Of a stretch of DNA of 64,000 nucleotides, positions 1 through 64,000 are shown piece after piece. This DNA comes from Kaistia soli DSM 19436. Its GTDB lineage: Bacteria; Pseudomonadota; Alphaproteobacteria; Rhizobiales; Kaistiaceae. The translations under genes were made by a program, and so were the position numbers. Position 1 is the first letter of the stretch; each line of letters begins with the position of its first letter. The notes beneath the pieces were generated by a model. That model ran no database searches, was not told the origin of the DNA, and worked only from the letters and a program-made list of their open reading frames with translations. The stretch covers positions 1,778,615 to 1,842,614 of the forward strand of contig NZ_FQUP01000001.1 in assembly GCF_900129325.1 (NCBI RefSeq), in the 5' to 3' direction.

Positions 1-381
1 GGCCTCCCTGAGAACCGCTTGTAGCAGTCCGCGGCCGAGCCCCAGTCCGCGGCCCTCCGGCGCGACATACATCCGCTTCATCTCGACAACTTCAGGCGCG
101 AACGGCCGCAACGCCACGCAGCCGATCGCCAATCCGTCCGCGTCGCGGGCGATGAGCAACGCTCCATCAGGCGGGCCATACTGGCCGGGGAGGCGGGCCA
201 ACTCGCCGGCGAAATCCTGATAGGTCAGATCGACGCCGAGTGAAGCCACATAGGCCGCGAAGAGCCGCGCGACATCCGCAAGATCGGCGCCGTCGATGGC
301 GGGCGCGATCTGGAACGCAGCGAGCGTTGTCCGTCCTTGATGCTGGCCAGCTTCAGCCGGCGCTGTATCGGGCTTCTTCAT
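1..381 (-). CDS. GNAT family N-acetyltransferase (3' end outside window)
   Basis: A reverse-strand frame runs off the left edge, leaving 127 N-terminal residues. The ATG at 381-379 overlaps the stop codon of the upstream marR gene in an ATGA arrangement, so the two are probably translationally coupled. The visible part ends in MKRMYVAPEGRGLGLGRGLL, which is the beta4-alpha3 acetyl-CoA pyrophosphate-binding signature of GNAT enzymes (R/Q-x-x-G-x-G/A type loop). The acceptor substrate cannot be told from sequence. The C-terminal part of the fold lies outside the window, so integrity of the gene is unknown. Confidence 0.85.
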   Translation of the reverse strand, partial: MKKPDTAPAEAGQHQGRTTLAAFQIAPAIDGADLADVARLFAAYVASLGVDLTYQDFAGELARLPGQYGPPDGALLIARDADGLAIGCVALRPFAPEVVEMKRMYVAPEGRGLGLGRGLLQAVLREA

Positions 382-860
382 GAGGAAGGTTCATCCAATT
401 CGTGCGTGATCCAGCCGGATTCGTCCGGCCGCAGGGCAGAAGGTCCCAGCAGGGTCGTCAGGCTGGTTTCGAGCCGCGTGAGCTCGCCCGCCCCGATCTG
501 TCGTTCCCAGCGGCTCCGCAGCTCGTCGAAGATAGCCTCGCCCTCGCGAAGCACTGAGCGCCCGAGCGGGGTGACCTCAAGCAGTTTGCGCCGCGCGTCG
601 TGGGGATCGTCCGCCCGCGCGACATAGCCGCGCTCCTGCAGCAAGGCGATCGTCTTTGCCGCGGCCTGTTTGGATACCGAAAGCCGGCGGGCGAGGTCCG
701 ACGCGTTGCTCGCTCCGGCCGCGATGGCACGCATGGCGAAGTCATGGCTCGGGCGGAAATCGACATGGCCTCGGCGGGCGAGTTCGGCCGTCGCCGCATC
801 CGCAAGCGCACGGAAGCCGCCGAGAAGCAGCAGCGCGAGGTCGGCACCCATTCTGGACAT
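378..860 (-). CDS. MarR family transcriptional regulator
   Basis: This 160-residue protein has a MarR-type winged helix: the recognition helix region SNASDLARRLSVSKQAAAKT is followed by a wing with DDPHDARRKLLEVTPLG at about residues 50-105. MarR proteins are dimeric repressors released by small aromatic or oxidising ligands. The gene is divergent from an alpha/beta hydrolase, and the 122-bp gap holds three GACAAY-N3-GTTGTC palindromes, the kind of site a MarR dimer binds. It overlaps the following acetyltransferase gene by 4 bp. Inference: it represses itself and the hydrolase. An internal ATG three codons later is an alternative start. Confidence 0.9.
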   Translation of the reverse strand: MSRMGADLALLLLGGFRALADAATAELARRGHVDFRPSHDFAMRAIAAGASNASDLARRLSVSKQAAAKTIALLQERGYVARADDPHDARRKLLEVTPLGRSVLREGEAIFDELRSRWERQIGAGELTRLETSLTTLLGPSALRPDESGWITHELDEPSS

Positions 861-890
861 GGTTCGAAACTACCGCGGGCAACCATGAAA

Positions 891-967
891 GACAATTAGG
901 TTGTCGAAATGCTCGACATCGACAACCCGGTTGTCTATAAGAGCTCCTTATCGACAACCTAGTTGTC
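891..967. promoter_or_regulatory. Three tandem palindromic operators for the adjacent MarR protein
   Basis: Three copies of the same palindrome sit at 891-905 (GACAATTAGGTTGTC), 921-935 (GACAACCCGGTTGTC) and 953-967 (GACAACCTAGTTGTC). Start-to-start spacing is 30 and 32 bp, about three helical turns, so dimers could bind on one DNA face. Site 2 fills the spacer of the hydrolase promoter, site 3 lies in its 5' leader, and site 1 lies just upstream of marR. Assignment to the MarR protein rests on position and symmetry only. Confidence 0.75.
913..941 (+). promoter_or_regulatory. Sigma70-type promoter of the alpha/beta hydrolase gene
   Basis: TCGACA (913-918) and TATAAG (936-941) are separated by 17 bp. 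The palindrome at 921-935 occupies the spacer, so a bound repressor would block RNA polymerase. Confidence 0.55.
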
Positions 968-982
968 TAAAGGAGCCGCAGA

Positions 983-1870
983 ATGAATGTCGCACCGATC
1001 GGGGCCACCTTGCCTGGCATCCGCCATCACCGCCTTCCGTTGGACGATGGGCATCTGCATTTCGTGTCCGCCGGCGAGTCGGGGACGGGGATCCTGCTGG
1101 TGCACGGTTTTCCCGAAACGTGGTGGACGTTTCACAAGCTGATTCCCCTGCTTGCAAGGCGGCACCGCGTGTTTGCCGTTGATCTCAGGGGGTTCGGCGA
1201 TTCCAGCAATGGGCCCGGAGCCTATGACAGTCTCACCGCGGCCGAGGATCTGCATCGCCTGATCACCCATCTCGATGTCGGTCCGATGCATGTGACCGGG
1301 CAGGACATCAGTGGCGCAACCGTGTTTCGTCTGGCGGCGACGCACCCTGGGGAGGTCGCTAGCCTGACCGCGATCGAGATGGGGTTGCCCGGCTTCGGGC
1401 TCGAAGCGCTGGCGGATGTCACGCGTGGCGGCAGCTGGCATATCGGCATTCTCGCGGCGCCCGGCATCGCGGAGATGCTGCTGACCGGCCATGAACGTGC
1501 CTTCCTGCGGGATTTTGCGTTCGCCTCGATGAGCGCGACACCGACGGCGGTCACTGACACTGACATCAGTGAGTTCCTTCGCAGCTACGCCCGCCCCGGC
1601 GGGTGGCGCGGCGCCGCCGGCCTCTATCGATCAATGTTGCGGGAAGGGAACGAAATCCAGTCCATCGCCGGCAGCGGCCGCCTGACGGCCCCGGTGCTGG
1701 CGATCGGTGCGGGCGGCGGCGCCTTCACGGCGGAGACGATGGCGCAGGTCGCTGCGCCACCGATCGCCTCGGTGATGCTCGATGGCGTCGGCCACTACGC
1801 AGCGCTTGAAGCGCCGCGCGCCGTGGCTGACGCCATCCTCGCATTCACGACGCGGATCGACGAGCGTTGA
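983..1870 (+). CDS. Alpha/beta hydrolase, epoxide hydrolase / haloacetate dehalogenase type
   Basis: A 295-residue alpha/beta-hydrolase. HGFPETWW at residues 41-48 is the HGxP oxyanion motif typical of epoxide hydrolases. The nucleophile elbow reads GQDISG with Asp108, an acid nucleophile as in epoxide hydrolases and dehalogenases rather than the Ser of lipases. The likely catalytic His is His271 (GVGHYAALEAP). AGGAG at 971-975 lies 7 bp before the ATG. It is divergent from marR and sits behind three palindromic operators, so it is probably induced by the ligand that releases that MarR. The substrate is not known; the common HDWGG elbow is replaced by GQDISG. Confidence 0.85.
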   Translation: MNVAPIGATLPGIRHHRLPLDDGHLHFVSAGESGTGILLVHGFPETWWTFHKLIPLLARRHRVFAVDLRGFGDSSNGPGAYDSLTAAEDLHRLITHLDVGPMHVTGQDISGATVFRLAATHPGEVASLTAIEMGLPGFGLEALADVTRGGSWHIGILAAPGIAEMLLTGHERAFLRDFAFASMSATPTAVTDTDISEFLRSYARPGGWRGAAGLYRSMLREGNEIQSIAGSGRLTAPVLAIGAGGGAFTAETMAQVAAPPIASVMLDGVGHYAALEAPRAVADAILAFTTRIDER

Positions 1871-1917
1871 TCGTAACGCGAAATCAATGCGCGACCTGCC
1901 GCGCAGCGGCCTGAATG

Positions 1918-3417
1918 CTACGTGGCAGGTGCCTCCGCACGGTTCGCCTTGCCGGCAGCCAGATGGGCGATGCGAAGCACTAGAATGATCGCGAGCGCTG
2001 GCGCCACGGCCGAGCCTGCGGCGAGCCAGAAGGCGGCGCTTGTCGCTCCGACCGCCCCACCGGGATCGGCGAAACCGGCGAGGTTGGCAATCATGCCGCC
2101 TGTCGCCGCGCCGAGCGCGCCTGCGAAGAGCTGCACGGTTGTCATGCCACCCGATGCGACATCCTGTTCGGCCTCCGGCGCATATTGGTAGACGCGGGTC
2201 ACGAGGCAGGGCCAGGCCATGCCGATGCCGAATCCCATCAGGAAAAGGGCTACGCCGACCGGCGTCACGATGAGCAGGGCGCCGTCACTTTTGACCGGCA
2301 TGAACACGCCGAAAAGGACGATGCCAACAAGGACGAGCAGCAGACCGGCGAGGATGAGGCGCCCGCCATCCCCGCGGCGAAGGCGCACGCTGGATGCCGT
2401 TCCCGCCGTCCAGCCAAGCGCCATCAGGGCCGCGAAGTAGCCGGCAAGAACCGGCGACTGCCCATGCAGCGTTTGCAGCAGATAGGGCACGAAGATGTCC
2501 GGCTGCATGGCCATCATCAATAGCGCGATGGTCAGATAGACGACGCCCAGCGGGGAGGAGAGGCTGAACGATCCCTTCGGCAGCAAACGGGCGCCCGCGC
2601 CACGTTCCGCCCGTCCAATCAGCGCCGTCAGGAGGATCGCGACCGCAAGGCCTGCGATGTTCAGCAGCCGGTCTGTCGAGAGGCTGCTCGCCGAGACGAC
2701 CAGAACGGCCGCGGCGAGAAGGATGAGCTGCAGCCAGGCAATCGGCGCGGTCTCGCCGCTCGTCGCGCTCTTGCCCGGGAGCTTTGTCGCGGCCAGTAGT
2801 GAGAAGAGCGCAACGAACGGCAGCAGCGACCAGAACGCCGCGCGCCAGGCACCATATTCGGCGAAAACGCCACCGATCGCCGGACCGATCAGCGTGGCGA
2901 CGCCGAAGGTTGCCGAGATGAGCCCGATCGCGCGGCCCCAAAGGGGCTGGGGCAGCACGATGCGCGTGACCGCATAAGCGAGCGCATAAAGGAAGCCACC
3001 GCCGATCCCCTGGATGCTCCGCCCGACAAGCATGACGGGCATGCTCGGCGCGAGGGCGGAGATCAACGTACCGCTGCCGAAGAAGAGGGCCGCAACGAGA
3101 TAGGCGCCGCGCGGTCCGAGGCCGCGCAGGAGCTTGGCGGTCATGGCGGCCGCTAGGATCGAGGCGACCACGAAAAGCGTCGTCGCCCAGGCATAGACGT
3201 CGAGGCCGCCAATATCGGTGACGACGGACGGCATGACGGTCGCCGTCAGGAAGATGTTGATGGCATGCAGCACCACGCCGCCCGTCAGTGCTGCCGCATA
3301 GATGCCGTTGGCGCCTGAAAACAGACTTTCGGAGGTTGCCGCGCGCGGCGGATCTCCGTCGGCCGCGCCCTCGGGGGAGAGCCGTTCGGCAGTGCGTCGA
3401 GAGGTCGTGTCTTGCAT
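1918..3417 (-). CDS. MFS transporter, DHA2-like multidrug exporter
   Basis: This 499-residue membrane protein has a hydrophilic N-terminus of about 35 residues and then about 12-14 hydrophobic segments. It carries an MFS motif in the second to third helices (KLLRGLGPRGAYLVAALFF) and the proline/glycine-rich stretch GPAIGGVFAEYGAWRAAFW (motif C region) typical of drug/H+ antiporters. It lies directly downstream of soxR on the same strand, behind a SoxR-type promoter embedded in the end of soxR. Inference: an efflux pump for redox-cycling compounds, as is common for SoxR targets outside enteric bacteria. The substrate is not predictable. Confidence 0.85.
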   Translation of the reverse strand: MQDTTSRRTAERLSPEGAADGDPPRAATSESLFSGANGIYAAALTGGVVLHAINIFLTATVMPSVVTDIGGLDVYAWATTLFVVASILAAAMTAKLLRGLGPRGAYLVAALFFGSGTLISALAPSMPVMLVGRSIQGIGGGFLYALAYAVTRIVLPQPLWGRAIGLISATFGVATLIGPAIGGVFAEYGAWRAAFWSLLPFVALFSLLAATKLPGKSATSGETAPIAWLQLILLAAAVLVVSASSLSTDRLLNIAGLAVAILLTALIGRAERGAGARLLPKGSFSLSSPLGVVYLTIALLMMAMQPDIFVPYLLQTLHGQSPVLAGYFAALMALGWTAGTASSVRLRRGDGGRLILAGLLLVLVGIVLFGVFMPVKSDGALLIVTPVGVALFLMGFGIGMAWPCLVTRVYQYAPEAEQDVASGGMTTVQLFAGALGAATGGMIANLAGFADPGGAVGATSAAFWLAAGSAVAPALAIILVLRIAHLAAGKANRAEAPAT

Positions 3418-3449
3418 GATATCGCCCAGGGCCGTTGGTCAGGGCCGAC

Positions 3450-3480
3450 CTTGTAGAACCTCAACCAATATCGAGGTCAA
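3450..3480 (-). promoter_or_regulatory. SoxR-type promoter with 19-bp spacer and SoxR box, driving the MFS gene
   Basis: Read on the minus strand, TTGACC (3480-3475) and TACAAG (3455-3450) are separated by 19 bp, the over-long spacer typical of MerR/SoxR-activated promoters. The spacer holds an imperfect dyad with arms ACCTC and GAGGT (3458-3477), resembling the SoxR box CCTCAAG-N4-CTTGAGG in its outer positions. The soxR stop codon (3463-3461) lies inside the box. Confidence 0.7.
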
Positions 3481-3988
3481 GGCCGGACGATGCGCCCGCG
3501 GATGAATTCTGGCCGCGCGGGTCGGTCTTGAAGAGCCGGGCGCCAGGCCCTTCCTCGGCGGCGCTGTCGCCAGGATTGCGAAGGGGACATTCGGCCACGG
3601 AGAGGCAGCCGCAGCCGATGCACCCCGTCAGCTGATCGCGGAGACGGGCGAGCAGGGTGATACGCTCATCGAGTTCCGCGCGCCAGTCGGTCGCGAGCGC
3701 TGACCATTCGGCGAGAGTGACGGGGCGATGGCGTGGCAGTTTCGCGAGTCGGTCCTTGATCTGTGCGAGCGGGACGCCGGTCTTCTGGGCAACGCGGATG
3801 ATCGCAATCAGGCGCAGCACCGCACGCGGAAAGCGTCGCTGATTGCCGGCGGTGCGGTGGCTGTGGATCAGCCCCTGGGCTTCATAGAAATGCAGCGTCG
3901 AGACCGGAACGCCTGCGCGACGGGCGACTTGGCCGACAGACATTTCGCTGGGCGGCTTGTCCGTCGGCATGCGCAGGCGTTCCGTCAT
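3461..3988 (-). CDS. soxR: Redox-sensitive transcriptional activator SoxR
   Basis: A 175-residue MerR-family protein. The N-terminal helix-turn-helix (SVGQVARRAGVPVSTLHFYE, residues 17-36) is followed by a dimerisation helix and a [2Fe-2S] cluster site with Cys123, Cys126, Cys128 and Cys134, which is exactly the SoxR spacing CX2CXCX5C. SoxR is oxidised by redox-active drugs or superoxide and then untwists a 19-bp-spaced promoter. Such a promoter lies at the end of this gene, ahead of the MFS exporter. No soxS-like gene is adjacent, which fits SoxR regulating an efflux gene directly. Start choices at Met1, Met7 or Met16 are all possible. Confidence 0.93.
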   Translation of the reverse strand: MTERLRMPTDKPPSEMSVGQVARRAGVPVSTLHFYEAQGLIHSHRTAGNQRRFPRAVLRLIAIIRVAQKTGVPLAQIKDRLAKLPRHRPVTLAEWSALATDWRAELDERITLLARLRDQLTGCIGCGCLSVAECPLRNPGDSAAEEGPGARLFKTDPRGQNSSAGASSGLDLDIG

Positions 3989-4062
3989 TCTGGATATGGG
4001 CAGAGTCGACGATACCCCAACATTAGTTGAGCTTCCAAGCGCCGGTCTGACCTGAAACGAAA

Positions 4063-4091
4063 AAGACCCGCGCCTTTCGGGCGCGGGTCTT
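4063..4091 (-). terminator. Rho-independent terminator of the BA14K-family gene
   Basis: A 12-bp perfect stem AAGACCCGCGCC/GGCGCGGGTCTT has a 5-nt loop. On the minus strand the stem is followed by TTTTTCGTTTC, so it terminates the gene ending at 4112. Confidence 0.85.
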
Positions 4092-4111
4092 CATGTTCGA
4101 AGGTGGGCTGG

Positions 4112-4561
4112 TCAGTAGGAGCCGACGCAGCGATAGGCACGACCGTCATAGCCGACAAAGGTGTCGGTCGCGGCATTGTAGCTGCGATAGCGGTCCTGGC
4201 AGTAGGCGACGTGGCTGCGCCAAGCGACACCGGCCGGCGGCGGGACTTCATAGCCGTAGCGCGGCTGAGAGGCGATTGCCGCACCCACGCCAAGGCCGAG
4301 CAGCGCGCCCGCGGCCGCTGCCGCACCAGGATTGCCAACCCAGCCGCCATAATAGCCGCCGCGGTAGCCGGGACCGTAATAATAGCGCCCGCCGCCACCC
4401 CAGCCCGGCCGGCCCCAACCGGGGCCGTAGCCATAACCAGGGCCGCCGCGCCATCCGGGGCCGCCTCGCCAGTCGGCGGAGGCGCTGCTGGCGGTCGCAG
4501 CCACGGCGCCGAGCCCGATCGCGGCCGCGAGGGCCGCAGAAATCAAGCGCTTCATGACCAA
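4112..4561 (-). CDS. BA14K family secreted glycine-rich protein
   Basis: A 149-residue protein with a signal peptide (KRLISAALAAAIGLGAVAAT, likely cut after SASA), a Gly/Tyr/Trp-rich middle (GGPGYGYGPGWGRPGWGGGG) and a hydrophobic glycine segment (AAAAAGALLGLGVGAAIA). The C-terminal VAYCQDRYRSYNAATDTFVG is the hallmark of the BA14K family, named after a Brucella abortus immunoreactive protein with lectin-like activity. AGGAG in the leader lies a suitable distance before the start. Probably periplasmic or outer-surface; the function is not established. A second family member occurs at 38541-39092. Confidence 0.88.
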   Translation of the reverse strand: MVMKRLISAALAAAIGLGAVAATASSASADWRGGPGWRGGPGYGYGPGWGRPGWGGGGRYYYGPGYRGGYYGGWVGNPGAAAAAGALLGLGVGAAIASQPRYGYEVPPPAGVAWRSHVAYCQDRYRSYNAATDTFVGYDGRAYRCVGSY

Positions 4562-4842
4562 GTCTCCTCTTCGACGATTGCGCGGGACCCGAAGTCCGGA
4601 CGCATGACATTCAATGTCTCAGCCGGCTTATCGTCCCATCAGATCATGGCGCCTCGTCAAAATCGCGACGATGCGGCGGAAAGATTGGGGCAAGCCGACC
4701 AATTGGCATCAGTGTTAGCGGGCGCAAGCTGAACGCTGGCTGAACGCTGTTGTGTCGCCGCGCCGCGTGGCGCGAGGGCCGCGGCGTGCTATGACCGCGC
4801 CGACCCTGACCGCATGACGCTGCATGCATTGCCGAGGTATCC

Positions 4843-5745
4843 ATGGCCCGCCGCTACGCCGTTCTCGACGTTTTCACCGACCGCCCGCTCGCCGGCAACC
4901 AGCTCGCCGTCGTGCTCGATGCGGATGGCCTGGACACCGCTGCTATGATGTCGATCACGGCCGAGTTCAATCTCGCCGAGACGGTTTTCGTCCTGCCGCC
5001 GGAACGTCCGGCGCATCGCGCGCGGCTTCGGATATTTGCCCCGGGCAGGGAGCTGCCCTTCGCGGGGCATCCGACGGTCGGGACGGCCGTCCTGCTCGCG
5101 CTCGACGATGCCGGCGAGACCGAGGGCGATGTCGACGTCATGCTGATGCTCGAGGAAACAATCGGCTCGATCCGCACAGCCGTTGCCCTCAAGGATCGTC
5201 GTCGTGGCCACGCCATTTTCGATGCGCCGGTCGTCGCCAAGCCTGCGCCGCAGCCGCTGGATGGCGGCGCCGTCGCCTCGGCGCTGGGTTTGATGCCGTC
5301 CGAGATCGGTTTCGAGAATCACCTGATCTCGGCCTTCACCGGCGGCGTGCCCTATGTCTTCGTACCCGTGCGCGACCTCGCCGCGATTCGCCGGCTGGCG
5401 CCGCGCAGCGATCTCTGGCAGAGCGCATTCGGCGGCACATCGGTCTACGCCTATTGCCGCGAGACGGAGAGCAACGCGCACCATTTCCATGCCCGCATGA
5501 TCTGGCAGACGCTCGGCTTCGTCGAGGATCCGGCGACCGGCTCAGCCGCAGCGGCTTTTGCCGGCGTTGTCGCCACATTCGACCGCCCGACCAGCGGCAC
5601 GCATCGCGTCATCATCGAGCAGGGCTTCGAGATGGGGCGCCCCAGCCTCATCACGCTCGAACTCGACACCGAGGGCGGCCAGCTCGTCGCGACCCGCATC
5701 GGAGGTGATGCGGTGGTGGTCGCGCGCGGCATGCTCGACGTCTAG
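4843..5745 (+). CDS. PhzF family isomerase/epimerase-like protein
   Basis: A 300-residue protein with the PhzF / diaminopimelate-epimerase-like fold. The start RRYAVLDVFTDRPLAGNQLA, the FNLAETVFV segment with the family's conserved catalytic glutamate (Glu46), and GHPTVGTAVLL followed later by VEDPATGSAAAAFAG are all diagnostic. Characterised PhzF isomerises a phenazine precursor, but most homologues have unknown substrates. No phenazine genes are nearby. The gene precedes hisC by 29 bp and the two may form one transcript, though no shared pathway is evident. Confidence 0.9.
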   Translation: MARRYAVLDVFTDRPLAGNQLAVVLDADGLDTAAMMSITAEFNLAETVFVLPPERPAHRARLRIFAPGRELPFAGHPTVGTAVLLALDDAGETEGDVDVMLMLEETIGSIRTAVALKDRRRGHAIFDAPVVAKPAPQPLDGGAVASALGLMPSEIGFENHLISAFTGGVPYVFVPVRDLAAIRRLAPRSDLWQSAFGGTSVYAYCRETESNAHHFHARMIWQTLGFVEDPATGSAAAAFAGVVATFDRPTSGTHRVIIEQGFEMGRPSLITLELDTEGGQLVATRIGGDAVVVARGMLDV

Positions 5746-5774
5746 AGACTGGTCATCTTTCTGAAAGTTAAGTC

Positions 5775-6842
5775 ATGAGCCGCTATTGGAGCCGGATCGT
5801 CCACGAGCTGACGCCCTATACGCCCGGCGAACAGCCGCGCGTCGCGGATCTCGTCAAGCTCAACACGAATGAAAACCCCTATGGGCCCTCGCCGAAGGCC
5901 CTCGCGGCCATCGCCGAGGCGACGAGTGATCAGCTCCGCCTCTATCCCGAGCCGACGGGGCAGGCCCTCCGCGCGGCGATCGCGGTGAGCCATGGTCTCA
6001 GCGAGAGCGAGGTCTTTGTCGGCAACGGCTCCGACGAGGTGCTGGCGCACACGTTCCAAGCTTTGTTGAAGCAGGAAGGACCGCTGCTTTTTCCCGACAT
6101 CAGCTATTCTTTCTACCCGACCTATTGCGCGCTTTTCGGCATCACCGCGCGTGCCGTTCCGCTCGCTGACGACTTCACCATCGATCCGGCGGATTATGAT
6201 CGGCCCTGTGGCGCGATCATCCTGCCCAATCCGAACGCGCCGACCGGAATTGCCCTGCCGCTTTCTGCGATCGAGGCGCTGGTCGCGCGCCATGCCGACG
6301 TGCCCGTGGTGATTGACGAAGCCTATGTCGATTTCGGCGCCGAGAGCGCGTCGTCGCTCATCGCGCGCCATCCGAATCTCCTCGTGATCCAGACCTTCTC
6401 GAAGTCGCGCGCGCTGGCCGGGCTTCGTGTCGGCTTCGCCATGGGCCAGCGACCGCTGATCGAGGCGCTGGAGCGGGTCAAAGACAGCTTCAACTCCTAT
6501 CCGCTCGATCGCCTTGCGCTCGCCGGTGCGACGGCGTCCTGGCTCGACCGCGACTGGTTCGAGGAAAAGCGCGCGCTGATCATCGCAGGCCGCGACTGTT
6601 TGTCAGCGGAGTTGGCGGAGCTCGGCTTCACCGTCCTGCCGTCGGCGGCGAACTTCATTTTCGCGCGTCATCCGGATCATTCCGGCGCCGTGCTCGCGGC
6701 CGCGCTCCGGGAGCGACGCGTTCTGGTCCGTCATTTCAAGAAGGACCGCATCCAGGATTTCCTGCGCATCACGATTGGCACCGAGGCCGAATGCGACCGG
6801 CTTGTCGCAGCCCTGACGGAAATTCTGGCGGAACAAGGCTGA
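5775..6842 (+). CDS. hisC: Histidinol-phosphate aminotransferase
   Basis: A 355-residue class I/II PLP aminotransferase. It shows the HisC-type N-terminus ([20 protein letters not shown]), the glycine-rich cofactor loop ([17 protein letters not shown]), [15 protein letters not shown] and the PLP lysine in [18 protein letters not shown]. HisC converts imidazole-acetol phosphate and glutamate to histidinol phosphate, and many alphaproteobacterial HisC proteins also act on aromatic 2-oxo acids. No other his gene is in the window. It lies between the PhzF-like gene and the leuA leader. Confidence 0.9.
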
Positions 6843-6955
6843 GGAGGGGAAGCTTCGTGACGCCGCGCTTGCATTTGCGCGGTGCCCGTTGCTAGAAGAA
6901 TTCCGAGCCGGCATCACGCTGGCGGGATCGTGGCTACGATCCGGGTGGAGCGAGC

Positions 6956-7069
6956 ATGAGCGCTGTCGTGTCGAGGACTGGAGTTCCGGCGGGGATCATT
7001 TCCCGCGGCGCTCGTCCTTTGCCGGCATGCGGCCTGCCGAAAGCCCTCCTTCTTCTTAGCTGCCCCTGA
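6956..7069 (+). CDS. leuA leader peptide with four consecutive Leu codons
   Basis: This short frame has ATG at 6956, GGTGGAG just upstream, and a TGA at 7067-7069, giving 37 residues. It ends in K-A-L-L-L-L-S-C-P, with Leu codons CTC-CTT-CTT-CTT at 7046-7057. The stop codon lies inside the left arm of a hairpin, 130 nt before leuA. A run of regulatory-amino-acid codons just ahead of alternative RNA structures is the pattern of ribosome-mediated attenuation. Inference: low charged tRNA-Leu stalls the ribosome here and permits leuA expression. The name leuL would be appropriate if confirmed. Confidence 0.8.
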   Translation: MSAVVSRTGVPAGIISRGARPLPACGLPKALLLLSCP

Positions 7070-7176
7070 GCGTCGGCAGGCCCTTGCGGCCGGGCTCTCA
7101 GGGGAACGCGCCGACGAGCCAACGCCCTACAAAGCTCCGCGGCCGGACACTCCCGAACTGAACATCCGGGACGCGG
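7063..7176 (+). promoter_or_regulatory. Attenuator-like alternative hairpins upstream of leuA
   Basis: CCCCTGAG (7063-7070) can pair with CTCAGGGG (7097-7104). The neighbouring CGTCGGC (7071-7077) can pair with GCCGACG (7110-7116). The two pairings interleave, so they cannot form as simple hairpins together. A third stem (7137-7146 with 7166-7176) sits just ahead of the leuA ribosome binding site AGAAGAAAG. No clear U-tract terminator is visible, so control of translation or Rho access is as likely as intrinsic termination. Confidence 0.6.
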
Positions 7177-7198
7177 CTGCCAGAAGAAAGACCAGACC

Positions 7199-8770
7199 AT
7201 GACCGCCATCACCACGGATGCCGCTTCCGCCAAGGACCGGGTCGTCATTTTCGATACGACTTTGCGCGACGGCGAACAGTGCCCCGGCGCCTCGATGACT
7301 TATGAAGAGAAGCTCGAGGTCGCCGAACTGCTGGAGGAGATGGGCGTCGACGTGATCGAGGCCGGCTTCCCGATCGCGAGCCAAGGCGATTTCGAGGCCG
7401 TGCAGGAGATCGCCCGCCGCGCCGGCCCCGATGTCACCATCGCAGGTCTCGCCCGGGCCATTTCCGGCGACATCAGCCGCGCCGCAGAGGCGGTGCGCGT
7501 CGCCAAGCGTCCGCGCATCCACACCTTCGTCTCGACCTCGCCGATCCATCTGGCCCACCAGATGAAGAAGAGCGAGGAACAGGTTCTCGACATCATCGCC
7601 GCGACGGTGGCGCAGGCGCGCAACCTCGTCGAGGACGTCGAATGGTCGGCCATGGATGCGACCCGCACGCCGATTGAATACCTGATCCGCTGCGTCGACG
7701 CCGCGATCAAGGCCGGCGCCACCACGATCAACCTACCCGATACGGTCGGGTACGCCGTGCCGGATGAATATGCCGCGATGTTCCGGGCGGTGATTGAGCG
7801 CGTGCCGAATTCCGACAAGGCGATCTTCTCGACGCACTGCCATGATGATCTCGGCCTCGCCGTCGCCAATTCGCTGGCCGGCGTCGCTGGTGGCGCGCGG
7901 CAGATTGAGTGCACGATCAATGGTCTCGGCGAGCGCGCCGGCAACGCCGCGCTGGAAGAGATCGTGATGGCGATCCGCACGCGCGGCGACGTGCTGCCCT
8001 ATGCGACCGGCGTCGAGACGACGATGCTGACCCGCGCCTCCAAGTTGATCTCGGCCGTTTCCGCCTTCCCGGTCCAGTACAACAAGGCGATCGTCGGCCG
8101 GAACGCCTTCAGCCATGAGAGCGGCATCCACCAGGATGGCATGCTGAAGAATGCTGAGACCTACGAGATCATGACCCCGGAGAGCGTCGGCGTGAAGGCG
8201 ACCTCGCTGGTCATGGGCAAGCATTCCGGACGCCATGCCTTCCGCGAGAAGCTGAAGGATCTCGGCTACGAACTGGGCGACAACGCCCTGGAAGACGCCT
8301 TCAAGCGCTTCAAGGACCTCGCCGACCGCAAGAAGCATGTCTATGACGAGGATATCGAGGCGCTGGTCGGAGATGAAGTCGCGACCGCCAGCGAGACGAT
8401 CCGCCTCTTGTCATTGACGGTCATCGCTGGCACCGGCGGACCCGCCAAGGCGATCATCAGCCTCGATGTTGACGGCACGCATATCACCAAGGAAGTCGCC
8501 GGCAATGGGCCCGTCGACGCGACCTTCAACGCCATCACGGCCATCGTGCCGCATCAGGCCAAGATGTCGCTCTATCAGGTGCATGCCGTCACCGAAGGCA
8601 CCGACGCGCAGGCGGAAGTCTCTGTCCGGCTCGAAGAAGATGGCAAATCTGTCACCGGCCGTGGCGCCGATCCAGATACGATGGTGGCCTCGGCCAAGGC
8701 GTATATCTCGGCGGTCAACAAGATCGCCGTTAAACGCCTCCGCCAGCACGCGCAGGCCGCCAGCGCCTGA
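7199..8770 (+). CDS. leuA: 2-isopropylmalate synthase
   Basis: This 523-residue enzyme catalyses the first committed step of leucine synthesis: acetyl-CoA plus 2-oxoisovalerate gives 2-isopropylmalate. The TIM-barrel start [20 protein letters not shown] holds the metal Asp/Arg motif, [19 protein letters not shown] gives the HxH metal ligands, and [18 protein letters not shown] is the second family signature. The C-terminal 130 or so residues form the LeuA dimer domain that binds leucine for feedback inhibition. Length matches the short LeuA type. It is preceded by a Leu-rich leader peptide and followed by a strong terminator, so it is probably monocistronic. Confidence 0.95.
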
Positions 8771-8797
8771 GGCCCTTCATCTGCTTTCAATGAAAAG

Positions 8798-8820
8798 CGG
8801 CCGCGTCATCGACGCGGCCG
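8798..8820. terminator. Terminator downstream of leuA
   Basis: A perfect 10-bp stem CGGCCGCGTC/GACGCGGCCG with a 3-nt loop is followed by TTTCGTTT on the plus strand and preceded by AAAA, so it may also serve the convergent gene ending at 8869. Confidence 0.85.
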
Positions 8821-8868
8821 TTTCGTTTCAAGTTCTGAAAAGGTGCGGGGCAGGTGCCGCCCCCGCGC

Positions 8869-11085
8869 CTACATCGGCAGAGCGAGCTTGCCGAGGCGGA
8901 GGAACTGCGTCTCGCCGGAATGGTCGTCGACGCCGTCATTGTCGGTGACGGCGAAGGCATTGCCGTCGGCGTCGATCGCGAAGCTCTCGACCTTGTCGAG
9001 CACGTAGCCCTTCGGCGCGGCGAGGGCCGGCAGAAGATCGACGAGATCCTGCTTCGTGACCTTCGGCAGGTCGCCACCGAGCGGGGCCGGCGTCACGCCG
9101 GCGAGCGGCACGAAGGCGAGTTTCTTGATCGCTGCGTCGCGGCCGATCTGGTTGTCGCGCTCGATCACGACGAGGCCACCGGGAACGGCCGTGATCTCCG
9201 AGAGGCCGACCCAGCCCTTGGCGGCCTTGTCGAGCGGATAGTGGACGGCACCCCAGCTCTTCGCCGCCGGCTTGTAGGCGAGGAGCTTGGTGTAGCCCTT
9301 CGGATCGTCCTTCCATTCGCGCTGCACGGCGAGCCACAGGGTCTCGTCGTCGCCACTGCCCGTTACGGTCACGCCTTCGAAGCCGAAGCGCGTCGCGTTG
9401 GCAGCCAGGGCCTCCGGGAGGATGATCTCCTCGAGGATCGCGCCCGTGGCATCGGTGTGGATCAGTTTCGACTGGGTCTTGTTCTTCTCGCGTTCGGGAT
9501 TGCCCTCCGAGGCGAGCCAGAAGCCGCCATCTGCGGCGAGCGCAATGCCCTCGAGGTCTAGATTTTCGGCCGGCTTGCCGTCCTTGGTCACGGTGATCGC
9601 ATCGGTGATCAGGGCCGGGGTCTGCTTCGCATCGATCGTGAGTATGCGACCGATCGACTGTGCGCTGTCGATGACGGCATAGAGCTTGCCAGCAACCTTG
9701 GCGTCGGCAACTGTGCCGGAAAGCGCGGCCCAGCCGATCGGCTTGCCGTCCTTGTCGGCGGAGACGATCGTTGGATAGGCGGCCGGCGCATCGCTGCGCT
9801 CATAGAGCGTCACCACGGAACCGATCAGCCCGTCTTCGCGGAGGTCGTTCTCGGCGGCGGTCACGAAGAGATTGCGCGCGGGGATCGCCAGCAGGCCCTC
9901 GGGGCCGATACCGCCCGGCAGCGCCTGCAGCAGCGTCGGCGCCTTGCCGGTACCCTCGTCCTTGTAGACGCCAACCAGCGAGGCACGCTCCGAACCGATG
10001 AAGATCAGTCGGTCGCCGCCGAACGTCGCAACTTCGGCGCCCTCGGGCTCGTTGCCCTTCTTGTTGCGCTTTTCAGGATAATGGCCGAGGCGGACAGTCT
10101 CGTATTCGAAGGACGTGCCGCTGTCGTAGTCGACGCTGCCATCGGTCTTGAAGATCGTGAATCCGCGGCTGCCCCCCTTCCAGTCGCCCTCGTTGGCGGT
10201 GACGAAACGGTCCGCGTCGATCCACTGCACGCCGTCCGGTTCGCGGGCGACTTCGGTCATCTTGCCTGAAAGATCGATGACGCCGTCCTTCTTGACGTCG
10301 ATGCCGTCGAGATCGACCGTGCCCGCCGGGAAATGCGTCACCACCTTGCCGGTGGCGGCGTCGGCGATGACGATGTGGTTGTTCTCCTGCAGCGTCAGGA
10401 CGATCTGGTTCTTGTCGTTGAAATCGACGAATTCCGGCTCCGGATCCTCGGGGGCTACAGCTGCGAGGCCGGCGACATCGATGAGCGCCTTGCTGGCGCA
10501 ATCGACGCTGCCGTCGGTGCCGATCCTGAATGTCACTAGGCTGCCGCCTGGCAGTTGCGGCAGGGCGCCGTCGTTGATCTCCTCGTCGCGCTCGTTCTCG
10601 ATCGCGATGGCCAGGAACTGGCCATCAGGGCTCATGGCGAGCGAATCCGGCTGGCCGGCGAGATCGCAGGTCGCCTTCACGCTCTTCGTCGCGAGATCGA
10701 CGATGGCGAGATGGCCAGACGGCTGCGCCTTGCTCGCCGAGGTCACGACGCCAACCAGGGCCATGCCGCCGGCGACGACCGTCGAGGTCGGCTCACCGCC
10801 GAGCGCCACCGTTCCGGCGGGCTTCGGCGCCTTGGCGTCGGTGATGTCGATGAGGCCGATCCGCTCGCCGGGGCTGTCGGTGTAGACGAGCGTGTTGCCG
10901 TCGGACGTTGCCGTGATGATCTCTGCGACGGTCGCCTTCTTGGGATCGGCGCCCGCTGGGAGGTTGTCGACGACGTGAAAGGTCGCGATGCGGTTGAACA
11001 TCTCGGCCGCGTCGGCGAGCGGGGCGGCCAGCATGGTGCTGGCGAGCAGCGTGGCGGCGAGGGTGCCTTTGAGGATGGGGTTCAT
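8869..11085 (-). CDS. Secreted esterase-like-activity-of-phytase family protein
   Basis: A 738-residue protein with a signal peptide (GTLAATLLASTMLAAPLADA). The N-terminal half looks like a beta-propeller of surface-layer/alkaline-phosphatase-like type (SPGERIGLIDITDAKAPKPA, LAMSPDGQFLAIAIENERDE). The C-terminal third has the phytase-esterase-like pattern (NLDLEGIALAADGGFWLASE, FGFEGVTVTGSGDDETLWLA, VESFAIDADGNAFAVTDNDG). It is likely periplasmic or extracellular and may hydrolyse phosphate esters, but no catalytic residue can be named. A candidate Pho box 68 bp upstream supports phosphate-starvation control. Convergent with leuA. Confidence 0.8.
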   Translation of the reverse strand: MNPILKGTLAATLLASTMLAAPLADAAEMFNRIATFHVVDNLPAGADPKKATVAEIITATSDGNTLVYTDSPGERIGLIDITDAKAPKPAGTVALGGEPTSTVVAGGMALVGVVTSASKAQPSGHLAIVDLATKSVKATCDLAGQPDSLAMSPDGQFLAIAIENERDEEINDGALPQLPGGSLVTFRIGTDGSVDCASKALIDVAGLAAVAPEDPEPEFVDFNDKNQIVLTLQENNHIVIADAATGKVVTHFPAGTVDLDGIDVKKDGVIDLSGKMTEVAREPDGVQWIDADRFVTANEGDWKGGSRGFTIFKTDGSVDYDSGTSFEYETVRLGHYPEKRNKKGNEPEGAEVATFGGDRLIFIGSERASLVGVYKDEGTGKAPTLLQALPGGIGPEGLLAIPARNLFVTAAENDLREDGLIGSVVTLYERSDAPAAYPTIVSADKDGKPIGWAALSGTVADAKVAGKLYAVIDSAQSIGRILTIDAKQTPALITDAITVTKDGKPAENLDLEGIALAADGGFWLASEGNPEREKNKTQSKLIHTDATGAILEEIILPEALAANATRFGFEGVTVTGSGDDETLWLAVQREWKDDPKGYTKLLAYKPAAKSWGAVHYPLDKAAKGWVGLSEITAVPGGLVVIERDNQIGRDAAIKKLAFVPLAGVTPAPLGGDLPKVTKQDLVDLLPALAAPKGYVLDKVESFAIDADGNAFAVTDNDGVDDHSGETQFLRLGKLALPM

Positions 11086-11152
11086 CTTTGGGTCCGGTCG
11101 CTGGCTGTCGGAAGAGGGGGAGTTCGAAACCTGATGAAATGAGCGGCGCTGG

Positions 11153-11170
11153 ATGACAGGGCGATGACGA
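11153..11170 (-). promoter_or_regulatory. Candidate Pho box upstream of the phytase-like gene
   Basis: On the minus strand, TCGTCAT (11170-11164) and CTGTCAT (11159-11153) form an 11-bp-period direct repeat with a 4-bp spacer. The Pho box consensus is CTGTCAT-N4-CTGTCAT; the match is 5/7 and 7/7. It lies 68 bp before the start codon of the phosphoesterase-like gene. Confidence 0.45.
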
Positions 11171-11379
11171 TGGCCGGTCGCAATCTCCGCAAGTCGTCTT
11201 CACCGCAGAGCGCGCTTTCGCCGATAGCGCCTTGGAATCGAGGCCGAATTCATCCTTTGACCGCGGTGCCGCAACAGAGGATTTCCACAGGCGGCAAAAT
11301 CCCGCTCGTCCCCGCTGGACAGCCCCGGCCGCCTTTGCTACACACCCCCTCGTCGACGCGGCAATGACCGCATCGCGGC

Positions 11380-11455
11380 GGGTGCATAGCTCAGTTGGTA
11401 GAGCAGCTGACTCTTAATCAGCTTGTCCTAGGTTCGATCCCTAGTGCACCCACCA
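11380..11455 (+). tRNA. tRNA-Lys (anticodon CTT)
   Basis: A 76-nt cloverleaf. The acceptor stem GGGTGCA pairs with TGCACCC, the D arm has AGCTCAGTTGGTAGAGC, the anticodon stem GCTGA/TCAGC has loop CTCTTAA (anticodon CTT), and the T arm is GGTTCGATCC. The 3' CCA is encoded. It reads AAG codons. Confidence 0.97.
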
Positions 11456-11781
11456 AAAATTCTCCAAAAAATTCAAGTCTTTCGAGAATTTCCGACCGCG
11501 TGAGGCGGAAGAACCGTTTTACGTGTGACGGCGCGCATTGCGTCGGCTGAGCGCGGGCTCCGAAGTGGCGGATGGTCGCGGACGATCCTCTCGTCACGGC
11601 TGCGGGACTGGCGGCCGCCCTGCAGATCAAATCCTGTCTTTCTGACAATCGCAGCGATCTTCGGGATCAAGCGTTAAGGCTTGGGCCGTAGAAATCGCTA
11701 ATCCGCGAAGGTGCTAGGCGCATTTGGCCTAGATCTCGCGGCGAGATCGATGGCGTTTGTGGACAGGAAAGAGGAATCCCC
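11456..11781. other. Gene-free stretch between tRNA-Lys and the AIM24-like gene
   Basis: No convincing gene is present. AAATTCTC (11457-11464) and GAGAATTT (11484-11491) form an inverted repeat directly after the tRNA that could end its transcript. A 17-bp palindrome occurs at 11732-11748 and is listed separately. Reading frames antisense to the tRNA here are artefacts. Confidence 0.6.
11732..11748. promoter_or_regulatory. 17-bp palindrome ahead of the AIM24-like gene
   Basis: GATCTCGC-G-GCGAGATC is a perfect 8-bp dyad with one central base, 33 bp before the start at 11782. Its size and position suit a dimeric repressor or activator site. No regulator gene is adjacent, so the binding protein is unknown. 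Confidence 0.35.
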
Positions 11782-12471
11782 ATGCAAACCAAGATCATCG
11801 GCAGCGTGTTGCCGGTCCTCGAAGTAGAGCTGCAACCCGGCGAAGGCCTGGTCGGGGTTCCTGAGGCGCTGTCCTGGATGTCGGGAGGCGTGACGCTGCA
11901 CACATCGCTCGGCGCAGGCGGCGGCGGTGGGCTGCTCGGGCTCGTGAGCCGGGCGGTCTCGGGCGCTGGTCTGGTAACCACGGAGTTCCGCGCCTCGGAG
12001 GGTGCCGGTCTCGTTGGCTTCGCGGCCCGCCTGCCTGGCCAGATCATCGAACTCGACGTCGCCGGCGGCAGCTATCTGGTGCACCGCCACGGCTTCCTTT
12101 GCGGCACCAGTGGCATCGTCGTGGCGAGCGGCCTGCAGCAGAATCTTGGCGCCGGCGTGTTCGGTGGCGATGGCTTCGTGCTGCAGAAGATCGAGGGCTC
12201 GGGTAAGGCTTTCGTCGAGCTTGGCGGCGAGATCGTCAAATACGATTTGGCGGCAGGGCAGTCGATCATGGTCCATCCCGGCCATGTCGGGCTGTTCGAC
12301 CAGAGCGTCAATTTCGAGATCACGTCGCTGCGCGGCGTTCATTCGACCTTCTTTGCCTCGGGCGATCTTTTCATGGCGCGGCTCACCGGCCCCGGCCGGG
12401 TGTGGTTACAGACGCTGACGCTGCCTGGCCTTGCCCACAGCATCAGCCATTATCTCCCGAAGCAGGGCTAA
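11782..12471 (+). CDS. AIM24 / TIGR00266 family protein
   Basis: A 229-residue all-beta protein of the AIM24 family (TIGR00266), whose bacterial members are uncharacterised; yeast Aim24 is a mitochondrial inner-membrane protein. Seen here are the family-type start (VELQPGEGLVGVPEALSWMS), a glycine-rich segment (GAGGGGGLLGLVSRAVSGAG), the FFASGDLFMARLTGPGRVWL motif near the C-terminus and a final LPGLAHSI. GAGGAA lies a few bases before the ATG. The stop is 4 bp from the start of the next gene, so the two are almost certainly co-transcribed. There is no signal peptide. Confidence 0.85.
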   Translation: MQTKIIGSVLPVLEVELQPGEGLVGVPEALSWMSGGVTLHTSLGAGGGGGLLGLVSRAVSGAGLVTTEFRASEGAGLVGFAARLPGQIIELDVAGGSYLVHRHGFLCGTSGIVVASGLQQNLGAGVFGGDGFVLQKIEGSGKAFVELGGEIVKYDLAAGQSIMVHPGHVGLFDQSVNFEITSLRGVHSTFFASGDLFMARLTGPGRVWLQTLTLPGLAHSISHYLPKQG

Positions 12472-12475
12472 TCCG

Positions 12476-13510
12476 ATGAACGCGAAGTTCTCCCGTGCCG
12501 CAACTCTGTTTGCCGCGACCCTCATCGCCGGCTCGGTGATCCTGCCGGCGCTCGCAGCCGAGCGACCGGACTATGAGAAGTTCAAATCCGGCACTTTCCT
12601 GCGCTATCTGAACGCCGGCGACGGCCGCATCGAGAAGACTCCCAGCATCGGCCTCTCCTTCGGCGAGCGCGTGCTGCATGCGACGCTCGACTCGGGCTCC
12701 ACGGGCGTCGTCGTCGCAGCGGCCTTTATCCCGAATTTCGACCAGCTCCCGGTGATCGGCGAAGGCAAGCTCACCTATACGAGTTCGGGTCGCGTCATGC
12801 TCGGCTCATGGGTGACGACATCCCTGACCCTCTCGGGTCGCGACGGCGCCTCCGTTACTACCGAGCCGATGCCGGTTCTCGCGGTGACGCGTGTTGCCTG
12901 TCTTGAGACGGCGCGCGACTGCCGGCCGAATGATGATCCGCGCGATATTGCGATGGTCGGCATCGGGTTCGCCCGCGAGGGTGATCGACAGGGCCAGAGC
13001 ACGCCCGACAAGAACCCTGTGCTGAACGTCGCGGCCGAGGGAGAGCATCGAAAGGGTTACGTGCTGACGCCGGAGGGCATCCATATCGGCCTCACGGCCG
13101 AGAACACGCGCGGCGAATTCCGCTTCGTGAAGCTCGAGCGCCAGGCCGACCTGCCGGACTGGAAAGGCGTTCCAGCCTGTATCTCGCTCGGTGGGCAGAC
13201 GCCGCCCGCCTGCGGGTCGATGCTTGTCGATACCGGTGTGGGCGCGATGTTCATGACCGTGCCGTCGTCACAGGTGGCGAGCGGACCGCTTGCCGATGGT
13301 ACATCGGTGGCGATTCTGCTCGGGACAGACGCGGCAAGCGAGCCGCTTTACAGCTTCACGTCAGGCGACATGTCGCCGATGACGCCCTCGGCTATTCATC
13401 TCGATGTCTCGGACAAGCCCCCCTTCGTGAACACGAGCTTCCATTTCCTGAATGGATTTGACGTGCTGTACGACGCCGACGGTGGTTATGCGGGCTTCCG
13501 CAAGCACTGA
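12476..13510 (+). CDS. Secreted pepsin-like (two-lobed) aspartic protease-like protein
   Basis: A 344-residue protein with a signal peptide (AATLFAATLIAGSVILPALA). It carries two Asp-(Ser/Thr)-Gly motifs, LDSGSTG at residues 71-77 and VDTG at 251-254, one per half, as in bilobal pepsins. A flap-like KLTYTSSG with Tyr101 follows the first, IAMVGIGF resembles the pepsin GILGLGF strand, and the C-terminal FLNGFDVLYDADGGYAGFR matches the pepsin end pattern (FLRNYYVVFDxxxxRVGFA). Four Cys (142, 149, 235, 246) could form two disulfides. Family assignment is my inference from motif order; activity is untested. It follows the AIM24-like gene by 4 bp. Confidence 0.65.
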   Translation: MNAKFSRAATLFAATLIAGSVILPALAAERPDYEKFKSGTFLRYLNAGDGRIEKTPSIGLSFGERVLHATLDSGSTGVVVAAAFIPNFDQLPVIGEGKLTYTSSGRVMLGSWVTTSLTLSGRDGASVTTEPMPVLAVTRVACLETARDCRPNDDPRDIAMVGIGFAREGDRQGQSTPDKNPVLNVAAEGEHRKGYVLTPEGIHIGLTAENTRGEFRFVKLERQADLPDWKGVPACISLGGQTPPACGSMLVDTGVGAMFMTVPSSQVASGPLADGTSVAILLGTDAASEPLYSFTSGDMSPMTPSAIHLDVSDKPPFVNTSFHFLNGFDVLYDADGGYAGFRKH

Positions 13511-13657
13511 TCCTGCGCTCTGCGTGGTCATGGCGGCCTGGTGTCCGCCGTGACTGACATTGCCTTGTAAATCGATTGAAAACAGATTGCGCGGATGCGG
13601 CACCTACGGCATGGTTCCTTCAGCCCCACTAAAGAGGGCAGGTTTGGGAGGAATTCG

Positions 13658-14614
13658 ATGTCCAAGACTGCAAGGTCCATCCTTGCCGCCGGCGCTATTG
13701 CGCTCGCGGCCATGTCCACGGCGCCGGTGCGCGCGCAGGCCGAGGATGTCACCATCCTCGCCTCGGTCCCGGGCCTGACATTCCCGTTCTTCGTCCACAT
13801 GATGAACGCCTTCAAGGCCGAAGCCGCCAAGCAGGGCGTAGCGGTGATCGAGTCTGATGGCCAAGTTTCCTCGCCGAAGCAGACGGCCGATATCGAGGCC
13901 GCGATCACCAAGGGCGTTCAGGGCATCGTGATCAGCCCGAACGAGGTCGACGCCATGGCGCCGGCGCTGCAGCAGGCTGTCGAGGCCGGCATCCCGGTCG
14001 TGACGGTCGACCGTCGCGTGGCACAGGTGGAAGGCATCCTCGCCCATATCGGCGCGGACAACGTCAAGGGCGGCGAGGCCCAGGGCGAACTGGTCATGAA
14101 GCTGTTCCCCGATGGCGCGACAATCGTCAACCTGCAGGGCCAGTCGGGCGCCTCGCCGGCGATCGACCGCAACAAGGGCCTGCACAACGTCCTCGACAAG
14201 GCCGCCGACAAGTACAAGATCGTCTTCGAGCAGACGGCTGGCTTCGATCGCGCCAAGGGTCTTTCCGTGACGGAAGCCGCGCTTTCGGGCCTTTCTGAGC
14301 CGCCGAAGGTGATCGTCGCCGCCAATGACGACATGGCGCTCGGTGCGCTCGAAGCCGTGAAGGGTCGTAACCTCCAGGGCATCGCGATCATCGGCTTCGA
14401 TGCGCTGCCCGAAGCGCTGGCCCAGGTCCGCGACGGCGGCCTTACGGCGACGATCGAGCAGTTCCCGGGCAAGCAGAGCGCGATGGGCGTCGATACCCTG
14501 GTCGCTTTCATCAAGGACAAGAAGAAGCCGGCTGAAGCCGTGACGCTGCTGACCCCGGTCGCGATCACCAAGGAAAACCTCAACATCGCCGAGCGCCTCG
14601 GCGAAGTGAAGTAG
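13658..14614 (+). CDS. Sugar ABC transporter periplasmic substrate-binding protein (RbsB type)
   Basis: A 318-residue protein with a signal peptide (SILAAGAIALAAMSTAPVRA). It has the periplasmic binding protein type 1 fold: SVPGLTFPFFVHMMNAFKAE, GVQGIVISPNEVDAMAPALQ, GIPVVTVDRRV, and ANDDMALGALEAVKG followed by IIGFDALPEAL. This is the RbsB/xylose-type pattern, so the ligand is probably a monosaccharide or polyol. GGGAGG lies 6 bp before the chosen ATG, which decides against the upstream in-frame starts. First gene of a three-gene importer operon. Confidence 0.92.
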   Translation: MSKTARSILAAGAIALAAMSTAPVRAQAEDVTILASVPGLTFPFFVHMMNAFKAEAAKQGVAVIESDGQVSSPKQTADIEAAITKGVQGIVISPNEVDAMAPALQQAVEAGIPVVTVDRRVAQVEGILAHIGADNVKGGEAQGELVMKLFPDGATIVNLQGQSGASPAIDRNKGLHNVLDKAADKYKIVFEQTAGFDRAKGLSVTEAALSGLSEPPKVIVAANDDMALGALEAVKGRNLQGIAIIGFDALPEALAQVRDGGLTATIEQFPGKQSAMGVDTLVAFIKDKKKPAEAVTLLTPVAITKENLNIAERLGEVK

Positions 14615-14629
14615 TCCTCGCGCCTACCG

Positions 14630-14662
14630 CGTCCGGACGGCGCCATGCGCGTCGTCCGGACG
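14630..14662 (+). repeat. Inverted repeat between binding-protein and ATPase genes
   Basis: CGTCCGGACG occurs at 14630-14639 and again at 14653-14662, each itself a palindrome, able to form a 10-bp stem with a 13-nt loop. Stem-loops at this place in importer operons commonly protect or terminate the abundant binding-protein mRNA. Confidence 0.55.
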
Positions 14663-14726
14663 CTCGTCTTCCGCTCCCGAACGTCCGATCCCGCAAGACG
14701 CCGCCGTCCCGGCGCCCGAGGTTCTC

Positions 14727-16271
14727 ATGACCGTCGCCGCTGCGCCGCCCCTTCTCAAGATGACGGGCATCGTCAAGAGCTTTCCGGGCGTCAAGGCGCT
14801 CGATGGCGTCGGTCTCGAGGTGAAACGGCAGGAGATCCACGCGCTTCTCGGTGAGAATGGCGCTGGCAAGTCGACGCTCCTGAAGATCCTCGCCGGCGCG
14901 CAATCGCCTGACCAGGGCGAGATCCTGTTCGATGGAAAGCCTGTGACGCTTGCCAATCCGCATGCGGCGCAGCGGCTCGGCATCGTCACGATCTACCAGG
15001 AATTCACGCTCGCGCCGGACATGAGCATCGCCGAGAACGTGTTCATCGGCCGCGAGCCGGGCAGGGGCCCGTTTGTCAGCTGGTCACGCATGGCGGCCGA
15101 GACCGAGAAGCTGATTCGCCGGATCGGCCTTGAACGCAATCCGATGACGCTCGTCCGCGATCTCTCGGTCGCCGAGCAGCAGATGGTCGAGATCGCGCGC
15201 GCGCTTTCGATGGATTCGCGCGTCATCATCATGGATGAGCCGACTTCGGCCTTGTCGCTCGCGGAAGTCGAGAAGCTGTTCAAGATTGTCCGCCGCCTGA
15301 AGGACGAGGGCATCTCGATCATCTTCGTGACGCATCGCCTCGAAGAGGTGATGGAGGTGTGCGATCGGTACACGGTGCTGCGCGATGGCCGCAACGCAGG
15401 GGCCGGCAGCGTTTCAGACATCACCATCGACGGCATCATTCGGCTTATGGTCGGCCGCGAGGTCAATGCGTTGTTCGCCCATCGCGAGGCGAGCGAGCCG
15501 GGGCCGGTTGCGCTGGAAGTCAAGAAGCTGACCCGTCTGCGCACGGCGCAGGATCCGCATGCGACCGAAATCCGCGATGTCTCGCTGCATGTGCGCCGTG
15601 GCGAGATTCTCGGCATCGCCGGGCTGGTCGGTGCCGGCCGCACTGAGACGGCGCGCGCCATCTTTGGCGCCGATCCATTCGATTCAGGCGATGTGTTCGT
15701 CGATGGCGAGCTGGTCACGATCCGCACGCCGCGCGACGCAATCGCGCATGGCATCGGCCTCGTCCCCGAAGACCGCAAGCTGCAGGCCTTGTTCCTGTCG
15801 CAGGCGATCCGCACCAATGTGTCTGTCGCGGCGCTCGACCGCATCGGGCATTTCGGCATCTTCGTCGATGAAGCCAAGGAGCGCGGTCTCGTCGAGGAAT
15901 ATCGCAAGCTTCTGAACATCCGCATGGCGGGCCCGGAGCAGGCCGTCGGGAACCTCTCCGGTGGCAACCAGCAGAAGGTCGTGCTGGCGCGCTGGCTGGC
16001 GCTTAGGCCGAAGGTGCTCATCGTCGATGAACCGACGCGTGGCATCGATGTCGGCGCCAAGGTCGAGGTGCACAATCTCCTGTTCGAGATGGCGCGATCC
16101 GGCATCGCCGTGATTGCCATCAGCTCGGAACTGCCGGAGGTGCTCTCGGTCGCCGACCGCATCGTCACGATGCGCGAGGGACGGGTGACCGGCGAGATGC
16201 TGCGCGCCGACGCGACGCAGGAGACATTGATGGCAATGATGACGCTCGGAACAACGAGCCGCGCCGCCTGA
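14727..16271 (+). CDS. Sugar ABC transporter ATP-binding protein (RbsA type, two ATPase domains)
   Basis: A 514-residue tandem ATPase. Domain 1 has an intact Walker A (GENGAGKST) and Walker B (IIMDEPTSAL), with a signature diverged to LSVAEQQ. Domain 2 has a degenerate Walker A (GLVGAGRTE), the signature LSGGNQQKVVLARWLA and LIVDEPTRGIDVGAK. This asymmetry is normal for the CUT2 (ribose/xylose/galactose) family. It couples ATP hydrolysis to sugar import with the binding protein and permease on either side. Confidence 0.93.
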   Translation: MTVAAAPPLLKMTGIVKSFPGVKALDGVGLEVKRQEIHALLGENGAGKSTLLKILAGAQSPDQGEILFDGKPVTLANPHAAQRLGIVTIYQEFTLAPDMSIAENVFIGREPGRGPFVSWSRMAAETEKLIRRIGLERNPMTLVRDLSVAEQQMVEIARALSMDSRVIIMDEPTSALSLAEVEKLFKIVRRLKDEGISIIFVTHRLEEVMEVCDRYTVLRDGRNAGAGSVSDITIDGIIRLMVGREVNALFAHREASEPGPVALEVKKLTRLRTAQDPHATEIRDVSLHVRRGEILGIAGLVGAGRTETARAIFGADPFDSGDVFVDGELVTIRTPRDAIAHGIGLVPEDRKLQALFLSQAIRTNVSVAALDRIGHFGIFVDEAKERGLVEEYRKLLNIRMAGPEQAVGNLSGGNQQKVVLARWLALRPKVLIVDEPTRGIDVGAKVEVHNLLFEMARSGIAVIAISSELPEVLSVADRIVTMREGRVTGEMLRADATQETLMAMMTLGTTSRAA

Positions 16272-16319
16272 GCGAGCGACGGACGCCGAGAATGACGTCG
16301 AGTGGAGGAAGGCGAGGGC

Positions 16320-17339
16320 ATGGCTGAGGCAAGGCAGAGCGCGGCGGAGAGTAGTAGCGTCGATCTATTCGGGTTTCTGGCGCGGTTCGCGCCGCTGATC
16401 TTCCTCGTCGTGCTGATGGCGGTGTTCGCGGTGCTCGAGCCGCGCTTCATGTCGTCGATCAATCTGTTCAACGTCATGCGGCAAGTCTCGATCACGGGTC
16501 TTCTCGCAATCGGCATGACCTTCGTCATCCTGACGGCCGGCATTGACCTTTCCGTCGGCTCGCTGCTTGCCTTTGCGGGCCTCGTCGCGGCAGCCGTCGC
16601 CAAGGGCGGCATGCAGGACCGTTTCACGGTCGGCGAGGGCGGAGTCGGCTATGGCTGGGAACTGGCGGCGCTCGCCGCGATCGCGGTCGGCGTCGCCGGC
16701 GGTCTCGTGCAGGGCTTCTCGATCACGCGGCTGAAAGTGCCGCCCTTCGTCGTGACGCTCGGGGGCATGTCGGTGTTCCGCGGCGCGGCGCTGCTCTTTG
16801 CGGCGGGCGGTCCGATCTCCGGGTTCGAACATGACTTCACCTGGTGGGGCCAGGGCAAGATCGGCCCGGTGCCGGTGCCGGTCATCATCTTCCTGGTCTG
16901 CGGCCTGCTTGCGCATATCGTCCTTCGCTACACGCGCTATGGCCGGCAGATCTATGCCGTCGGCGGCAATCCCGAGGCAGCGCGGCTGTCCGGCCTCAAC
17001 GTCACGGCCATCATCTGCAGTGTCTATGTGATCATGGGCTTCTTCGCCGGGCTCGGTTCCTTCGTGCTGGCGGCGCGGCTCAATTCCGCCGAAGCGGTTG
17101 CCGGAACCGGCTATGAGCTGACCGTCATCGCTTCGGTGGTGATCGGGGGAACTTCGCTGTTCGGCGGCGTCGGCACGATCTTCGGCACGGTCATCGGCTC
17201 GATCCTGATCGGGGTGCTGCTCAACGGCCTCGTGCTGATGAATGTCTCGTCCTACATCCAGCAGATCATCATCGGCGTGATCATCGTGCTGGCTGTCGCC
17301 TTCGACACATTCGCCAAGTCGCGCCGGCGCAAGGTCTAG
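16320..17339 (+). CDS. Sugar ABC transporter permease (RbsC type)
   Basis: A 339-residue integral membrane protein with about 8-10 hydrophobic segments. It has the CUT2 permease signatures GMTFVILTAGIDLSVGS and AVGGNPEAARLSGLNV, plus GGTSLFGGVGTIFGTVIGS. ATG at 16320 is preceded by GGAGGA at 16304-16309. A GTG at 16302 would add six residues but would overlap that site. It ends the importer operon. No kinase or regulator gene is adjacent, so the sugar is not identified. Confidence 0.92.
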   Translation: MAEARQSAAESSSVDLFGFLARFAPLIFLVVLMAVFAVLEPRFMSSINLFNVMRQVSITGLLAIGMTFVILTAGIDLSVGSLLAFAGLVAAAVAKGGMQDRFTVGEGGVGYGWELAALAAIAVGVAGGLVQGFSITRLKVPPFVVTLGGMSVFRGAALLFAAGGPISGFEHDFTWWGQGKIGPVPVPVIIFLVCGLLAHIVLRYTRYGRQIYAVGGNPEAARLSGLNVTAIICSVYVIMGFFAGLGSFVLAARLNSAEAVAGTGYELTVIASVVIGGTSLFGGVGTIFGTVIGSILIGVLLNGLVLMNVSSYIQQIIIGVIIVLAVAFDTFAKSRRRKV

Positions 17340-17384
17340 GCGCTCGGAAGGCCGAAGCGGCAAGTCAAACTCTGCCCGAAAGCC

Positions 17385-17954
17385 TCAGCCTTCCTTGCCT
17401 GCCGTCTTCCGCTGGCTGAGCGCCGTGCCGAAGACGTGGTCCCAGAAAAGGGTGGTGACGCCGAAATTGCCTTCGTCGTGGCGGAAGTGGTGCAGCGCGT
17501 GCTTCCGCTTCCAGCCATAAAGCGGATGTCCGGGCAGCATGCGCCAATGGTGCAGCACGTGATGGGCAAACGAGTAGGTCAGGTAGCCGGCCGTCATGCC
17601 GAAGGTGAAGCCGCTGCCATAAGGCACGCCGAACAGCCAGCAGGCCGGCAGCAGGACCGCAATGACGAGGATCGAGAAACTCATCCAGATCGGCGTCCCG
17701 ATCAGATCGGTCGGCGTGGCGTGATGCTGGTCGTGCAGGTCGCGGAAATAGACGACGTTGTGCAGGATGAAGCGGTGGATGATGTATTCGGCCAGCGTCC
17801 ATGCGAATAGGCCGGCGAGCATCGCGACGATCCATATGAGCGGATCCCACGGGGTCAGCGACAGATTTGTCGCCACCACGAGACCGATGAGAACGAGCGG
17901 GTAGACGAAAAAGTCTGCGTAGTAGCCGACAGCGCTGCGCGTGATCGTCGCCAT
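17385..17954 (-). CDS. Sterol desaturase / fatty acid hydroxylase family membrane protein
   Basis: A 189-residue membrane protein with the eight-histidine di-iron pattern of the fatty acid hydroxylase superfamily: HRFILH, HDQHH, HHVLHHW and HALHHFRH, interspersed with about four hydrophobic helices. Members hydroxylate or desaturate lipids, hopanoids or carotenoids at the membrane. The ATG at 17954 is preferred because the 30 residues upstream in the longer frame are basic and cysteine-rich with no membrane or family pattern, and GAAGG precedes it. The gene converges with the ABC permease and no pathway partner is adjacent. Confidence 0.88.
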   Translation of the reverse strand: MATITRSAVGYYADFFVYPLVLIGLVVATNLSLTPWDPLIWIVAMLAGLFAWTLAEYIIHRFILHNVVYFRDLHDQHHATPTDLIGTPIWMSFSILVIAVLLPACWLFGVPYGSGFTFGMTAGYLTYSFAHHVLHHWRMLPGHPLYGWKRKHALHHFRHDEGNFGVTTLFWDHVFGTALSQRKTAGKEG

Positions 17955-18156
17955 GATAGCCTTCGCTGAAACCGACTGCCCCGGCAGAGGATGCGCCCGG
18001 CCGAGCCGGCACCGCAAGGCTTCTGCAGGGCAGAAAAGCTGCATTGGATCGATTCGCCACCTAATCTGCCTTATTCTTCGGCAGAGACAAGCTTAAGCTG
18101 CGTGGTCCGCAATCTGGCCCGGTGACGACCGCTTCCGGGCATGGCATGGTTTCGCC

Positions 18157-19026
18157 ATGCGCGCTGTCATCCCCTTCATTTTCGCCCTCTTTGCCACCCC
18201 AGCGGCCGCCCTTGCGCCAGCCGCTCCACCTGTTGTGCCTCCAAGCGCCCAGTCGCTCATACGCGTCAACGTCATCGACGGTGCGGATGGACGCGATTCG
18301 CTGGTTCGACTCGGCCCGTCGCTCGGGCTTGACGATGCGGACATAGCGCACATCCGCGCCGTTTCCGGCTATGTTGGCTGCCTTTCGCCATCGCCTTCGG
18401 TCGGTTCGGCGGCGCTTTTTCTCGACAACCAACACATCCTGACCGCGGCGCATGTCTTTTTCGAGCCGTCGGGGCAGCGGCGCTGGAAATGCTTCTTCAA
18501 GAACCAGGCCGCTGATCCAGTCATGATCGACCTTCTGGTCGACGACGCCAACGCGCGGTTCGGCGCCCGGAAACCAAAGCCCGGCTCAAACAACGACTAT
18601 GCGATCGTGCGACTTGCCGAACCGCTCGTCGGGGCGGTGCCCTTTCCGGTCAAAGCGGATATCCCGGTGCAGGCGGGGGAGAAGCTGATCGTCGTGACGG
18701 CGCATCCCGCTGACATGGTGCGGGAAGTCGATCGCGGTATGCCGGTCGTGCAGGGCTGTACCGTTCGCAGAAAGCCGGTTTCGACCGAAAAGACGTCGTT
18801 CTTTCGAACCGATTGCGATGCTACCGGCGCTTCCTCGGGCGGCATGAACCTTGCCCGCATCAACGGCACGTTGGCGTTCCGCGGCATCACGATCACGACT
18901 GGCCCCTGGCGGGACCCAGCCCTGATGGGCGCGCCCTACAATGAGAAGGGCGGCAGCGTCACGACGGCGCTTGGGACCGACGCTGCCATCCTCGCAGCCG
19001 GCCGAAGCCTGGCGGGAGACTCCTAA
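18157..19026 (+). CDS. Secreted trypsin-like serine protease
   Basis: A 289-residue protein with a signal peptide (MRAVIPFIFALFATPAAALA). The chymotrypsin-fold triad is visible: His99 in ILTAAHV, Asp147 in NNDYAIVRL and Ser227 in TGASSGGMN. Cys201 and Cys220 flank the second barrel and could pair. It resembles V8/glutamyl-endopeptidase-like peptidases (Peptidase S1/S6). Probably periplasmic or exported. It stands alone, divergent from the hydroxylase gene and convergent with the metallopeptidase gene. Target proteins are unknown. Confidence 0.85.
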   Translation: MRAVIPFIFALFATPAAALAPAAPPVVPPSAQSLIRVNVIDGADGRDSLVRLGPSLGLDDADIAHIRAVSGYVGCLSPSPSVGSAALFLDNQHILTAAHVFFEPSGQRRWKCFFKNQAADPVMIDLLVDDANARFGARKPKPGSNNDYAIVRLAEPLVGAVPFPVKADIPVQAGEKLIVVTAHPADMVREVDRGMPVVQGCTVRRKPVSTEKTSFFRTDCDATGASSGGMNLARINGTLAFRGITITTGPWRDPALMGAPYNEKGGSVTTALGTDAAILAAGRSLAGDS

Positions 19027-19037
19027 CCTCCCCGAAC

Positions 19038-20123
19038 TCAGGCGGCTTTAAGAGCCTGCTCCTTGCTGCGCAGAAGCGTATCGATGAAGGCGAGTTTATC
19101 GACAACGCCGGGTCCGAGCTTGAAAGGATAGAGATCGGGCTGGCCCATGCTGCGATTGATCGAATTCATCGCCTGGGTGAGGGGACCCCAAGATTCGATG
19201 ATCTCGCTGAAATCCACGCCGCGATAGGGGTCGAAATCGATGGTCGTATCGACATTGCCCTGCGCGCGGGCCTTCGGACGGATGCGCAGCCCGAAAGCGT
19301 ATGCTGTCTCCAGTGTGTCGATCATGTGCATGTAGTGGGCAAACGTCTCGGCAAAGTCTTCCCAGGCATGGGCCGTTGCATATTGGCTGACATAGCGATC
19401 CTGCCAGTCTGCCGGGAAATTGCCCTGGTAGTAGTTCTGGAGGGCGCCATTGTAGTCGATGGATTCGTCGCCGAACACGGCGCGGGATTCCTCGATACGC
19501 CCCACGTCGCGGACGAGCCGGTCCCAATAATAGTGGCCGATCTCATGGCGGAAATGGCCGAGCAGCGTCCGATAGGGTTCGTGCATGTCGGTTCGAGCCT
19601 TTTCGCGCGCCACCGCGTCGGCCTCGACGATGTTGAGCGTGATCAGGCCTTCGTCATGGCCTGTCAGCACGCGGACATCGTTTTCGTCGGCGAGAAATGA
19701 AAACGAGAGACCAGCCACGGGATCATCGGCCTTGTTGGGGACTCCGAGGCCGAAGCGCAGCAGGCTGTAGAAGAGCCGGTGCTTGGCGAGCTCGATATCG
19801 CGCCAGCGCTCGCTATAGACTTGGCTGGAAAGGTTCGGAATGACCATGTTCGTCCGGCAGCAGACGCAGAGCTGCTCTGGACTGTCGGCCGGCAACAACC
19901 AGTTGCAGACGCCATGCTCGCGATTGGCGCAGGGCTTGAAGAGCATCTCGTCAAGACCATGCGCTGTGTAGAGCTGTTCGCCGTTGACGCCCGGGCCTGC
20001 ATCATCGAGTGAACGGAGATGGCCCTGTGCCGGCACGAAACCGAGCGGCCGGCTGCATCCCTCGCATTCGAAATCTTCGAAAGGCAGCCAATGGGCACAG
20101 GCCCGGCATTCGAACAAGCGCAT
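19038..20123 (-). CDS. Putative zinc-binding metallopeptidase with N-terminal zinc ribbons
   Basis: A 361-residue cytoplasmic protein. The N-terminus has two rubredoxin/zinc-ribbon-like Cys clusters (CRACAHWLPFEDFECEGC, then CANREHGVC with CVCC). The core has RHEIGHYYWDRLV, an HExxH-type zinc site, with EDFAETFAHYMHM supplying a likely third ligand. This is the layout of the uncharacterised 'putative zinc-binding metallo-peptidase' family common in Rhizobiales. Substrate is unknown. It is convergent with the serine protease gene, 11 bp apart; two peptidases side by side may be coincidence. Confidence 0.8.
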   Translation of the reverse strand: MRLFECRACAHWLPFEDFECEGCSRPLGFVPAQGHLRSLDDAGPGVNGEQLYTAHGLDEMLFKPCANREHGVCNWLLPADSPEQLCVCCRTNMVIPNLSSQVYSERWRDIELAKHRLFYSLLRFGLGVPNKADDPVAGLSFSFLADENDVRVLTGHDEGLITLNIVEADAVAREKARTDMHEPYRTLLGHFRHEIGHYYWDRLVRDVGRIEESRAVFGDESIDYNGALQNYYQGNFPADWQDRYVSQYATAHAWEDFAETFAHYMHMIDTLETAYAFGLRIRPKARAQGNVDTTIDFDPYRGVDFSEIIESWGPLTQAMNSINRSMGQPDLYPFKLGPGVVDKLAFIDTLLRSKEQALKAA

Positions 20124-20217
20124 CTGTCACTCCGTCAACGGAAAGTAGCCGGTGTCATCCTGAACCAGCTTTTGGGCCGCCAACGCCTGAGATCGAGATT
20201 GGTTCAATCGGTCTGGA

Positions 20218-21288
20218 CTATTCCTGCCGAGGCTCGCGTTCGGGAAAGCGGATGGTGATGCGCGTGCCGGAATGCTGCACATCGTGCTCGATACTCGCCT
20301 CGAGCTTGCTCGCCAGCGCCTGGATGATCCTCCGCCCGAGGCCCGTGCCGACGGCGCGCGTATCTTCGCCGCTTCCAACGCCGTCGTCCTCGACGGTCAT
20401 CGCGATATTACCATCGATCGCCATACAGGACACGCGAACCGCACCGCTGGCGCCGGGATAGGCATATTTCAACGCGTTCAGAATAAGCTCCGTCATGATG
20501 ACGCCGAGCGCTACGGCGCGGTCGGGACGGATCGCCAGCGGCTCCAGCTTGAATGAGATCTGGCCACCATCTCCATTGGCTTCGATCGTGCGGGCTAGAT
20601 CCTCGATCAGGCTGCCAAGATAGAGATCGAGCGCGACACTATGGACGTCGTCGGATGTATAGAGCCGCCGGTGTACCTGCGAGACCGCCATGACGCGGCC
20701 GACCGCGGCGGCCAGCGCGCTTTTTACAGCGGCATCGGGATGAGCCGCTGCCTGCATGTTCAAGAGAGAAGCGACCAGTTGCAGGCTGTTGCCGACGCGG
20801 TGATTGACCTCCTGAATGATCAACGCGCGTTCATTGGCAAGGGCCTCGAATCGATCCCGGGCTGCACGGACTTCCGCTTCGGCGTGCTGGTGGGCCTCCT
20901 GAAGGCGGCGGGCTGTCAGCGCCGATGCGAGCGCCGCACGGAGGAGGGGAAAGAAGTCTTCACTCGCTTCCTTGATGACGTAGTCGGCTGCACCGGCCTT
21001 CAGCGCAGCGATCGCGATCCGCCCCTGCGCCTCGCCGGTGACATAAACGACCGGCGGCGGATTCGGCATCGCGGCGATCAACGGCAGCACCTGAAGCCCC
21101 GTCCGCCCCGGCATGTGGTGATCGAGCGCGACAATGTCGATGCCGCCTTCGGCCAGCCGCGCGAGCCCGGCATCGCCATCCGTCGCCGTTTCGACAACAA
21201 AGTCGTGGCGCGTCAAGTCCTTGACCGCCAGCCGGCAAAGTCCTGGATCGTCATCGATGAACAGAACGACCGGCTGGGGCTCCATCAC
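20218..21288 (-). CDS. Hybrid receiver - HisKA_2/HWE-type histidine kinase
   Basis: A 356-residue protein with an N-terminal receiver (VLFIDDDPG; phosphoacceptor Asp56 in ALDHHMPG) and then a histidine kinase of the HisKA_2 class with EVNHRVGNSLQ (His163) and an ATPase domain with TELILNALKYAYP and TGLGRRII. Such receiver-first kinases in alphaproteobacteria often feed general-stress or light responses. Its start codon overlaps the stop of the upstream single-domain response regulator by 4 bp, so the pair is translationally coupled. No PhyR or EcfG gene is nearby. Confidence 0.88.
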   Translation of the reverse strand: MMEPQPVVLFIDDDPGLCRLAVKDLTRHDFVVETATDGDAGLARLAEGGIDIVALDHHMPGRTGLQVLPLIAAMPNPPPVVYVTGEAQGRIAIAALKAGAADYVIKEASEDFFPLLRAALASALTARRLQEAHQHAEAEVRAARDRFEALANERALIIQEVNHRVGNSLQLVASLLNMQAAAHPDAAVKSALAAAVGRVMAVSQVHRRLYTSDDVHSVALDLYLGSLIEDLARTIEANGDGGQISFKLEPLAIRPDRAVALGVIMTELILNALKYAYPGASGAVRVSCMAIDGNIAMTVEDDGVGSGEDTRAVGTGLGRRIIQALASKLEASIEHDVQHSGTRITIRFPEREPRQE

Positions 21289-21731
21289 TTTGCCTCGGGG
21301 ACCTTGATCACCGAGAAGAACAGGCCCAGCTGCCTAATGGCATTGGCGAAATTCTCGTAATTGACGGGCTTAACGACATAGACGCTGGCCCCAAGCTCAT
21401 AGCACCGCTCGATCTCGCGCTGATCGTCGGTCGTCGTCAGCACGACGATCGGCGTGGCGCGCAGATGCGGATTGCCTTTCACGGCCTTGAGAATGTCGAT
21501 ACCGGTCATATCCGGCAGATTAAGGTCGAGCAGGATCAGCAGCGCCTCACCTTTCCGGCTCGCGCCGGTCCGATCGGTGCCAAGCAGGAAATCCAGCGCG
21601 CTGGTGCCGTCGGCAAACGCCTTGATCTCGTTGCTGACGCCGGCCCGCCTGATGTTCTTCTCGATCAGCCGCGCATGACCCTCGTCATCCTCGACCATCA
21701 CGATCGTCACGTGATTGGGGTTGTCGCTCAT
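21285..21731 (-). CDS. Single-domain response regulator
   Basis: A 148-residue stand-alone receiver: acidic pocket MVEDDEGHARLIEKN, phosphoacceptor Asp69 in LLDLNLPDMTG, switch Thr in VVLTTT and Lys in YVVKPV. The pattern is that of Rcp1-like receivers that usually accompany phytochrome-type or CHASE3 kinases. It sits between a CHASE3 histidine kinase and a receiver-kinase hybrid, all on one strand. Inference: a phosphorelay in which this protein carries phosphate between the two kinases. Confidence 0.9.
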   Translation of the reverse strand: MSDNPNHVTIVMVEDDEGHARLIEKNIRRAGVSNEIKAFADGTSALDFLLGTDRTGASRKGEALLILLDLNLPDMTGIDILKAVKGNPHLRATPIVVLTTTDDQREIERCYELGASVYVVKPVNYENFANAIRQLGLFFSVIKVPEAK

Positions 21732-21832
21732 CTCGCCGTCTCACGAATTCGTTGCATCGACATCATGACATCCAACCTTCCTTGGACCGAAAGCTGGTCC
21801 TAAACAAGCATTCACAGCGTCGGCAAACCTAT

Positions 21833-23275
21833 TCACTCGCGCCAGCTCCTGGGCAGGATCACCGTGAAGGTGCTGCCTTCCCCGAGCTCGCTGTCGAGGC
21901 GGATCTTTCCGCCTATGCGCCGCACCAATGCCCTGACATGGGCAAGGCCGATTCCTTCGCCGGGACGGTCCTGCGTTCCCGCGCGGCGGAACAATTCAAA
22001 GACGCGCTCGCGGTCGGTCGGATCGATGCCGCGGCCGTTATCGGCGACGCGAATGATCACAAACCCGCCGCGCTCGGCGCCCGTGACTCCGATGCGGCCA
22101 GGGCGCCCCGGCTTCAGATATTTGACGGCGTTGTCGATGAGATTCGAGAATATCTGCTCGATCGCGAGCCGGTCGCTTTCAATCGACGGCAGCGGACCGA
22201 TCTCGATCACCGCGTCGGCCTCCTGGGCCTGATGCGTCACAGCATCCTGGATCGTTTTCAGCGCCTGGCTGAGGTCGATCTGCTGCGGATTGAAATCACG
22301 CCGACCCGCACGCGACAGGTTGAGGATGGCGTTGATCAACCGGTCCATCTTGGAGATCGACGCCTTGATGAAGCCGAGCGCCTCGTCGAAATCGGCGTAG
22401 ATCTGGCTGCGCTGCGGGTCAGCGCTGCGGGCATCTTGCTCGATCAGGTCGTTGCGGATCGCATCGAGCTCGCCGGTGAACCCCATGATGTTGACCAGGG
22501 GGGACCTCAAGTCGTGGCTCACGATGTAGGCGAAGCGTTGCAGCTCATCATTCGCTTCCTGAAGGTCGCTCGTCCTCTCGGCGACCTTCTCTTCAAGATG
22601 GCTGTTGCTTTCGGACAGCTCCTGCTGAGCTCGGGCCAGGCTGAAATGGGAGCGGCGGATCAACAGGATCGAGAGCCCGGCGAGGACCATGATCGCCACG
22701 GCTCCCAGCAGCGTCGTGGCAAGCAGCCAGCGGCTGGTGGTAGCGCCGCGCGCTGTGCGATCGGCGAGAAGCGCCCGTTCGGCGGTGCGCATTTCGGAGC
22801 CGATGTCGGTGAATTCCGCCATCGTCGTCTGGCCGGCCGGATCGCGGATGACGGCAAGTGCTTCTGAATTCCGCCCTTGTCGCTGAAGATCGGCAATCCT
22901 CAACAGTTCGTCATGCTTGGCGGCAACAACTTCCGCGAGCTGTGCGACCCGCGCCGATTGTTCTGGGTTGTCGTCGACCATCGACTGCAGCGCGGCCATG
23001 CGCTCGGGGATCGCGTCGACGCTCTCCTGGTAGACTTTGAGATAGTCCGCATCCGACGTCAGAAGGTATCCGCGCTGTCCGCTTTCCGCGCGGCGGACCG
23101 ACAATTGGAGCAGGGACAGTTGGTTTTCGACGCCGAGCGAATGCGCGACCCACCGCGTGTCGTCAGCGGAGCGTTCCGCCAGCCAAACAGAAGCGCCCGC
23201 CATCACCGTCAGGATTGCAAACCCGACGGCGAGGAGGACGCTCTGGCTGGAAATACGAAGCTGTGCTGGGTTCAT
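21833..23275 (-). CDS. CHASE3-domain sensor histidine kinase
   Basis: A 480-residue membrane kinase. TM1 is at about 12-32, a CHASE3-type periplasmic helical domain follows (ESGQRGYLLTSDADYLKVYQ is the characteristic segment), then TM2 at about 184-206, a coiled coil, HisKA with His254 (YIVSHDLRSPLVN), and HATPase with N/G boxes (NLIDNAVKYLKP, DNGRGI, GEGIGLAHVRALVRRIGG). CHASE3 senses an unknown extracellular signal. The downstream receiver gene starts 101 bp after its stop. Probably one operon with the next two genes. Confidence 0.92.
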   Translation of the reverse strand: MNPAQLRISSQSVLLAVGFAILTVMAGASVWLAERSADDTRWVAHSLGVENQLSLLQLSVRRAESGQRGYLLTSDADYLKVYQESVDAIPERMAALQSMVDDNPEQSARVAQLAEVVAAKHDELLRIADLQRQGRNSEALAVIRDPAGQTTMAEFTDIGSEMRTAERALLADRTARGATTSRWLLATTLLGAVAIMVLAGLSILLIRRSHFSLARAQQELSESNSHLEEKVAERTSDLQEANDELQRFAYIVSHDLRSPLVNIMGFTGELDAIRNDLIEQDARSADPQRSQIYADFDEALGFIKASISKMDRLINAILNLSRAGRRDFNPQQIDLSQALKTIQDAVTHQAQEADAVIEIGPLPSIESDRLAIEQIFSNLIDNAVKYLKPGRPGRIGVTGAERGGFVIIRVADNGRGIDPTDRERVFELFRRAGTQDRPGEGIGLAHVRALVRRIGGKIRLDSELGEGSTFTVILPRSWRE

Positions 23276-23334
23276 GGGCTGGGGAGTTCAGCGGCGAGAC
23301 AAGGGGTTCGCCTCAACCTCCTCACGCTGACAGG

Positions 23335-23487
23335 TCAGAGCCTTCCCATGAGAAGAAGCACGATCAGGATCACGACGATGAGGCCGAGGCCGCCGCTGGG
23401 GTAATAGCCCCAGCCGGAGCTGTACGGCCAGCTCGGGAGTGCTGCGATCAGCAGGACGACCAGAACGATGAGCAGGATTGTGGACAT
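23335..23487 (-). CDS. DUF3309-type 50-residue membrane peptide
   Basis: A 50-residue protein: a hydrophobic N-terminal helix (STILLIVLVVLLIAALPSWP), a middle SSGWGYYPSGG and a second hydrophobic helix (LGLIVVILIVLLLMGRL). This is the two-helix, WGYYPSGGLG-type layout of the DUF3309 family widespread in proteobacteria. GGGGAA precedes the ATG (23487-23485). It sits between the CHASE3 kinase and an MFS gene on the same strand. Function is unknown; homologues are often stress-associated, which is only suggestive. Confidence 0.8.
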   Translation of the reverse strand: MSTILLIVLVVLLIAALPSWPYSSGWGYYPSGGLGLIVVILIVLLLMGRL

Positions 23488-23567
23488 TGCATTCCCCGTC
23501 GGCTTCTACAGAAACAGCAATGCTCAGGGCGGTTTGTGGTTTCATCGGATGCGAAAAATAGTTGTAT

Positions 23568-24809
23568 TCAGCGATGGCCATCGAGACGGCGCGCCTTGCG
23601 AAGCTCGGGGAAGAGTCGCGCCCAGATAAGCGCAATAGCCACCGTGCCGGCGCCGCCAACGACGACGGCCGTGACCGCACCGATAAGGGCGGCCGATACG
23701 CCCGCTCGAAACTCGCCGAGTTCATTGGAAGCGCCGATAAAGACCATGTTGACGGCGTTGACCCGGCCGCGCACGGCATCCGGCGTCCAAAGCTGGATCA
23801 GCGTCTCGCGGATATAGACGCTCACCATATCGGTGGCACCCATCATCGCGAGCGCGATGACTGAGACCCACGTGATGGTCGACAGTCCAAAGATGACGGT
23901 GAAGGTGCCGAACAGCGCGACGAATATGAAGAGGATGATCCCGGCGCGGTCGCGCACCGGATGAAAGGCGAGCCAAGCGGCCACGCTGATCGCACCGACC
24001 GCGGGCGCGGCGCGCAGCAGGCCGAGGCCCCAGGGACCAACCGCGAGCACGTCGCGTGCATAGATCGGCAGCAGCGCATTGGCGCCACCGAGCAAAACGG
24101 CGAAGAGGTCGAGCGAGATCGCGCCGAGGACGATCTTCTCTTTCCAGACATAGCGGAAGCCTGCGATGACGGTCTCCCAGCTCGCCTTGGCGGCTGAGGT
24201 GTTCTGGACGGTGTGCGGCATCAGCACCACCAGGATGACGCCGATCGCGATCATCGACAGCGCCACCAGATAAGGCGCCTGCGGCGCGAGGCCATAGAGC
24301 AGGCCGCCCGCGACGGGGCCGACAATGGTTGCGATCTGCCAGGCGCTCGAATTCCAGGCGATGGCATTGCCGAGCTCTTCCGGCGGCACCAGGTTTGGCG
24401 CCAGCGAACCCGATGCTGGTCCGAGAAACGCCCGCGCCACGCCGAAGCCTAGCAGGACGGCAAAGACGATATTGACGTTGCTGCTGCCGGAGATGGTGAA
24501 GGCGAGTAGTCCTGCCATGCACAGCGCTTCGCCGACCATGCAGATCGCCATGATGACACGCCGATTATATCGGTCAGCGACGGAGCCCGTCACCAGCACC
24601 AGTGCCAAGGCGGGCAGGAACTGCACCAGGCCGATGATGCCGAGATCCAGGGGATTCTTGGTGAGATCGTAGACCTGCCATCCCACTGCAACGCTGACGA
24701 TATTGACCGAGAAATTAGCGAACAGCCGCGCCACCCAATAGAAGGCGAAGCCGCGATGGCGGAACGCGCCCCAGCTGGAGCGGGGCGTTGCGTGGTCGGG
24801 GGCGGACAT
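23568..24809 (-). CDS. MFS transporter, enterobactin-exporter-like (MFS_3)
   Basis: A 413-residue protein with about 12 hydrophobic segments. RHRGFAFYWVARLFANFSVN at the N-terminus, VGWQVYDLTKNPLDLGIIGL and GSVADRYNRRVIMAICMVGE (motif A) are the EntS/MFS_3 pattern. The start at 24809 (MSAPDHATPRSS) is preferred over an 18-codon N-terminal extension that lacks MFS features. The cargo is not identifiable; no siderophore genes are in the window. Confidence 0.85.
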   Translation of the reverse strand: MSAPDHATPRSSWGAFRHRGFAFYWVARLFANFSVNIVSVAVGWQVYDLTKNPLDLGIIGLVQFLPALALVLVTGSVADRYNRRVIMAICMVGEALCMAGLLAFTISGSSNVNIVFAVLLGFGVARAFLGPASGSLAPNLVPPEELGNAIAWNSSAWQIATIVGPVAGGLLYGLAPQAPYLVALSMIAIGVILVVLMPHTVQNTSAAKASWETVIAGFRYVWKEKIVLGAISLDLFAVLLGGANALLPIYARDVLAVGPWGLGLLRAAPAVGAISVAAWLAFHPVRDRAGIILFIFVALFGTFTVIFGLSTITWVSVIALAMMGATDMVSVYIRETLIQLWTPDAVRGRVNAVNMVFIGASNELGEFRAGVSAALIGAVTAVVVGGAGTVAIALIWARLFPELRKARRLDGHR

Positions 24810-24997
24810 GGCGTTCGGGGGTTCCGGAGGCAGGGCGGCGCGTCGAAGGACGCACCCTCTCATCTAGCGCGCAACGCCCACGATGGAAACGGCTTCGTCG
24901 CGTATTGCGTGCATGCGGCTCATCCTGCGAGGCCGGGCACAAATGCATCGGGCGCGGCTTGCGCCGCGCCCGATGCATTCAGAGAGCGGGCGTCCGC

Positions 24998-27900
24998 TCA
25001 GTCGAAGCGGCCGCTTGCATGCGCGAGCATCGTGTAGACCTTGCCCGTATCCGAGACAAGGTAGGCGCTGGCCGTTGACGGGTCCTGGCGGGTTACCTCA
25101 CCAAGCAGGCGCTCGAAGTCCCCGACATAGCGATCGACGGCCGTGCGGAAATCCTGCTCCTGCTGATAGCGGCGGCGGATTTCATCGAAGGTCTGCTGCC
25201 CCTGCAACGTGTAGAGACGGCGGGTGAAGACGTTCTTCTCGCCATTGTGGTGGCGAGACCACAGTTCGGCCGCGGCGCGCGGATCGATTGCCTTGGCAAT
25301 CTCGCTCGAGAGATTGCCAAGCGATTCCTGCGAGCCGGCTGCGCGGGCGGCTGGCTTTTCCTCGGCGGCCGGCTGCTCTTCCTCGCGCGAGGCGCGGCGG
25401 AGCAGATCTGACACCCATCCGCGCGCCTCGGGCTCAGCAGCAGGCTTCGCCGGAGGCTGGGCAGGCTTTGGCGCGCTGGCAACTGGAGCAGCAGGGCGGG
25501 GCGCCTCGACAAAACGCGCGGCGTTGGTCGCAGCCGACCTCGCCTCGTCATCAGTCCGCGACTTGACCTGCGGGGACGCCTCGGCCTGGCGAGCAGGCTG
25601 CGGCGCGGGCGCTGTCGTCTGCACCGGCTGTGGCGCGGGGGCCGCAGACGGTTGCGAGGGGCGCGGCGCAAATGCCTGCGGCTGGGCGCGCGGGGCGCTT
25701 GGCGCGGGCTCGACGAAGCGAGCGCGGGTTGCAGGCTGTCCCGGGGTGACGACGGAGATATCGAGCGCCCGGCCATGCTTGTTGATGATGGCCGACAACT
25801 CGCTGAGAGCCTGCAACTGGTCCGAAACGACCCTGCGCATCGCGTCCGCGCTGGCTCGGGTCTCCTCCGGCAGTTCCAGCACGCCGCGCTTCAGTTCGTT
25901 GCGCGTGCTCTCGAGGTCGTCATGGATGGCGCGCGCGACCTCGCGCATGCCGTCAGTGGCCGATGAGAACTGGCCGGTCGCCTGGCTGACGGCCGTGTTC
26001 ATTTCTTCCAGCAGCGTGCGATTGACCTGACGGACCTCGTCGAGCGCCTTGCGGCCGACGGTGGATGCCGTCTGGTGCAGACCCTCAAGATTCTCGACGA
26101 CGCCCTTCGCGGCATCGGCGCTCGACTGGGATAGCAGCCGCGCGACCTCCGCTGCGCGGTCCTCGGCGTCCTTGACGCTTGCGGAGACGCTGTCGGCGAA
26201 GTTCTTCATGCGGCTTTCGAGGTCGCCGGCGCGCGCCGCAAGGCTCGCGGCAAGCTCCTCGATCGCAGCACGGCGGTGGTCGACCGATCCTTCGAGCTGG
26301 CTGTTGGCCTCGAGCAAGGCCCGGGCGGCCTCGCGCATGGCGCGTCCCTGCTCCTCGAACCGGCCGGCGACATTGCCGACATTCTCGAGGACGTCATGCG
26401 AAACATCGCGCAGCGTCTCGACCTGGCTCGCGAGAAGTCCGGCCGAGCCTTCCGTGCTGGTGACGGCGCGGTCGATCGTTTGCGCGAGTTCGCCCGTCCG
26501 ATTGGCGAGGCCAATCTCGATCCGGTTCAAATTGTCAGCGCTGCGGCTCAGCAGCGTATCGAGCAACTGGTTGGACTGCCCAAGCCGTTCGACGACGCCG
26601 GCGACATCGGTCGTCAGGCGCTGATTGGCTTCGCCGAAGCTCTGCGCGACGGTTTCGCCGCTTTCGATCAGCGTCCGCGTCGCCCTGTCGGTGCTGGAAA
26701 GCACCATCGAGACGACCTCGTTGCCCTTCGAGGCGAGAAGTTCAACCACCGCGTCGCCAACCGATGCGACACGCTGCGTCAGGTCATTGCCGTGCTGATC
26801 CATCGCGCTGACGAGACGATTGCCCTCGCCATCGAGCAGACGGGACAGTTCGGCGCTGCGGCTGCCGAGAACTTCGTTCAAGGCGCGTGTACGCTCCTCG
26901 ATCGCATCGGCGGCGGCGCTGGCACGGACCGAGAGGGTCTCCTCGACCTCTGTCGAGATGCGGCCGAGATGCCCGACCACATCGCCGGAGAGACGGGCGA
27001 AGGCCTCGCTTGTATCTGCTGAAGCGCGGCGAAGCTGTTCGCTCGCTTCGCCAGCCGAGGCGGCAAGGCGACCCGCGGAATTCGCGGCAGCGGTGGTCAG
27101 CGACTGCGAGGCTTCGTCAGCGCTGCGCAGCAGACGCTCCGATGCACCCTCGACCGACTGGCCGAGCGTTTCGGAGGCATCGCCCACAGACCGCGACAGC
27201 AGGTCCGCGACGCCGTCGAGGCTGCGAGACAGCGTCGTCGAGGCTTCGCCAGCCGAACGGATGACCGTTTCGGAAGCGAGGTCGCTGAAGCGATTGATGA
27301 GCTGCGATGCATCTTCGACGGAGCGGCCAAGGGCTTCCGCTGCCGATTCTGCCGAGCGTGAAACCCGGTCCGAGGCTTCTTCGGCGGCCGAGCGCACGGC
27401 GACACTCGAATTCGCCGACAAATCGACGAGCCGGTTGGTCGCATCGGCCAGCGATGTCGAGATTTCCTCGGCGGCGCGGGCGGATTCACGCCCGAGCGTT
27501 GCGGAGATATCGGCGAGGCGGCTCGCCAGAACGTCGTCCATCGCCGCGGCGCGGGCGTCGAAACCCTCCGTCGCCTCAGCCGCGCGGCGACCGAGCGTCT
27601 CGTTGATCGCCTCGGTGCGCTCGGCCAGCATCTCAGCCAGAGCTTCCGTCCGATCGGCCAGGCGGCCGGTCAGGTCCGAAAGACGCTCCTCGATGATCGC
27701 GTTGATCTCGCCCTGGCCGCTGACGAAGGTATCGGCGATCTCGCGGGTCCGTTCGACCAGCGTCTGGTTAATCTGCAGCGCTCGGTCACCGATGGTCGTA
27801 TCGATGGCGCGGGCCTGCTCGTCGAGCATGTTGGAGGCAGCTGAAAGCTTTGCCTCCATCGTATCGCCGAACCGGGTAATCCGCTCATTCAGCGTGCCGT

Positions 27901-30900
27901 CCATCAGGTTGGCCCGATCGGAGAAGCGGCTGATCAGCTCTGGGCCGCGCACCTCGATGATGTCGCGCAGCGCCGCGAAGCGCTCGTCGAGGCCGGTGGC
28001 GATCGCCTGACCGCGGTCGCCGATCAGTTCGCTGAACTGCGTCGAGGTGTCGACGATGCGGTCGTGAGCGGCTGCGGCGCGCGTCTGGATGTCTTCGGCA
28101 AGCTCAACGCCCGTCGTGACGATCCGTGCATGCGTCGCGCTCGCCTGGCCGGCGATCTCATCGATCAACGACGAACCCGCCGTGACGATGCGGTCATGGA
28201 TGGCGATGCCACGCCCGTCGATTTCTTCGGCAACGGTGGTGCCAGAAGCGATGATGCGATCCTGGACGAGATTGGCCCGCGTCTCGATCTCCTCGGCGAT
28301 ATTATTGCCAGCGGCGACGATCTGAGCGTGAGCGGCATTGGCCCGCGCCGTGATCTCACCCGACAGTGCATTGCCCGAGGAGAGGATCTGCTGGTGCACA
28401 GCTGTGCCGCGCTCTTCGATCGCCCGGGCAAGCTCCGTGCCACTGCGGCTGATCTCGTCATGCGCGGCGGCCGACTGGCTGGTCAGCTGATCAATCAGCG
28501 CATTGCCGGAGCCGAGAATACGCTCATGCACGGCCGTGCCGCGGCCTTCGATATCGTCGGCGAGGCGGTGGCCCGAATTGACGATCTGCTCGTGTGCCGT
28601 GTTGGCGCGAAGGACGATCTCGCTCGCGAGCTGCTCGCCCGAAGCGACGATCTCGGCATGAACGGCGCCCCCACGGCGAGCGATTTCCTCGGCAAGGCTT
28701 CCGCCTGCCGTCACGATCTGCTCATGCACGGCCTCGACCTGGCCGGCGATGTCGGAAGCCAGCGCCTCGCCGGAAGCAAGGATCTGCTCATGCAGAGCCG
28801 TGGCGCGGCTTTCGATCTGGCCGACAATGTCTCCGCCGCTGTTCACGATGCGCTCGTGTACCGCTTCAACCTGGCCGGTGATCTCGCCGACAAAGGCCGA
28901 GCCCGACGAGACGATGCGTTCATGCACCGCATTGGCGCGGTTCTCGATCTCGTTGGCGACATTGTAGCCAGACGTGACGACCTGCGCATGCACGGCGCCA
29001 ATCTGGCCGGCGATGTCGCTGACCAGCGTTTCGCTCGCTGCCAGAATGCGCTGGTGGACAGCGTTGCCGCGGTTCTCGATCGCATCGGCCAAGGTCGATC
29101 CCGTTGCGACGATGTGCTCGTGCACGGCACTCGCCTGGCTGGCGATCTCATTCACGAGGCCGGAGCCCGAGGCGACGATGCGTTCATGTGCGGCGCCGGC
29201 ACGGCTCTCGATCTCGTTGACGAGATTGGTGCCCGACGTGACGATGCGGTTATGAGCGGCATCGGCGCGCGTCTCGATCGCGCTGGAAAGGCTTGAACCT
29301 GACTCGATGATCCGGGCATGCACCTGCTCGGCGCGTTCGGCGATCTCCTCGGCAAGGCCAGACCCGGAGGTGACGATCCGGCCGTGCGCTTCATCGGCGC
29401 GAGCGGAAATCTCGTCGGCGAGGCTCGTACCCGAGGCGACAATACGCCCATGGGCTTCATCGGCCCGGTTCGCGATCTCGTCCGCGAGACGCGAGCCCGA
29501 GGCGATGATGCGCTCATGCACGTCGACGCCGCGCATTTCGATCGTCTCGGCAAGCTGATTACCGGAGGCGAGCATCTGCTGATGGATGGCGGTGCCGCGG
29601 GATTCGATCGCTTCGCTGAGCTGCTGGCTGGTGGTGATAACGAGGTCATAGACCGCGTTGCCACGGCTCTCCATCGTCTCGGTCGCCTCGCGGCTGGCCG
29701 CGATGAAGCGCTCATGGAGCATCTCGGCGCGCGAGGCCATCGTGTCGGCGATCTCGGAGCCGGACGTGATGATGGTCTCATTGATCTTGAGACCGCGCAT
29801 GGTGATGGCCTTCGCCACCTCGCCGCCGACCTGGGCAAGTCGTTCGGTCAATTCGCTCGAGCGGGCGTCGAAGGTCTCGTTCACGGCGTTGGAGGCGACG
29901 TCGATCGTCTCGCGGAGCGCCGCGGTTCGTGCCTCGAGCAGATTGGCCATCATGTCGCCGGCGGCATTCAGCCGATCGGCAAGGCCGCCGCCATCGATCG
30001 AGATCGAGTCCTGGATGCGGTCGCCGGTCGAAGCGAGGCGTCCGGCGAGATCATCGCCGCGGGCGCTGATCGTGTCAGCGATGCGCGTGCCCGTCTCGTC
30101 GAGCTTCTCGTTGATCTCCTGACCGCGTAGCGCGAGGTCAACGATCAGGCTGTCGGCATTCGATTTCAGCGCCGCGTTCACCTCGCGGGTGTGGTGCGAG
30201 ATCGTCTCGGCGACCTGGTTGCCCGTCAGGGCGATCGAGCGGGTGATGTCGATCGTGCGGCGGTCAAGACCGGCCGCCAGCTCCTCGGTAATGCGGGCGA
30301 GGGTGTCGTTGACCTCGCGGCCGCGCTCGGCGACCGTCTCGGCCATGGCGCGGCCGGTCATCTCGAGAGTCTCGTTGATGTCGGTCGAGCGGACGAGCAG
30401 GGCGTCCGTCACGTCGGCGCCGGTGCGCGACAGCGTCTCGGTCACTTCGCCGACGGCGCTGGTCAGGCGGCTGACGAGATCGTCGCCGCGCCCGGACAGC
30501 TTGTCGATCATATCGTCGCCGGCAGCCGACAGCGTCACTGTGATCTGCTGGCCGCGATCGGCGAGGGCCGCCGTGACGCGCGCGCCGGATTCGATGACAT
30601 TGCTGGCGATCTGGTCGCCGGTCTCGCGCAGGTCCTTCCCCAGCGTCTCCTGCGCGGAAACGATGGACGAGCGCACGCGCTCGGAATTGACGACGATCGC
30701 TTCGCGCTGATTGGCGAGGTCGTCGATGAGCCCGCGCATGCGCAGTTCATTGTCGGAATAGGAGCGTTCGAGCGCCGCGACCTCGTTGTGAACCAGCAGT
30801 TCGAGCTCGCTGGCGCGGGCGAGGGCCCGTTCGATGCCGTCGCCCATGGCGGCGACTTCACGGCGAATGGCCTGGCTGACCATGACGACGGAGTCGGTGG

Positions 30901-31561
30901 CAGCGTCCTCGGGTTCGGCAAGCCGGGCCGCGACTTCGGAAATCGAACGCGCGGCGATGCGCATTTCCTGGGCGCGGGCAACCATCATCGCGATGCCCCA
31001 GATAATGCCGAGCGGCAGTACGAAGGCGAGCACGACATTGGCGAATTGAGCGGCGCCGAGGCCGCCGGCACCAGCGAGCGGATCAACGCCCGACGAGGTC
31101 AGGAACACGAACATCGCGCCGATCCAGATGAGCGACAAGGCGGCTGCGACGGGATAGATGACACGGGACGGACGGCGTGCAGGCAAAGTGGCACCGGCAA
31201 CGCGGCGATCGTCATTCGCGGGTGCACGGCCCTTGCGATCGACGCGGCGGGGGCGCTGGGCGATGTCTTCGGCACCGTCGCGCGCTTGGGCGTCGGCCTT
31301 AGGGGCGCCGCGGGACGCTGCCGCCGGGCTGTCGCCCTTGCGCGGCGAGTCGGATCTGCGAGGGCCCTGGTTCGGGGCCTGTCCGGTTGCCCGGAGGGGC
31401 TCGTTGATGCGGGGCATTTCGAGCCGCCGGTCGCGCGGTCCGCCCTGAGCAGCCTCTCGGCTGGGTTCGGCGGCCGAAGCGGCGGGATCGATCCGGAGCG
31501 CCTCCTCCACGGCGGAGAGAACTGCGTCCGCCGGGTCCTTGGACTTCGGAGTATTCACCAT
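24998..31561 (-). CDS. Giant repeat protein, growth pole ring (GPR)-like
   Basis: A 2187-residue protein. A basic, disordered N-terminus (1-130) leads into two membrane helices (about 134-154 and 173-195), then more than 1300 residues of helical 22-residue repeats of apolipoprotein type, a Pro/Ala-rich linker and a conserved C-terminal domain (NVFTRRLYTLQGQQTFDEIR, then YVGDFERLLGEVTRQDPSTA). Size, two N-terminal TMs and apolipoprotein-like repeats match the Agrobacterium GROWTH POLE RING protein, a >2000-residue protein forming a ring at the growing pole and needed for polar growth and rod shape. The homology is my reading of architecture. It is divergent from an Hpt gene. Confidence 0.8.
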   Translation of the reverse strand: MVNTPKSKDPADAVLSAVEEALRIDPAASAAEPSREAAQGGPRDRRLEMPRINEPLRATGQAPNQGPRRSDSPRKGDSPAAASRGAPKADAQARDGAEDIAQRPRRVDRKGRAPANDDRRVAGATLPARRPSRVIYPVAAALSLIWIGAMFVFLTSSGVDPLAGAGGLGAAQFANVVLAFVLPLGIIWGIAMMVARAQEMRIAARSISEVAARLAEPEDAATDSVVMVSQAIRREVAAMGDGIERALARASELELLVHNEVAALERSYSDNELRMRGLIDDLANQREAIVVNSERVRSSIVSAQETLGKDLRETGDQIASNVIESGARVTAALADRGQQITVTLSAAGDDMIDKLSGRGDDLVSRLTSAVGEVTETLSRTGADVTDALLVRSTDINETLEMTGRAMAETVAERGREVNDTLARITEELAAGLDRRTIDITRSIALTGNQVAETISHHTREVNAALKSNADSLIVDLALRGQEINEKLDETGTRIADTISARGDDLAGRLASTGDRIQDSISIDGGGLADRLNAAGDMMANLLEARTAALRETIDVASNAVNETFDARSSELTERLAQVGGEVAKAITMRGLKINETIITSGSEIADTMASRAEMLHERFIAASREATETMESRGNAVYDLVITTSQQLSEAIESRGTAIHQQMLASGNQLAETIEMRGVDVHERIIASGSRLADEIANRADEAHGRIVASGTSLADEISARADEAHGRIVTSGSGLAEEIAERAEQVHARIIESGSSLSSAIETRADAAHNRIVTSGTNLVNEIESRAGAAHERIVASGSGLVNEIASQASAVHEHIVATGSTLADAIENRGNAVHQRILAASETLVSDIAGQIGAVHAQVVTSGYNVANEIENRANAVHERIVSSGSAFVGEITGQVEAVHERIVNSGGDIVGQIESRATALHEQILASGEALASDIAGQVEAVHEQIVTAGGSLAEEIARRGGAVHAEIVASGEQLASEIVLRANTAHEQIVNSGHRLADDIEGRGTAVHERILGSGNALIDQLTSQSAAAHDEISRSGTELARAIEERGTAVHQQILSSGNALSGEITARANAAHAQIVAAGNNIAEEIETRANLVQDRIIASGTTVAEEIDGRGIAIHDRIVTAGSSLIDEIAGQASATHARIVTTGVELAEDIQTRAAAAHDRIVDTSTQFSELIGDRGQAIATGLDERFAALRDIIEVRGPELISRFSDRANLMDGTLNERITRFGDTMEAKLSAASNMLDEQARAIDTTIGDRALQINQTLVERTREIADTFVSGQGEINAIIEERLSDLTGRLADRTEALAEMLAERTEAINETLGRRAAEATEGFDARAAAMDDVLASRLADISATLGRESARAAEEISTSLADATNRLVDLSANSSVAVRSAAEEASDRVSRSAESAAEALGRSVEDASQLINRFSDLASETVIRSAGEASTTLSRSLDGVADLLSRSVGDASETLGQSVEGASERLLRSADEASQSLTTAAANSAGRLAASAGEASEQLRRASADTSEAFARLSGDVVGHLGRISTEVEETLSVRASAAADAIEERTRALNEVLGSRSAELSRLLDGEGNRLVSAMDQHGNDLTQRVASVGDAVVELLASKGNEVVSMVLSSTDRATRTLIESGETVAQSFGEANQRLTTDVAGVVERLGQSNQLLDTLLSRSADNLNRIEIGLANRTGELAQTIDRAVTSTEGSAGLLASQVETLRDVSHDVLENVGNVAGRFEEQGRAMREAARALLEANSQLEGSVDHRRAAIEELAASLAARAGDLESRMKNFADSVSASVKDAEDRAAEVARLLSQSSADAAKGVVENLEGLHQTASTVGRKALDEVRQVNRTLLEEMNTAVSQATGQFSSATDGMREVARAIHDDLESTRNELKRGVLELPEETRASADAMRRVVSDQLQALSELSAIINKHGRALDISVVTPGQPATRARFVEPAPSAPRAQPQAFAPRPSQPSAAPAPQPVQTTAPAPQPARQAEASPQVKSRTDDEARSAATNAARFVEAPRPAAPVASAPKPAQPPAKPAAEPEARGWVSDLLRRASREEEQPAAEEKPAARAAGSQESLGNLSSEIAKAIDPRAAAELWSRHHNGEKNVFTRRLYTLQGQQTFDEIRRRYQQEQDFRTAVDRYVGDFERLLGEVTRQDPSTASAYLVSDTGKVYTMLAHASGRFD
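28050..29766 (-). repeat. 26 tandem 66-bp units encoding 22-residue repeats in the GPR-like gene
   Basis: Units of 22 residues with the pattern G-s-x-L-a-x-E-I-x-x-R-a-x-x-x-H-x-x-I-v-x-S run from about residue 599 to 1170. I counted 26 consecutive units, nearly all with His at the same position (for example VHERI, AHGRI, VHEQI). One His is replaced by Tyr (VYDLV) and one by Gln (VQDRI). More diverged 22-mers continue N-terminal to this block (about residues 370-598). Units are similar but not identical at DNA level, so the array is old rather than a recent expansion. Confidence 0.85.
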
Positions 31562-31861
31562 TCTTTAAGCCTCGCGTCCGTACTCGATACTGCACCGGCC
31601 GCTTCGACGAGCTGTGATTCGCCGAAAGCACGAGGATGTCCAGGCGATGACGGTTGGAAGCCCCAAAGGGTCTCGCCGTCCGCGCCGTGGATCCGCCGTT
31701 CTCCCCCTGCGTACTGCAGGATGGAGTGGCCTCCACACCCTTGCCCACCACTTCACCTTTTGGCACATTCGTGCGGTGCATACAAGGAAGCCGGGCCGAC
31801 GAGCATGGGCTTTCAACAGGCTGGCGCATCGTCTCCAGCCATCGTCGGCATCTGGAAACAT
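31562..31861. other. Divergent intergenic region between the GPR-like and Hpt genes
   Basis: 300 bp with no supported gene. It must hold the promoters of both divergent genes, but no confident -35/-10 pair or operator was recognised. An upstream in-frame ATG at 31804 could extend the Hpt protein by 19 residues. Confidence 0.5.
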
Positions 31862-32197
31862 ATGGCAGCGCAATTGAGCGAGAGCACGCTGGACCAAGGG
31901 CTTCCCGTCCTTGATCGCGCTGCCCTGATGACGAATGTCGGCGGCGACGCGGCTCTTGCCAAAGAACTGCTCTCGCTCTTTTGGATGGAAATCCTGCCAG
32001 ACGCTGAAGGCATTGCGGGGATGGCGGATGCTGCAGAGCAGCGGGGTGCCGCGCACAGGGTACGCGGCGCGGCGCTGGCAATTGGCGCGGCCGAGCTTGC
32101 CGCCGTCGCGCTGGCGATCGAAGAGGGAGCGGACACCGACCAGCTTGTTGCGGCGCTGCAGCGCCTTCGTCCCCAGCTTGCCGAAGCGCTCGCCTGA
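31862..32197 (+). CDS. Stand-alone Hpt (histidine phosphotransfer) domain protein
   Basis: A 111-residue helical protein. The segment EQRGAAHRVRGAALAIGAAE carries the probable phosphoacceptor His65 in the Hpt pattern A-H-x-x-[KR]-G-[AS]-[AS], where the usual Lys is Arg. Such domains shuttle phosphate between receivers. No histidine kinase or receiver adjoins it; it is divergent from the GPR-like gene. It may serve a relay encoded elsewhere, or CckA within this window, but ChpT-type proteins are longer, so this is not a clear CckA partner. Confidence 0.8.
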   Translation: MAAQLSESTLDQGLPVLDRAALMTNVGGDAALAKELLSLFWMEILPDAEGIAGMADAAEQRGAAHRVRGAALAIGAAELAAVALAIEEGADTDQLVAALQRLRPQLAEALA

Positions 32198-32291
32198 GGC
32201 GTCCGGTCGCTTGGCAGGATGACAAAAAATCGCCTAAGACAACCCGTCGCGGCGCAACATCGCCGTTCCTCTCGATCCCGCACCGGTTCTC

Positions 32292-32612
32292 ATGGCCAAG
32301 ATTACCTATATCGCCTTCGATGGCACGGTCTACGACATCGAAGCCCGCGAGGGCACGACCGTCATGGAGAATGCCGTCCGCAATTCCGTGCCGGGGATCG
32401 AGGCCGAATGCGGCGGCGCCTGCGCCTGCGCCACCTGTCATGTCTATGTCGATCCCGACTGGGTCGAAGCGACGGGCGAGCCGCAGCCGATGGAAGAGGA
32501 CATGCTGGACTTTGCACAGGATGTGCAGCCGAACTCGCGGCTGTCCTGCCAGATCCGCGTTACGGCTGCGCTTGACGGCCTGATCGTGCGCGTTCCGGAG
32601 AGTCAGGGCTGA
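32292..32612 (+). CDS. [2Fe-2S] ferredoxin, adrenodoxin/ISC type
   Basis: A 106-residue ferredoxin. Cluster ligands Cys40, Cys46, Cys49 ([16 protein letters not shown]) and Cys86 (RLSCQIRV) follow the CX5CX2C...C spacing of vertebrate-type and P450-type ferredoxins. The acidic C-terminal half (EEDMLDFA) is the usual partner-docking surface. It lies upstream of a ferredoxin-NADP reductase with a 130-bp gap, suggesting an electron-transfer pair. The cytochrome P450 at 45.3 kb is a possible acceptor, as are Fe-S assembly enzymes. Confidence 0.92.
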
Positions 32613-32628
32613 CCCGCTGCTGTTTTGA

Positions 32629-33771
<1,143 letters not shown>

Positions 33772-33800
33772 GACGAAAAAGGCGTGGCATCGTTGTCGCA

Positions 33801-33823
33801 CCGCCGGAGAGATGTTCCGGCGG
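33801..33823 (+). terminator. Hairpin downstream of ferredoxin reductase
   Basis: An 8-bp perfect stem CCGCCGGA/TCCGGCGG with a 7-nt loop starts 29 bp after the stop codon. No T-run follows, so intrinsic termination is uncertain. Confidence 0.35.
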
Positions 33824-33895
33824 GCTCGTCGCGGCTCGCTTCACCGCGGCACCTGCTTTAGTCTGCCGGCGGGCAGCCCCGGAGCACAGCAGAGC

Positions 33896-34063
33896 ATGGC
33901 CAACGAGACTTTCCAGAAGCAGCCGCCGCGCAAGAAGGCGCCTGTGAAGCGCGTTTCCCTCTCGGAAGAGGCGAAGCGGGCTTATGAGGAACTCGTGCAG
34001 AAGCGCGACGAGCGCGAGCGCGAATATGGACGTCACCTCGCGGCCGACAACAAGCCGCGCTGA
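33896..34063 (+). CDS. Small basic hypothetical protein (55 residues)
   Basis: A 55-residue, strongly charged protein: a basic KQPPRKKAPVKRVSLSEEAK start followed by a helical acidic/basic stretch RAYEELVQKRDEREREYGRH. No family was recognised. The helical part is rich in Glu/Arg i,i+4 pairs, suggesting a single stable helix or coiled coil, possibly binding nucleic acid or a partner. The ATG at 33896 has a weak GGAG-type site upstream. It follows the ferredoxin reductase by 124 bp. Confidence 0.6.
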   Translation: MANETFQKQPPRKKAPVKRVSLSEEAKRAYEELVQKRDEREREYGRHLAADNKPR

Positions 34064-34168
34064 CACCTCGTTTGCTCGCGATGGTGTGTCCTCGGCGCTG
34101 GATTCCACTCGCGCCTGGCCATCTCGTCAAAAGACTGTCGGACGCATCGCGCGACCTGCCGGCTGTGC

Positions 34169-34660
34169 TCAGCCCGACCCGGCCTCGTCGTCGGACGAGA
34201 GGTCTTGCCGCGACCGATCGGTCAATGCCTGTAGGGCCGATGTGAACCGTCCGAGCAGTCGTCCTAGTGTCTCTCGGTCGGCGGCCGTCCAATTGCCGAT
34301 CGCTTGATCGAGCGCACGCTTCCGTGCTGCCGCGAGGGCCGCGACCGCCGCTTGGCCGCTCTGCGTGATCTTGGCGATGCGCAGACGGGCGTCCGACGCC
34401 GCGCGTGCGCGCTCGGCCAGCCCGACCGCCTCCAGTTTCGCCACCTGGCGGCTCATGGACGAGTGGTCGCGCCCCAGTTCATCGGCCAATTCGACCACGC
34501 CTGCCGGACCGTAGGTGCCGAGCCTGACCAGCAAAGGCAGGAAAGCCGGGTCCAGATCGAGGCCTGCCTCGGCTATCAGGTACCTGTCCCTGCGGGTGTC
34601 GCTAATGAAGCGCGCAAGGTCGAGAAGAGCGAGTGCGAGCGGGTCATTCTGTCCGTGCAT
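34169..34660 (-). CDS. MarR family transcriptional regulator (divergent from FMN reductase)
   Basis: A 163-residue winged-helix protein: GPAGVVELADELGRDHSSMS contains the recognition helix, and RAASDARLRIAKITQSG forms the wing. The start at 34660 (MHGQNDPL) is chosen because it lies symmetrically with the divergent gene's start within an inverted repeat. The longer frame would run through the neighbouring gene. MarR regulators paired with flavin reductases often sense quinones or electrophiles. The inverted repeat covering both start codons is its likely operator. No Cys is present in the visible sequence, so a Cys-based switch is unlikely. Confidence 0.88.
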   Translation of the reverse strand: MHGQNDPLALALLDLARFISDTRRDRYLIAEAGLDLDPAFLPLLVRLGTYGPAGVVELADELGRDHSSMSRQVAKLEAVGLAERARAASDARLRIAKITQSGQAAVAALAAARKRALDQAIGNWTAADRETLGRLLGRFTSALQALTDRSRQDLSSDDEAGSG

Positions 34661-34714
34661 GATGCACAGTTTACACGGGTCTGATCGAGATGCTATATGT
34701 GCATCATGCACGGA
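34652..34714. promoter_or_regulatory. 17-bp inverted repeats overlapping both divergent start codons
   Basis: TCCGTGCATGATGCACA at 34652-34668 is the exact reverse complement of the sequence at 34698-34714. Each copy is itself a dyad, GTGCAT-N-ATGCAC. The copies include the first codons ATG-CAC-GGA of both genes. TTTACA (34670-34675) and TATATG (34694-34699) with an 18-bp spacer form a candidate promoter for the reductase, placing the start of transcription at about the ATG (34706). Confidence 0.75.
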
Positions 34715-35278
34715 AATATTCTCGTCGTCGCGGGTAGCACCCGTATCAATCGCAGATCGCCCGCCATCGCCGATTGGGTCTCGTCTCTCGGTGCGTCGGT
34801 AAGCGATGTCGACTTTCAAACCGTCGATCTGCGCGACCTCCAACTCGGGCTCGACGACGAGCCCGACATTCCGGCCGCCGGCCGTGATTATCGCGGCCCG
34901 GCGACGCGGCGCTGGAGCGAACTGGTGCAAGGCGCTGGCGCTATCGTGTTCGTCAGCCCGCAATACAACTGGGGTTATCCGGCTGCGTTGAAAAACGCCA
35001 TTGATCACCTGTACCGCGAATGGCGCAGTAAGCCGGTCCTCATCGTCACCTATGGAGGCCATGGCGGCGGCAAATGCGGCGCTCAGTTGCGCGAGGTCCT
35101 TGGCGGCCTTGACGTGATTCTCACCGATGCCATGCCTGCATTGCGTCTCGCGCGGGCGCGGATCGTCGCCAACGACGGCGCGATCGATCCGGATATCGAT
35201 TTTGCCGATCAGCGCGAGGAGGTGCTCGGCGGGCTGCGCGAGTTGGTCGCCAAGATGTCAGAGCTCCGAGCGGGCTAG
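34706..35278 (+). CDS. NADPH-dependent FMN reductase family protein
   Basis: A 190-residue flavodoxin-fold protein: VVAGSTRINRRSPAIADWV is the FMN phosphate loop, and SPQYNWGYPAALKNAIDHL the second FMN motif typical of NADPH:FMN/quinone reductases. YGGHGGGKCG precedes the last strands. It probably reduces quinones, azo dyes or chromate at NADPH's expense. ATG at 34706 is preferred over 34697 because it is the mirror image of the divergent marR start. Repressed, by inference, by that MarR protein. Confidence 0.88.
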   Translation: MHGNILVVAGSTRINRRSPAIADWVSSLGASVSDVDFQTVDLRDLQLGLDDEPDIPAAGRDYRGPATRRWSELVQGAGAIVFVSPQYNWGYPAALKNAIDHLYREWRSKPVLIVTYGGHGGGKCGAQLREVLGGLDVILTDAMPALRLARARIVANDGAIDPDIDFADQREEVLGGLRELVAKMSELRAG

Positions 35279-35301
35279 AGATCGGCCGGAGTTGCGATTG
35301 A

Positions 35302-36342
35302 TCAACCCCGCCCCAGTTCGTCCTCGATGGGACGACCCTTGCCTTGGTTGATGCGAGCAAGCTCAGCCATGAAATCAGCCATCGCCGGGGGCTTTTCCGA
35401 CTGAAATGGTAGCGGCCGACAAACCTCGATCGCCGCGATCCCGACGCGCGCCGTCAGGATGCCGTTGATCACGCCTTCGCCGAGCCGTGCCGAAAGCCGC
35501 GCCGCGAGCCCGTGTCCAAGCACTTGCTGCACCAGGGAGTCGCCTGCAGCCATGCCCCCGGTTACAGCGAGATGGCCGACCACGAGCCGCGCCAGACGCA
35601 GGAAGCCGAGGGTGCCCGGCCTCCCGCCATAGAGCTGGCCGAGCTGACGGATCAGCCGCAGCGCCGAGACTAGGACAAACAGCACGTCGACGGCTGCGCG
35701 CGGCGAAATCGCTGTCACGACTGTCACACGCTTGGCGCTCGCCAGAACGAGGCTCTTCGCGGCGGTGTCGAAACTCGCCAGCAATTCGCGTTCGGCAAGG
35801 CCGATCAGATCGCGCCCGTCGATGATCTCGTCGGCGTGGCCGGCCAGATTGGAGCGACCCTTCGCTGTCTCGGCCCGCTCGCCATAGAGATCCGCAAGAT
35901 CGCGCACCACGGCCCGCGCCGCCTTGCGATCGTCGCGGCGTGAAGCGGCCTCGGCGTCGTCGCGGATACGGTTGATGCGTCGCAGCCGCATGAGCCCGCC
36001 GACTTCGCGGACGGAAATCGCGACAACTGCCAGCGCCGCGCACGCGGCAGCGCCGACGGCGATCCAGCCGAGCCAGTCGGCGCGGTCGAAGAGATCGCGG
36101 ATAAGGCGGTCGATCGCGAGGCCAATGCCAAGCGAGACGAGAACGCCGAGCGCGGAAAAAAGGATGTCGGACCAACGCATGCGGCGCCGCAGCTTCGGAA
36201 GCACGACAGGCACGGGTTCGTCGTCAGGTTCCGTCAGGACGACGGGCTGATCGGACGGGCGCAACGCCGCGTCCGGGTCATCGGTGACGCGGATACGGTC
36301 GAGGCGAAACGCTGCGGGTCGCCGGGGTGTCTCGACGGTCAT
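35302..36342 (-). CDS. YcjF / TIGR01620 family inner membrane protein
   Basis: A 346-residue membrane protein. Two helices (about ILFSALGVLVSLGIGLAI and WIAVGAAACAALAVVAISV) are followed by a cytoplasmic region with the DUF697-type VTAISPRAAVDVLFVLVSAL and a Gly-rich segment (GLAARLSARLGEGVINGILT). YcjF proteins pair with the YcjX GTPase-like protein; the pair is conserved and linked to phage-shock/envelope stress in enterics, with unclear function. Its ATG overlaps the ycjX stop codon by 4 bp. Confidence 0.9.
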   Translation of the reverse strand: MTVETPRRPAAFRLDRIRVTDDPDAALRPSDQPVVLTEPDDEPVPVVLPKLRRRMRWSDILFSALGVLVSLGIGLAIDRLIRDLFDRADWLGWIAVGAAACAALAVVAISVREVGGLMRLRRINRIRDDAEAASRRDDRKAARAVVRDLADLYGERAETAKGRSNLAGHADEIIDGRDLIGLAERELLASFDTAAKSLVLASAKRVTVVTAISPRAAVDVLFVLVSALRLIRQLGQLYGGRPGTLGFLRLARLVVGHLAVTGGMAAGDSLVQQVLGHGLAARLSARLGEGVINGILTARVGIAAIEVCRPLPFQSEKPPAMADFMAELARINQGKGRPIEDELGRG

Positions 36343-37880
36343 GCGAGTCGATCTCCGACAAGGAATTCGAGCGCACGGTCGAGACGGATATGCGGCAGAG
36401 AAAGCTTCATGCCCTCGGCCGTGCGCTCTAGGGCAGGAGGGCGGAAGCGCACGAAACGCAGTGGCGGTGCCCGCTCAGAAGTTGAGTCAACACCTTCGAG
36501 CGCTGCTCCCGGATTCCTCGGCAAGTCACCGGGAAAGAACGCAATTTCGGTCCGGCCGTCGAAGATCTCGCCCTCGAACAATTCGCCCGCCAGCGGCGTC
36601 CCGATGATCGATGGCAATTTCTGATTGCCGGCAGTAACAACGCCTTCGCGCGTCGCGCGGACGGAGGCGAGAGCTGCGATCTCGACGCGCGCGCCGGCCT
36701 CTTCCGCGCGGGCGATCGCCGGAGCCAGCAGGTGGCCGAGGATGCGCTCCAGCCGGTCATGATCGGCGTGATGGAGATGATCCGCCTTGGTAGCGCCGAT
36801 CAGAATGCGATCGATGCGCCGTGTGAACAGGCTGCCGAGCCAGGACGTGGCGCCTGGCCGATAGCTCCCGAGGATTTCCGTCAACGCCGCGGAAAGATCG
36901 GCGACGGCCGCAGGGCCGGCATTCAGCGCGTTCAGCGCATCGACCAGCACGATCTGGCGGTCGAGGCGGGCGAAATGATCGCGGAAGAACGGCTTCACGA
37001 CGACGGACTTATACGCTTCGTAGCGCCGCGCCATCATGCGGGCGAGCGATCCAGACGGCGCATCGCCGACCTCGCCAGGCAGCGGGCAGAAGGTGAGTGC
37101 CGGAGAGCCATCGAGATCGCCGGGCATCAGGAAGCGGCCCGGCGGCAGCGTCGAAAGGGCATGCTCATCCGCGCGGCAGGCGCGCAGATAGTCCGTGAAA
37201 AGTACTGCGAGTTCTCGGGCGACGGCTTCGTCTTCCGCCGCTGCCGCATTTGCGGCTTCGGCGCGGGCCAGGAAAGCGGCGGCAGCCGGCGGCCTACCCG
37301 GGCGACGGGCCAGCGCAATCGCCTCGCGCGACCAGGCGGCATAGTCCTTGGTGAGCAGTGGCAGGTCGAGCAGCCACTCGCCGGGATAGTCGACGATGTC
37401 CAGATTGAGCGTGCCGGAGCCGAGGCGCTGGCGGAGGAACGAGGCCGACTCGTAGGCGATCGATAGGCGAAGCTCGCTGATGCGGCGCGTCGAGTCCGGC
37501 CAGATCCGGTCCTCGACCAGCGCGCGGACGTGATCTTCGTAGTCGAAGCGCGGTACGTCGTCGTCAGGCTGGGGCTCAAGTCGCGCGCCCGTAACGCGGC
37601 CCGTTGCATAGGCGCGGAAGACGGGCAGGCGGCCGCCATGGACGAGATTGTGCACCAGCGCGGTGATGAACACGGTCTTGCCGGCGCGCGCCAGTCCGGT
37701 CACGCCGAGGCGGACAGTTGGGTTGACGATGTCGGTTGCGCGGTCTCCCAGCGTTGCGAAGGCGAGACGGGCTTCGTCGGCAAGGCTCGAGAGATTCAAT
37801 CGGAGTCCATCCGTTGCCAGAATTGACGTCGCGCCGCGGCGTCGCGGAACGCGGGGTGCCAGCGACGATGTAGGAACCAC
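36339..37880 (-). CDS. YcjX-like (DUF463) P-loop protein
   Basis: A 513-residue protein with a P-loop at residues 62-69 (TGLARAGKTVFITALVHNLV), the YcjX-type IVDYPGEWLLDLPLL switch region, QIVLVDALNALNAG and LIGATKADHLHHADHDRLE. The family binds GTP and acts with the membrane protein YcjF, whose gene overlaps its stop codon. Length is close to the family's usual size. SixA lies 18 bp upstream on the same strand, so sixA-ycjX-ycjF is probably one operon. Confidence 0.92.
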   Translation of the reverse strand: MVPTSSLAPRVPRRRGATSILATDGLRLNLSSLADEARLAFATLGDRATDIVNPTVRLGVTGLARAGKTVFITALVHNLVHGGRLPVFRAYATGRVTGARLEPQPDDDVPRFDYEDHVRALVEDRIWPDSTRRISELRLSIAYESASFLRQRLGSGTLNLDIVDYPGEWLLDLPLLTKDYAAWSREAIALARRPGRPPAAAAFLARAEAANAAAAEDEAVARELAVLFTDYLRACRADEHALSTLPPGRFLMPGDLDGSPALTFCPLPGEVGDAPSGSLARMMARRYEAYKSVVVKPFFRDHFARLDRQIVLVDALNALNAGPAAVADLSAALTEILGSYRPGATSWLGSLFTRRIDRILIGATKADHLHHADHDRLERILGHLLAPAIARAEEAGARVEIAALASVRATREGVVTAGNQKLPSIIGTPLAGELFEGEIFDGRTEIAFFPGDLPRNPGAALEGVDSTSERAPPLRFVRFRPPALERTAEGMKLSLPHIRLDRALEFLVGDRLA

Positions 37881-37898
37881 GCGGGTCAGGCGGAAGGG

Positions 37899-38444
37899 CT
37901 ATTCGTCGTCGGTCGGCGGTTCGGACCCGACGATTTCGAGTTCACGCGGCCGAAAGAAGGCAACGACTCGGCCAGTGCGGGGTCGCATCTCGGACCACTT
38001 GTGATGCTCGAAGTCGATGACCGCGAGACCGGCGGTGGGAAATTTCTCGCCGATGTCGTCGCGGACGGCTGGATTGCCATTGCCGATCAACTCAAGCGCG
38101 CATTCCTGGACGGAGGGATTGTGTCCGATGACCAGAAGCGTGCGCGCCGATCCGCCGAGCGCTGCGATGCAATCGATATAGGCGGCGGCTGGCACCTCGT
38201 AGAGGTCGCGCGTGATCCGGATTTCGAGGTCTGTTGCGATGACGGGCAGCAGCCCGATCAACGTCTCACGCGTGCGGCGAGCCGAGGAGCAGAGAATGCG
38301 GTCGGGCAGCAGACGATGGGCAGCCAGATGTTCGCCGATCATCGTCGCCGCGCGGCGCCCGCGCGGGGCGAGCGGCCGGTCGAAATCGGCTGCGCCCGGA
38401 AGATCCCAGGCCGACTTCGCATGGCGGAGCAGCAGAAGGCGCAT
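37899..38444 (-). CDS. SixA-like phosphohistidine phosphatase
   Basis: A 181-residue histidine phosphatase superfamily protein: LLLLRHAKSAWDL at the N-terminus with catalytic His8, SSARRTRETL with the second Arg, and VIGHNPSVQECALEL with the second His. SixA-type enzymes remove phosphate from Hpt-domain or NPr histidines. This is notable because the window also encodes an Hpt protein and CckA, but no direct link can be seen. It begins the run into ycjX and ycjF. Confidence 0.88.
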   Translation of the reverse strand: MRLLLLRHAKSAWDLPGAADFDRPLAPRGRRAATMIGEHLAAHRLLPDRILCSSARRTRETLIGLLPVIATDLEIRITRDLYEVPAAAYIDCIAALGGSARTLLVIGHNPSVQECALELIGNGNPAVRDDIGEKFPTAGLAVIDFEHHKWSEMRPRTGRVVAFFRPRELEIVGSEPPTDDE

Positions 38445-38540
38445 GATCGTGACCGCACTTGTTTCGTACCGGCATGATGCCGCCGGCCTTGCCGGCCGAG
38501 CGGCGCTCCTAGCACGAAACCGGGCTGCGGTCGAACGGGC

Positions 38541-39092
38541 TCAGCGACAGAATTTGCGCACGCCGCCGCTGGCGATGAAATAGCCGGTGTTGGGATCGAA
38601 GCTGCGATAGCGCTGCCCGCAATAGGCATACCATTCCCGCGTCCAGGCCGGCGGCGCGCCGTCATAGCCGGGCGGCAGCCGGTTAGCGGCGTAGCCAGGG
38701 GGAGGTGGCGGCGGCCGATTGTTGCCATAGCCGGGCAGGGGCGCCGGTGGTCTGGACGAGGCCCTGACCATGCAGTCCTGATAAGCCTGATTGTAGGCGC
38801 GGCGCCATTTTTGGGACCCCTGGCCGGCGCCGACAAGCGCTCCACCGACGCCGCCGATTGCGGCGCCATTGGCTGCACCTCTGTTGCCATCGATGATCCC
38901 GCCAAGGACGGCGCCGCCGACCGCGCCCATCACGCCACCGGCCAAGGCCCCGCCTGCTGTGTTGCTAGCGGCAGCGTGGTCGGCATAGTCGCGCGCCACG
39001 CCATCGCAATAGCCCTGCTGAGCGAGCGCCGTTCCTCCGGATGCCAGAAGCACACCGAAGGTTGCCAGTGTGAAAAGGGCCTCGATCCGCAT
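38541..39092 (-). CDS. BA14K family secreted protein with glycine zipper
   Basis: A 183-residue protein: signal peptide (LFTLATFGVLLASGGTALA), a glycine-zipper segment (GGALAGGVMGAVGGAVLGGI, repeated as GAAIGGVGGALVGAG), a Pro-rich linker (NNRPPPPPPGYAANRLPPGY) and a C-terminal BA14K motif (WYAYCGQRYRSFDPNTGYFI) ending in FCR. Four cysteines suggest periplasmic disulfides. The glycine zipper suggests membrane insertion or oligomerisation. Second BA14K-type protein of the window; divergent from flbT. Confidence 0.85.
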   Translation of the reverse strand: MRIEALFTLATFGVLLASGGTALAQQGYCDGVARDYADHAAASNTAGGALAGGVMGAVGGAVLGGIIDGNRGAANGAAIGGVGGALVGAGQGSQKWRRAYNQAYQDCMVRASSRPPAPLPGYGNNRPPPPPPGYAANRLPPGYDGAPPAWTREWYAYCGQRYRSFDPNTGYFIASGGVRKFCR

Positions 39093-39320
39093 TCCCGTCT
39101 CCGAATGTCACGTCGCGCGCCGCGGTGCGGGCTCGGACTATCGCCATCGGGTAGGCAACAATGTGGCATTCACGCCCGGCGAAGCTTCAGCTCGATTCAT
39201 TCAAAAGCCACCATTTCCGCTGACCAGCGATTAACGAATGCGGCCTTAGCGTTCCCCTCGTCGGGATGCGATTCGTGCCCGATTCCCGGCGCGAAGGCGC
39301 TGCTGCCAGGAGATCGACCG

Positions 39321-39710
39321 ATGCCGCTCAAACTGGAGCTGAAGGCAGGCGAGCGGGTGCTGCTTGGCGATCTCGTGATCGTCAACCAAGGCGGCCGCAC
39401 CAGGCTGTGCATTGAAGGTGACGCGCCGGTGTTGCGCGAGCGCGACATGATGGCCCCGGAGGCCGCCAACTCGCTGCCAAAGCGGCTCTATCTGGCGATG
39501 CAGTCCATGTATCTCTCGCGCGACGCCAGTCGCTTCCTGCCTGAGATCGCCCGGCTTACCCGGGAAATCGTCGATGCGGAGCCGGGTTTTCGGCCTTTCG
39601 TCGAGGCGATCGAGCGGCAACTTCACAGCGGCCAGCTCTATCGGGCCATGCGGGAAGTCCAGCGGCTGATCCTGCACGACGTCGACACATCGCTCGCCAA
39701 AGCGAGCTAG
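39321..39710 (+). CDS. flbT: Flagellin synthesis post-transcriptional regulator FlbT
   Basis: A 129-residue protein starting MPLKLELKAGERVLLGDLVI, with RTRLCIEGDAPVLRERDMM and LAMQSMYLSRDASRFLPEIA, all in the FlbT pattern. FlbT binds the 5' leader of flagellin mRNA and controls its translation or stability in alphaproteobacteria. AGGAG at 39308-39312 precedes the ATG at a good distance. Its usual partner flaF is not adjacent. The upstream region has three GANTC (CcrM) sites at 39194, 39270 and 39281. Confidence 0.92.
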   Translation: MPLKLELKAGERVLLGDLVIVNQGGRTRLCIEGDAPVLRERDMMAPEAANSLPKRLYLAMQSMYLSRDASRFLPEIARLTREIVDAEPGFRPFVEAIERQLHSGQLYRAMREVQRLILHDVDTSLAKAS

Positions 39711-39720
39711 TGCCTTCGGC

Positions 39721-40251
39721 TCAACGGCGACTGCTTGCGGCGAGGCGCTGCGGGATGTGCCGGCCGATACGATCGAGGCGGGGGAGCGGGCGCCCATCGG
39801 CAATTGGCCCGCGGCCGTTCGGAAGCCGCGTCGGCAGCGGCTCGGAGGCCGCGCGAGCGGCGGCAAGCGTCGCCATGTCGATCTGCAGCACCGAGATGAA
39901 TTCGTCATGCAGCCGGCGCAGTCGATCGACGGCGTCTGGCGCATAGGCTTCGAGCTCCGGCCCGACCTGACGCAGCATAGCGAGATCGGCAAGATAGGCC
40001 GCGGCGAAGTCGTTCTTCCGTGCGTCGAGCGCCGCGGCGGCAACCGTCTTGCCGGCGCGCAGCAGGACGCTTTCGGCCTCGATGAGCTGCAGCAGTGACT
40101 CCATCGTCGTCTCGATCCCCGAACATACCGCGATGGCGGCCTCGCGGGTCGAAATCACCGCTGTGTCGGCTGAATGCGGATGGAGAGCATGCGTCGGCAT
40201 GGGCGCGTCCTTCTTCGGCGGAGCGGTCGTGGTGGTGGCCTGAGCAGCCAT
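39721..40251 (-). CDS. FlgN-like flagellar chaperone candidate
   Basis: A 176-residue mostly helical protein: TREAAIAVCSGIETTMESLL then VLLRAGKTVAAAALDARKND and a C-terminal region rich in Pro/Arg. Alternating helices with an early 'E-x-L-x(n)-E-x-x-x-L' pattern and the location beside flbT suggest FlgN, the chaperone for hook-filament junction proteins. The similarity is weak and the call is partly positional. A start at 40287 would add 12 residues; the start at 40251 is a judgement. Confidence 0.5.
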   Translation of the reverse strand: MAAQATTTTAPPKKDAPMPTHALHPHSADTAVISTREAAIAVCSGIETTMESLLQLIEAESVLLRAGKTVAAAALDARKNDFAAAYLADLAMLRQVGPELEAYAPDAVDRLRRLHDEFISVLQIDMATLAAARAASEPLPTRLPNGRGPIADGRPLPRLDRIGRHIPQRLAASSRR

Positions 40252-40534
40252 TAAACGTTCGTCATCCTTAACAAACCCTCTCCGCATCGACGTTCTCCGC
40301 GATCGCCACGCCCGGTCGCTCCGAACTTGAACCCGGACATCCGAACCGCGCGGCGGCGCTTGGGGTTTTGACGTCAGACTAAAAAAGTCCAGTTTTATAC
40401 GGTGGTTAGTCGGCTTTCATGACAGACGTGACCTCGTTATTTTGATGTATGACAAACCGGTTCCGGGGCGGTTGTCCTCGGACGGGTGCATCGCTATATT
40501 CCGCGCCGCAAAGCCACCGAGCCAGGGGTTGTTC

Positions 40535-40951
40535 ATGACGCTAGACAGTCTTGAAGAGTATCGGCCTTCTGAGACCGAGCCCTTCATGAACGAGCGGCAG
40601 AGAGAGTATTTCCGCAAGAAGCTCCTCGCCTGGAAAGAGGACATCCTGAAGGAGTCGCGCGAGACCCTTCAGCATCTTCAGGACGAAAACCAGAACCATC
40701 CCGATCTCGCCGATCGCGCCTCTTCGGAGACGGATCGCGCGATCGAGCTTCGCGCACGCGACCGTCAGCGCAAGCTGATCTCGAAGATCGACGCCGCGCT
40801 GCAGCGGATCGATGACGGCAGCTACGGTTTCTGTGAAGAGACCGGCGAGCCGATCAGCCTTAAGCGTCTCGACGCGCGGCCGATCGCAACGCTGTCGATC
40901 GAGGCTCAGGAGCGGCATGAGCGCCGCGAGAGAGTCTATCGCGACGACTAG
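40535..40951 (+). CDS. dksA: RNA polymerase-binding transcription factor DksA
   Basis: A 138-residue protein: an N-terminal coiled-coil hairpin (MNERQREYFRKKLLAWKEDI ... DRASSETDRAIELRARDRQR) with the acidic tip region, then IDDGSYGFCEETGEPISLKR and LDARPIATLSIEAQERHERR. DksA binds the RNA polymerase secondary channel and works with ppGpp. The C-terminal domain keeps only one of the four zinc cysteines (Cys followed by EET; the second pair is Ser and Ala), so it probably binds no zinc, as in other rhizobial DksA proteins. A strong terminator follows. Confidence 0.93.
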   Translation: MTLDSLEEYRPSETEPFMNERQREYFRKKLLAWKEDILKESRETLQHLQDENQNHPDLADRASSETDRAIELRARDRQRKLISKIDAALQRIDDGSYGFCEETGEPISLKRLDARPIATLSIEAQERHERRERVYRDD

Positions 40952-40990
40952 ACCGCGCGGTACTGGCTGGCTCGATGGGGTGACACCATA

Positions 40991-41023
40991 AAAAGAGGCG
41001 CGGTCCATGGCCGCGCCTCTTTT
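40991..41023. terminator. Bidirectional terminator between dksA and the fliO-like gene
   Basis: A 13-bp stem AAAAGAGGCGCGG/CCGCGCCTCTTTT with a 7-nt loop, with A-run before and T-run after (TTTTGTTTCTTT), so it can end transcripts from both convergent genes. Confidence 0.9.
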
Positions 41024-41049
41024 GTTTCTTTCGCTTAAGGCTGGACCGC

Positions 41050-42357
41050 CTAGGTGCGGCGGCTGCCTGAGATCTCGCCGAGAAGGCGGGCCATTTCCTT
41101 CTCGAGATCACCGACCGAACTCGCACGGCTCCGGTCCTCGGGCTCAACGGGAGGTGCTTCCTCGAGCGGCTCTTCGGACAAGCGCGGCTCGCGCGGCGGT
41201 TCGATCGACGGCGCCGCTATGGCCGGTTCGCGCATCGGGCGCATCGGACGGCCCGGATCGCGGACGTCATCCGGATTGATGTCGAAGATCGGCTCGAAGC
41301 GCGGGGCGTGATCGGGATCGGCGATCGGCGCGCCATAGGGTGCGTCACCCATGACAGGCGGGGCAACGGGTGGGGCCGGCGGCATCGCCGGACGCGGCTG
41401 CGGCCGAACCGGCTCCATGCGCGACGGCTCCGGACGCAACGCGTCGGAACGCGAGACTTCCGCGCGGGGCGGCTCGACAGCGGGCGCGACGTCAACAATC
41501 TCTTCCGCGGGGGGCTCGGGTGCCTTGGGCGCCACGGGCGTGGTCCGGCCGAGAGGGCGCATGGGCGGCTCTGGCCGGCGCGGTTCGGCCTGCGACTCCG
41601 AGGTGGACGGCTCAGACGCTGCGCGGCCACGGCCAACTGCACCCAGGAAAGATGCCATCGCACGTGTCGGCCTCGCCGGCGGCTGCGGCGCACGCACAGT
41701 CGGCGCAGGCTCCGGCTCGGCTGCGACTTCGACGATCTCGACGGCTTCCGCTACCGTGACCGTCTCGATGGCCGAGACAGGCTCTTCCTCGGCACGGACT
41801 TCTTCCGCCTGCTGCGGCTCGCGATTGGGCGCCTCAGGTTCCATCACCGGCGGGACGTATGCTGTGCGAACCGGCTCTGGCCGGCTCGGCTCGGCGCGCG
41901 GCGGTTCGCTCCAGGCGGCAGGCTGAGCCTGCGGCGGCTCGGTATAAGCCTCATCCGCCGGGCTGCGCGTCGGCTCACCGAGCGGCGGCGCGGCCTGATA
42001 GCGCTGCGACTGGCCGGTCGCCCGGGCTGCCGCCTCGGCACGACGCTGGGCTGCGGACGGGCGATGGATTGCCGCCTCGACGACGAGGTCGGTAGGCCCA
42101 CCGATCAGGATGAGATGCTCGACATTGTCGCGCCTCACCAGCACCAGCCGGCGCTTCTGGTCGACGGGGAGTGCATCGAGGACGCTGAGCCGCGGCTGGC
42201 GGCCACGGATCGCGGTCGTACCGATCCGGTTGCCCGTGAAGGTCCTGATCAGCCAGAACACGATCAATATGATGATGGCGACAATAACCAGCGTGATCGC
42301 AAACTGAGCGATCATGGCGCCGGTCGTGCCGAGCATCGGTTCGAGATAGTCACGCAT
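41050..42357 (-). CDS. FliO-like flagellar protein with long Pro/Glu-rich tail
   Basis: A 435-residue protein. One N-terminal membrane helix (AQFAITLVIVAIIILIVFWL) is followed by a FliO-type domain (PRLSVLDALPVDQKRRLVLV, RDNVEHLILIGGPTDLVVEA) up to about residue 90. The remaining 340 residues are low-complexity Pro/Ala/Glu/Arg-rich, ending in a short helix (SVGDLEKEMARLLGEISGSR). FliO helps assemble the flagellar export gate. The ATG at 42357 is chosen because AGGAG lies 7 bp upstream on the minus strand. Convergent with dksA, divergent from cckA. Confidence 0.75.
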   Translation of the reverse strand: MRDYLEPMLGTTGAMIAQFAITLVIVAIIILIVFWLIRTFTGNRIGTTAIRGRQPRLSVLDALPVDQKRRLVLVRRDNVEHLILIGGPTDLVVEAAIHRPSAAQRRAEAAARATGQSQRYQAAPPLGEPTRSPADEAYTEPPQAQPAAWSEPPRAEPSRPEPVRTAYVPPVMEPEAPNREPQQAEEVRAEEEPVSAIETVTVAEAVEIVEVAAEPEPAPTVRAPQPPARPTRAMASFLGAVGRGRAASEPSTSESQAEPRRPEPPMRPLGRTTPVAPKAPEPPAEEIVDVAPAVEPPRAEVSRSDALRPEPSRMEPVRPQPRPAMPPAPPVAPPVMGDAPYGAPIADPDHAPRFEPIFDINPDDVRDPGRPMRPMREPAIAAPSIEPPREPRLSEEPLEEAPPVEPEDRSRASSVGDLEKEMARLLGEISGSRRT

Positions 42358-42704
42358 CCCGCTCTCCTGGTGCGCCGGCACCGGCAAGGGCGCCCGCCAT
42401 CGTCAAGGTCCATGCGCGACAAGCGCGCAGCATCAGAATGGGGTTTTCGTGCGCCGGCTCGCAGTTGGCAAGGGCTGCGACGACGAATCGGCTTATCAAT
42501 GCCGAAAAGCCGTTAGCAATTCACTAACCATCACGTGAACAAGCTGGCTCGATTACTGCGCGAATCGCCTGTTCGAGCCGTCTTCCGAAAGTCCGCGATC
42601 GTGCTCCCGCAGCTGCACCGCATCAATGCCGCCTCCTTCACAGCCCGCCGGGACAAGACCGGGCCGGGCTCGGCTGTGGGCTGCGTTGCGGCAGGTGGCA
42701 TGCG
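42358..42704. other. Divergent regulatory region between the fliO-like gene and cckA
   Basis: 347 bp with no supported gene. It holds a CtrA-like site (42513-42531) and a GAATC (GANTC) methylation motif at 42485-42489. Frames antisense to cckA that reach into this region are shadows. Confidence 0.55.
42513..42531. promoter_or_regulatory. Candidate CtrA binding site
   Basis: TTAG-CAATTCA-CTAACCAT resembles the CtrA consensus TTAA-N7-TTAAC with the frequent CAT extension, with one deviation in each half. It lies 156 bp upstream of the fliO-like start and 174 bp upstream of cckA. Flagellar genes are classic CtrA targets. Confidence 0.35.
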
Positions 42705-45239
42705 ATGACGGGCCGATTCGGCGTGTCCGGAGAGCGCCCCCCGGTTATTGATCGCGCCGGACGGACGGGTGGTATCGGCCGGCTCGTGGTGCTGGCGGTC
42801 GCGCTCGTCGCCGTAGCCGTGGCCGGCGCCATGCTGCCGCCTTCCTCCGCGCAACCTTTCATCTTCGCCGTGCTCGGCATTCTTGCGGTGCTCGGTGTCT
42901 TCACGCTTTTCGCGGCAGCGATCGGGCTGGTGCGCTTCGGTGGCCAGGTTCCGCGCGACGATCTCGCGCGCGGCTTCATCGATTCGATGACTGAAGGCCT
43001 CGTCATCAGCGACCGCGAGGGGCGCATACTCTATGCCAACGGCGCCTATGCGGATCTGATCGGCGCTGACGACGAAAGCGATGTCCGCGTCATCGAGCGG
43101 GTCTTTTCTGGCGACCAGGCCGCCAGCGAGGCGCTCTATCGCCTGTCGCAATCGGTTCGCCATCAGCGCGCGGCGGTCGAGGAAATCCGCATGCCAGCGC
43201 CGCTGTCCGGCACCGGGCCGATCGGCCCGCGCTGGTACCGCGTCCATGCCCGGCCGATCCATGCCGGCGATCAGATCCTGACCGCGTGGCGGCTCGCCGA
43301 CATCACGGGCGATCGCGAGCAGCAGGAGACGGTGTTCCAGGACTTGCAGCATGCGATCGACTATCTCGATCATGCGCCGGCGGGCTTTCTATCCGCGGAA
43401 CCGGATGGGCGTATCGTCTATCTCAATGCCACGCTTGCAGAATGGCTTGGCATCGATCTCGCTTTCTTCAAACCGGGCTCGATCGCGCTTTCGGACATCG
43501 TACGCGGCGACGGTGCGGCGCTGCTCGCGGCCGGCAATGCGCGGCCGGGCGGCAGCGAGACGGAGATCTTCGACCTCGATCTCGTCAAGCAGAACGGCCA
43601 GAGCCTGCCGGTGCGCTTCCTGCACCGCGTGCCGTATGCGCATGACGGTGCGCCGGGCGCGACGCGCACCATCGTCCTCAACCGCGGCCCGGGAGAGGAT
43701 GTGTCCGAGGCGCTGCGTGCGGCCGAGGTTCGCTTCACGCGCTTCTTTAACCATACGCCCTTCGCGATTGCGTCCGTCGACCGCAGCGGCCGCATCGGCC
43801 GGACCAATGCCGCTTTTGCGCGGCTGTTCGGCTCCGTACAGGGCCAGGGCGGTGGCCGTCTTCGCCTCGCCGATCTCGTCACGGACGGCGGGCGCACAGC
43901 GATCGAGAGCGCTCTCGAAGCGGCCGCGGCCGGTCATGGCGATATCCCGTTCGTCGATGCCAGCGTCGCCGGCGCCGGCGACCGTAGCACGCGCTTCTAT
44001 GTCAGCGCCGTCGACGAAGGCGCCGACGAGCATGAGATCGCCACGATCTATGCACTCGACACCACGGAGCAGCGCGCGCTGGAGCAGCAGTTCCAGCAGA
44101 GCCAGAAAATGGAGTCGATCGGCCAGCTTGCCGGCGGCGTCGCGCACGACTTCAACAATGTCCTGACGGCGATCATCGGCTTCTCCGACCTGCTGCTCGC
44201 CAATCACCGCCCGTCCGACCCGTCCTTCCAGGACATCATGAACATCAAGCAGAACGCCAACAGGGCCGCGGGCCTTGTTCGGCAGCTGCTTGCCTTCTCC
44301 CGCCGACAGACGCTGCGCCCGCAGATCCTCGCCATCGGCGACGTGCTCTCCGATCTCTCCATCTTGCTGGAGCGGCTGCTTGGCGAGAAGGTCAAGCTCT
44401 CGGTGGTGCACGGCCGCGATGTCTGGCCGATCAAGGCCGATCTCAACCAGTTCGAGCAGGTCGTCATCAATCTCGCGGTCAATGCGCGCGATGCGATGCC
44501 CAAGGGCGGTCAGCTCACCATCCGCACCCGCAACATCCTGCCAGCCGATTGCGCCGCCTTTGGATACAAGGCGTTGCCGGCTGCGGAATATGTGTTGATC
44601 GAAGTCGAGGATACCGGCACGGGCATTCCGCTCGAGGTCCAGTCGAAGATCTTCGAGCCGTTCTTCTCGACGAAGGAAGTCGGCAAGGGCACCGGGCTCG
44701 GCCTATCGACCGTCTATGGCATCGTTCGCCAGACCGGGGCGCACATCTTCTTCGACAGCGTTATCGACAAGGGCACGATCTTCCGCATCTTCGTGCCGCG
44801 CCATGTCATGATCGAGCAGCCGAAGGCCGAGCTCGTTCCCGACAAGCCGCAGGCCAAGACCGACCTGACCGGCAGCGCCAATATCCTGCTCGTCGAGGAC
44901 GAAGAGGCGGTCCGGGCCTTCGCTGCGAGAGCCCTGGCGTCGCGCGGCTATACGGTGCACGAGGCGTCATCGGGCGCAGAGGCGCTCGAAGTAATGGAGC
45001 GCACCGGCGGGTCGATCGATCTCGTGGTCTCCGACGTCGTCATGCCCGAGCTCGACGGCCCCTCGCTGTTGCGCGAATTGCGCAAGACGCGGCCGAACCT
45101 CAAGATCATTTTCGTCTCTGGCTATGCCGAGGACGCTTTCGCCAAGAATCTGCCCGACGGCGAGAATTTCAGCTTCCTGCCGAAGCCGTTTTCGCTGAAG
45201 CAGCTGGCGACGGCTGTGAAGGAAGCGCTGGGCGAGTAG
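42705..45239 (+). CDS. cckA: Cell-cycle hybrid histidine kinase CckA
   Basis: An 844-residue hybrid kinase. Two N-terminal membrane helices lead into PAS domains ([38 protein letters not shown]). HisKA has His481 in [20 protein letters not shown], the HATPase has [14 protein letters not shown] and [20 protein letters not shown], and the C-terminal receiver has [17 protein letters not shown] with Asp777 in [13 protein letters not shown]. CckA phosphorylates ChpT and thereby CtrA, controlling cell division and motility. Domain order and length match rhizobial CckA. Confidence 0.93.
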
Positions 45240-45340
45240 ACGTTTGGCGCTCCTCGTGCTTGGGCTCGTGTAATGGCCGCTTGCATCCAATCCGTCCGCA
45301 TCCGAACCTCGGCCGGTACACCACGGACCGAGACGAAAGC

Positions 45341-46621
45341 GTGATCATCCACCAGCCGACCGCCGATGGCCTCCCGCCGCATCCCACCGTTCCCTTTCGC
45401 ATCGATGCTGCGACGCGACGCGTCTCCATCGACGCGCGCAATCCGGCCTTCTTCCAGGATCCCTATCCCGCCTTCGAGGCGATCAGGGCCGAGATGCCTC
45501 GCTTCTTCTGGGAGGAATACGGGCTCTGGTGCTTCGTCAATGCCGATGACGTGCACGCGCTCTTCCGGGATAAGCGCTTCGGCCGCGAGATCCTCCACCT
45601 CGCGACTCGCGAGGAACTGGGATTGCCGGAGGTGCCCGAGCGCCTCAAGCCTTTCACCGATGTCGACAAGCTCTCAATGCTCGATCGCGAGCCGCCGGCG
45701 CATACGCGGCTACGCACGCTCGTCAATCGCGCCTTCGTCTCGCGGCAGGTCGAGCGGCTGCGGCCGCGCATCGCGGACCTTGCCAATGAACTGATCGATC
45801 GGTTCGAAGGGGCGGGGGAGGTAGACCTCATCGAGGCCTTCGCGACGCCGATCCCGGTCATCGTCATCGCGGAAATGCTTGGCGTGCCAACGAGCCGGGC
45901 CGGCGATTTGCTCGACTGGTCGCACAAGATGGTCGCGATGTATCAGTTCGGCCGCACACGGGCGACCGAGGACGCGGCCGTCGCGGCGGTGCAGGATTTT
46001 GTCGCCTATCTGAAAGAGGTGGTCGCTGAACGGCGCAAGGCGCCAGCCGACGATCTCGTCTCGACGCTGATCGCCGCCGAGGAACAGGGCGACCGGCTGA
46101 CCGAAGATGAGCTGATCGCGACCATCATTCTGTTGCTCAACGCCGGCCACGAGGCGACCGTGCATGCCATCGGCAATGGCGTAAAGGCAATCCTGGAGAC
46201 CGGGCTTGATCCGGCGGCTATCTTCGCGACCGAAGACAGCGTGGCGGCGACGTCCGAGGAGTGCCTTCGCTTCGATCCGCCGCTGCATTTCTTCTCTCGC
46301 TATGCGCTTGAGGACCTCGATTATGCCGGCATCTCCCTGAAAAAGGGCGACAGCGTCGGCCTTGTGCTCGGCGCCGCCAACCGCGACCCGGCGCGCTATG
46401 TCGATGCAGCCCGCTTCGATCCTGATCGGCCGGCGCTCGCACATTTCGGCTTCGGCGGCGGCATCCATTTCTGCATCGGCGCGCCATTGGCGCGGCTTGA
46501 ATTGCAGGTCGCTTTGCCGATCCTCTTTTCGCGCCTGCCGGGCCTCAGGATCGCGTCCCCGCCGAGCTATCGCGACAGCTACCATTTCCATGGACTGGAG
46601 GCCCTGCACCTCGCCTGGTGA
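45341..46621 (+). CDS. Cytochrome P450
   Basis: A 426-residue soluble bacterial P450. The heme loop FGFGGGIHFCIGAPLARLE carries the axial Cys378, the I-helix motif is LLLNAGHEATVH (Glu before the Thr in place of the usual Glu/Asp-Thr pair order AG-x-[ED]-T), and SEECLRFDPP is the K-helix ExxR. A GTG at 45341 is the chosen start because the family N-terminus (DARNPAFFQDPYPAFEAIRA) begins about 30 residues later. Its electrons may come from the ferredoxin/reductase at 32-34 kb. The substrate is unknown. A hydrolase gene follows by 41 bp. Confidence 0.9.
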   Translation: MIIHQPTADGLPPHPTVPFRIDAATRRVSIDARNPAFFQDPYPAFEAIRAEMPRFFWEEYGLWCFVNADDVHALFRDKRFGREILHLATREELGLPEVPERLKPFTDVDKLSMLDREPPAHTRLRTLVNRAFVSRQVERLRPRIADLANELIDRFEGAGEVDLIEAFATPIPVIVIAEMLGVPTSRAGDLLDWSHKMVAMYQFGRTRATEDAAVAAVQDFVAYLKEVVAERRKAPADDLVSTLIAAEEQGDRLTEDELIATIILLLNAGHEATVHAIGNGVKAILETGLDPAAIFATEDSVAATSEECLRFDPPLHFFSRYALEDLDYAGISLKKGDSVGLVLGAANRDPARYVDAARFDPDRPALAHFGFGGGIHFCIGAPLARLELQVALPILFSRLPGLRIASPPSYRDSYHFHGLEALHLAW

Positions 46622-46662
46622 GGGGAATGGTGCGGTCGCACCGACCAATTGGGAACAGATGG

Positions 46663-47565
46663 ATGAGCAGTAAGGCCCCAACGCTCAAGCGGATCGATGC
46701 AGGCGTTCTGGAGATCGGCTATTTCGAGGCGGGGCCTGCGAAGGGCATGCCTACGATCCTGTTGCACGGATTTCCCTACGACCCTCACGCCTATGACGCG
46801 GCTGCGGAACAGCTGGCCGCGGCGGGCCTTCGCGTCATCGTGCCTTATCTGCGCGGGTATGGCCCGACCCGGTTCCGCTCGCCCGAGACGCCGCGCTCCG
46901 GCGAGCAGGCGGCGCTCGGCGCCGATCTGCTCGCGCTCATGGATGCGCTGGATATTCCGCGGGCGCTGCTTGGTGGCTATGACTGGGGCGGACGCGCCGC
47001 TTGCATCGTCGCGGCGCTCTGGCCCGAACGCGTCGCGGGTCTCGTCAGTTGCGGCACTGGCTACAACATCCAGAACATCGCCGAAGCCTGGCGGCCGGCA
47101 CCGCCGAGCGCCGAACACCGTTTCTGGTATCAGTATTACTTCCATTCAGAGCGTGGCCGGCTCGGATTGTCGGAGAATCGACGCGAGCTCTGCCGGCTGA
47201 TCTGGCAACTCTGGTCGCCTAGCTGGGCATTCGACGGCGCGACCTTCGAACGGAGCGCCGTGTCCTTCGACAATCCGGACTTCGTCGACGTCGTCGTCCA
47301 TTCTTACCGCCATCGGTTCGGCGGCGTGCCAGGCGATCCTGCGTTACTGCCCATCGAAGCGAGGCTGGCACAGCAACCTCAAATCGAGGTCCCGACGATC
47401 GTGCTGCAGGGGGCCGATGACGGCGTCGATCCCCCTGAGACGGATGACGAGAGCGCGCCGTATTTCTCGGGTTGCTATGCGCGGCGGATTATCCCAGCTG
47501 TCGGTCACAACCTGCCGCAGGAAGCGCCCGCTGCCTTTGCAGAGGCCGTCCTGGCCCTCGCATAA
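46663..47565 (+). CDS. Alpha/beta hydrolase (epoxide hydrolase-like)
   Basis: A 300-residue alpha/beta-hydrolase: LLHGFPYDPHAYDAA with the HGFP oxyanion motif, GGYDWGGRAAC with the Asp nucleophile in the HDWGG-type elbow, and AVGHNLPQEAP with the catalytic His. The Asp nucleophile points to epoxide hydrolase or dehalogenase chemistry. Directly downstream of a cytochrome P450, so the pair could oxidise a substrate to an epoxide and then open it; this coupling is inference. ATG at 46663 is chosen; an earlier in-frame ATG at 46618 would overlap the P450 stop. Confidence 0.85.
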   Translation: MSSKAPTLKRIDAGVLEIGYFEAGPAKGMPTILLHGFPYDPHAYDAAAEQLAAAGLRVIVPYLRGYGPTRFRSPETPRSGEQAALGADLLALMDALDIPRALLGGYDWGGRAACIVAALWPERVAGLVSCGTGYNIQNIAEAWRPAPPSAEHRFWYQYYFHSERGRLGLSENRRELCRLIWQLWSPSWAFDGATFERSAVSFDNPDFVDVVVHSYRHRFGGVPGDPALLPIEARLAQQPQIEVPTIVLQGADDGVDPPETDDESAPYFSGCYARRIIPAVGHNLPQEAPAAFAEAVLALA

Positions 47566-47677
47566 GGTCCGCCGGCCGCGTCGTCCTGTCGGCTCCGGGG
47601 GCGGTCCGGCCTTGCATCTCTCGGCCGAATTGTCATCAATCGGCCCGCGAGTGCGAGACGATGCGTGGAGGTCGGGA

Positions 47678-48052
47678 ATGCGACTTGGCGTTTGGATGAT
47701 CGTGGCCGCCTCGCTGGTCACGGCGAGCGTGCCGGCGCTCGCGCAGAGCTATGTCGGTACACCGCTGTCTCCGCCTGCGCTACAGGCCGGGATCGTGGCT
47801 GCGGTCGCGGCGCGGCTGCTTGATCCGCCGGCCGCCCATATTCGTGACCTTGCGCCGTCGCTCGCGCGAAATGGCCACGGATATTGCGGGAAGGTCAGCC
47901 CCGACGGGACGGCGCCGTTCCAGCCGTTTCATATCATCGCCGGCGAGGATGGCAGCTATGCCGTCCTCATCCTGCCCGAAAAAGGCGATCCGCCGGGGCT
48001 TGCCCGCGCCAATGCGGTGCAACTCCTGACTAATTTCGGATGCCTGCATTGA
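47678..48052 (+). CDS. Small secreted hypothetical protein
   Basis: A 124-residue protein with a clear signal peptide (VWMIVAASLVTASVPALAQ). The mature part has YCGKVSPDGTAPFQPFHIIA and AVQLLTNFGCLH, with two cysteines that could pair. GGAGG lies 7 bp before the ATG, supporting the start. No family was recognised; the G-x-Y-C-G-x-V pattern suggests a small soluble periplasmic fold. It stands alone between a hydrolase and a methyltransferase gene. Confidence 0.75.
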   Translation: MRLGVWMIVAASLVTASVPALAQSYVGTPLSPPALQAGIVAAVAARLLDPPAAHIRDLAPSLARNGHGYCGKVSPDGTAPFQPFHIIAGEDGSYAVLILPEKGDPPGLARANAVQLLTNFGCLH

Positions 48053-48152
48053 GGGGCGCGGGGCCCGCCGCTTGCATCGCAGCGCGCTCGCCAGCAAGGT
48101 CTCGTGTGCGCTCATGGTCGGGTCAACGGGTGGGCAAGGGAGCTAATCGGAC

Positions 48153-49016
48153 GTGATCGAAGGACAACCGAGCGCCACGGCATTCCGCGCAGCGGTTCGG
48201 CGCGCCGCGCATCAGTTGCTGGACAAGCCTCGAATCTTCGAGGATCCGCTTGCGCTGACCATTGTCGGCGGGGATCGCGGCTCGTCGGTGGCGCGCGACG
48301 AAATCAGCCGCGCCGATTCCGCCGGCGGCGCCGCGCTGCGCTCCTTTCTTGCCGCGCGCAGCCGCTTTGCCGAGGACCGGCTGGCGGCGGCCGTCGCAGG
48401 CGGCGTGCGTCACGTGGTCGTGCTCGGCGCGGGGCTCGACACGTTCGCCTATCGCAATCCGTTCGCCGAACAGGGTGTCGTGGTTTACGAGGTCGACCAT
48501 CCCGCCACGCAGGCCTGGAAGCGCCAGCGCCTTCAGCAGACACACATTCCTGTGCCCGATACGATGCGCTTCGTTCCCGTCGACTTCTCCGTCGATCGGC
48601 TGGACGCAGCGCTCGTCGCGGCAGGGCTCGATCCGGCAGCGCCGGCGTTCTTCTCCTGGCTCGGCGTCGTGCCCTATCTTTCGGAAATTGCCATTCTCAC
48701 CACGCTTGGCATCATCGCAGCCCGCAAGGGCGACGCCGAGCTGGTGCTGGATTATGCGGAGCCACCGGATCGTGTCGGCGTGCTTCAGCGGCTCGCCTTC
48801 CTGACGCTTGCCGGGCGCACGGCGCAGCTCGGCGAACCCTTTGTCAGCTATTTCCTGCCCGAAGATATCGAGCGTCACCTGACGGCGCTCGGCTTCGAAG
48901 TGACGGCAAACCTCTCAGGGCCGGATCTTGGGCGCCTCTACGTGGCGGGACCATCCCCGCTTGATGAGGCGGCAGTCGGCCATGTCCTCCATGCGCGTCA
49001 TCCGGCTGTGGCCTGA
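48153..49016 (+). CDS. SAM-dependent methyltransferase, TIGR00027/LCM family
   Basis: A 287-residue class I methyltransferase of the leucine carboxyl methyltransferase-like family. It has ARSRFAEDRLAAAVAGGVRH, motif I VVLGAGLDTFAYR, the acidic-loop VYEVDHPATQAWKRQRL and FFSWLGVVPYLSE. Actinobacterial relatives are abundant and mostly of unknown substrate. The start is a GTG with GGGAG about 12 bp upstream, so a slightly different start is possible. It converges with psuG, overlapping its end by about 19 bp. Confidence 0.85.
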   Translation: MIEGQPSATAFRAAVRRAAHQLLDKPRIFEDPLALTIVGGDRGSSVARDEISRADSAGGAALRSFLAARSRFAEDRLAAAVAGGVRHVVVLGAGLDTFAYRNPFAEQGVVVYEVDHPATQAWKRQRLQQTHIPVPDTMRFVPVDFSVDRLDAALVAAGLDPAAPAFFSWLGVVPYLSEIAILTTLGIIAARKGDAELVLDYAEPPDRVGVLQRLAFLTLAGRTAQLGEPFVSYFLPEDIERHLTALGFEVTANLSGPDLGRLYVAGPSPLDEAAVGHVLHARHPAVA

Positions 49017-49933
49017 AGCGCTACCGCGATCTCGCCGGCGAGGCGGGCGTTGTTCTTGACCAGCGCGATATTGGTCACGAGGCTGCGCCCCTCGGTGAGC
49101 GTCAGGATTCGGCCGAGCACATAGGGCGTCACAGCCTTGGCGCGGACGCCTTCGCGCTCCGCGTCGCTGATCGCCTCTTCGATATGCGCCCGCATCTCCG
49201 CCGCTGGAATCTCGTCGGCGAGTGGCACCGGATTGGCGACCAGCAGGCCACCCTTGAGGCCGAGCTCTTCCCGCGTCGCCAGGAAGCTAGCGATCGCTGC
49301 GGGCTCGTCGAGGCGCAGCGGCGAGGGTAGGCCACTGTCGCGAGACCAGAAGGCGGGCAGCACATCCTGGCCGACCGTGACGACGGGTACGCCGAGCGTC
49401 TCCAGCACTTCGAGAGTCTTGGGAATATCAAGCAACGCCTTGGCGCCGGCCGATACGACCGTCACAGGCGTCTCGGCGAGTTCGTAGAGATCGGCCGACA
49501 CATCGAAACTGGTCTCGGCACCGCGATGGACACCGCCGATCCCGCCTGTCGCGAAGACGCGGATGCCGGCAAGCGATGCCGCGATGATGGTCGCGGCGAC
49601 CGTGGTGGCGCCCGGCCGGCCAGTGGCGAGCGCGAATGCGAGATCCGCCCGCGAGAGCTTCATGACATTCTTCCGGCCGGCAAGCTCTTCGAGCTCGGCG
49701 GCGGTCAGCCCGACGCGGATCGCGCCGTCTATGATCGCGATCGTCGCTGGAACGGCGCCCGCGGCGCGCACGACCTCCTCGACCGCGAGGGCGGTCGCGA
49801 CATTTTCCGGATAGGGCATGCCATGCGTGACGATCGTCGTCTCGAGTGCGACGAGCGGGCGGCCGTCTGCCTGCGCCGCGGCGACCTCGTCGGAAAGGCG
49901 GATGCGATCGGAAAGACTCATTGCGGATACCAT
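48998..49933 (-). CDS. psuG: Pseudouridine-5'-phosphate glycosidase
   Basis: A 311-residue enzyme of the IndA/PsuG family: ALETTIVTHGMPYPENVATA at the N-terminus, the RKNVMKLSRADLAFALATGR segment, TGGIGGVHRGAETSFDVSAD, SAGAKALLDIPKTLEVLETL with the likely Schiff-base Lys region, and GGLLVANPVPLADEIPAAEM. PsuG splits pseudouridine 5'-phosphate to uracil and ribose 5-phosphate. The usual partner kinase PsuK is not adjacent. Starts at 49933 and 49921 are both possible; neither has a good ribosome site. Confidence 0.9.
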   Translation of the reverse strand: MVSAMSLSDRIRLSDEVAAAQADGRPLVALETTIVTHGMPYPENVATALAVEEVVRAAGAVPATIAIIDGAIRVGLTAAELEELAGRKNVMKLSRADLAFALATGRPGATTVAATIIAASLAGIRVFATGGIGGVHRGAETSFDVSADLYELAETPVTVVSAGAKALLDIPKTLEVLETLGVPVVTVGQDVLPAFWSRDSGLPSPLRLDEPAAIASFLATREELGLKGGLLVANPVPLADEIPAAEMRAHIEEAISDAEREGVRAKAVTPYVLGRILTLTEGRSLVTNIALVKNNARLAGEIAVALQATAG

Positions 49934-49949
49934 TGTGTTGAACGTCGGA

Positions 49950-50408
49950 TCAGGAGACCGGCTGCCAGGAGCCGTCCGGCATCTGGCAGGCCGTGCCGCG
50001 CAGCGCTTGGCCTTGCCCGTTGACGACGACCTGGTGCGTATAGGGGCGGCAGTCGCGGCCGTTCTGCTTGCTGATCGGCCCGGGAATGACCTGTCCGTGG
50101 CTTGATCCCGCATTCCAGCTGACCGGCACGCCGGGTTGGCCGGTGGTTATCGCCTTTGTCTCCGCCGCCGAAGCCTGACGCTGCGCGTTCTGATCCATGC
50201 TCTTGCCGATCTGGCTGCCGATGATGCCGCCAAGGCCACCGCCGACGATCGTCGCGCCGAGCTTGCCCGCGCCGGACCCGAATTGGCTGCCGATCATGGC
50301 GCCGACAGCCGAACCGGCGATCGCACCCAACTGCTGGTTTGACGGCGCCTGGCAGGCACTGAGCGCCAGGGCAGACAGGAGTGTCACGAGGAGGGCAGGG
50401 CGTTGCAC
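49950..50408 (-). CDS. Glycine-zipper lipoprotein (outer-membrane surface antigen type)
   Basis: A 152-residue protein when read from the GTG at 50408 (an ATG at 50456 would add 16 hydrophilic residues). The signal ends in a lipobox LSAC, so Cys is probably lipidated. A glycine zipper follows (IAGSAVGAMIGSQFGSGAGK then GGGLGGIIGSQIGKSM), as in 17-kDa antigen-like proteins. The C-terminal part has C-R-P-Y and G-T-A-C-Q-M-P-D-G-S-W, the common end of this family. Likely outer-membrane anchored; function unknown. Confidence 0.8.
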   Translation of the reverse strand: MQRPALLVTLLSALALSACQAPSNQQLGAIAGSAVGAMIGSQFGSGAGKLGATIVGGGLGGIIGSQIGKSMDQNAQRQASAAETKAITTGQPGVPVSWNAGSSHGQVIPGPISKQNGRDCRPYTHQVVVNGQGQALRGTACQMPDGSWQPVS

Positions 50409-50540
50409 GTCGAGGTCGCTCTCTCTTGATGAAACATCGGGAATTTCAGGCCACATAGCATCACACAGGGCGTCGCCGCACCATCCTTGTCGCGTGCATG
50501 GCAGGCCTCACATATGCGCGCAGCGGGACTGGAATGCAGC

Positions 50541-50568
50541 TTGCAGATGAGAACAAAACATGTACACT
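50541..50568 (+). promoter_or_regulatory. recA promoter overlapping an SOS (LexA) box
   Basis: TTGCAG (50541-50546) and TACACT (50563-50568) with a 16-bp spacer form a promoter. GAAC-AAAACAT-GTAC (50551-50565) matches the alphaproteobacterial LexA box GAAC-N7-GAAC at all but one position and overlaps spacer and -10. LexA itself is not encoded here. Confidence 0.55.
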
Positions 50569-50616
50569 GTTCTCAGTTTGATCGACTCCTCGCAGTATGG
50601 AATAAGGAACGGACGC

Positions 50617-51705
<1,089 letters not shown>

Positions 51706-51718
51706 ATGACGAGACCAA

Positions 51719-51748
51719 CGGCGCGGCGTGAAGCCGCGCCGCATTTTT
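51719..51748 (+). terminator. Rho-independent terminator of recA
   Basis: A 9-bp perfect stem (51719-51727 with 51733-51741) and a 5-nt loop are followed by CATTTTT. It ends 17 bp before the next gene's ATG and abuts its ribosome site. Confidence 0.85.
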
Positions 51749-51764
51749 GGGGGAGGGGCGCAAG

Positions 51765-52124
51765 ATGGCCGAAGCGACGCAAGAGGCCGGTGGTTGTCAC
51801 TGCGGCAAGGTCCGTTTCGAGGCGCGTGGCGATTTCACCAGCGCGATCTCCTGCAATTGCTCCATCTGCCAGAAGCGCGGACATTGGCTCGCCTTCGTCC
51901 CGGCGAGCAATTTCAGCGTGACGTCGGGCGAGGACAACCTCACCGACTATCAGTTCAACCGCCACGTTATCCATCACCTCTTCTGCCAGGATTGCGGCAT
52001 CGAGTCCTTTGCGCGGGCGAAGGGGCCGGATGGCAGCGACATGGTTGCGGTCAATGTCCGCTGTATCGACGGCATCGACCTCGCGACCGTCACCGTCAAT
52101 GCCTATGATGGCCGAAGCCACTGA
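51765..52124 (+). CDS. GFA (glutathione-dependent formaldehyde-activating)/CENP-V family protein
   Basis: A 119-residue zinc protein: GGCHCGKVRFEARGD, SCNCSICQKRGHWLAFVPA and FCQDCGIESFARA supply six or more Cys ligands for two zinc sites, as in the GFA family. The family is named for glutathione adducts, although most members' substrates are unknown. GGGAGGGG lies 8 bp before the ATG. It lies just after the recA terminator, so it probably has its own transcript or depends on read-through. Confidence 0.88.
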   Translation: MAEATQEAGGCHCGKVRFEARGDFTSAISCNCSICQKRGHWLAFVPASNFSVTSGEDNLTDYQFNRHVIHHLFCQDCGIESFARAKGPDGSDMVAVNVRCIDGIDLATVTVNAYDGRSH

Positions 52125-52137
52125 AGCATGACAGGGC

Positions 52138-52168
52138 GACGCCGGCACCTCGCCGGTGCTGCGGCGTC
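52138..52168 (+). terminator. Hairpin between the GFA-family gene and alaS
   Basis: GACGCCGGCACC pairs with GGTGC-TG-CGGCGTC (12 bp with a 2-nt bulge, 5-nt loop), starting 14 bp after the GFA stop codon. The following TGCTGCTTTC is only weakly T-rich, so it may be a terminator or a leader structure of alaS. Confidence 0.45.
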
Positions 52169-52272
52169 AGTGCTGCTTTCTGGACAGTCCTGCAGCCGGT
52201 CGCTACAAACGCGGCCAGGTTTCTCACCGGGTATCCGCGATGCGGCCTCCCGGTCTTCAAGCGGATCATTCC

Positions 52273-54921
<2,649 letters not shown>

Positions 54922-54980
54922 GCCGGTGCCCGGACGACGAGAGGCGATAGGCATTTAGTTTTCGGCGGAGCGAGGGACAG

Positions 54981-56747
54981 ATGGAACAGGTAGCCGACGG
55001 ACGTCAGCTACTGGTGTTCCTCGTCGCCGCCGGGATCGTCGTCCCGCTCTTCCAGCATTTGAAGCTCGGCGTGGTCATGGGCTTCCTGATCGCCGGCATC
55101 ATTGTCGGACCGGGCGGCTTCGGTCATCTCGTGCCGCTCAACTCTTTGTTCGGCTATGCGACCATCACCAGTGTCGACCAGTTGCAGGCCTTTGGTGATC
55201 TCGGGATCCTCTTTCTGCTGTTCACCATCGGGCTCGAGCTTTCCTTCGAGCGGGTCGGCGCGATCGGCCGCCTGATGCTCGGCGCCGGCGGGCTGCAGGT
55301 CGCGCTGGTGACGGCTGCGATTTACGGCGCCGGCGCCCTCGCAGGGTTCGAGTTCGACGACTCGCTCGTCTTCGGCATGGCCTTCGCGCTTTCCTCGACC
55401 GCGATCGTGACGCAGTCGCTCGCCGAGCGGCGGCGGCTCGGAACGCCGACGGGACGAACGGCGCTTGGCGTTCTGATCCTGCAGGATCTGATGGTGGTGC
55501 CGATCGTCATCATCGTCGGCATTCTCGCGCAGGAAGGCGCGAGCGTTGGCCTTTCGCTCGTGAAGGGCATCGCGCTGGCCGTCGTCGTCGTCGTCGCGGT
55601 GGTGTTGCTCGGGCGAACGATCGTCAAGCCCCTGATGCGCTTTGCCGGCGCGACCGGCAATCGCACACTGCTCATTTCGATCACACTGCTGATCATAGTC
55701 GTCGCCGCCGCGATCACGGCGCGTGCCGGGCTCTCGGCGGCGCTCGGTGCTTTTCTGGCGGGTCTGCTGCTCAGCGAGACAGAATATCGGCATCAGATCG
55801 ATGTTGAGGTCGAGCCATTCAAGGATCTGTTGCTCGGCCTCTTCTTCATGACCGTCGGCATGACGATCGACGTCGTGGCGGTCTTCGGGCAGTTACCGTT
55901 GATCCTCGGCGCGCTGGCCATGCTTTTCGCCGTGAAGCTCGCTTTTGGCTATGTTGCTTTCCGGATCGCTCGGATGCCGCGCCCGGGAGCGATCGAAACG
56001 GCGTTCGTTCTCGGCGGGGCCGGTGAATTCGCCTTCGTCGTGTTCACGCTTGCCGCCCGCGACAATGTCATCGCACCCGACATTGCCCGTCTCGCGACGA
56101 CGATCGCCGCACTCTCGATGGTGTTGTCGCCGCTGCTCGGTATGGTCGGCGAAAAGCTTGCCGCACGTTTGCGGGCGCGCGACGCGCTGGCGAGCCAGGG
56201 CGCAACGGGACAGGAGAACTTCTCGGATCATGTCATCATCGGCGGCTTCGGCCGCTTCGGCGCGACGGTTGCGACCCTGCTTGCGGCGGAAGGCATCCCG
56301 CATGTAGCGCTCGATCTCAATTCCGAGCATGTGCGCCGCGCGGCGAAAGAGGGGCATGCCATCTTCTTTGGCGATGCGACGCGTCCCGAGATCCTCGCGA
56401 GGCTCGGCGCCGACAAGGCACGGGCCTTCGTCGTGACTCTCGATGAGGCCGGTGTCGCGGAACGGATGGTGCAGACGATCCGCGAACATTGGCCGAATGC
56501 GATCATTCATGCTCGCGCGCGTTCGGTGACGCATGCGCGCCGGCTGCTCGATTATGGCGCGACCGACGTCGTCCCTGAAGCGCTTGAAGGCAGCCTGCAG
56601 CTGGCGGGCAATCTCCTCGCCGATATCGGTCTGCCAGACGAGGCGGTGGAGCAGCGGCTGGCGGTTGCCCGCGAAGTCGCCCGCGCCCGTATGCGCGATC
56701 AAACCTCGCCGGTCGCCGACGGCCAGGGAACGCCGATCGACGGCTAA
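54981..56747 (+). CDS. Kef-type (CPA2) K+/H+ antiporter with RCK domain
   Basis: A 588-residue protein: about 12-13 hydrophobic helices of the sodium/hydrogen exchanger type (GFLIAGIIVGPGGFGHLVPL; ALSSTAIVTQSLAERRRLGT; LSAALGAFLAGLLLSETEYR) followed by a TrkA-N/RCK domain (DHVIIGGFGRFGATVATLLA, GxGxxG nucleotide fold). It resembles KefB/YbaL potassium-efflux antiporters. The electrophile-responsive KefF/KefG partner is absent. The gene starts 59 bp after alaS. Confidence 0.9.
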   Translation: MEQVADGRQLLVFLVAAGIVVPLFQHLKLGVVMGFLIAGIIVGPGGFGHLVPLNSLFGYATITSVDQLQAFGDLGILFLLFTIGLELSFERVGAIGRLMLGAGGLQVALVTAAIYGAGALAGFEFDDSLVFGMAFALSSTAIVTQSLAERRRLGTPTGRTALGVLILQDLMVVPIVIIVGILAQEGASVGLSLVKGIALAVVVVVAVVLLGRTIVKPLMRFAGATGNRTLLISITLLIIVVAAAITARAGLSAALGAFLAGLLLSETEYRHQIDVEVEPFKDLLLGLFFMTVGMTIDVVAVFGQLPLILGALAMLFAVKLAFGYVAFRIARMPRPGAIETAFVLGGAGEFAFVVFTLAARDNVIAPDIARLATTIAALSMVLSPLLGMVGEKLAARLRARDALASQGATGQENFSDHVIIGGFGRFGATVATLLAAEGIPHVALDLNSEHVRRAAKEGHAIFFGDATRPEILARLGADKARAFVVTLDEAGVAERMVQTIREHWPNAIIHARARSVTHARRLLDYGATDVVPEALEGSLQLAGNLLADIGLPDEAVEQRLAVAREVARARMRDQTSPVADGQGTPIDG

Positions 56748-56756
56748 ATCGGCGCG

Positions 56757-56787
56757 ACGGCCGCCCGCATTCAAGGCGGACGGCCGT
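56757..56787. terminator. Hairpin between convergent antiporter and aldo/keto reductase genes
   Basis: ACGGCCGCCCGC and GCGGACGGCCGT form a 12-bp stem with one mismatch and a 7-nt loop in a 47-bp convergent gap. No T-tract follows on either strand, so termination is probable but not certain. Confidence 0.5.
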
Positions 56788-56794
56788 GCTCGAC

Positions 56795-57817
56795 CTAACC
56801 GGTCTTGCGGTTTTCGCTCTGGCGCTCCAGCATCCAGCCCGGATATTCGTGCGGCAGGGCGCTCACCGCATCGAGCCGCGTCATGTCGTCATCGGTGAGC
56901 GCCACGGCGACGGCCGCGAGATTGTCGTCGAGCTGCGCGACGGTCTTGGCGCCGATGATGACCGAGGTCACGAATGGCTTCTTCAGAAGATAAGCGAGGG
57001 CGACCTGCGCCACCGAGACGCCGTGGGCCGTGGCGATCTCCCGCATGACGTCGACGGCGTCAAAGGCGCGCGTCTTGTCGACCGGTGGGAAATCGAAATT
57101 CGCCCGGCGACCGCCGTCCGGAGCCTTGCCGTCACGATCATATTTGCCGGAGAGAAGCCCGCCGGCCAGCGGGCTCCAGACCATCAGGCCAACGCCTTCT
57201 GCGGCGAGCAACGGAGCGATGTCGCGCTCAAGGTCGCGTCCGGCGATCGTGTAATAAGCCTGAAGCGACGCGAAGCGAGCCCAGCCGCGATGATCGGCGA
57301 TGCCGAGCGCCTTCATGATCTGCCAGGCGGCCCAATTGGAGACTCCGACATAGCGGACGTGGCCCTGCCGCACGAGGTCATCGAGCGCGCGCACCGTCTC
57401 TTCGACCGGCGTCAGCGGGTCGAAGCCGTGAATCTGATAGAGGTCGATATAGTCGGTGCCAAGGCGCGTGAGGCTCGCCTTGACGGCATCCATGATATGG
57501 CCGCGCGAGGCCCCGCGATCGTTTGGCCCGGGCCCGACCTGCCCAAGCGCCTTGGTGGCCAGCACGATATCGCTGCGTTTGCGGCCCGAATTCACCATGG
57601 CGCGCCCGGTGATCTCTTCCGACTGACCTTCTGAATAGACATCGGCCGTATCGATGAAATTGACGCCGGCATCAAGCGCGCGGGCGACGATGCCATCTGC
57701 AACCGATTGGTCGAGTTCGCCGATCGCGGTCCAGATACCGCGTCCGCCAAAGGTCATCGTGCCAAGGCAGAGTTCCGAGACGAGCAGGCCTGTACGGCCA
57801 AGTGTGTTGTATCGCAT
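56795..57817 (-). CDS. Aldo/keto reductase
   Basis: A 340-residue NADPH-dependent oxidoreductase with a TIM barrel. The catalytic tetrad is visible as Asp/Tyr in NFIDTADVYSEGQSE, Lys in DIVLATKALGQ and His in LYQIHGFDPLTPVEE. VGVSNWAAWQIMKAL is the family's second signature. It reduces aldehydes or ketones; the substrate is unknown. Co-oriented with the SDR gene upstream (68-bp gap) and probably in one operon controlled by the divergent AraC regulator. Confidence 0.92.
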   Translation of the reverse strand: MRYNTLGRTGLLVSELCLGTMTFGGRGIWTAIGELDQSVADGIVARALDAGVNFIDTADVYSEGQSEEITGRAMVNSGRKRSDIVLATKALGQVGPGPNDRGASRGHIMDAVKASLTRLGTDYIDLYQIHGFDPLTPVEETVRALDDLVRQGHVRYVGVSNWAAWQIMKALGIADHRGWARFASLQAYYTIAGRDLERDIAPLLAAEGVGLMVWSPLAGGLLSGKYDRDGKAPDGGRRANFDFPPVDKTRAFDAVDVMREIATAHGVSVAQVALAYLLKKPFVTSVIIGAKTVAQLDDNLAAVAVALTDDDMTRLDAVSALPHEYPGWMLERQSENRKTG

Positions 57818-57885
57818 AGAGGTTCTCCGATTGACTGGCCGGCGGCCGGAAACGGCGCGATGCCGGCGGGGGCGTAAGCGAGCGA

Positions 57886-58722
57886 CTAGAAGTCGCCGTC
57901 CGTAGTGGGGGAGAGGGCGCGCGTCGCCTGAAGCTCGTTGGTGAGCCGGTTGATCTTCGCCGCGAGTACCTCGGCAGCGTCGCTGCCGGCTGCGTAGCGG
58001 AATGGCGGCTCGGCTCGGTTCGAGAGATCGACGACCACGGATGCAAGTTTCGCCGGGTCGCCCACCTGGCGGTGGTTGCGGTCGCGGTAACCGTTGCGGA
58101 TTTGCGCGGAGACTTCGGCATAGTCGTCAAGCGCGTTGGTGCCGAAGCTGACGGACGTTTCGTCGAGGAAGTCTGTCCGGAAGAAGCCGGGTTCGACGAG
58201 CGTCACATGAATTCCGAACGGCGCCACTTCCTGCGCGAGCGATTCCGAGAATCCCTCGACCGCGAATTTGCTGGAACAATAGATCGAGCCGCCGAGGCCG
58301 CCGCGGATGCCGGCGATCGACGAGATATTGAGGATGTATCCGGCGCGCTGGGTCCGCATTGTCGGCAGAACGGCCCGAGTGACATTGAAAAGGCCGAAGA
58401 CGTTGGTCGAAAATTGGCGCTCGGCATCGCCTATCCCGGATTCTTCGAAGAGCCCCAGCTGTCCGTAGCCGGCATTGTTGACCAGGACGTCAATCCGGCC
58501 AAAGCGCTCGAGCGCTGCTTCGACGGCCGCCGCGATCTGGTCTGGCTTGGTGACGTCAAGCGGCAGGGCCAGCAGAGCGTCGCCTGCATCGGCGAACGCG
58601 CCCAGAATTGTCTCCGGATTGCGGCCTGTCGCGACGACGCGGTCGCCGGCGGCAAGCGCCGCCCTTACGATCTCGGCGCCAATTCCGCGTGTGGCGCCGG
58701 TTACCATCCAAACTTTGCTCAT
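57886..58722 (-). CDS. Short-chain dehydrogenase/reductase
   Basis: A 278-residue classical SDR: TGATRGIGAEIVRAALAAGD (TGxxxGxG cofactor loop), VLVNNAGYGQLGLFEESGIG (NNAG), ILNISSIAGIRGGLGGSIYC with catalytic Ser, and YCSSKFAVEGFSESLA with the YxxxK dyad. Basic residues after the first strand (GRNPE) suggest NADP(H). It heads the SDR-AKR pair, divergent from an AraC family gene; the short intergenic gap would hold its promoter and operator. Confidence 0.92.
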   Translation of the reverse strand: MSKVWMVTGATRGIGAEIVRAALAAGDRVVATGRNPETILGAFADAGDALLALPLDVTKPDQIAAAVEAALERFGRIDVLVNNAGYGQLGLFEESGIGDAERQFSTNVFGLFNVTRAVLPTMRTQRAGYILNISSIAGIRGGLGGSIYCSSKFAVEGFSESLAQEVAPFGIHVTLVEPGFFRTDFLDETSVSFGTNALDDYAEVSAQIRNGYRDRNHRQVGDPAKLASVVVDLSNRAEPPFRYAAGSDAAEVLAAKINRLTNELQATRALSPTTDGDF

Positions 58723-58875
58723 GAACGTCTCCCTGGATCAGCCTCCCGAAGATGATGTTGCGGCCGCGCTCGCGTTAGCCAAATGCTGGCGCCTTCTTGC
58801 CTGATCCTCTCAGAGTGACGATCTTGGTTGCGCGCGGCGTTGCCTGTCGCCGCGCTACGCGCGATAGGGGTTCTC

Positions 58876-59787
58876 ATGGATCAGATCGACGAACTGCGTG
58901 ACATTCTGCGGCGTAACGCGGTCGTCGGACGCGCCGAGACGGCCATCCCGAGTCTGCGGCTGCTCCGGGCGGAAGCCGCGACCTTGCCGGCCCCGTCCTT
59001 CTATCAGCCGGTGCTCTGCATCGCCGCCCAGGGCTCGAAGCGGCTGATGGTGGGCGGCCAAGCCGTCATCTATGATCCGTCCCGTTTTCTGCTGGTCGCC
59101 GTCGACATGCCGGTCATGGCCTGCATCGTCGACGCAACCCCTGCGTCGCCCTATCTCTGCGCGACGCTCCGGCTCGACCGCCTCGCGATCGTCGAAGTCC
59201 TGGCGGGGCTGCCGCTAGCGGACGAAGCAATCGACCAGGGCGTTGGCATGGCCATCGGGCCGCTCGGTGCCGATTTGCTCGATCCTGTCCTCCGCCTCGT
59301 TCGGCTCGTCGAACGTCCCGCAGACGCCGCTGTCCTGGCGCCGCTCGCCGAGCGAGAAATCCTTTATCGCCTGCTGACGAGTCCGGCGGGTAGCGTGCTC
59401 CGGCAGATGGTGGCTCAGAACAGCCGGCTCGCGCGGGTCGACCGCGCCATCGATTGGATCAAGACCCACTTCAACCAGCCGATGCGCATTGATGGTCTGG
59501 CGGAGATCGCCGGCATGAGCCCCGCTTCGCTGCATCGCCATTTCAAGGCCGTCACCGCGATGAGCCCGCTGCAATTTCAGAAGCAAATCCGCCTGCTTGA
59601 GGCGCGGCGGCGGCTGGTCGCCGAAAATCTCGACGCGGGCATGATCGGCTTTTCGGTCGGCTACGAGAGTCAGTCGCAGTTCAGCCGCGAATATGCGCGT
59701 CTGTTTGGCGCGCCGCCGTCGCGCGACGCCGCCCGGCTGCGCGGCCTCGCGGCCGTCGATCCGGAACGGATTGGCGCTCCGATCTAG
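58876..59787 (+). CDS. AraC family transcriptional regulator, AraC_N (YqhC-like) type
   Basis: A 303-residue regulator. The N-terminal half has the AraC_N pattern (PSFYQPVLCIAAQGSKRLMV, then YDPSRFLLVAVDMPV), and the C-terminus has two helix-turn-helix motifs (IDGLAEIAGMSPASLHRHFK and MIGFSVGYESQSQFSREYAR). Enteric YqhC, of this type, activates neighbouring aldehyde reductases; here it is divergent from an SDR and an aldo/keto reductase. ATG at 58876 follows AGGGG; a start at 58828 would add 16 residues. Confidence 0.9.
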   Translation: MDQIDELRDILRRNAVVGRAETAIPSLRLLRAEAATLPAPSFYQPVLCIAAQGSKRLMVGGQAVIYDPSRFLLVAVDMPVMACIVDATPASPYLCATLRLDRLAIVEVLAGLPLADEAIDQGVGMAIGPLGADLLDPVLRLVRLVERPADAAVLAPLAEREILYRLLTSPAGSVLRQMVAQNSRLARVDRAIDWIKTHFNQPMRIDGLAEIAGMSPASLHRHFKAVTAMSPLQFQKQIRLLEARRRLVAENLDAGMIGFSVGYESQSQFSREYARLFGAPPSRDAARLRGLAAVDPERIGAPI

Positions 59788-59807
59788 TCGGCCCGAAGTG
59801 GACGGTC

Positions 59808-60605
59808 TCAGGCGGCCTTGCGGCTGATGAAGAGCCCGCTCTCCTTGCGGGATTCGAGCACGCCGCCACCTGCCGCGAAGGCTGAGGCAACAGCGTCCCG
59901 AAATTCCTTCATCTGGCTCTCGCTCGCCCTGTCGCCTGGCGGGAACGATGTCATCGCCAGGATGAGATCTTCCGGCTCGGTGATGCGCATGTGAGCCGGA
60001 TGCACTGACGTCGCGACATTGCCGAACTGCGCCCGCAACAGCCGTTCGGCGGTTTCGAAGCCGAATACGGCCGCGACCGGCTCGGACGGCGCACCGCCGA
60101 GCCGCATCGTCAACTCATAGACTTCTCGGAGATTGTCGACGCCGTTGGTCGTCACCGCCAGAAAGCCGCCTGGGCGAAGCACGCGGTGAAATTCAGCAAT
60201 CGCAGTCGCCGGGTCGCCAACATGATAGAGCATGTGCATGGCAATGACTCCGTCGAAGCAGGCATCCTCAAAGGGGAGGGCCGCGGCATCCGCCTCGCAT
60301 CCCTCCAGCTCTTCGAAAGCCAGTTCGCGACAACGGTCGACGGCTTCACCAACCATGCCGGCCGACAGGTCGGCAAGTGTCAGCCTAAGCCCGTCCGGAA
60401 CGGACGACGCGGTCGCGGCCCAGAACCAGGCGGGTCCGCAGCCGATATCGAGAAGCCGTGCGCCCGGCTCGATCGGCAACTGCGCCGCGACCCATTCGAA
60501 CCACGGCGTCTCGGCGAGCGTGTATTCGGAGTTGAGCCGCGCCCGGGCGGCCAGCTTGCGGCTATCGCCATATTGCTCGGCATTGCCGGAAGAGAGTGAC
60601 GACAT
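59808..60605 (-). CDS. Class I SAM-dependent methyltransferase
   Basis: A 265-residue methyltransferase of the Methyltransf_11 type. Motif I is LLDIGCGPAWFWA, motif II lies in LTLADLSAGMVGEAVD and motif III is FHRVLRPGGFLAVTT. The N-terminal SRKLAARARLNSEYTLAETP helps bind substrate. Small-molecule target unknown. It converges with the AraC gene and is followed on the same strand by no close partner. Confidence 0.88.
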   Translation of the reverse strand: MSSLSSGNAEQYGDSRKLAARARLNSEYTLAETPWFEWVAAQLPIEPGARLLDIGCGPAWFWAATASSVPDGLRLTLADLSAGMVGEAVDRCRELAFEELEGCEADAAALPFEDACFDGVIAMHMLYHVGDPATAIAEFHRVLRPGGFLAVTTNGVDNLREVYELTMRLGGAPSEPVAAVFGFETAERLLRAQFGNVATSVHPAHMRITEPEDLILAMTSFPPGDRASESQMKEFRDAVASAFAAGGGVLESRKESGLFISRKAA

Positions 60606-60781
60606 TCGTGGTTCCTGATCTTCATCGGTGGCGAGGCAACCATAGCTGAGCGCAGAGGCTGGCGCATCGCGGCGATCGGGGAGTGCGGGGTGACGCTCAA
60701 GCGCTCCTATGATGAGCCGAACACTGCCTTGGCGGGTTGACCACGTGGACTGTGTCGCGAGCGTCGTGCGCCAGAACGCCT

Positions 60782-61816
60782 TCAGCCGCGATCGGCCGTG
60801 TTCGTTTCATCCGGCGCGCTGAAATGCACCAGGCGGATTGCGATCGGCCCGCCGCCTGCCTTGGCCTCATACATGAGGTCATCGGCCTGATTGAGCAGAT
60901 GATCGAGGTTTCGCGGGGCATCCATGACGGCGACGCCCATCGACAGGCCGATATTGAGCACGCTGTCGCCCAGGACGATCGGCTGGCAAAGGGCTTCGGC
61001 GAGGTCTTCGAACCGCTCCTGTTTCGGCAGATCCGAGTCCGGGACGTGGAACAGGATCGCGAATTCGTCGCCGCCGAGCCGACCGACTTGGCCGTTGCCG
61101 CGGATAGCCTCGCCAAGCCGTTGTCCGACGATGCGAAGCACCGCATCTCCGACCGCATGGCCCTGCTGATCATTGATCGCCTTGAAGCCGTTGAGGTCGA
61201 TATAGGCCAGCCCGATCGCTTCGGTGGGAGACTTCGTTTCGATCGCGCGCGCCAGCAGCCCTTCAAAACCGGCCCGATTGGCCACCTGGGTCAGTGAGTC
61301 CGTATGAGCGGCCTGCCGGATTGCGTTCTCAAGCGCCTTCCGATCGGTGTTGTCGACGATGATCTCGATATCGACGCTGGCCCCGCCGACGACGCAGCGA
61401 TGCGCACTGATCAGCGTCGGGACGATGTGGCCCGAGGTGTGTCGGAGATCAACCTCTTCGAGTTCATAGAAGCCGACGGTCGCTAGCTGGTGCATGCGGC
61501 GCATCCTCGCGGGCGAATCCGGGCTGCTTGCCATGTGAAGCGAAATCGGCTGTCCTTCGATCTCCGACCACTCGCGACCGAAAAGGCGCAGATAGGCTGA
61601 GTTGACCCGGACATAGTAGGACGGCTCGTCCGTCGTCGAGATGCAGAACGCAACCGGTGAAAACTCGAACAGGGCGTACATCGCCTCGGCGAGTAGTTCC
61701 CGAGAGATCGTTGGCCCGGTCTTCAATTGCGTGGATCGCCATTCTTGTCGGCTGGGATGATCGAGGCGCGTCGCCGTGAAGTCCCACCTCGGTGAAGGAG
61801 GCAGATTTTCTGCCAT
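60782..61816 (-). CDS. PAS-GGDEF diguanylate cyclase
   Basis: A 344-residue soluble protein. A PAS domain at about 40-165 (ALFEFSPVAFCISTTDEPSY, then VDIEIIVDNTDRKALENAIR) precedes a GGDEF domain (DSLTQVANRAGFEGLLARAI; catalytic site GRLGGDEFAILF; metal Asp in YIDLNGFKAIND). The active-site motif is intact, so it should make c-di-GMP. No RxxD inhibitory site is seen five residues before GGDEF (the segment is AIRGNGQVGRLGGDEF). It probably links an unknown signal to motility or adhesion. Confidence 0.9.
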   Translation of the reverse strand: MAENLPPSPRWDFTATRLDHPSRQEWRSTQLKTGPTISRELLAEAMYALFEFSPVAFCISTTDEPSYYVRVNSAYLRLFGREWSEIEGQPISLHMASSPDSPARMRRMHQLATVGFYELEEVDLRHTSGHIVPTLISAHRCVVGGASVDIEIIVDNTDRKALENAIRQAAHTDSLTQVANRAGFEGLLARAIETKSPTEAIGLAYIDLNGFKAINDQQGHAVGDAVLRIVGQRLGEAIRGNGQVGRLGGDEFAILFHVPDSDLPKQERFEDLAEALCQPIVLGDSVLNIGLSMGVAVMDAPRNLDHLLNQADDLMYEAKAGGGPIAIRLVHFSAPDETNTADRG

Positions 61817-61910
61817 TCTTCATGGCTGCCGTCGAGTTGATTGTGCTGCAATGCAGTATCGACGTAAGCGGCGCGTGCCGACGCGAGACTTTCTGCAGCC
61901 GGGAGCCGGC

Positions 61911-62621
61911 TCAGCGCACCCAGACCCGCAGAGGTCCGACCGACTGAAACCCAGCGGCGCGGAAAAGCGCAAGGCTCTCCCCATGCTCATAGCCGACGAG
62001 CGGGAGGTTCGGATGGCGATGCCGGGCCGCAGCGATCAGGGATGCCAAAACCGAAGCAGGGTCGGCTTCCGGGCTCATGAAGACATTGGAGATGCCGAGC
62101 ACCGTGGCGTATCGGTTGAGGGCCGCGCCGCCGATCGTCACGCCGTCGCGAATGACGGCGAGGAAGGCAAGGCGGGGGTCGGCGAGGATGGCTGGCGGGA
62201 AGACGGGCCTCTCCACCGGCGCACCGGCCCAAGCCCGTTCCCAGTCGGCAAGGTCGCTCGCGGTGGCGGTCCAGCCTATGGCAAAATCACCGGGAGAGAT
62301 GGCGGCGGGCGTGTCTGCCGCGAGCCAAAGCCATTCTGCCTCGAACGCCGTGGTCAGGCCGACGGAAGAGAGGTTGAGCGTCGCGAAGCTGTCCTTGATT
62401 CCGAGCGCTCCCGGCCGCCGGGCGATAAGAGCTGCAATCTCTTCCCGCTGCGGGCCGACATCTTCCGCCGTCAGCGTCACCAGATTGGGATAATAAGGCG
62501 GCGCATCGCCTGGATTGACCCAGAAGCCGGCCCCGAACCGTGTCGTCGCGCCATGCGCCCGCGAGACGGCGTCGCACCATTCGGCATTGTTGCGGGCGGC
62601 GAGGCGGGCGCGGTGCGGCAT
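61911..62621 (-). CDS. GNAT-like N-acetyltransferase family protein
   Basis: A 236-residue protein whose C-terminal half has a GNAT-like pattern: RLAFLAVIRDGVTIGGAALN, then VLGISNVFMSPEADPASVLA and LVGYEHGESLALFRAAGFQS, the usual last two strands. The N-terminal half (AEWCDAVSRAHGATTRFGAG) is less typical. No acceptor can be assigned. It lies just downstream of icd on the same strand, but icd has its own terminator. Confidence 0.75.
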   Translation of the reverse strand: MPHRARLAARNNAEWCDAVSRAHGATTRFGAGFWVNPGDAPPYYPNLVTLTAEDVGPQREEIAALIARRPGALGIKDSFATLNLSSVGLTTAFEAEWLWLAADTPAAISPGDFAIGWTATASDLADWERAWAGAPVERPVFPPAILADPRLAFLAVIRDGVTIGGAALNRYATVLGISNVFMSPEADPASVLASLIAAARHRHPNLPLVGYEHGESLALFRAAGFQSVGPLRVWVR

Positions 62622-62643
62622 CGGTCACGTCTTCTTCAAGAGA

Positions 62644-62668
62644 AACGGCGCGGCCGAGCCGCGCCGTT
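62644..62668 (-). terminator. Terminator of icd
   Basis: An 11-bp perfect stem AACGGCGCGGC/GCCGCGCCGTT with a 3-nt loop; on the minus strand it is followed by TCTCTTGAAG, a modest T-rich run. It lies 21 bp after the icd stop codon. Confidence 0.75.
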
Positions 62669-62689
62669 CTGGTTAGTCTCGCGAAGTCC

Positions 62690-63907
62690 TTAGGCAGTCG
62701 CCATCGCCTTGGTCAGGTTGTCGCTGACCTTGTCGAGGAAGCCAGTGGTCGAGAGCCATTTCTGGTCCGGTCCGACGAGCAGCGCGAGATCTTTCGTCAT
62801 GAAGCCGGATTCGACGGTATCGACGCAGACCTTCTCCAGCGTGGCCGAGAACTTGGCGAGTTCGACATTATCGTCGAGCTTGGCGCGATGGGAAAGGCCG
62901 CGAGTCCAAGCGAAGATCGAAGCGATGGAGTTGGTCGACGTCTCCTTGCCCTTCTGATGTTCGCGATAGTGCCGCGTCACGGTGCCATGTGCCGCTTCGG
63001 CCTCGACGGTCTTGCCGTCGGGGGTGAGCAGCACCGAGGTCATAAGGCCCAGCGAGCCGAAGCCCTGCGCGACCGTGTCGGACTGCACGTCGCCGTCATA
63101 GTTCTTGCATGCCCAGACATAGCCGCCGGACCACTTCAGCGCCGAAGCGACCATGTCGTCGATCAGGCGATGCTCGTAGGTGATTCCGGCTTCCTTGAAG
63201 GCGCTGGCGAATTCGTTCTCATAGACCTCCTGGAACAGGTCCTTGAAGCGGCCATCATAGGCCTTGAGGATCGTGTTCTTGGTCGAGAGATAAACCGGAT
63301 ATTTGCGCAGCAGGCCGTAGTTCAGCGAGGCGCGCGCGAATTCGCGGATCGACTCGTCGAGATTGTACATGGCCATCGCGACGCCGGCGCCGGGGAAGTT
63401 GAAGACTTCCTTCTCGATGACCGTGCCGTCCTCGCCCTCAAACTTGACCGTCAGGCGGCCCTTGCCGGGAATCTTGAAGTCGGTTGCCTTGTACTGGTCG
63501 CCGAAAGCGTGACGGCCGACGATGATCGGCTGCGTCCAGCCGGGAACGAGGCGGGGCACGTTCTGGCAGATGATCGGCTCGCGGAAGATGACGCCGCCAA
63601 GGATGTTGCGGATGGTGCCGTTCGGCGACTTCCACATTTCCTTGAGGTTGAATTCCTTAACGCGCGCTTCGTCCGGCGTGATGGTGGCGCATTTGACGCC
63701 GACGCCGACCTTCTTGATGGCCTCGGCGGCCTCGATGGTCACCTTGTCATTCGTTGCGTCGCGATGCTCGATGCCGAGATCGAAATACTGCAGATCGAGA
63801 TCGAGATAGGGGTGGATCAGCTTGTCCTTGATGGCCTGCCAGATGATCCGGGTCATCTCGTCGCCGTCGAGCTCGACGACAGGATTGGCTACCTTGATCT
63901 TCGCCAT
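62690..63907 (-). CDS. icd: NADP-dependent isocitrate dehydrogenase
   Basis: A 405-residue homodimeric-type isocitrate dehydrogenase, which oxidises isocitrate to 2-oxoglutarate in the TCA cycle. It shows [20 protein letters not shown], the substrate loop [40 protein letters not shown], and [20 protein letters not shown] with the metal-binding acidic residues. Length and pattern match rhizobial and eukaryotic-like enzymes. The gene starts 93 bp before the window edge. Confidence 0.96.
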
Positions 63908-64000
63908 GGAATGACTGCCTCGCCTTCGTTGGAATGCCCTCGCGGCGGAGGAGGCCGGCGCGATCGGGGCTTTGAGAGAAGCGTTGCTATAGCATCGCGT

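Follow-up and report, generated by a model that had tools for sequence, protein, structure and literature searches.

The gene of interest in the window, by which we mean the whole stretch of 64,000 nucleotides of Kaistia soli DSM 19436 DNA analysed here, is with high probability the ortholog of the growth pole ring protein GPR (RgsE in S. meliloti), by homology a scaffold that would organise growth at the pole. Across the family of this protein, the length of the long helix varies freely and its helical rotation is kept, which is a new result. The open frame spans 24998..31561 on the minus strand, a strand assignment absent from the initial annotation (made from the letters of this DNA), with the ATG at 31561 and the TGA ending at 24998. 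It is a genuine gene of 2187 residues: the GC content of its three codon positions is 70/51/80% (window GC 65%), and its start and full length are common to a 93% identical protein in the relative L060, deposited as 'Mesorhizobium sp. BR1-1-16'. It had been called the most unusual gene here, which holds only as regards size; 60 of 61 relatives carry the family (the sole miss, G052, being a 67% complete genome), as do 146 of the 150 genomes sampled from the order Rhizobiales (Hyphomicrobiales), and the C-terminal 140 residues give a single match in the whole Kaistia genome. The gene is therefore ordinary for its order, and what looked striking in the window is settled as a conserved, single-copy family member.

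The architecture of the protein is summarized in Table 1. Both N-terminal membrane helices described in the initial annotation are present; the 23-residue loop between them contains neither K nor R, and 4 K+R follow the second one. This charge pattern agrees with a predicted topology in which the bulk of the protein would be cytoplasmic. The apolipoprotein-like repeats, rightly put there at more than 1300 residues, extend over about 1,650 residues in a helical 11/22-residue pattern; they are matched in 12 stretches by the Pfam profile PF01442 (Apolipoprotein; E 1.6e-69, 233.9 bits, cut-off 90), and residue identity at a lag of 22 is 3.0 times expectation (residues 211-1860). A profile search of the C-terminal domain against the PDB returned nothing convincing, namely seven sequences at E of at least 0.0027, which were designed or coiled-coil proteins.

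Table 1. Features of the gpr gene (by residue of its product) and neighbouring genes, in positions of the window
Feature	Position	Strand	Basis or remark
First membrane helix, residues 134-152	31106..31162	-	Hydropathy peak 2.14; 10 K+R in preceding 30 residues
Second membrane helix, residues 176-194	30980..31036	-	Hydropathy peak 2.56
Conserved juxtamembrane stretch, residues 195-285	30707..30979	-	Aligned to S. meliloti RgsE; N anchor in phase test
Helical repeat rod, about residues 196-1860	25982..30976	-	Hydrophobic period 3.67; two prolines between residues 216 and 1850
Run of 27 22-residue units that share a register, residues 597-1190	27992..29773	-	Register of the 22-mers
Pro/Ala-rich linker, about residues 1925-2050	25412..25789	-	Limits judged visually; residues 1861-2060 hold 26 prolines
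Conserved C-terminal domain, last 115 residues and stop codon	24998..25345	-	Alignment of homologs
Divergent 2Fe-2S ferredoxin (Fer2) gene next to gpr	32292..32612	+	Pfam PF00111
Pyridine-nucleotide oxidoreductase gene, second conserved neighbour	32674..33771	+	PF07992; homolog in 11/20 loci
cckA, cell-cycle histidine kinase	42705..45239	+	NCBIfam NF046020, 1263.5 bits (cut-off 1000)

Identity within the repeats to relatives is only 23-28%, as any repeat of such composition would give, and the orthology is supported by the ends of the protein. Our sequence references were S. meliloti RgsE, taken from the gene CP090106.1 LZK74_25975 (annotated as 'kinesin'; its 2,089 residues equal the published length of RgsE), and copies from named relatives (Agrobacterium vitis L073 and L081, Agrobacterium sp. 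a22-2 L084 and R. rhizogenes L063), whereas A. tumefaciens C58 Atu1348 was compared by description. Outside the repeats, the C-terminal 140 residues match RgsE with 60% identity over 152 residues (E 4e-57) and the N-terminal 260 residues with 48% over 155 residues (E 1e-33), which bears out the GPR-like identity first proposed from the letters of the sequence. A lack of similarity beyond the repeats, which would have refuted that proposal, was not observed; the corresponding ends of the Agrobacterium vitis copy are 58% and 44% identical to those of the Kaistia protein. S. meliloti RgsE (SMc00190) shares the membrane helices, juxtamembrane stretch, apolipoprotein-like repeats (PF01442, E 7.6e-77), Pro-rich linker, C-terminal domain and ferredoxin neighbour, but whole-length identity is just 27% (E 2e-131), and an Hpt gene sits between the ferredoxin gene and rgsE in that species. 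A. tumefaciens GPR (Atu1348; 2,115 residues) has the same architecture as described, and both ends are matched by the Agrobacterium vitis and Agrobacterium sp. a22-2 copies.

RgsE of S. meliloti has been reported to be membrane-anchored and cytoplasmic, A. tumefaciens GPR forms a 200-nm wide ring of six foci at the growing pole, and the RgsE homolog of Brucella abortus, likened here by description, is reported at the new pole. A polar location, ring and scaffold role of the Kaistia protein are suggested by these studied relatives. By homology, the two N-terminal helices would serve as an inner-membrane anchor that leaves both termini cytoplasmic, an alpha-helical rod with an 11-residue (hendecad) pattern would extend from the membrane, almost without a break, for about 1,650 residues, and a Pro-rich linker followed by the conserved C-terminal domain would lie beyond it. 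The protein would then gather at the growing pole and organise envelope synthesis there.

An alpha-helix rises by 0.15 nm per residue, and 1,700 residues would thus span about 255 nm. The published length of 600 nm for an extended GPR helix, on which the case for a folded GPR was built, corresponds to about 0.35 nm per residue, and the argument therefore does not force folding.

Among 116 homologs, helix length varies from 422 to 2071 residues. When spans between profile anchors were compared, phase was coherent: with 11/3 residues per turn, the 76 distinct spans from the 116 homologs gave an R of 0.57, a value reached by none of 2000 jittered sets; spans crossing the linker had no phase coherence (R 0.06), nor did those of the six homologs outside the order with both anchors (R 0.34, p 0.50). 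Duplication of whole 11-residue units was considered as the sole cause and rejected: it is partly real (period 11, R 0.25 within Rhizobiaceae and 0.35 within the other rows; period 5.5, R 0.39 in both), but only 11/3 is prominent over all distinct spans. Since phase is kept despite variable length, one continuous rod is favoured, and the result speaks against a ring whose size depends on rod length. The rod might accordingly be pictured as a single continuous unit, with a ring size independent of its length. How a repeat scaffold could set a ring of fixed size had been raised as a question in the initial annotation, and the phase result sharpens it into a directly testable form.

Exchangeable apolipoproteins are built of 22-residue units punctuated by proline. 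Members of PF01442 such as A-I, A-IV and E share the 11/22-residue amphipathic helical units of the Kaistia protein, which differs in being membrane-anchored, in the extent of its repeats, in its near-zero proline content and in its fixed helical phase; a free apolipoprotein was rejected, and the proline punctuation is not seen in the rod. A related reading is that such helices sort or sequester lipids; Zupan et al. (2021) put it forward for GPR, taking apolipoprotein A-IV as the model for two of its domains. Although the PF01442 match far above cut-off and the amphipathic 22-residue units of the rod are in line with lipid handling, we consider it rather unlikely as the function of the protein, because proline is almost missing from the rod (0.21 per 100 residues in 117 homologs), the net charge of -109 makes the rod strongly acidic, and phase persists across spans of as many as 2,071 residues, for which separate lipid-binding units would have no need. 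This evidence is compatible with a rod that may contact lipids.

Rhizobiales, the order of Kaistia, are known for polar growth. In the Kaistia genome no MreB was found, the three matches to the MreB profile being an Hsp70, FtsA and an Hsp70-like protein, and no PBP2 above cut-off (best 111 of 455 bits). Polar growth of Kaistia is likely on the basis of these two absences and of membership of a polar-growing order. The gene itself, from which the organism had earlier been named a candidate polar grower, is a weak basis for the same conclusion: the family was found in all 18 MreB-bearing members of the order sampled; of 189 alphaproteobacterial genomes sampled outside the order, 73 have it, and 69 of these 73 carry MreB. 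Because the family and MreB co-occur both inside and outside the order, GPR is no marker of polar growth, and the absence of MreB and PBP2 is better evidence than the presence of gpr. This co-occurrence contradicts the published suggestion that Rgs homologs and MreB homologs are mutually exclusive.

The same distribution would also suit a general coiled-coil organiser anchored in the inner membrane, which would predate the loss of MreB, have no special tie to polar growth and perhaps act elsewhere at the envelope; 15 of the 18 MreB-bearing members of the order have both membrane helices and repeats. For the Kaistia protein this is improbable, considering that its genome lacks MreB and PBP2, that it groups with the long, hendecad form of the family, and that a growing-pole location has been reported in three studied relatives. 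Frame length and MreB are associated, in that all 18 MreB-bearing frames are shorter than 1,500 residues and all 89 frames of at least 1,500 residues are in MreB-less genomes, while 39 of 128 MreB-less frames are also shorter than 1,500 residues, with some frames truncated by contig ends. Independence of this association from descent is not established, because the four independent pairs on supported branches (two in the same direction, none opposite, two equal) give p 0.5. Most of the order's MreB-bearing members have a hydrophobic period of about 3.62; in MreB-less lineages it is 3.66-3.67, purely hendecad, and repeats outside the order have a mixed period of 25 residues with 3.57 per turn. 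Tentatively, and with somewhat less than even confidence, we propose that GPR is a phase-locked rod older than polar growth, which became longer and purely hendecad in MreB-less lineages (with an expected switch of supercoil handedness); selection would keep the phase between the membrane and distal ends and leave length free, so that the rod would transmit orientation and ring size would be set otherwise or be species-dependent.

That the gene encodes a ZorA-like protein, or some different coiled-coil protein, with a likeness to GPR in its repeats alone is hardly credible, since the weak profile matches behind it (ZorA, E 8e-4, residues 1443-1682; PspA, E 1e-7) fall within the repeat or linker part at 17.8 of 190 and 31.1 of 850 bits, far under the curated cut-offs and chance-like, and the non-repeat ends match RgsE; kinship with ZorA or PspA is thus refuted as far as sequence can do so.

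The neighbourhood of the GPR/RgsE ortholog is conserved as well. A homolog of the ferredoxin gene occurs in all 20 gpr loci compared, on the strand opposite gpr in 19 (the exception being L021), and a ferredoxin gene is also annotated near rgsE in S. meliloti. In addition, cckA lies at most 66 kb from gpr in 7 of 12 genomes.

The initial annotation called the product of the gpr/rgsE gene GPR-like, and this identification is right, as RgsE is matched at both ends outside the repeats. The 2,089-aa protein LZK74_25975 of Sinorhizobium meliloti Ak57, annotated as 'kinesin', has the published length of RgsE, 2,089 aa (Krol et al. 2020, PMC7327166). Its identity to our protein is 60% for a C-terminal match of 152 aa and 48% for a match of 155 aa across the membrane region; end to end it is 27% (E 2e-131). 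An Agrobacterium vitis homolog matched at both ends, with 58% across 153 aa at one and 44% across 156 aa at the other (search space fixed at 1e9). Among the best 80 of 564 confirmed matches in a contig scan, the closest was 'Mesorhizobium sp. BR1-1-16' (sequence L060; 93% identity over 2184 aligned residues), and the named homologs belonged to Rhizobium, Sinorhizobium, Agrobacterium and their kin; because their ranking depends in part on how close they are to the query's Rhizobiaceae half, these matches are uninformative on distribution. All 20 loci compared have a ferredoxin gene near gpr, encoded on the opposite strand in 19 of them, and 7 of 12 genomes have cckA no more than 66 kb away from gpr. 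The gene is an ordinary member of the GPR/RgsE family. In S. meliloti, an Hpt-domain gene lies between the ferredoxin gene and rgsE (locus L163:3081-3449), with nothing similar noticed between the two genes in our stretch, and the YcjX-like/DUF697 pair near gpr has homologs in the fetched stretch of 6 of the 20 loci.

Features of the stretch (positions 1778615-1842614 of the contig; genome total 5.2 Mb)
Feature	Position	Strand	Remark
gpr/rgsE frame	24998-31561	minus	2187 aa
Signalling cluster	20218-23275	minus	downstream of gpr
Receiver-HWE/HisKA_2 kinase	20218-21288	minus	in signalling cluster
Stand-alone receiver	21285-21731	minus	in signalling cluster
CHASE3 histidine kinase	21833-23275	minus	in signalling cluster
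YcjX-like (DUF463) + DUF697 pair	35302-37880	minus	near gpr
Long protein adjoining cckA	41050-42387	minus	445 aa from first start
Cytochrome P450 frame	44549-46621	plus	P450 in C-terminal half

The protein begins with an Arg/Pro-rich N-terminus, followed by two hydrophobic helices (residues 134-152 and 176-194, by hydropathy). Next comes a helical region some 1,650 residues long, which a Pro-rich linker joins to the conserved C-terminus. A Pfam profile search placed PF01442 on 12 stretches (E 1.6e-69). Repeats recur every 22 residues at 3.0 times expectation, with one register common to 27 successive 22-mers from residue 597, and the hydrophobicity of the rod peaks at a period of 3.67 residues, i.e. 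11/3 (power 61 versus a mean of 0.83). Residues 216-1850 carry a net charge of -109 and contain only 2 prolines and 12 lysines.

The part most worth following is the phase of this rod across the family. Spans from a juxtamembrane anchor to an end-of-helix anchor, both placed by profiles, could be taken from 116 of 118 sequences (L046 and L078 each lack one anchor); the shortest span measures 422 residues and the longest 2071. Phases at 11/3 residues per turn are coherent among the 76 distinct spans (R, the phase coherence, 0.57; p about 1.6e-11, a value that ignores shared descent); no coherence was detected at 3.6, 25/7, 5.5, 11 or 22. A scan of periods from 2.05 to 60 had its maximum at 3.668, and none of 2000 jittered sets reached the observed coherence. 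The fairest test keeps a single sequence for each family (27 rows, with spans of 422-1908 residues); its R of 0.50 was attained in 14 of 20000 jittered sets. Other anchor columns gave R of 0.55-0.70, and two negative controls, with spans including the Pro-rich linker, gave 0.06 and 0.06. Our protein and its genus mate L157 have spans of 1633 and 1721 residues, differing by 88 residues or eight hendecads. Some signal also appeared at 5.5 and 11 in subsets of homologs, and thus gain or loss of whole 11-residue units contributes to the result. The six non-order homologs with both anchors were not coherent (R 0.34). The kept phase suggests that selection acts on a continuous apolar stripe whose orientation is fixed between foot and tip.

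RgsE is cytoplasmic and membrane-anchored (PMC7327166), and the Brucella abortus homolog is located at the new pole (PMC9938171). GPR is required for polar growth and assembles as six foci in a 200-nm ring; Zupan et al. equated an extended 1,700-residue helix with 600 nm and concluded that it must fold (PMC8262873). That length matches an extended chain, not a helix. An alpha-helix rises 0.15 nm per residue, at which our rod would be about 245 nm long. By our arithmetic, neighbouring feet on such a ring stand about 105 nm apart. A continuous rod would allow its distal end and the C-terminal domain to reach neighbouring feet. The GFP in the foci sits at the N-terminus of GPR, probably the membrane foot of the rod; a 50-nm focus therefore need not hold the whole rod.

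Of 61 relatives, 60 have the GPR C-terminal domain. In samples drawn from the genome collection, it occurred in 146 of 150 order genomes (all except G253, G281, G337 and G354) and in 76 of 192 class genomes; 73 of these 76 are among the 189 that do not belong to the order. That the family reaches beyond the order was already known, since Krol et al. 2020 mention remote homologs of RgsE in Emcibacterales and Rhodospirillales (PMC7327166). A large Sphingomonas parapaucimobilis plasmid record also encodes a distant GPR-type C-terminal domain (CP155749.1:600487-600816, 34.5%).

The same authors reported four Rhizobiales species with MreB and without Rgs homologs, and suggested that the two are mutually exclusive (PMC7327166). 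In our sample, 18 of 150 order genomes match MreB in full (E below 1e-100), and all 18 have the GPR domain; 15 of these GPR frames have two N-terminal membrane helices and repeats, two are truncated where the contig stops (L147, L149) and one is short (L145). Outside the order, MreB (E below 1e-60) accompanied GPR in 69 of 73 genomes, the others being G095, G179, G217 and G244. As far as literature searches go, this coexistence count is new. The gene had been taken to make the organism a candidate polar grower; that argument is weak because the family coexists with MreB, but the growth mode itself is probably right for another reason. Profile searches of the Kaistia soli genome found no MreB, the three profile matches being Hsp70, FtsA and an Hsp70-like protein, and no PBP2 match above cut-off. 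Among seven MreB-bearing or MreB-candidate genomes (G028, G038, G044, G051, G057, G058, G255), PBP2 was found in five and was missing from G028 and G058. L145, in genome G287, has its GPR domain in a 452-aa frame away from a contig end, its family mates' frames measuring 1138-1498 aa; it is a broken gene or a sequence error.

The median GPR-domain frame was 1094 aa in the 18 MreB-bearing versus 1826 aa in 128 MreB-less genomes (p 5e-6, with no correction for descent). The 89 frames of at least 1,500 aa all belong to MreB-less genomes, in which 39 frames are shorter; once descent is considered, the link between length and MreB is unproven. In 110 of 117 order sequences, including 37 of 38 from outside the Rhizobiaceae-centred scan, the most frequent repeat lag is divisible by 11; this holds for 1 of 20 non-order homologs selected by us from 73, with lags of 25 or 50 foremost in 15 of the 20. 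The helical period is about 3.57 in non-order homologs and 3.62-3.66 in order members with MreB, most of the other order members lying at 3.65-3.67; this shift tracks clades as much as MreB.

Elsewhere in the stretch, the long protein adjoining cckA has a sub-threshold N-terminal FliO match (37.9/55 bits). The first start of the cytochrome P450 frame overlaps cckA, and translation probably begins around residue 290 instead.
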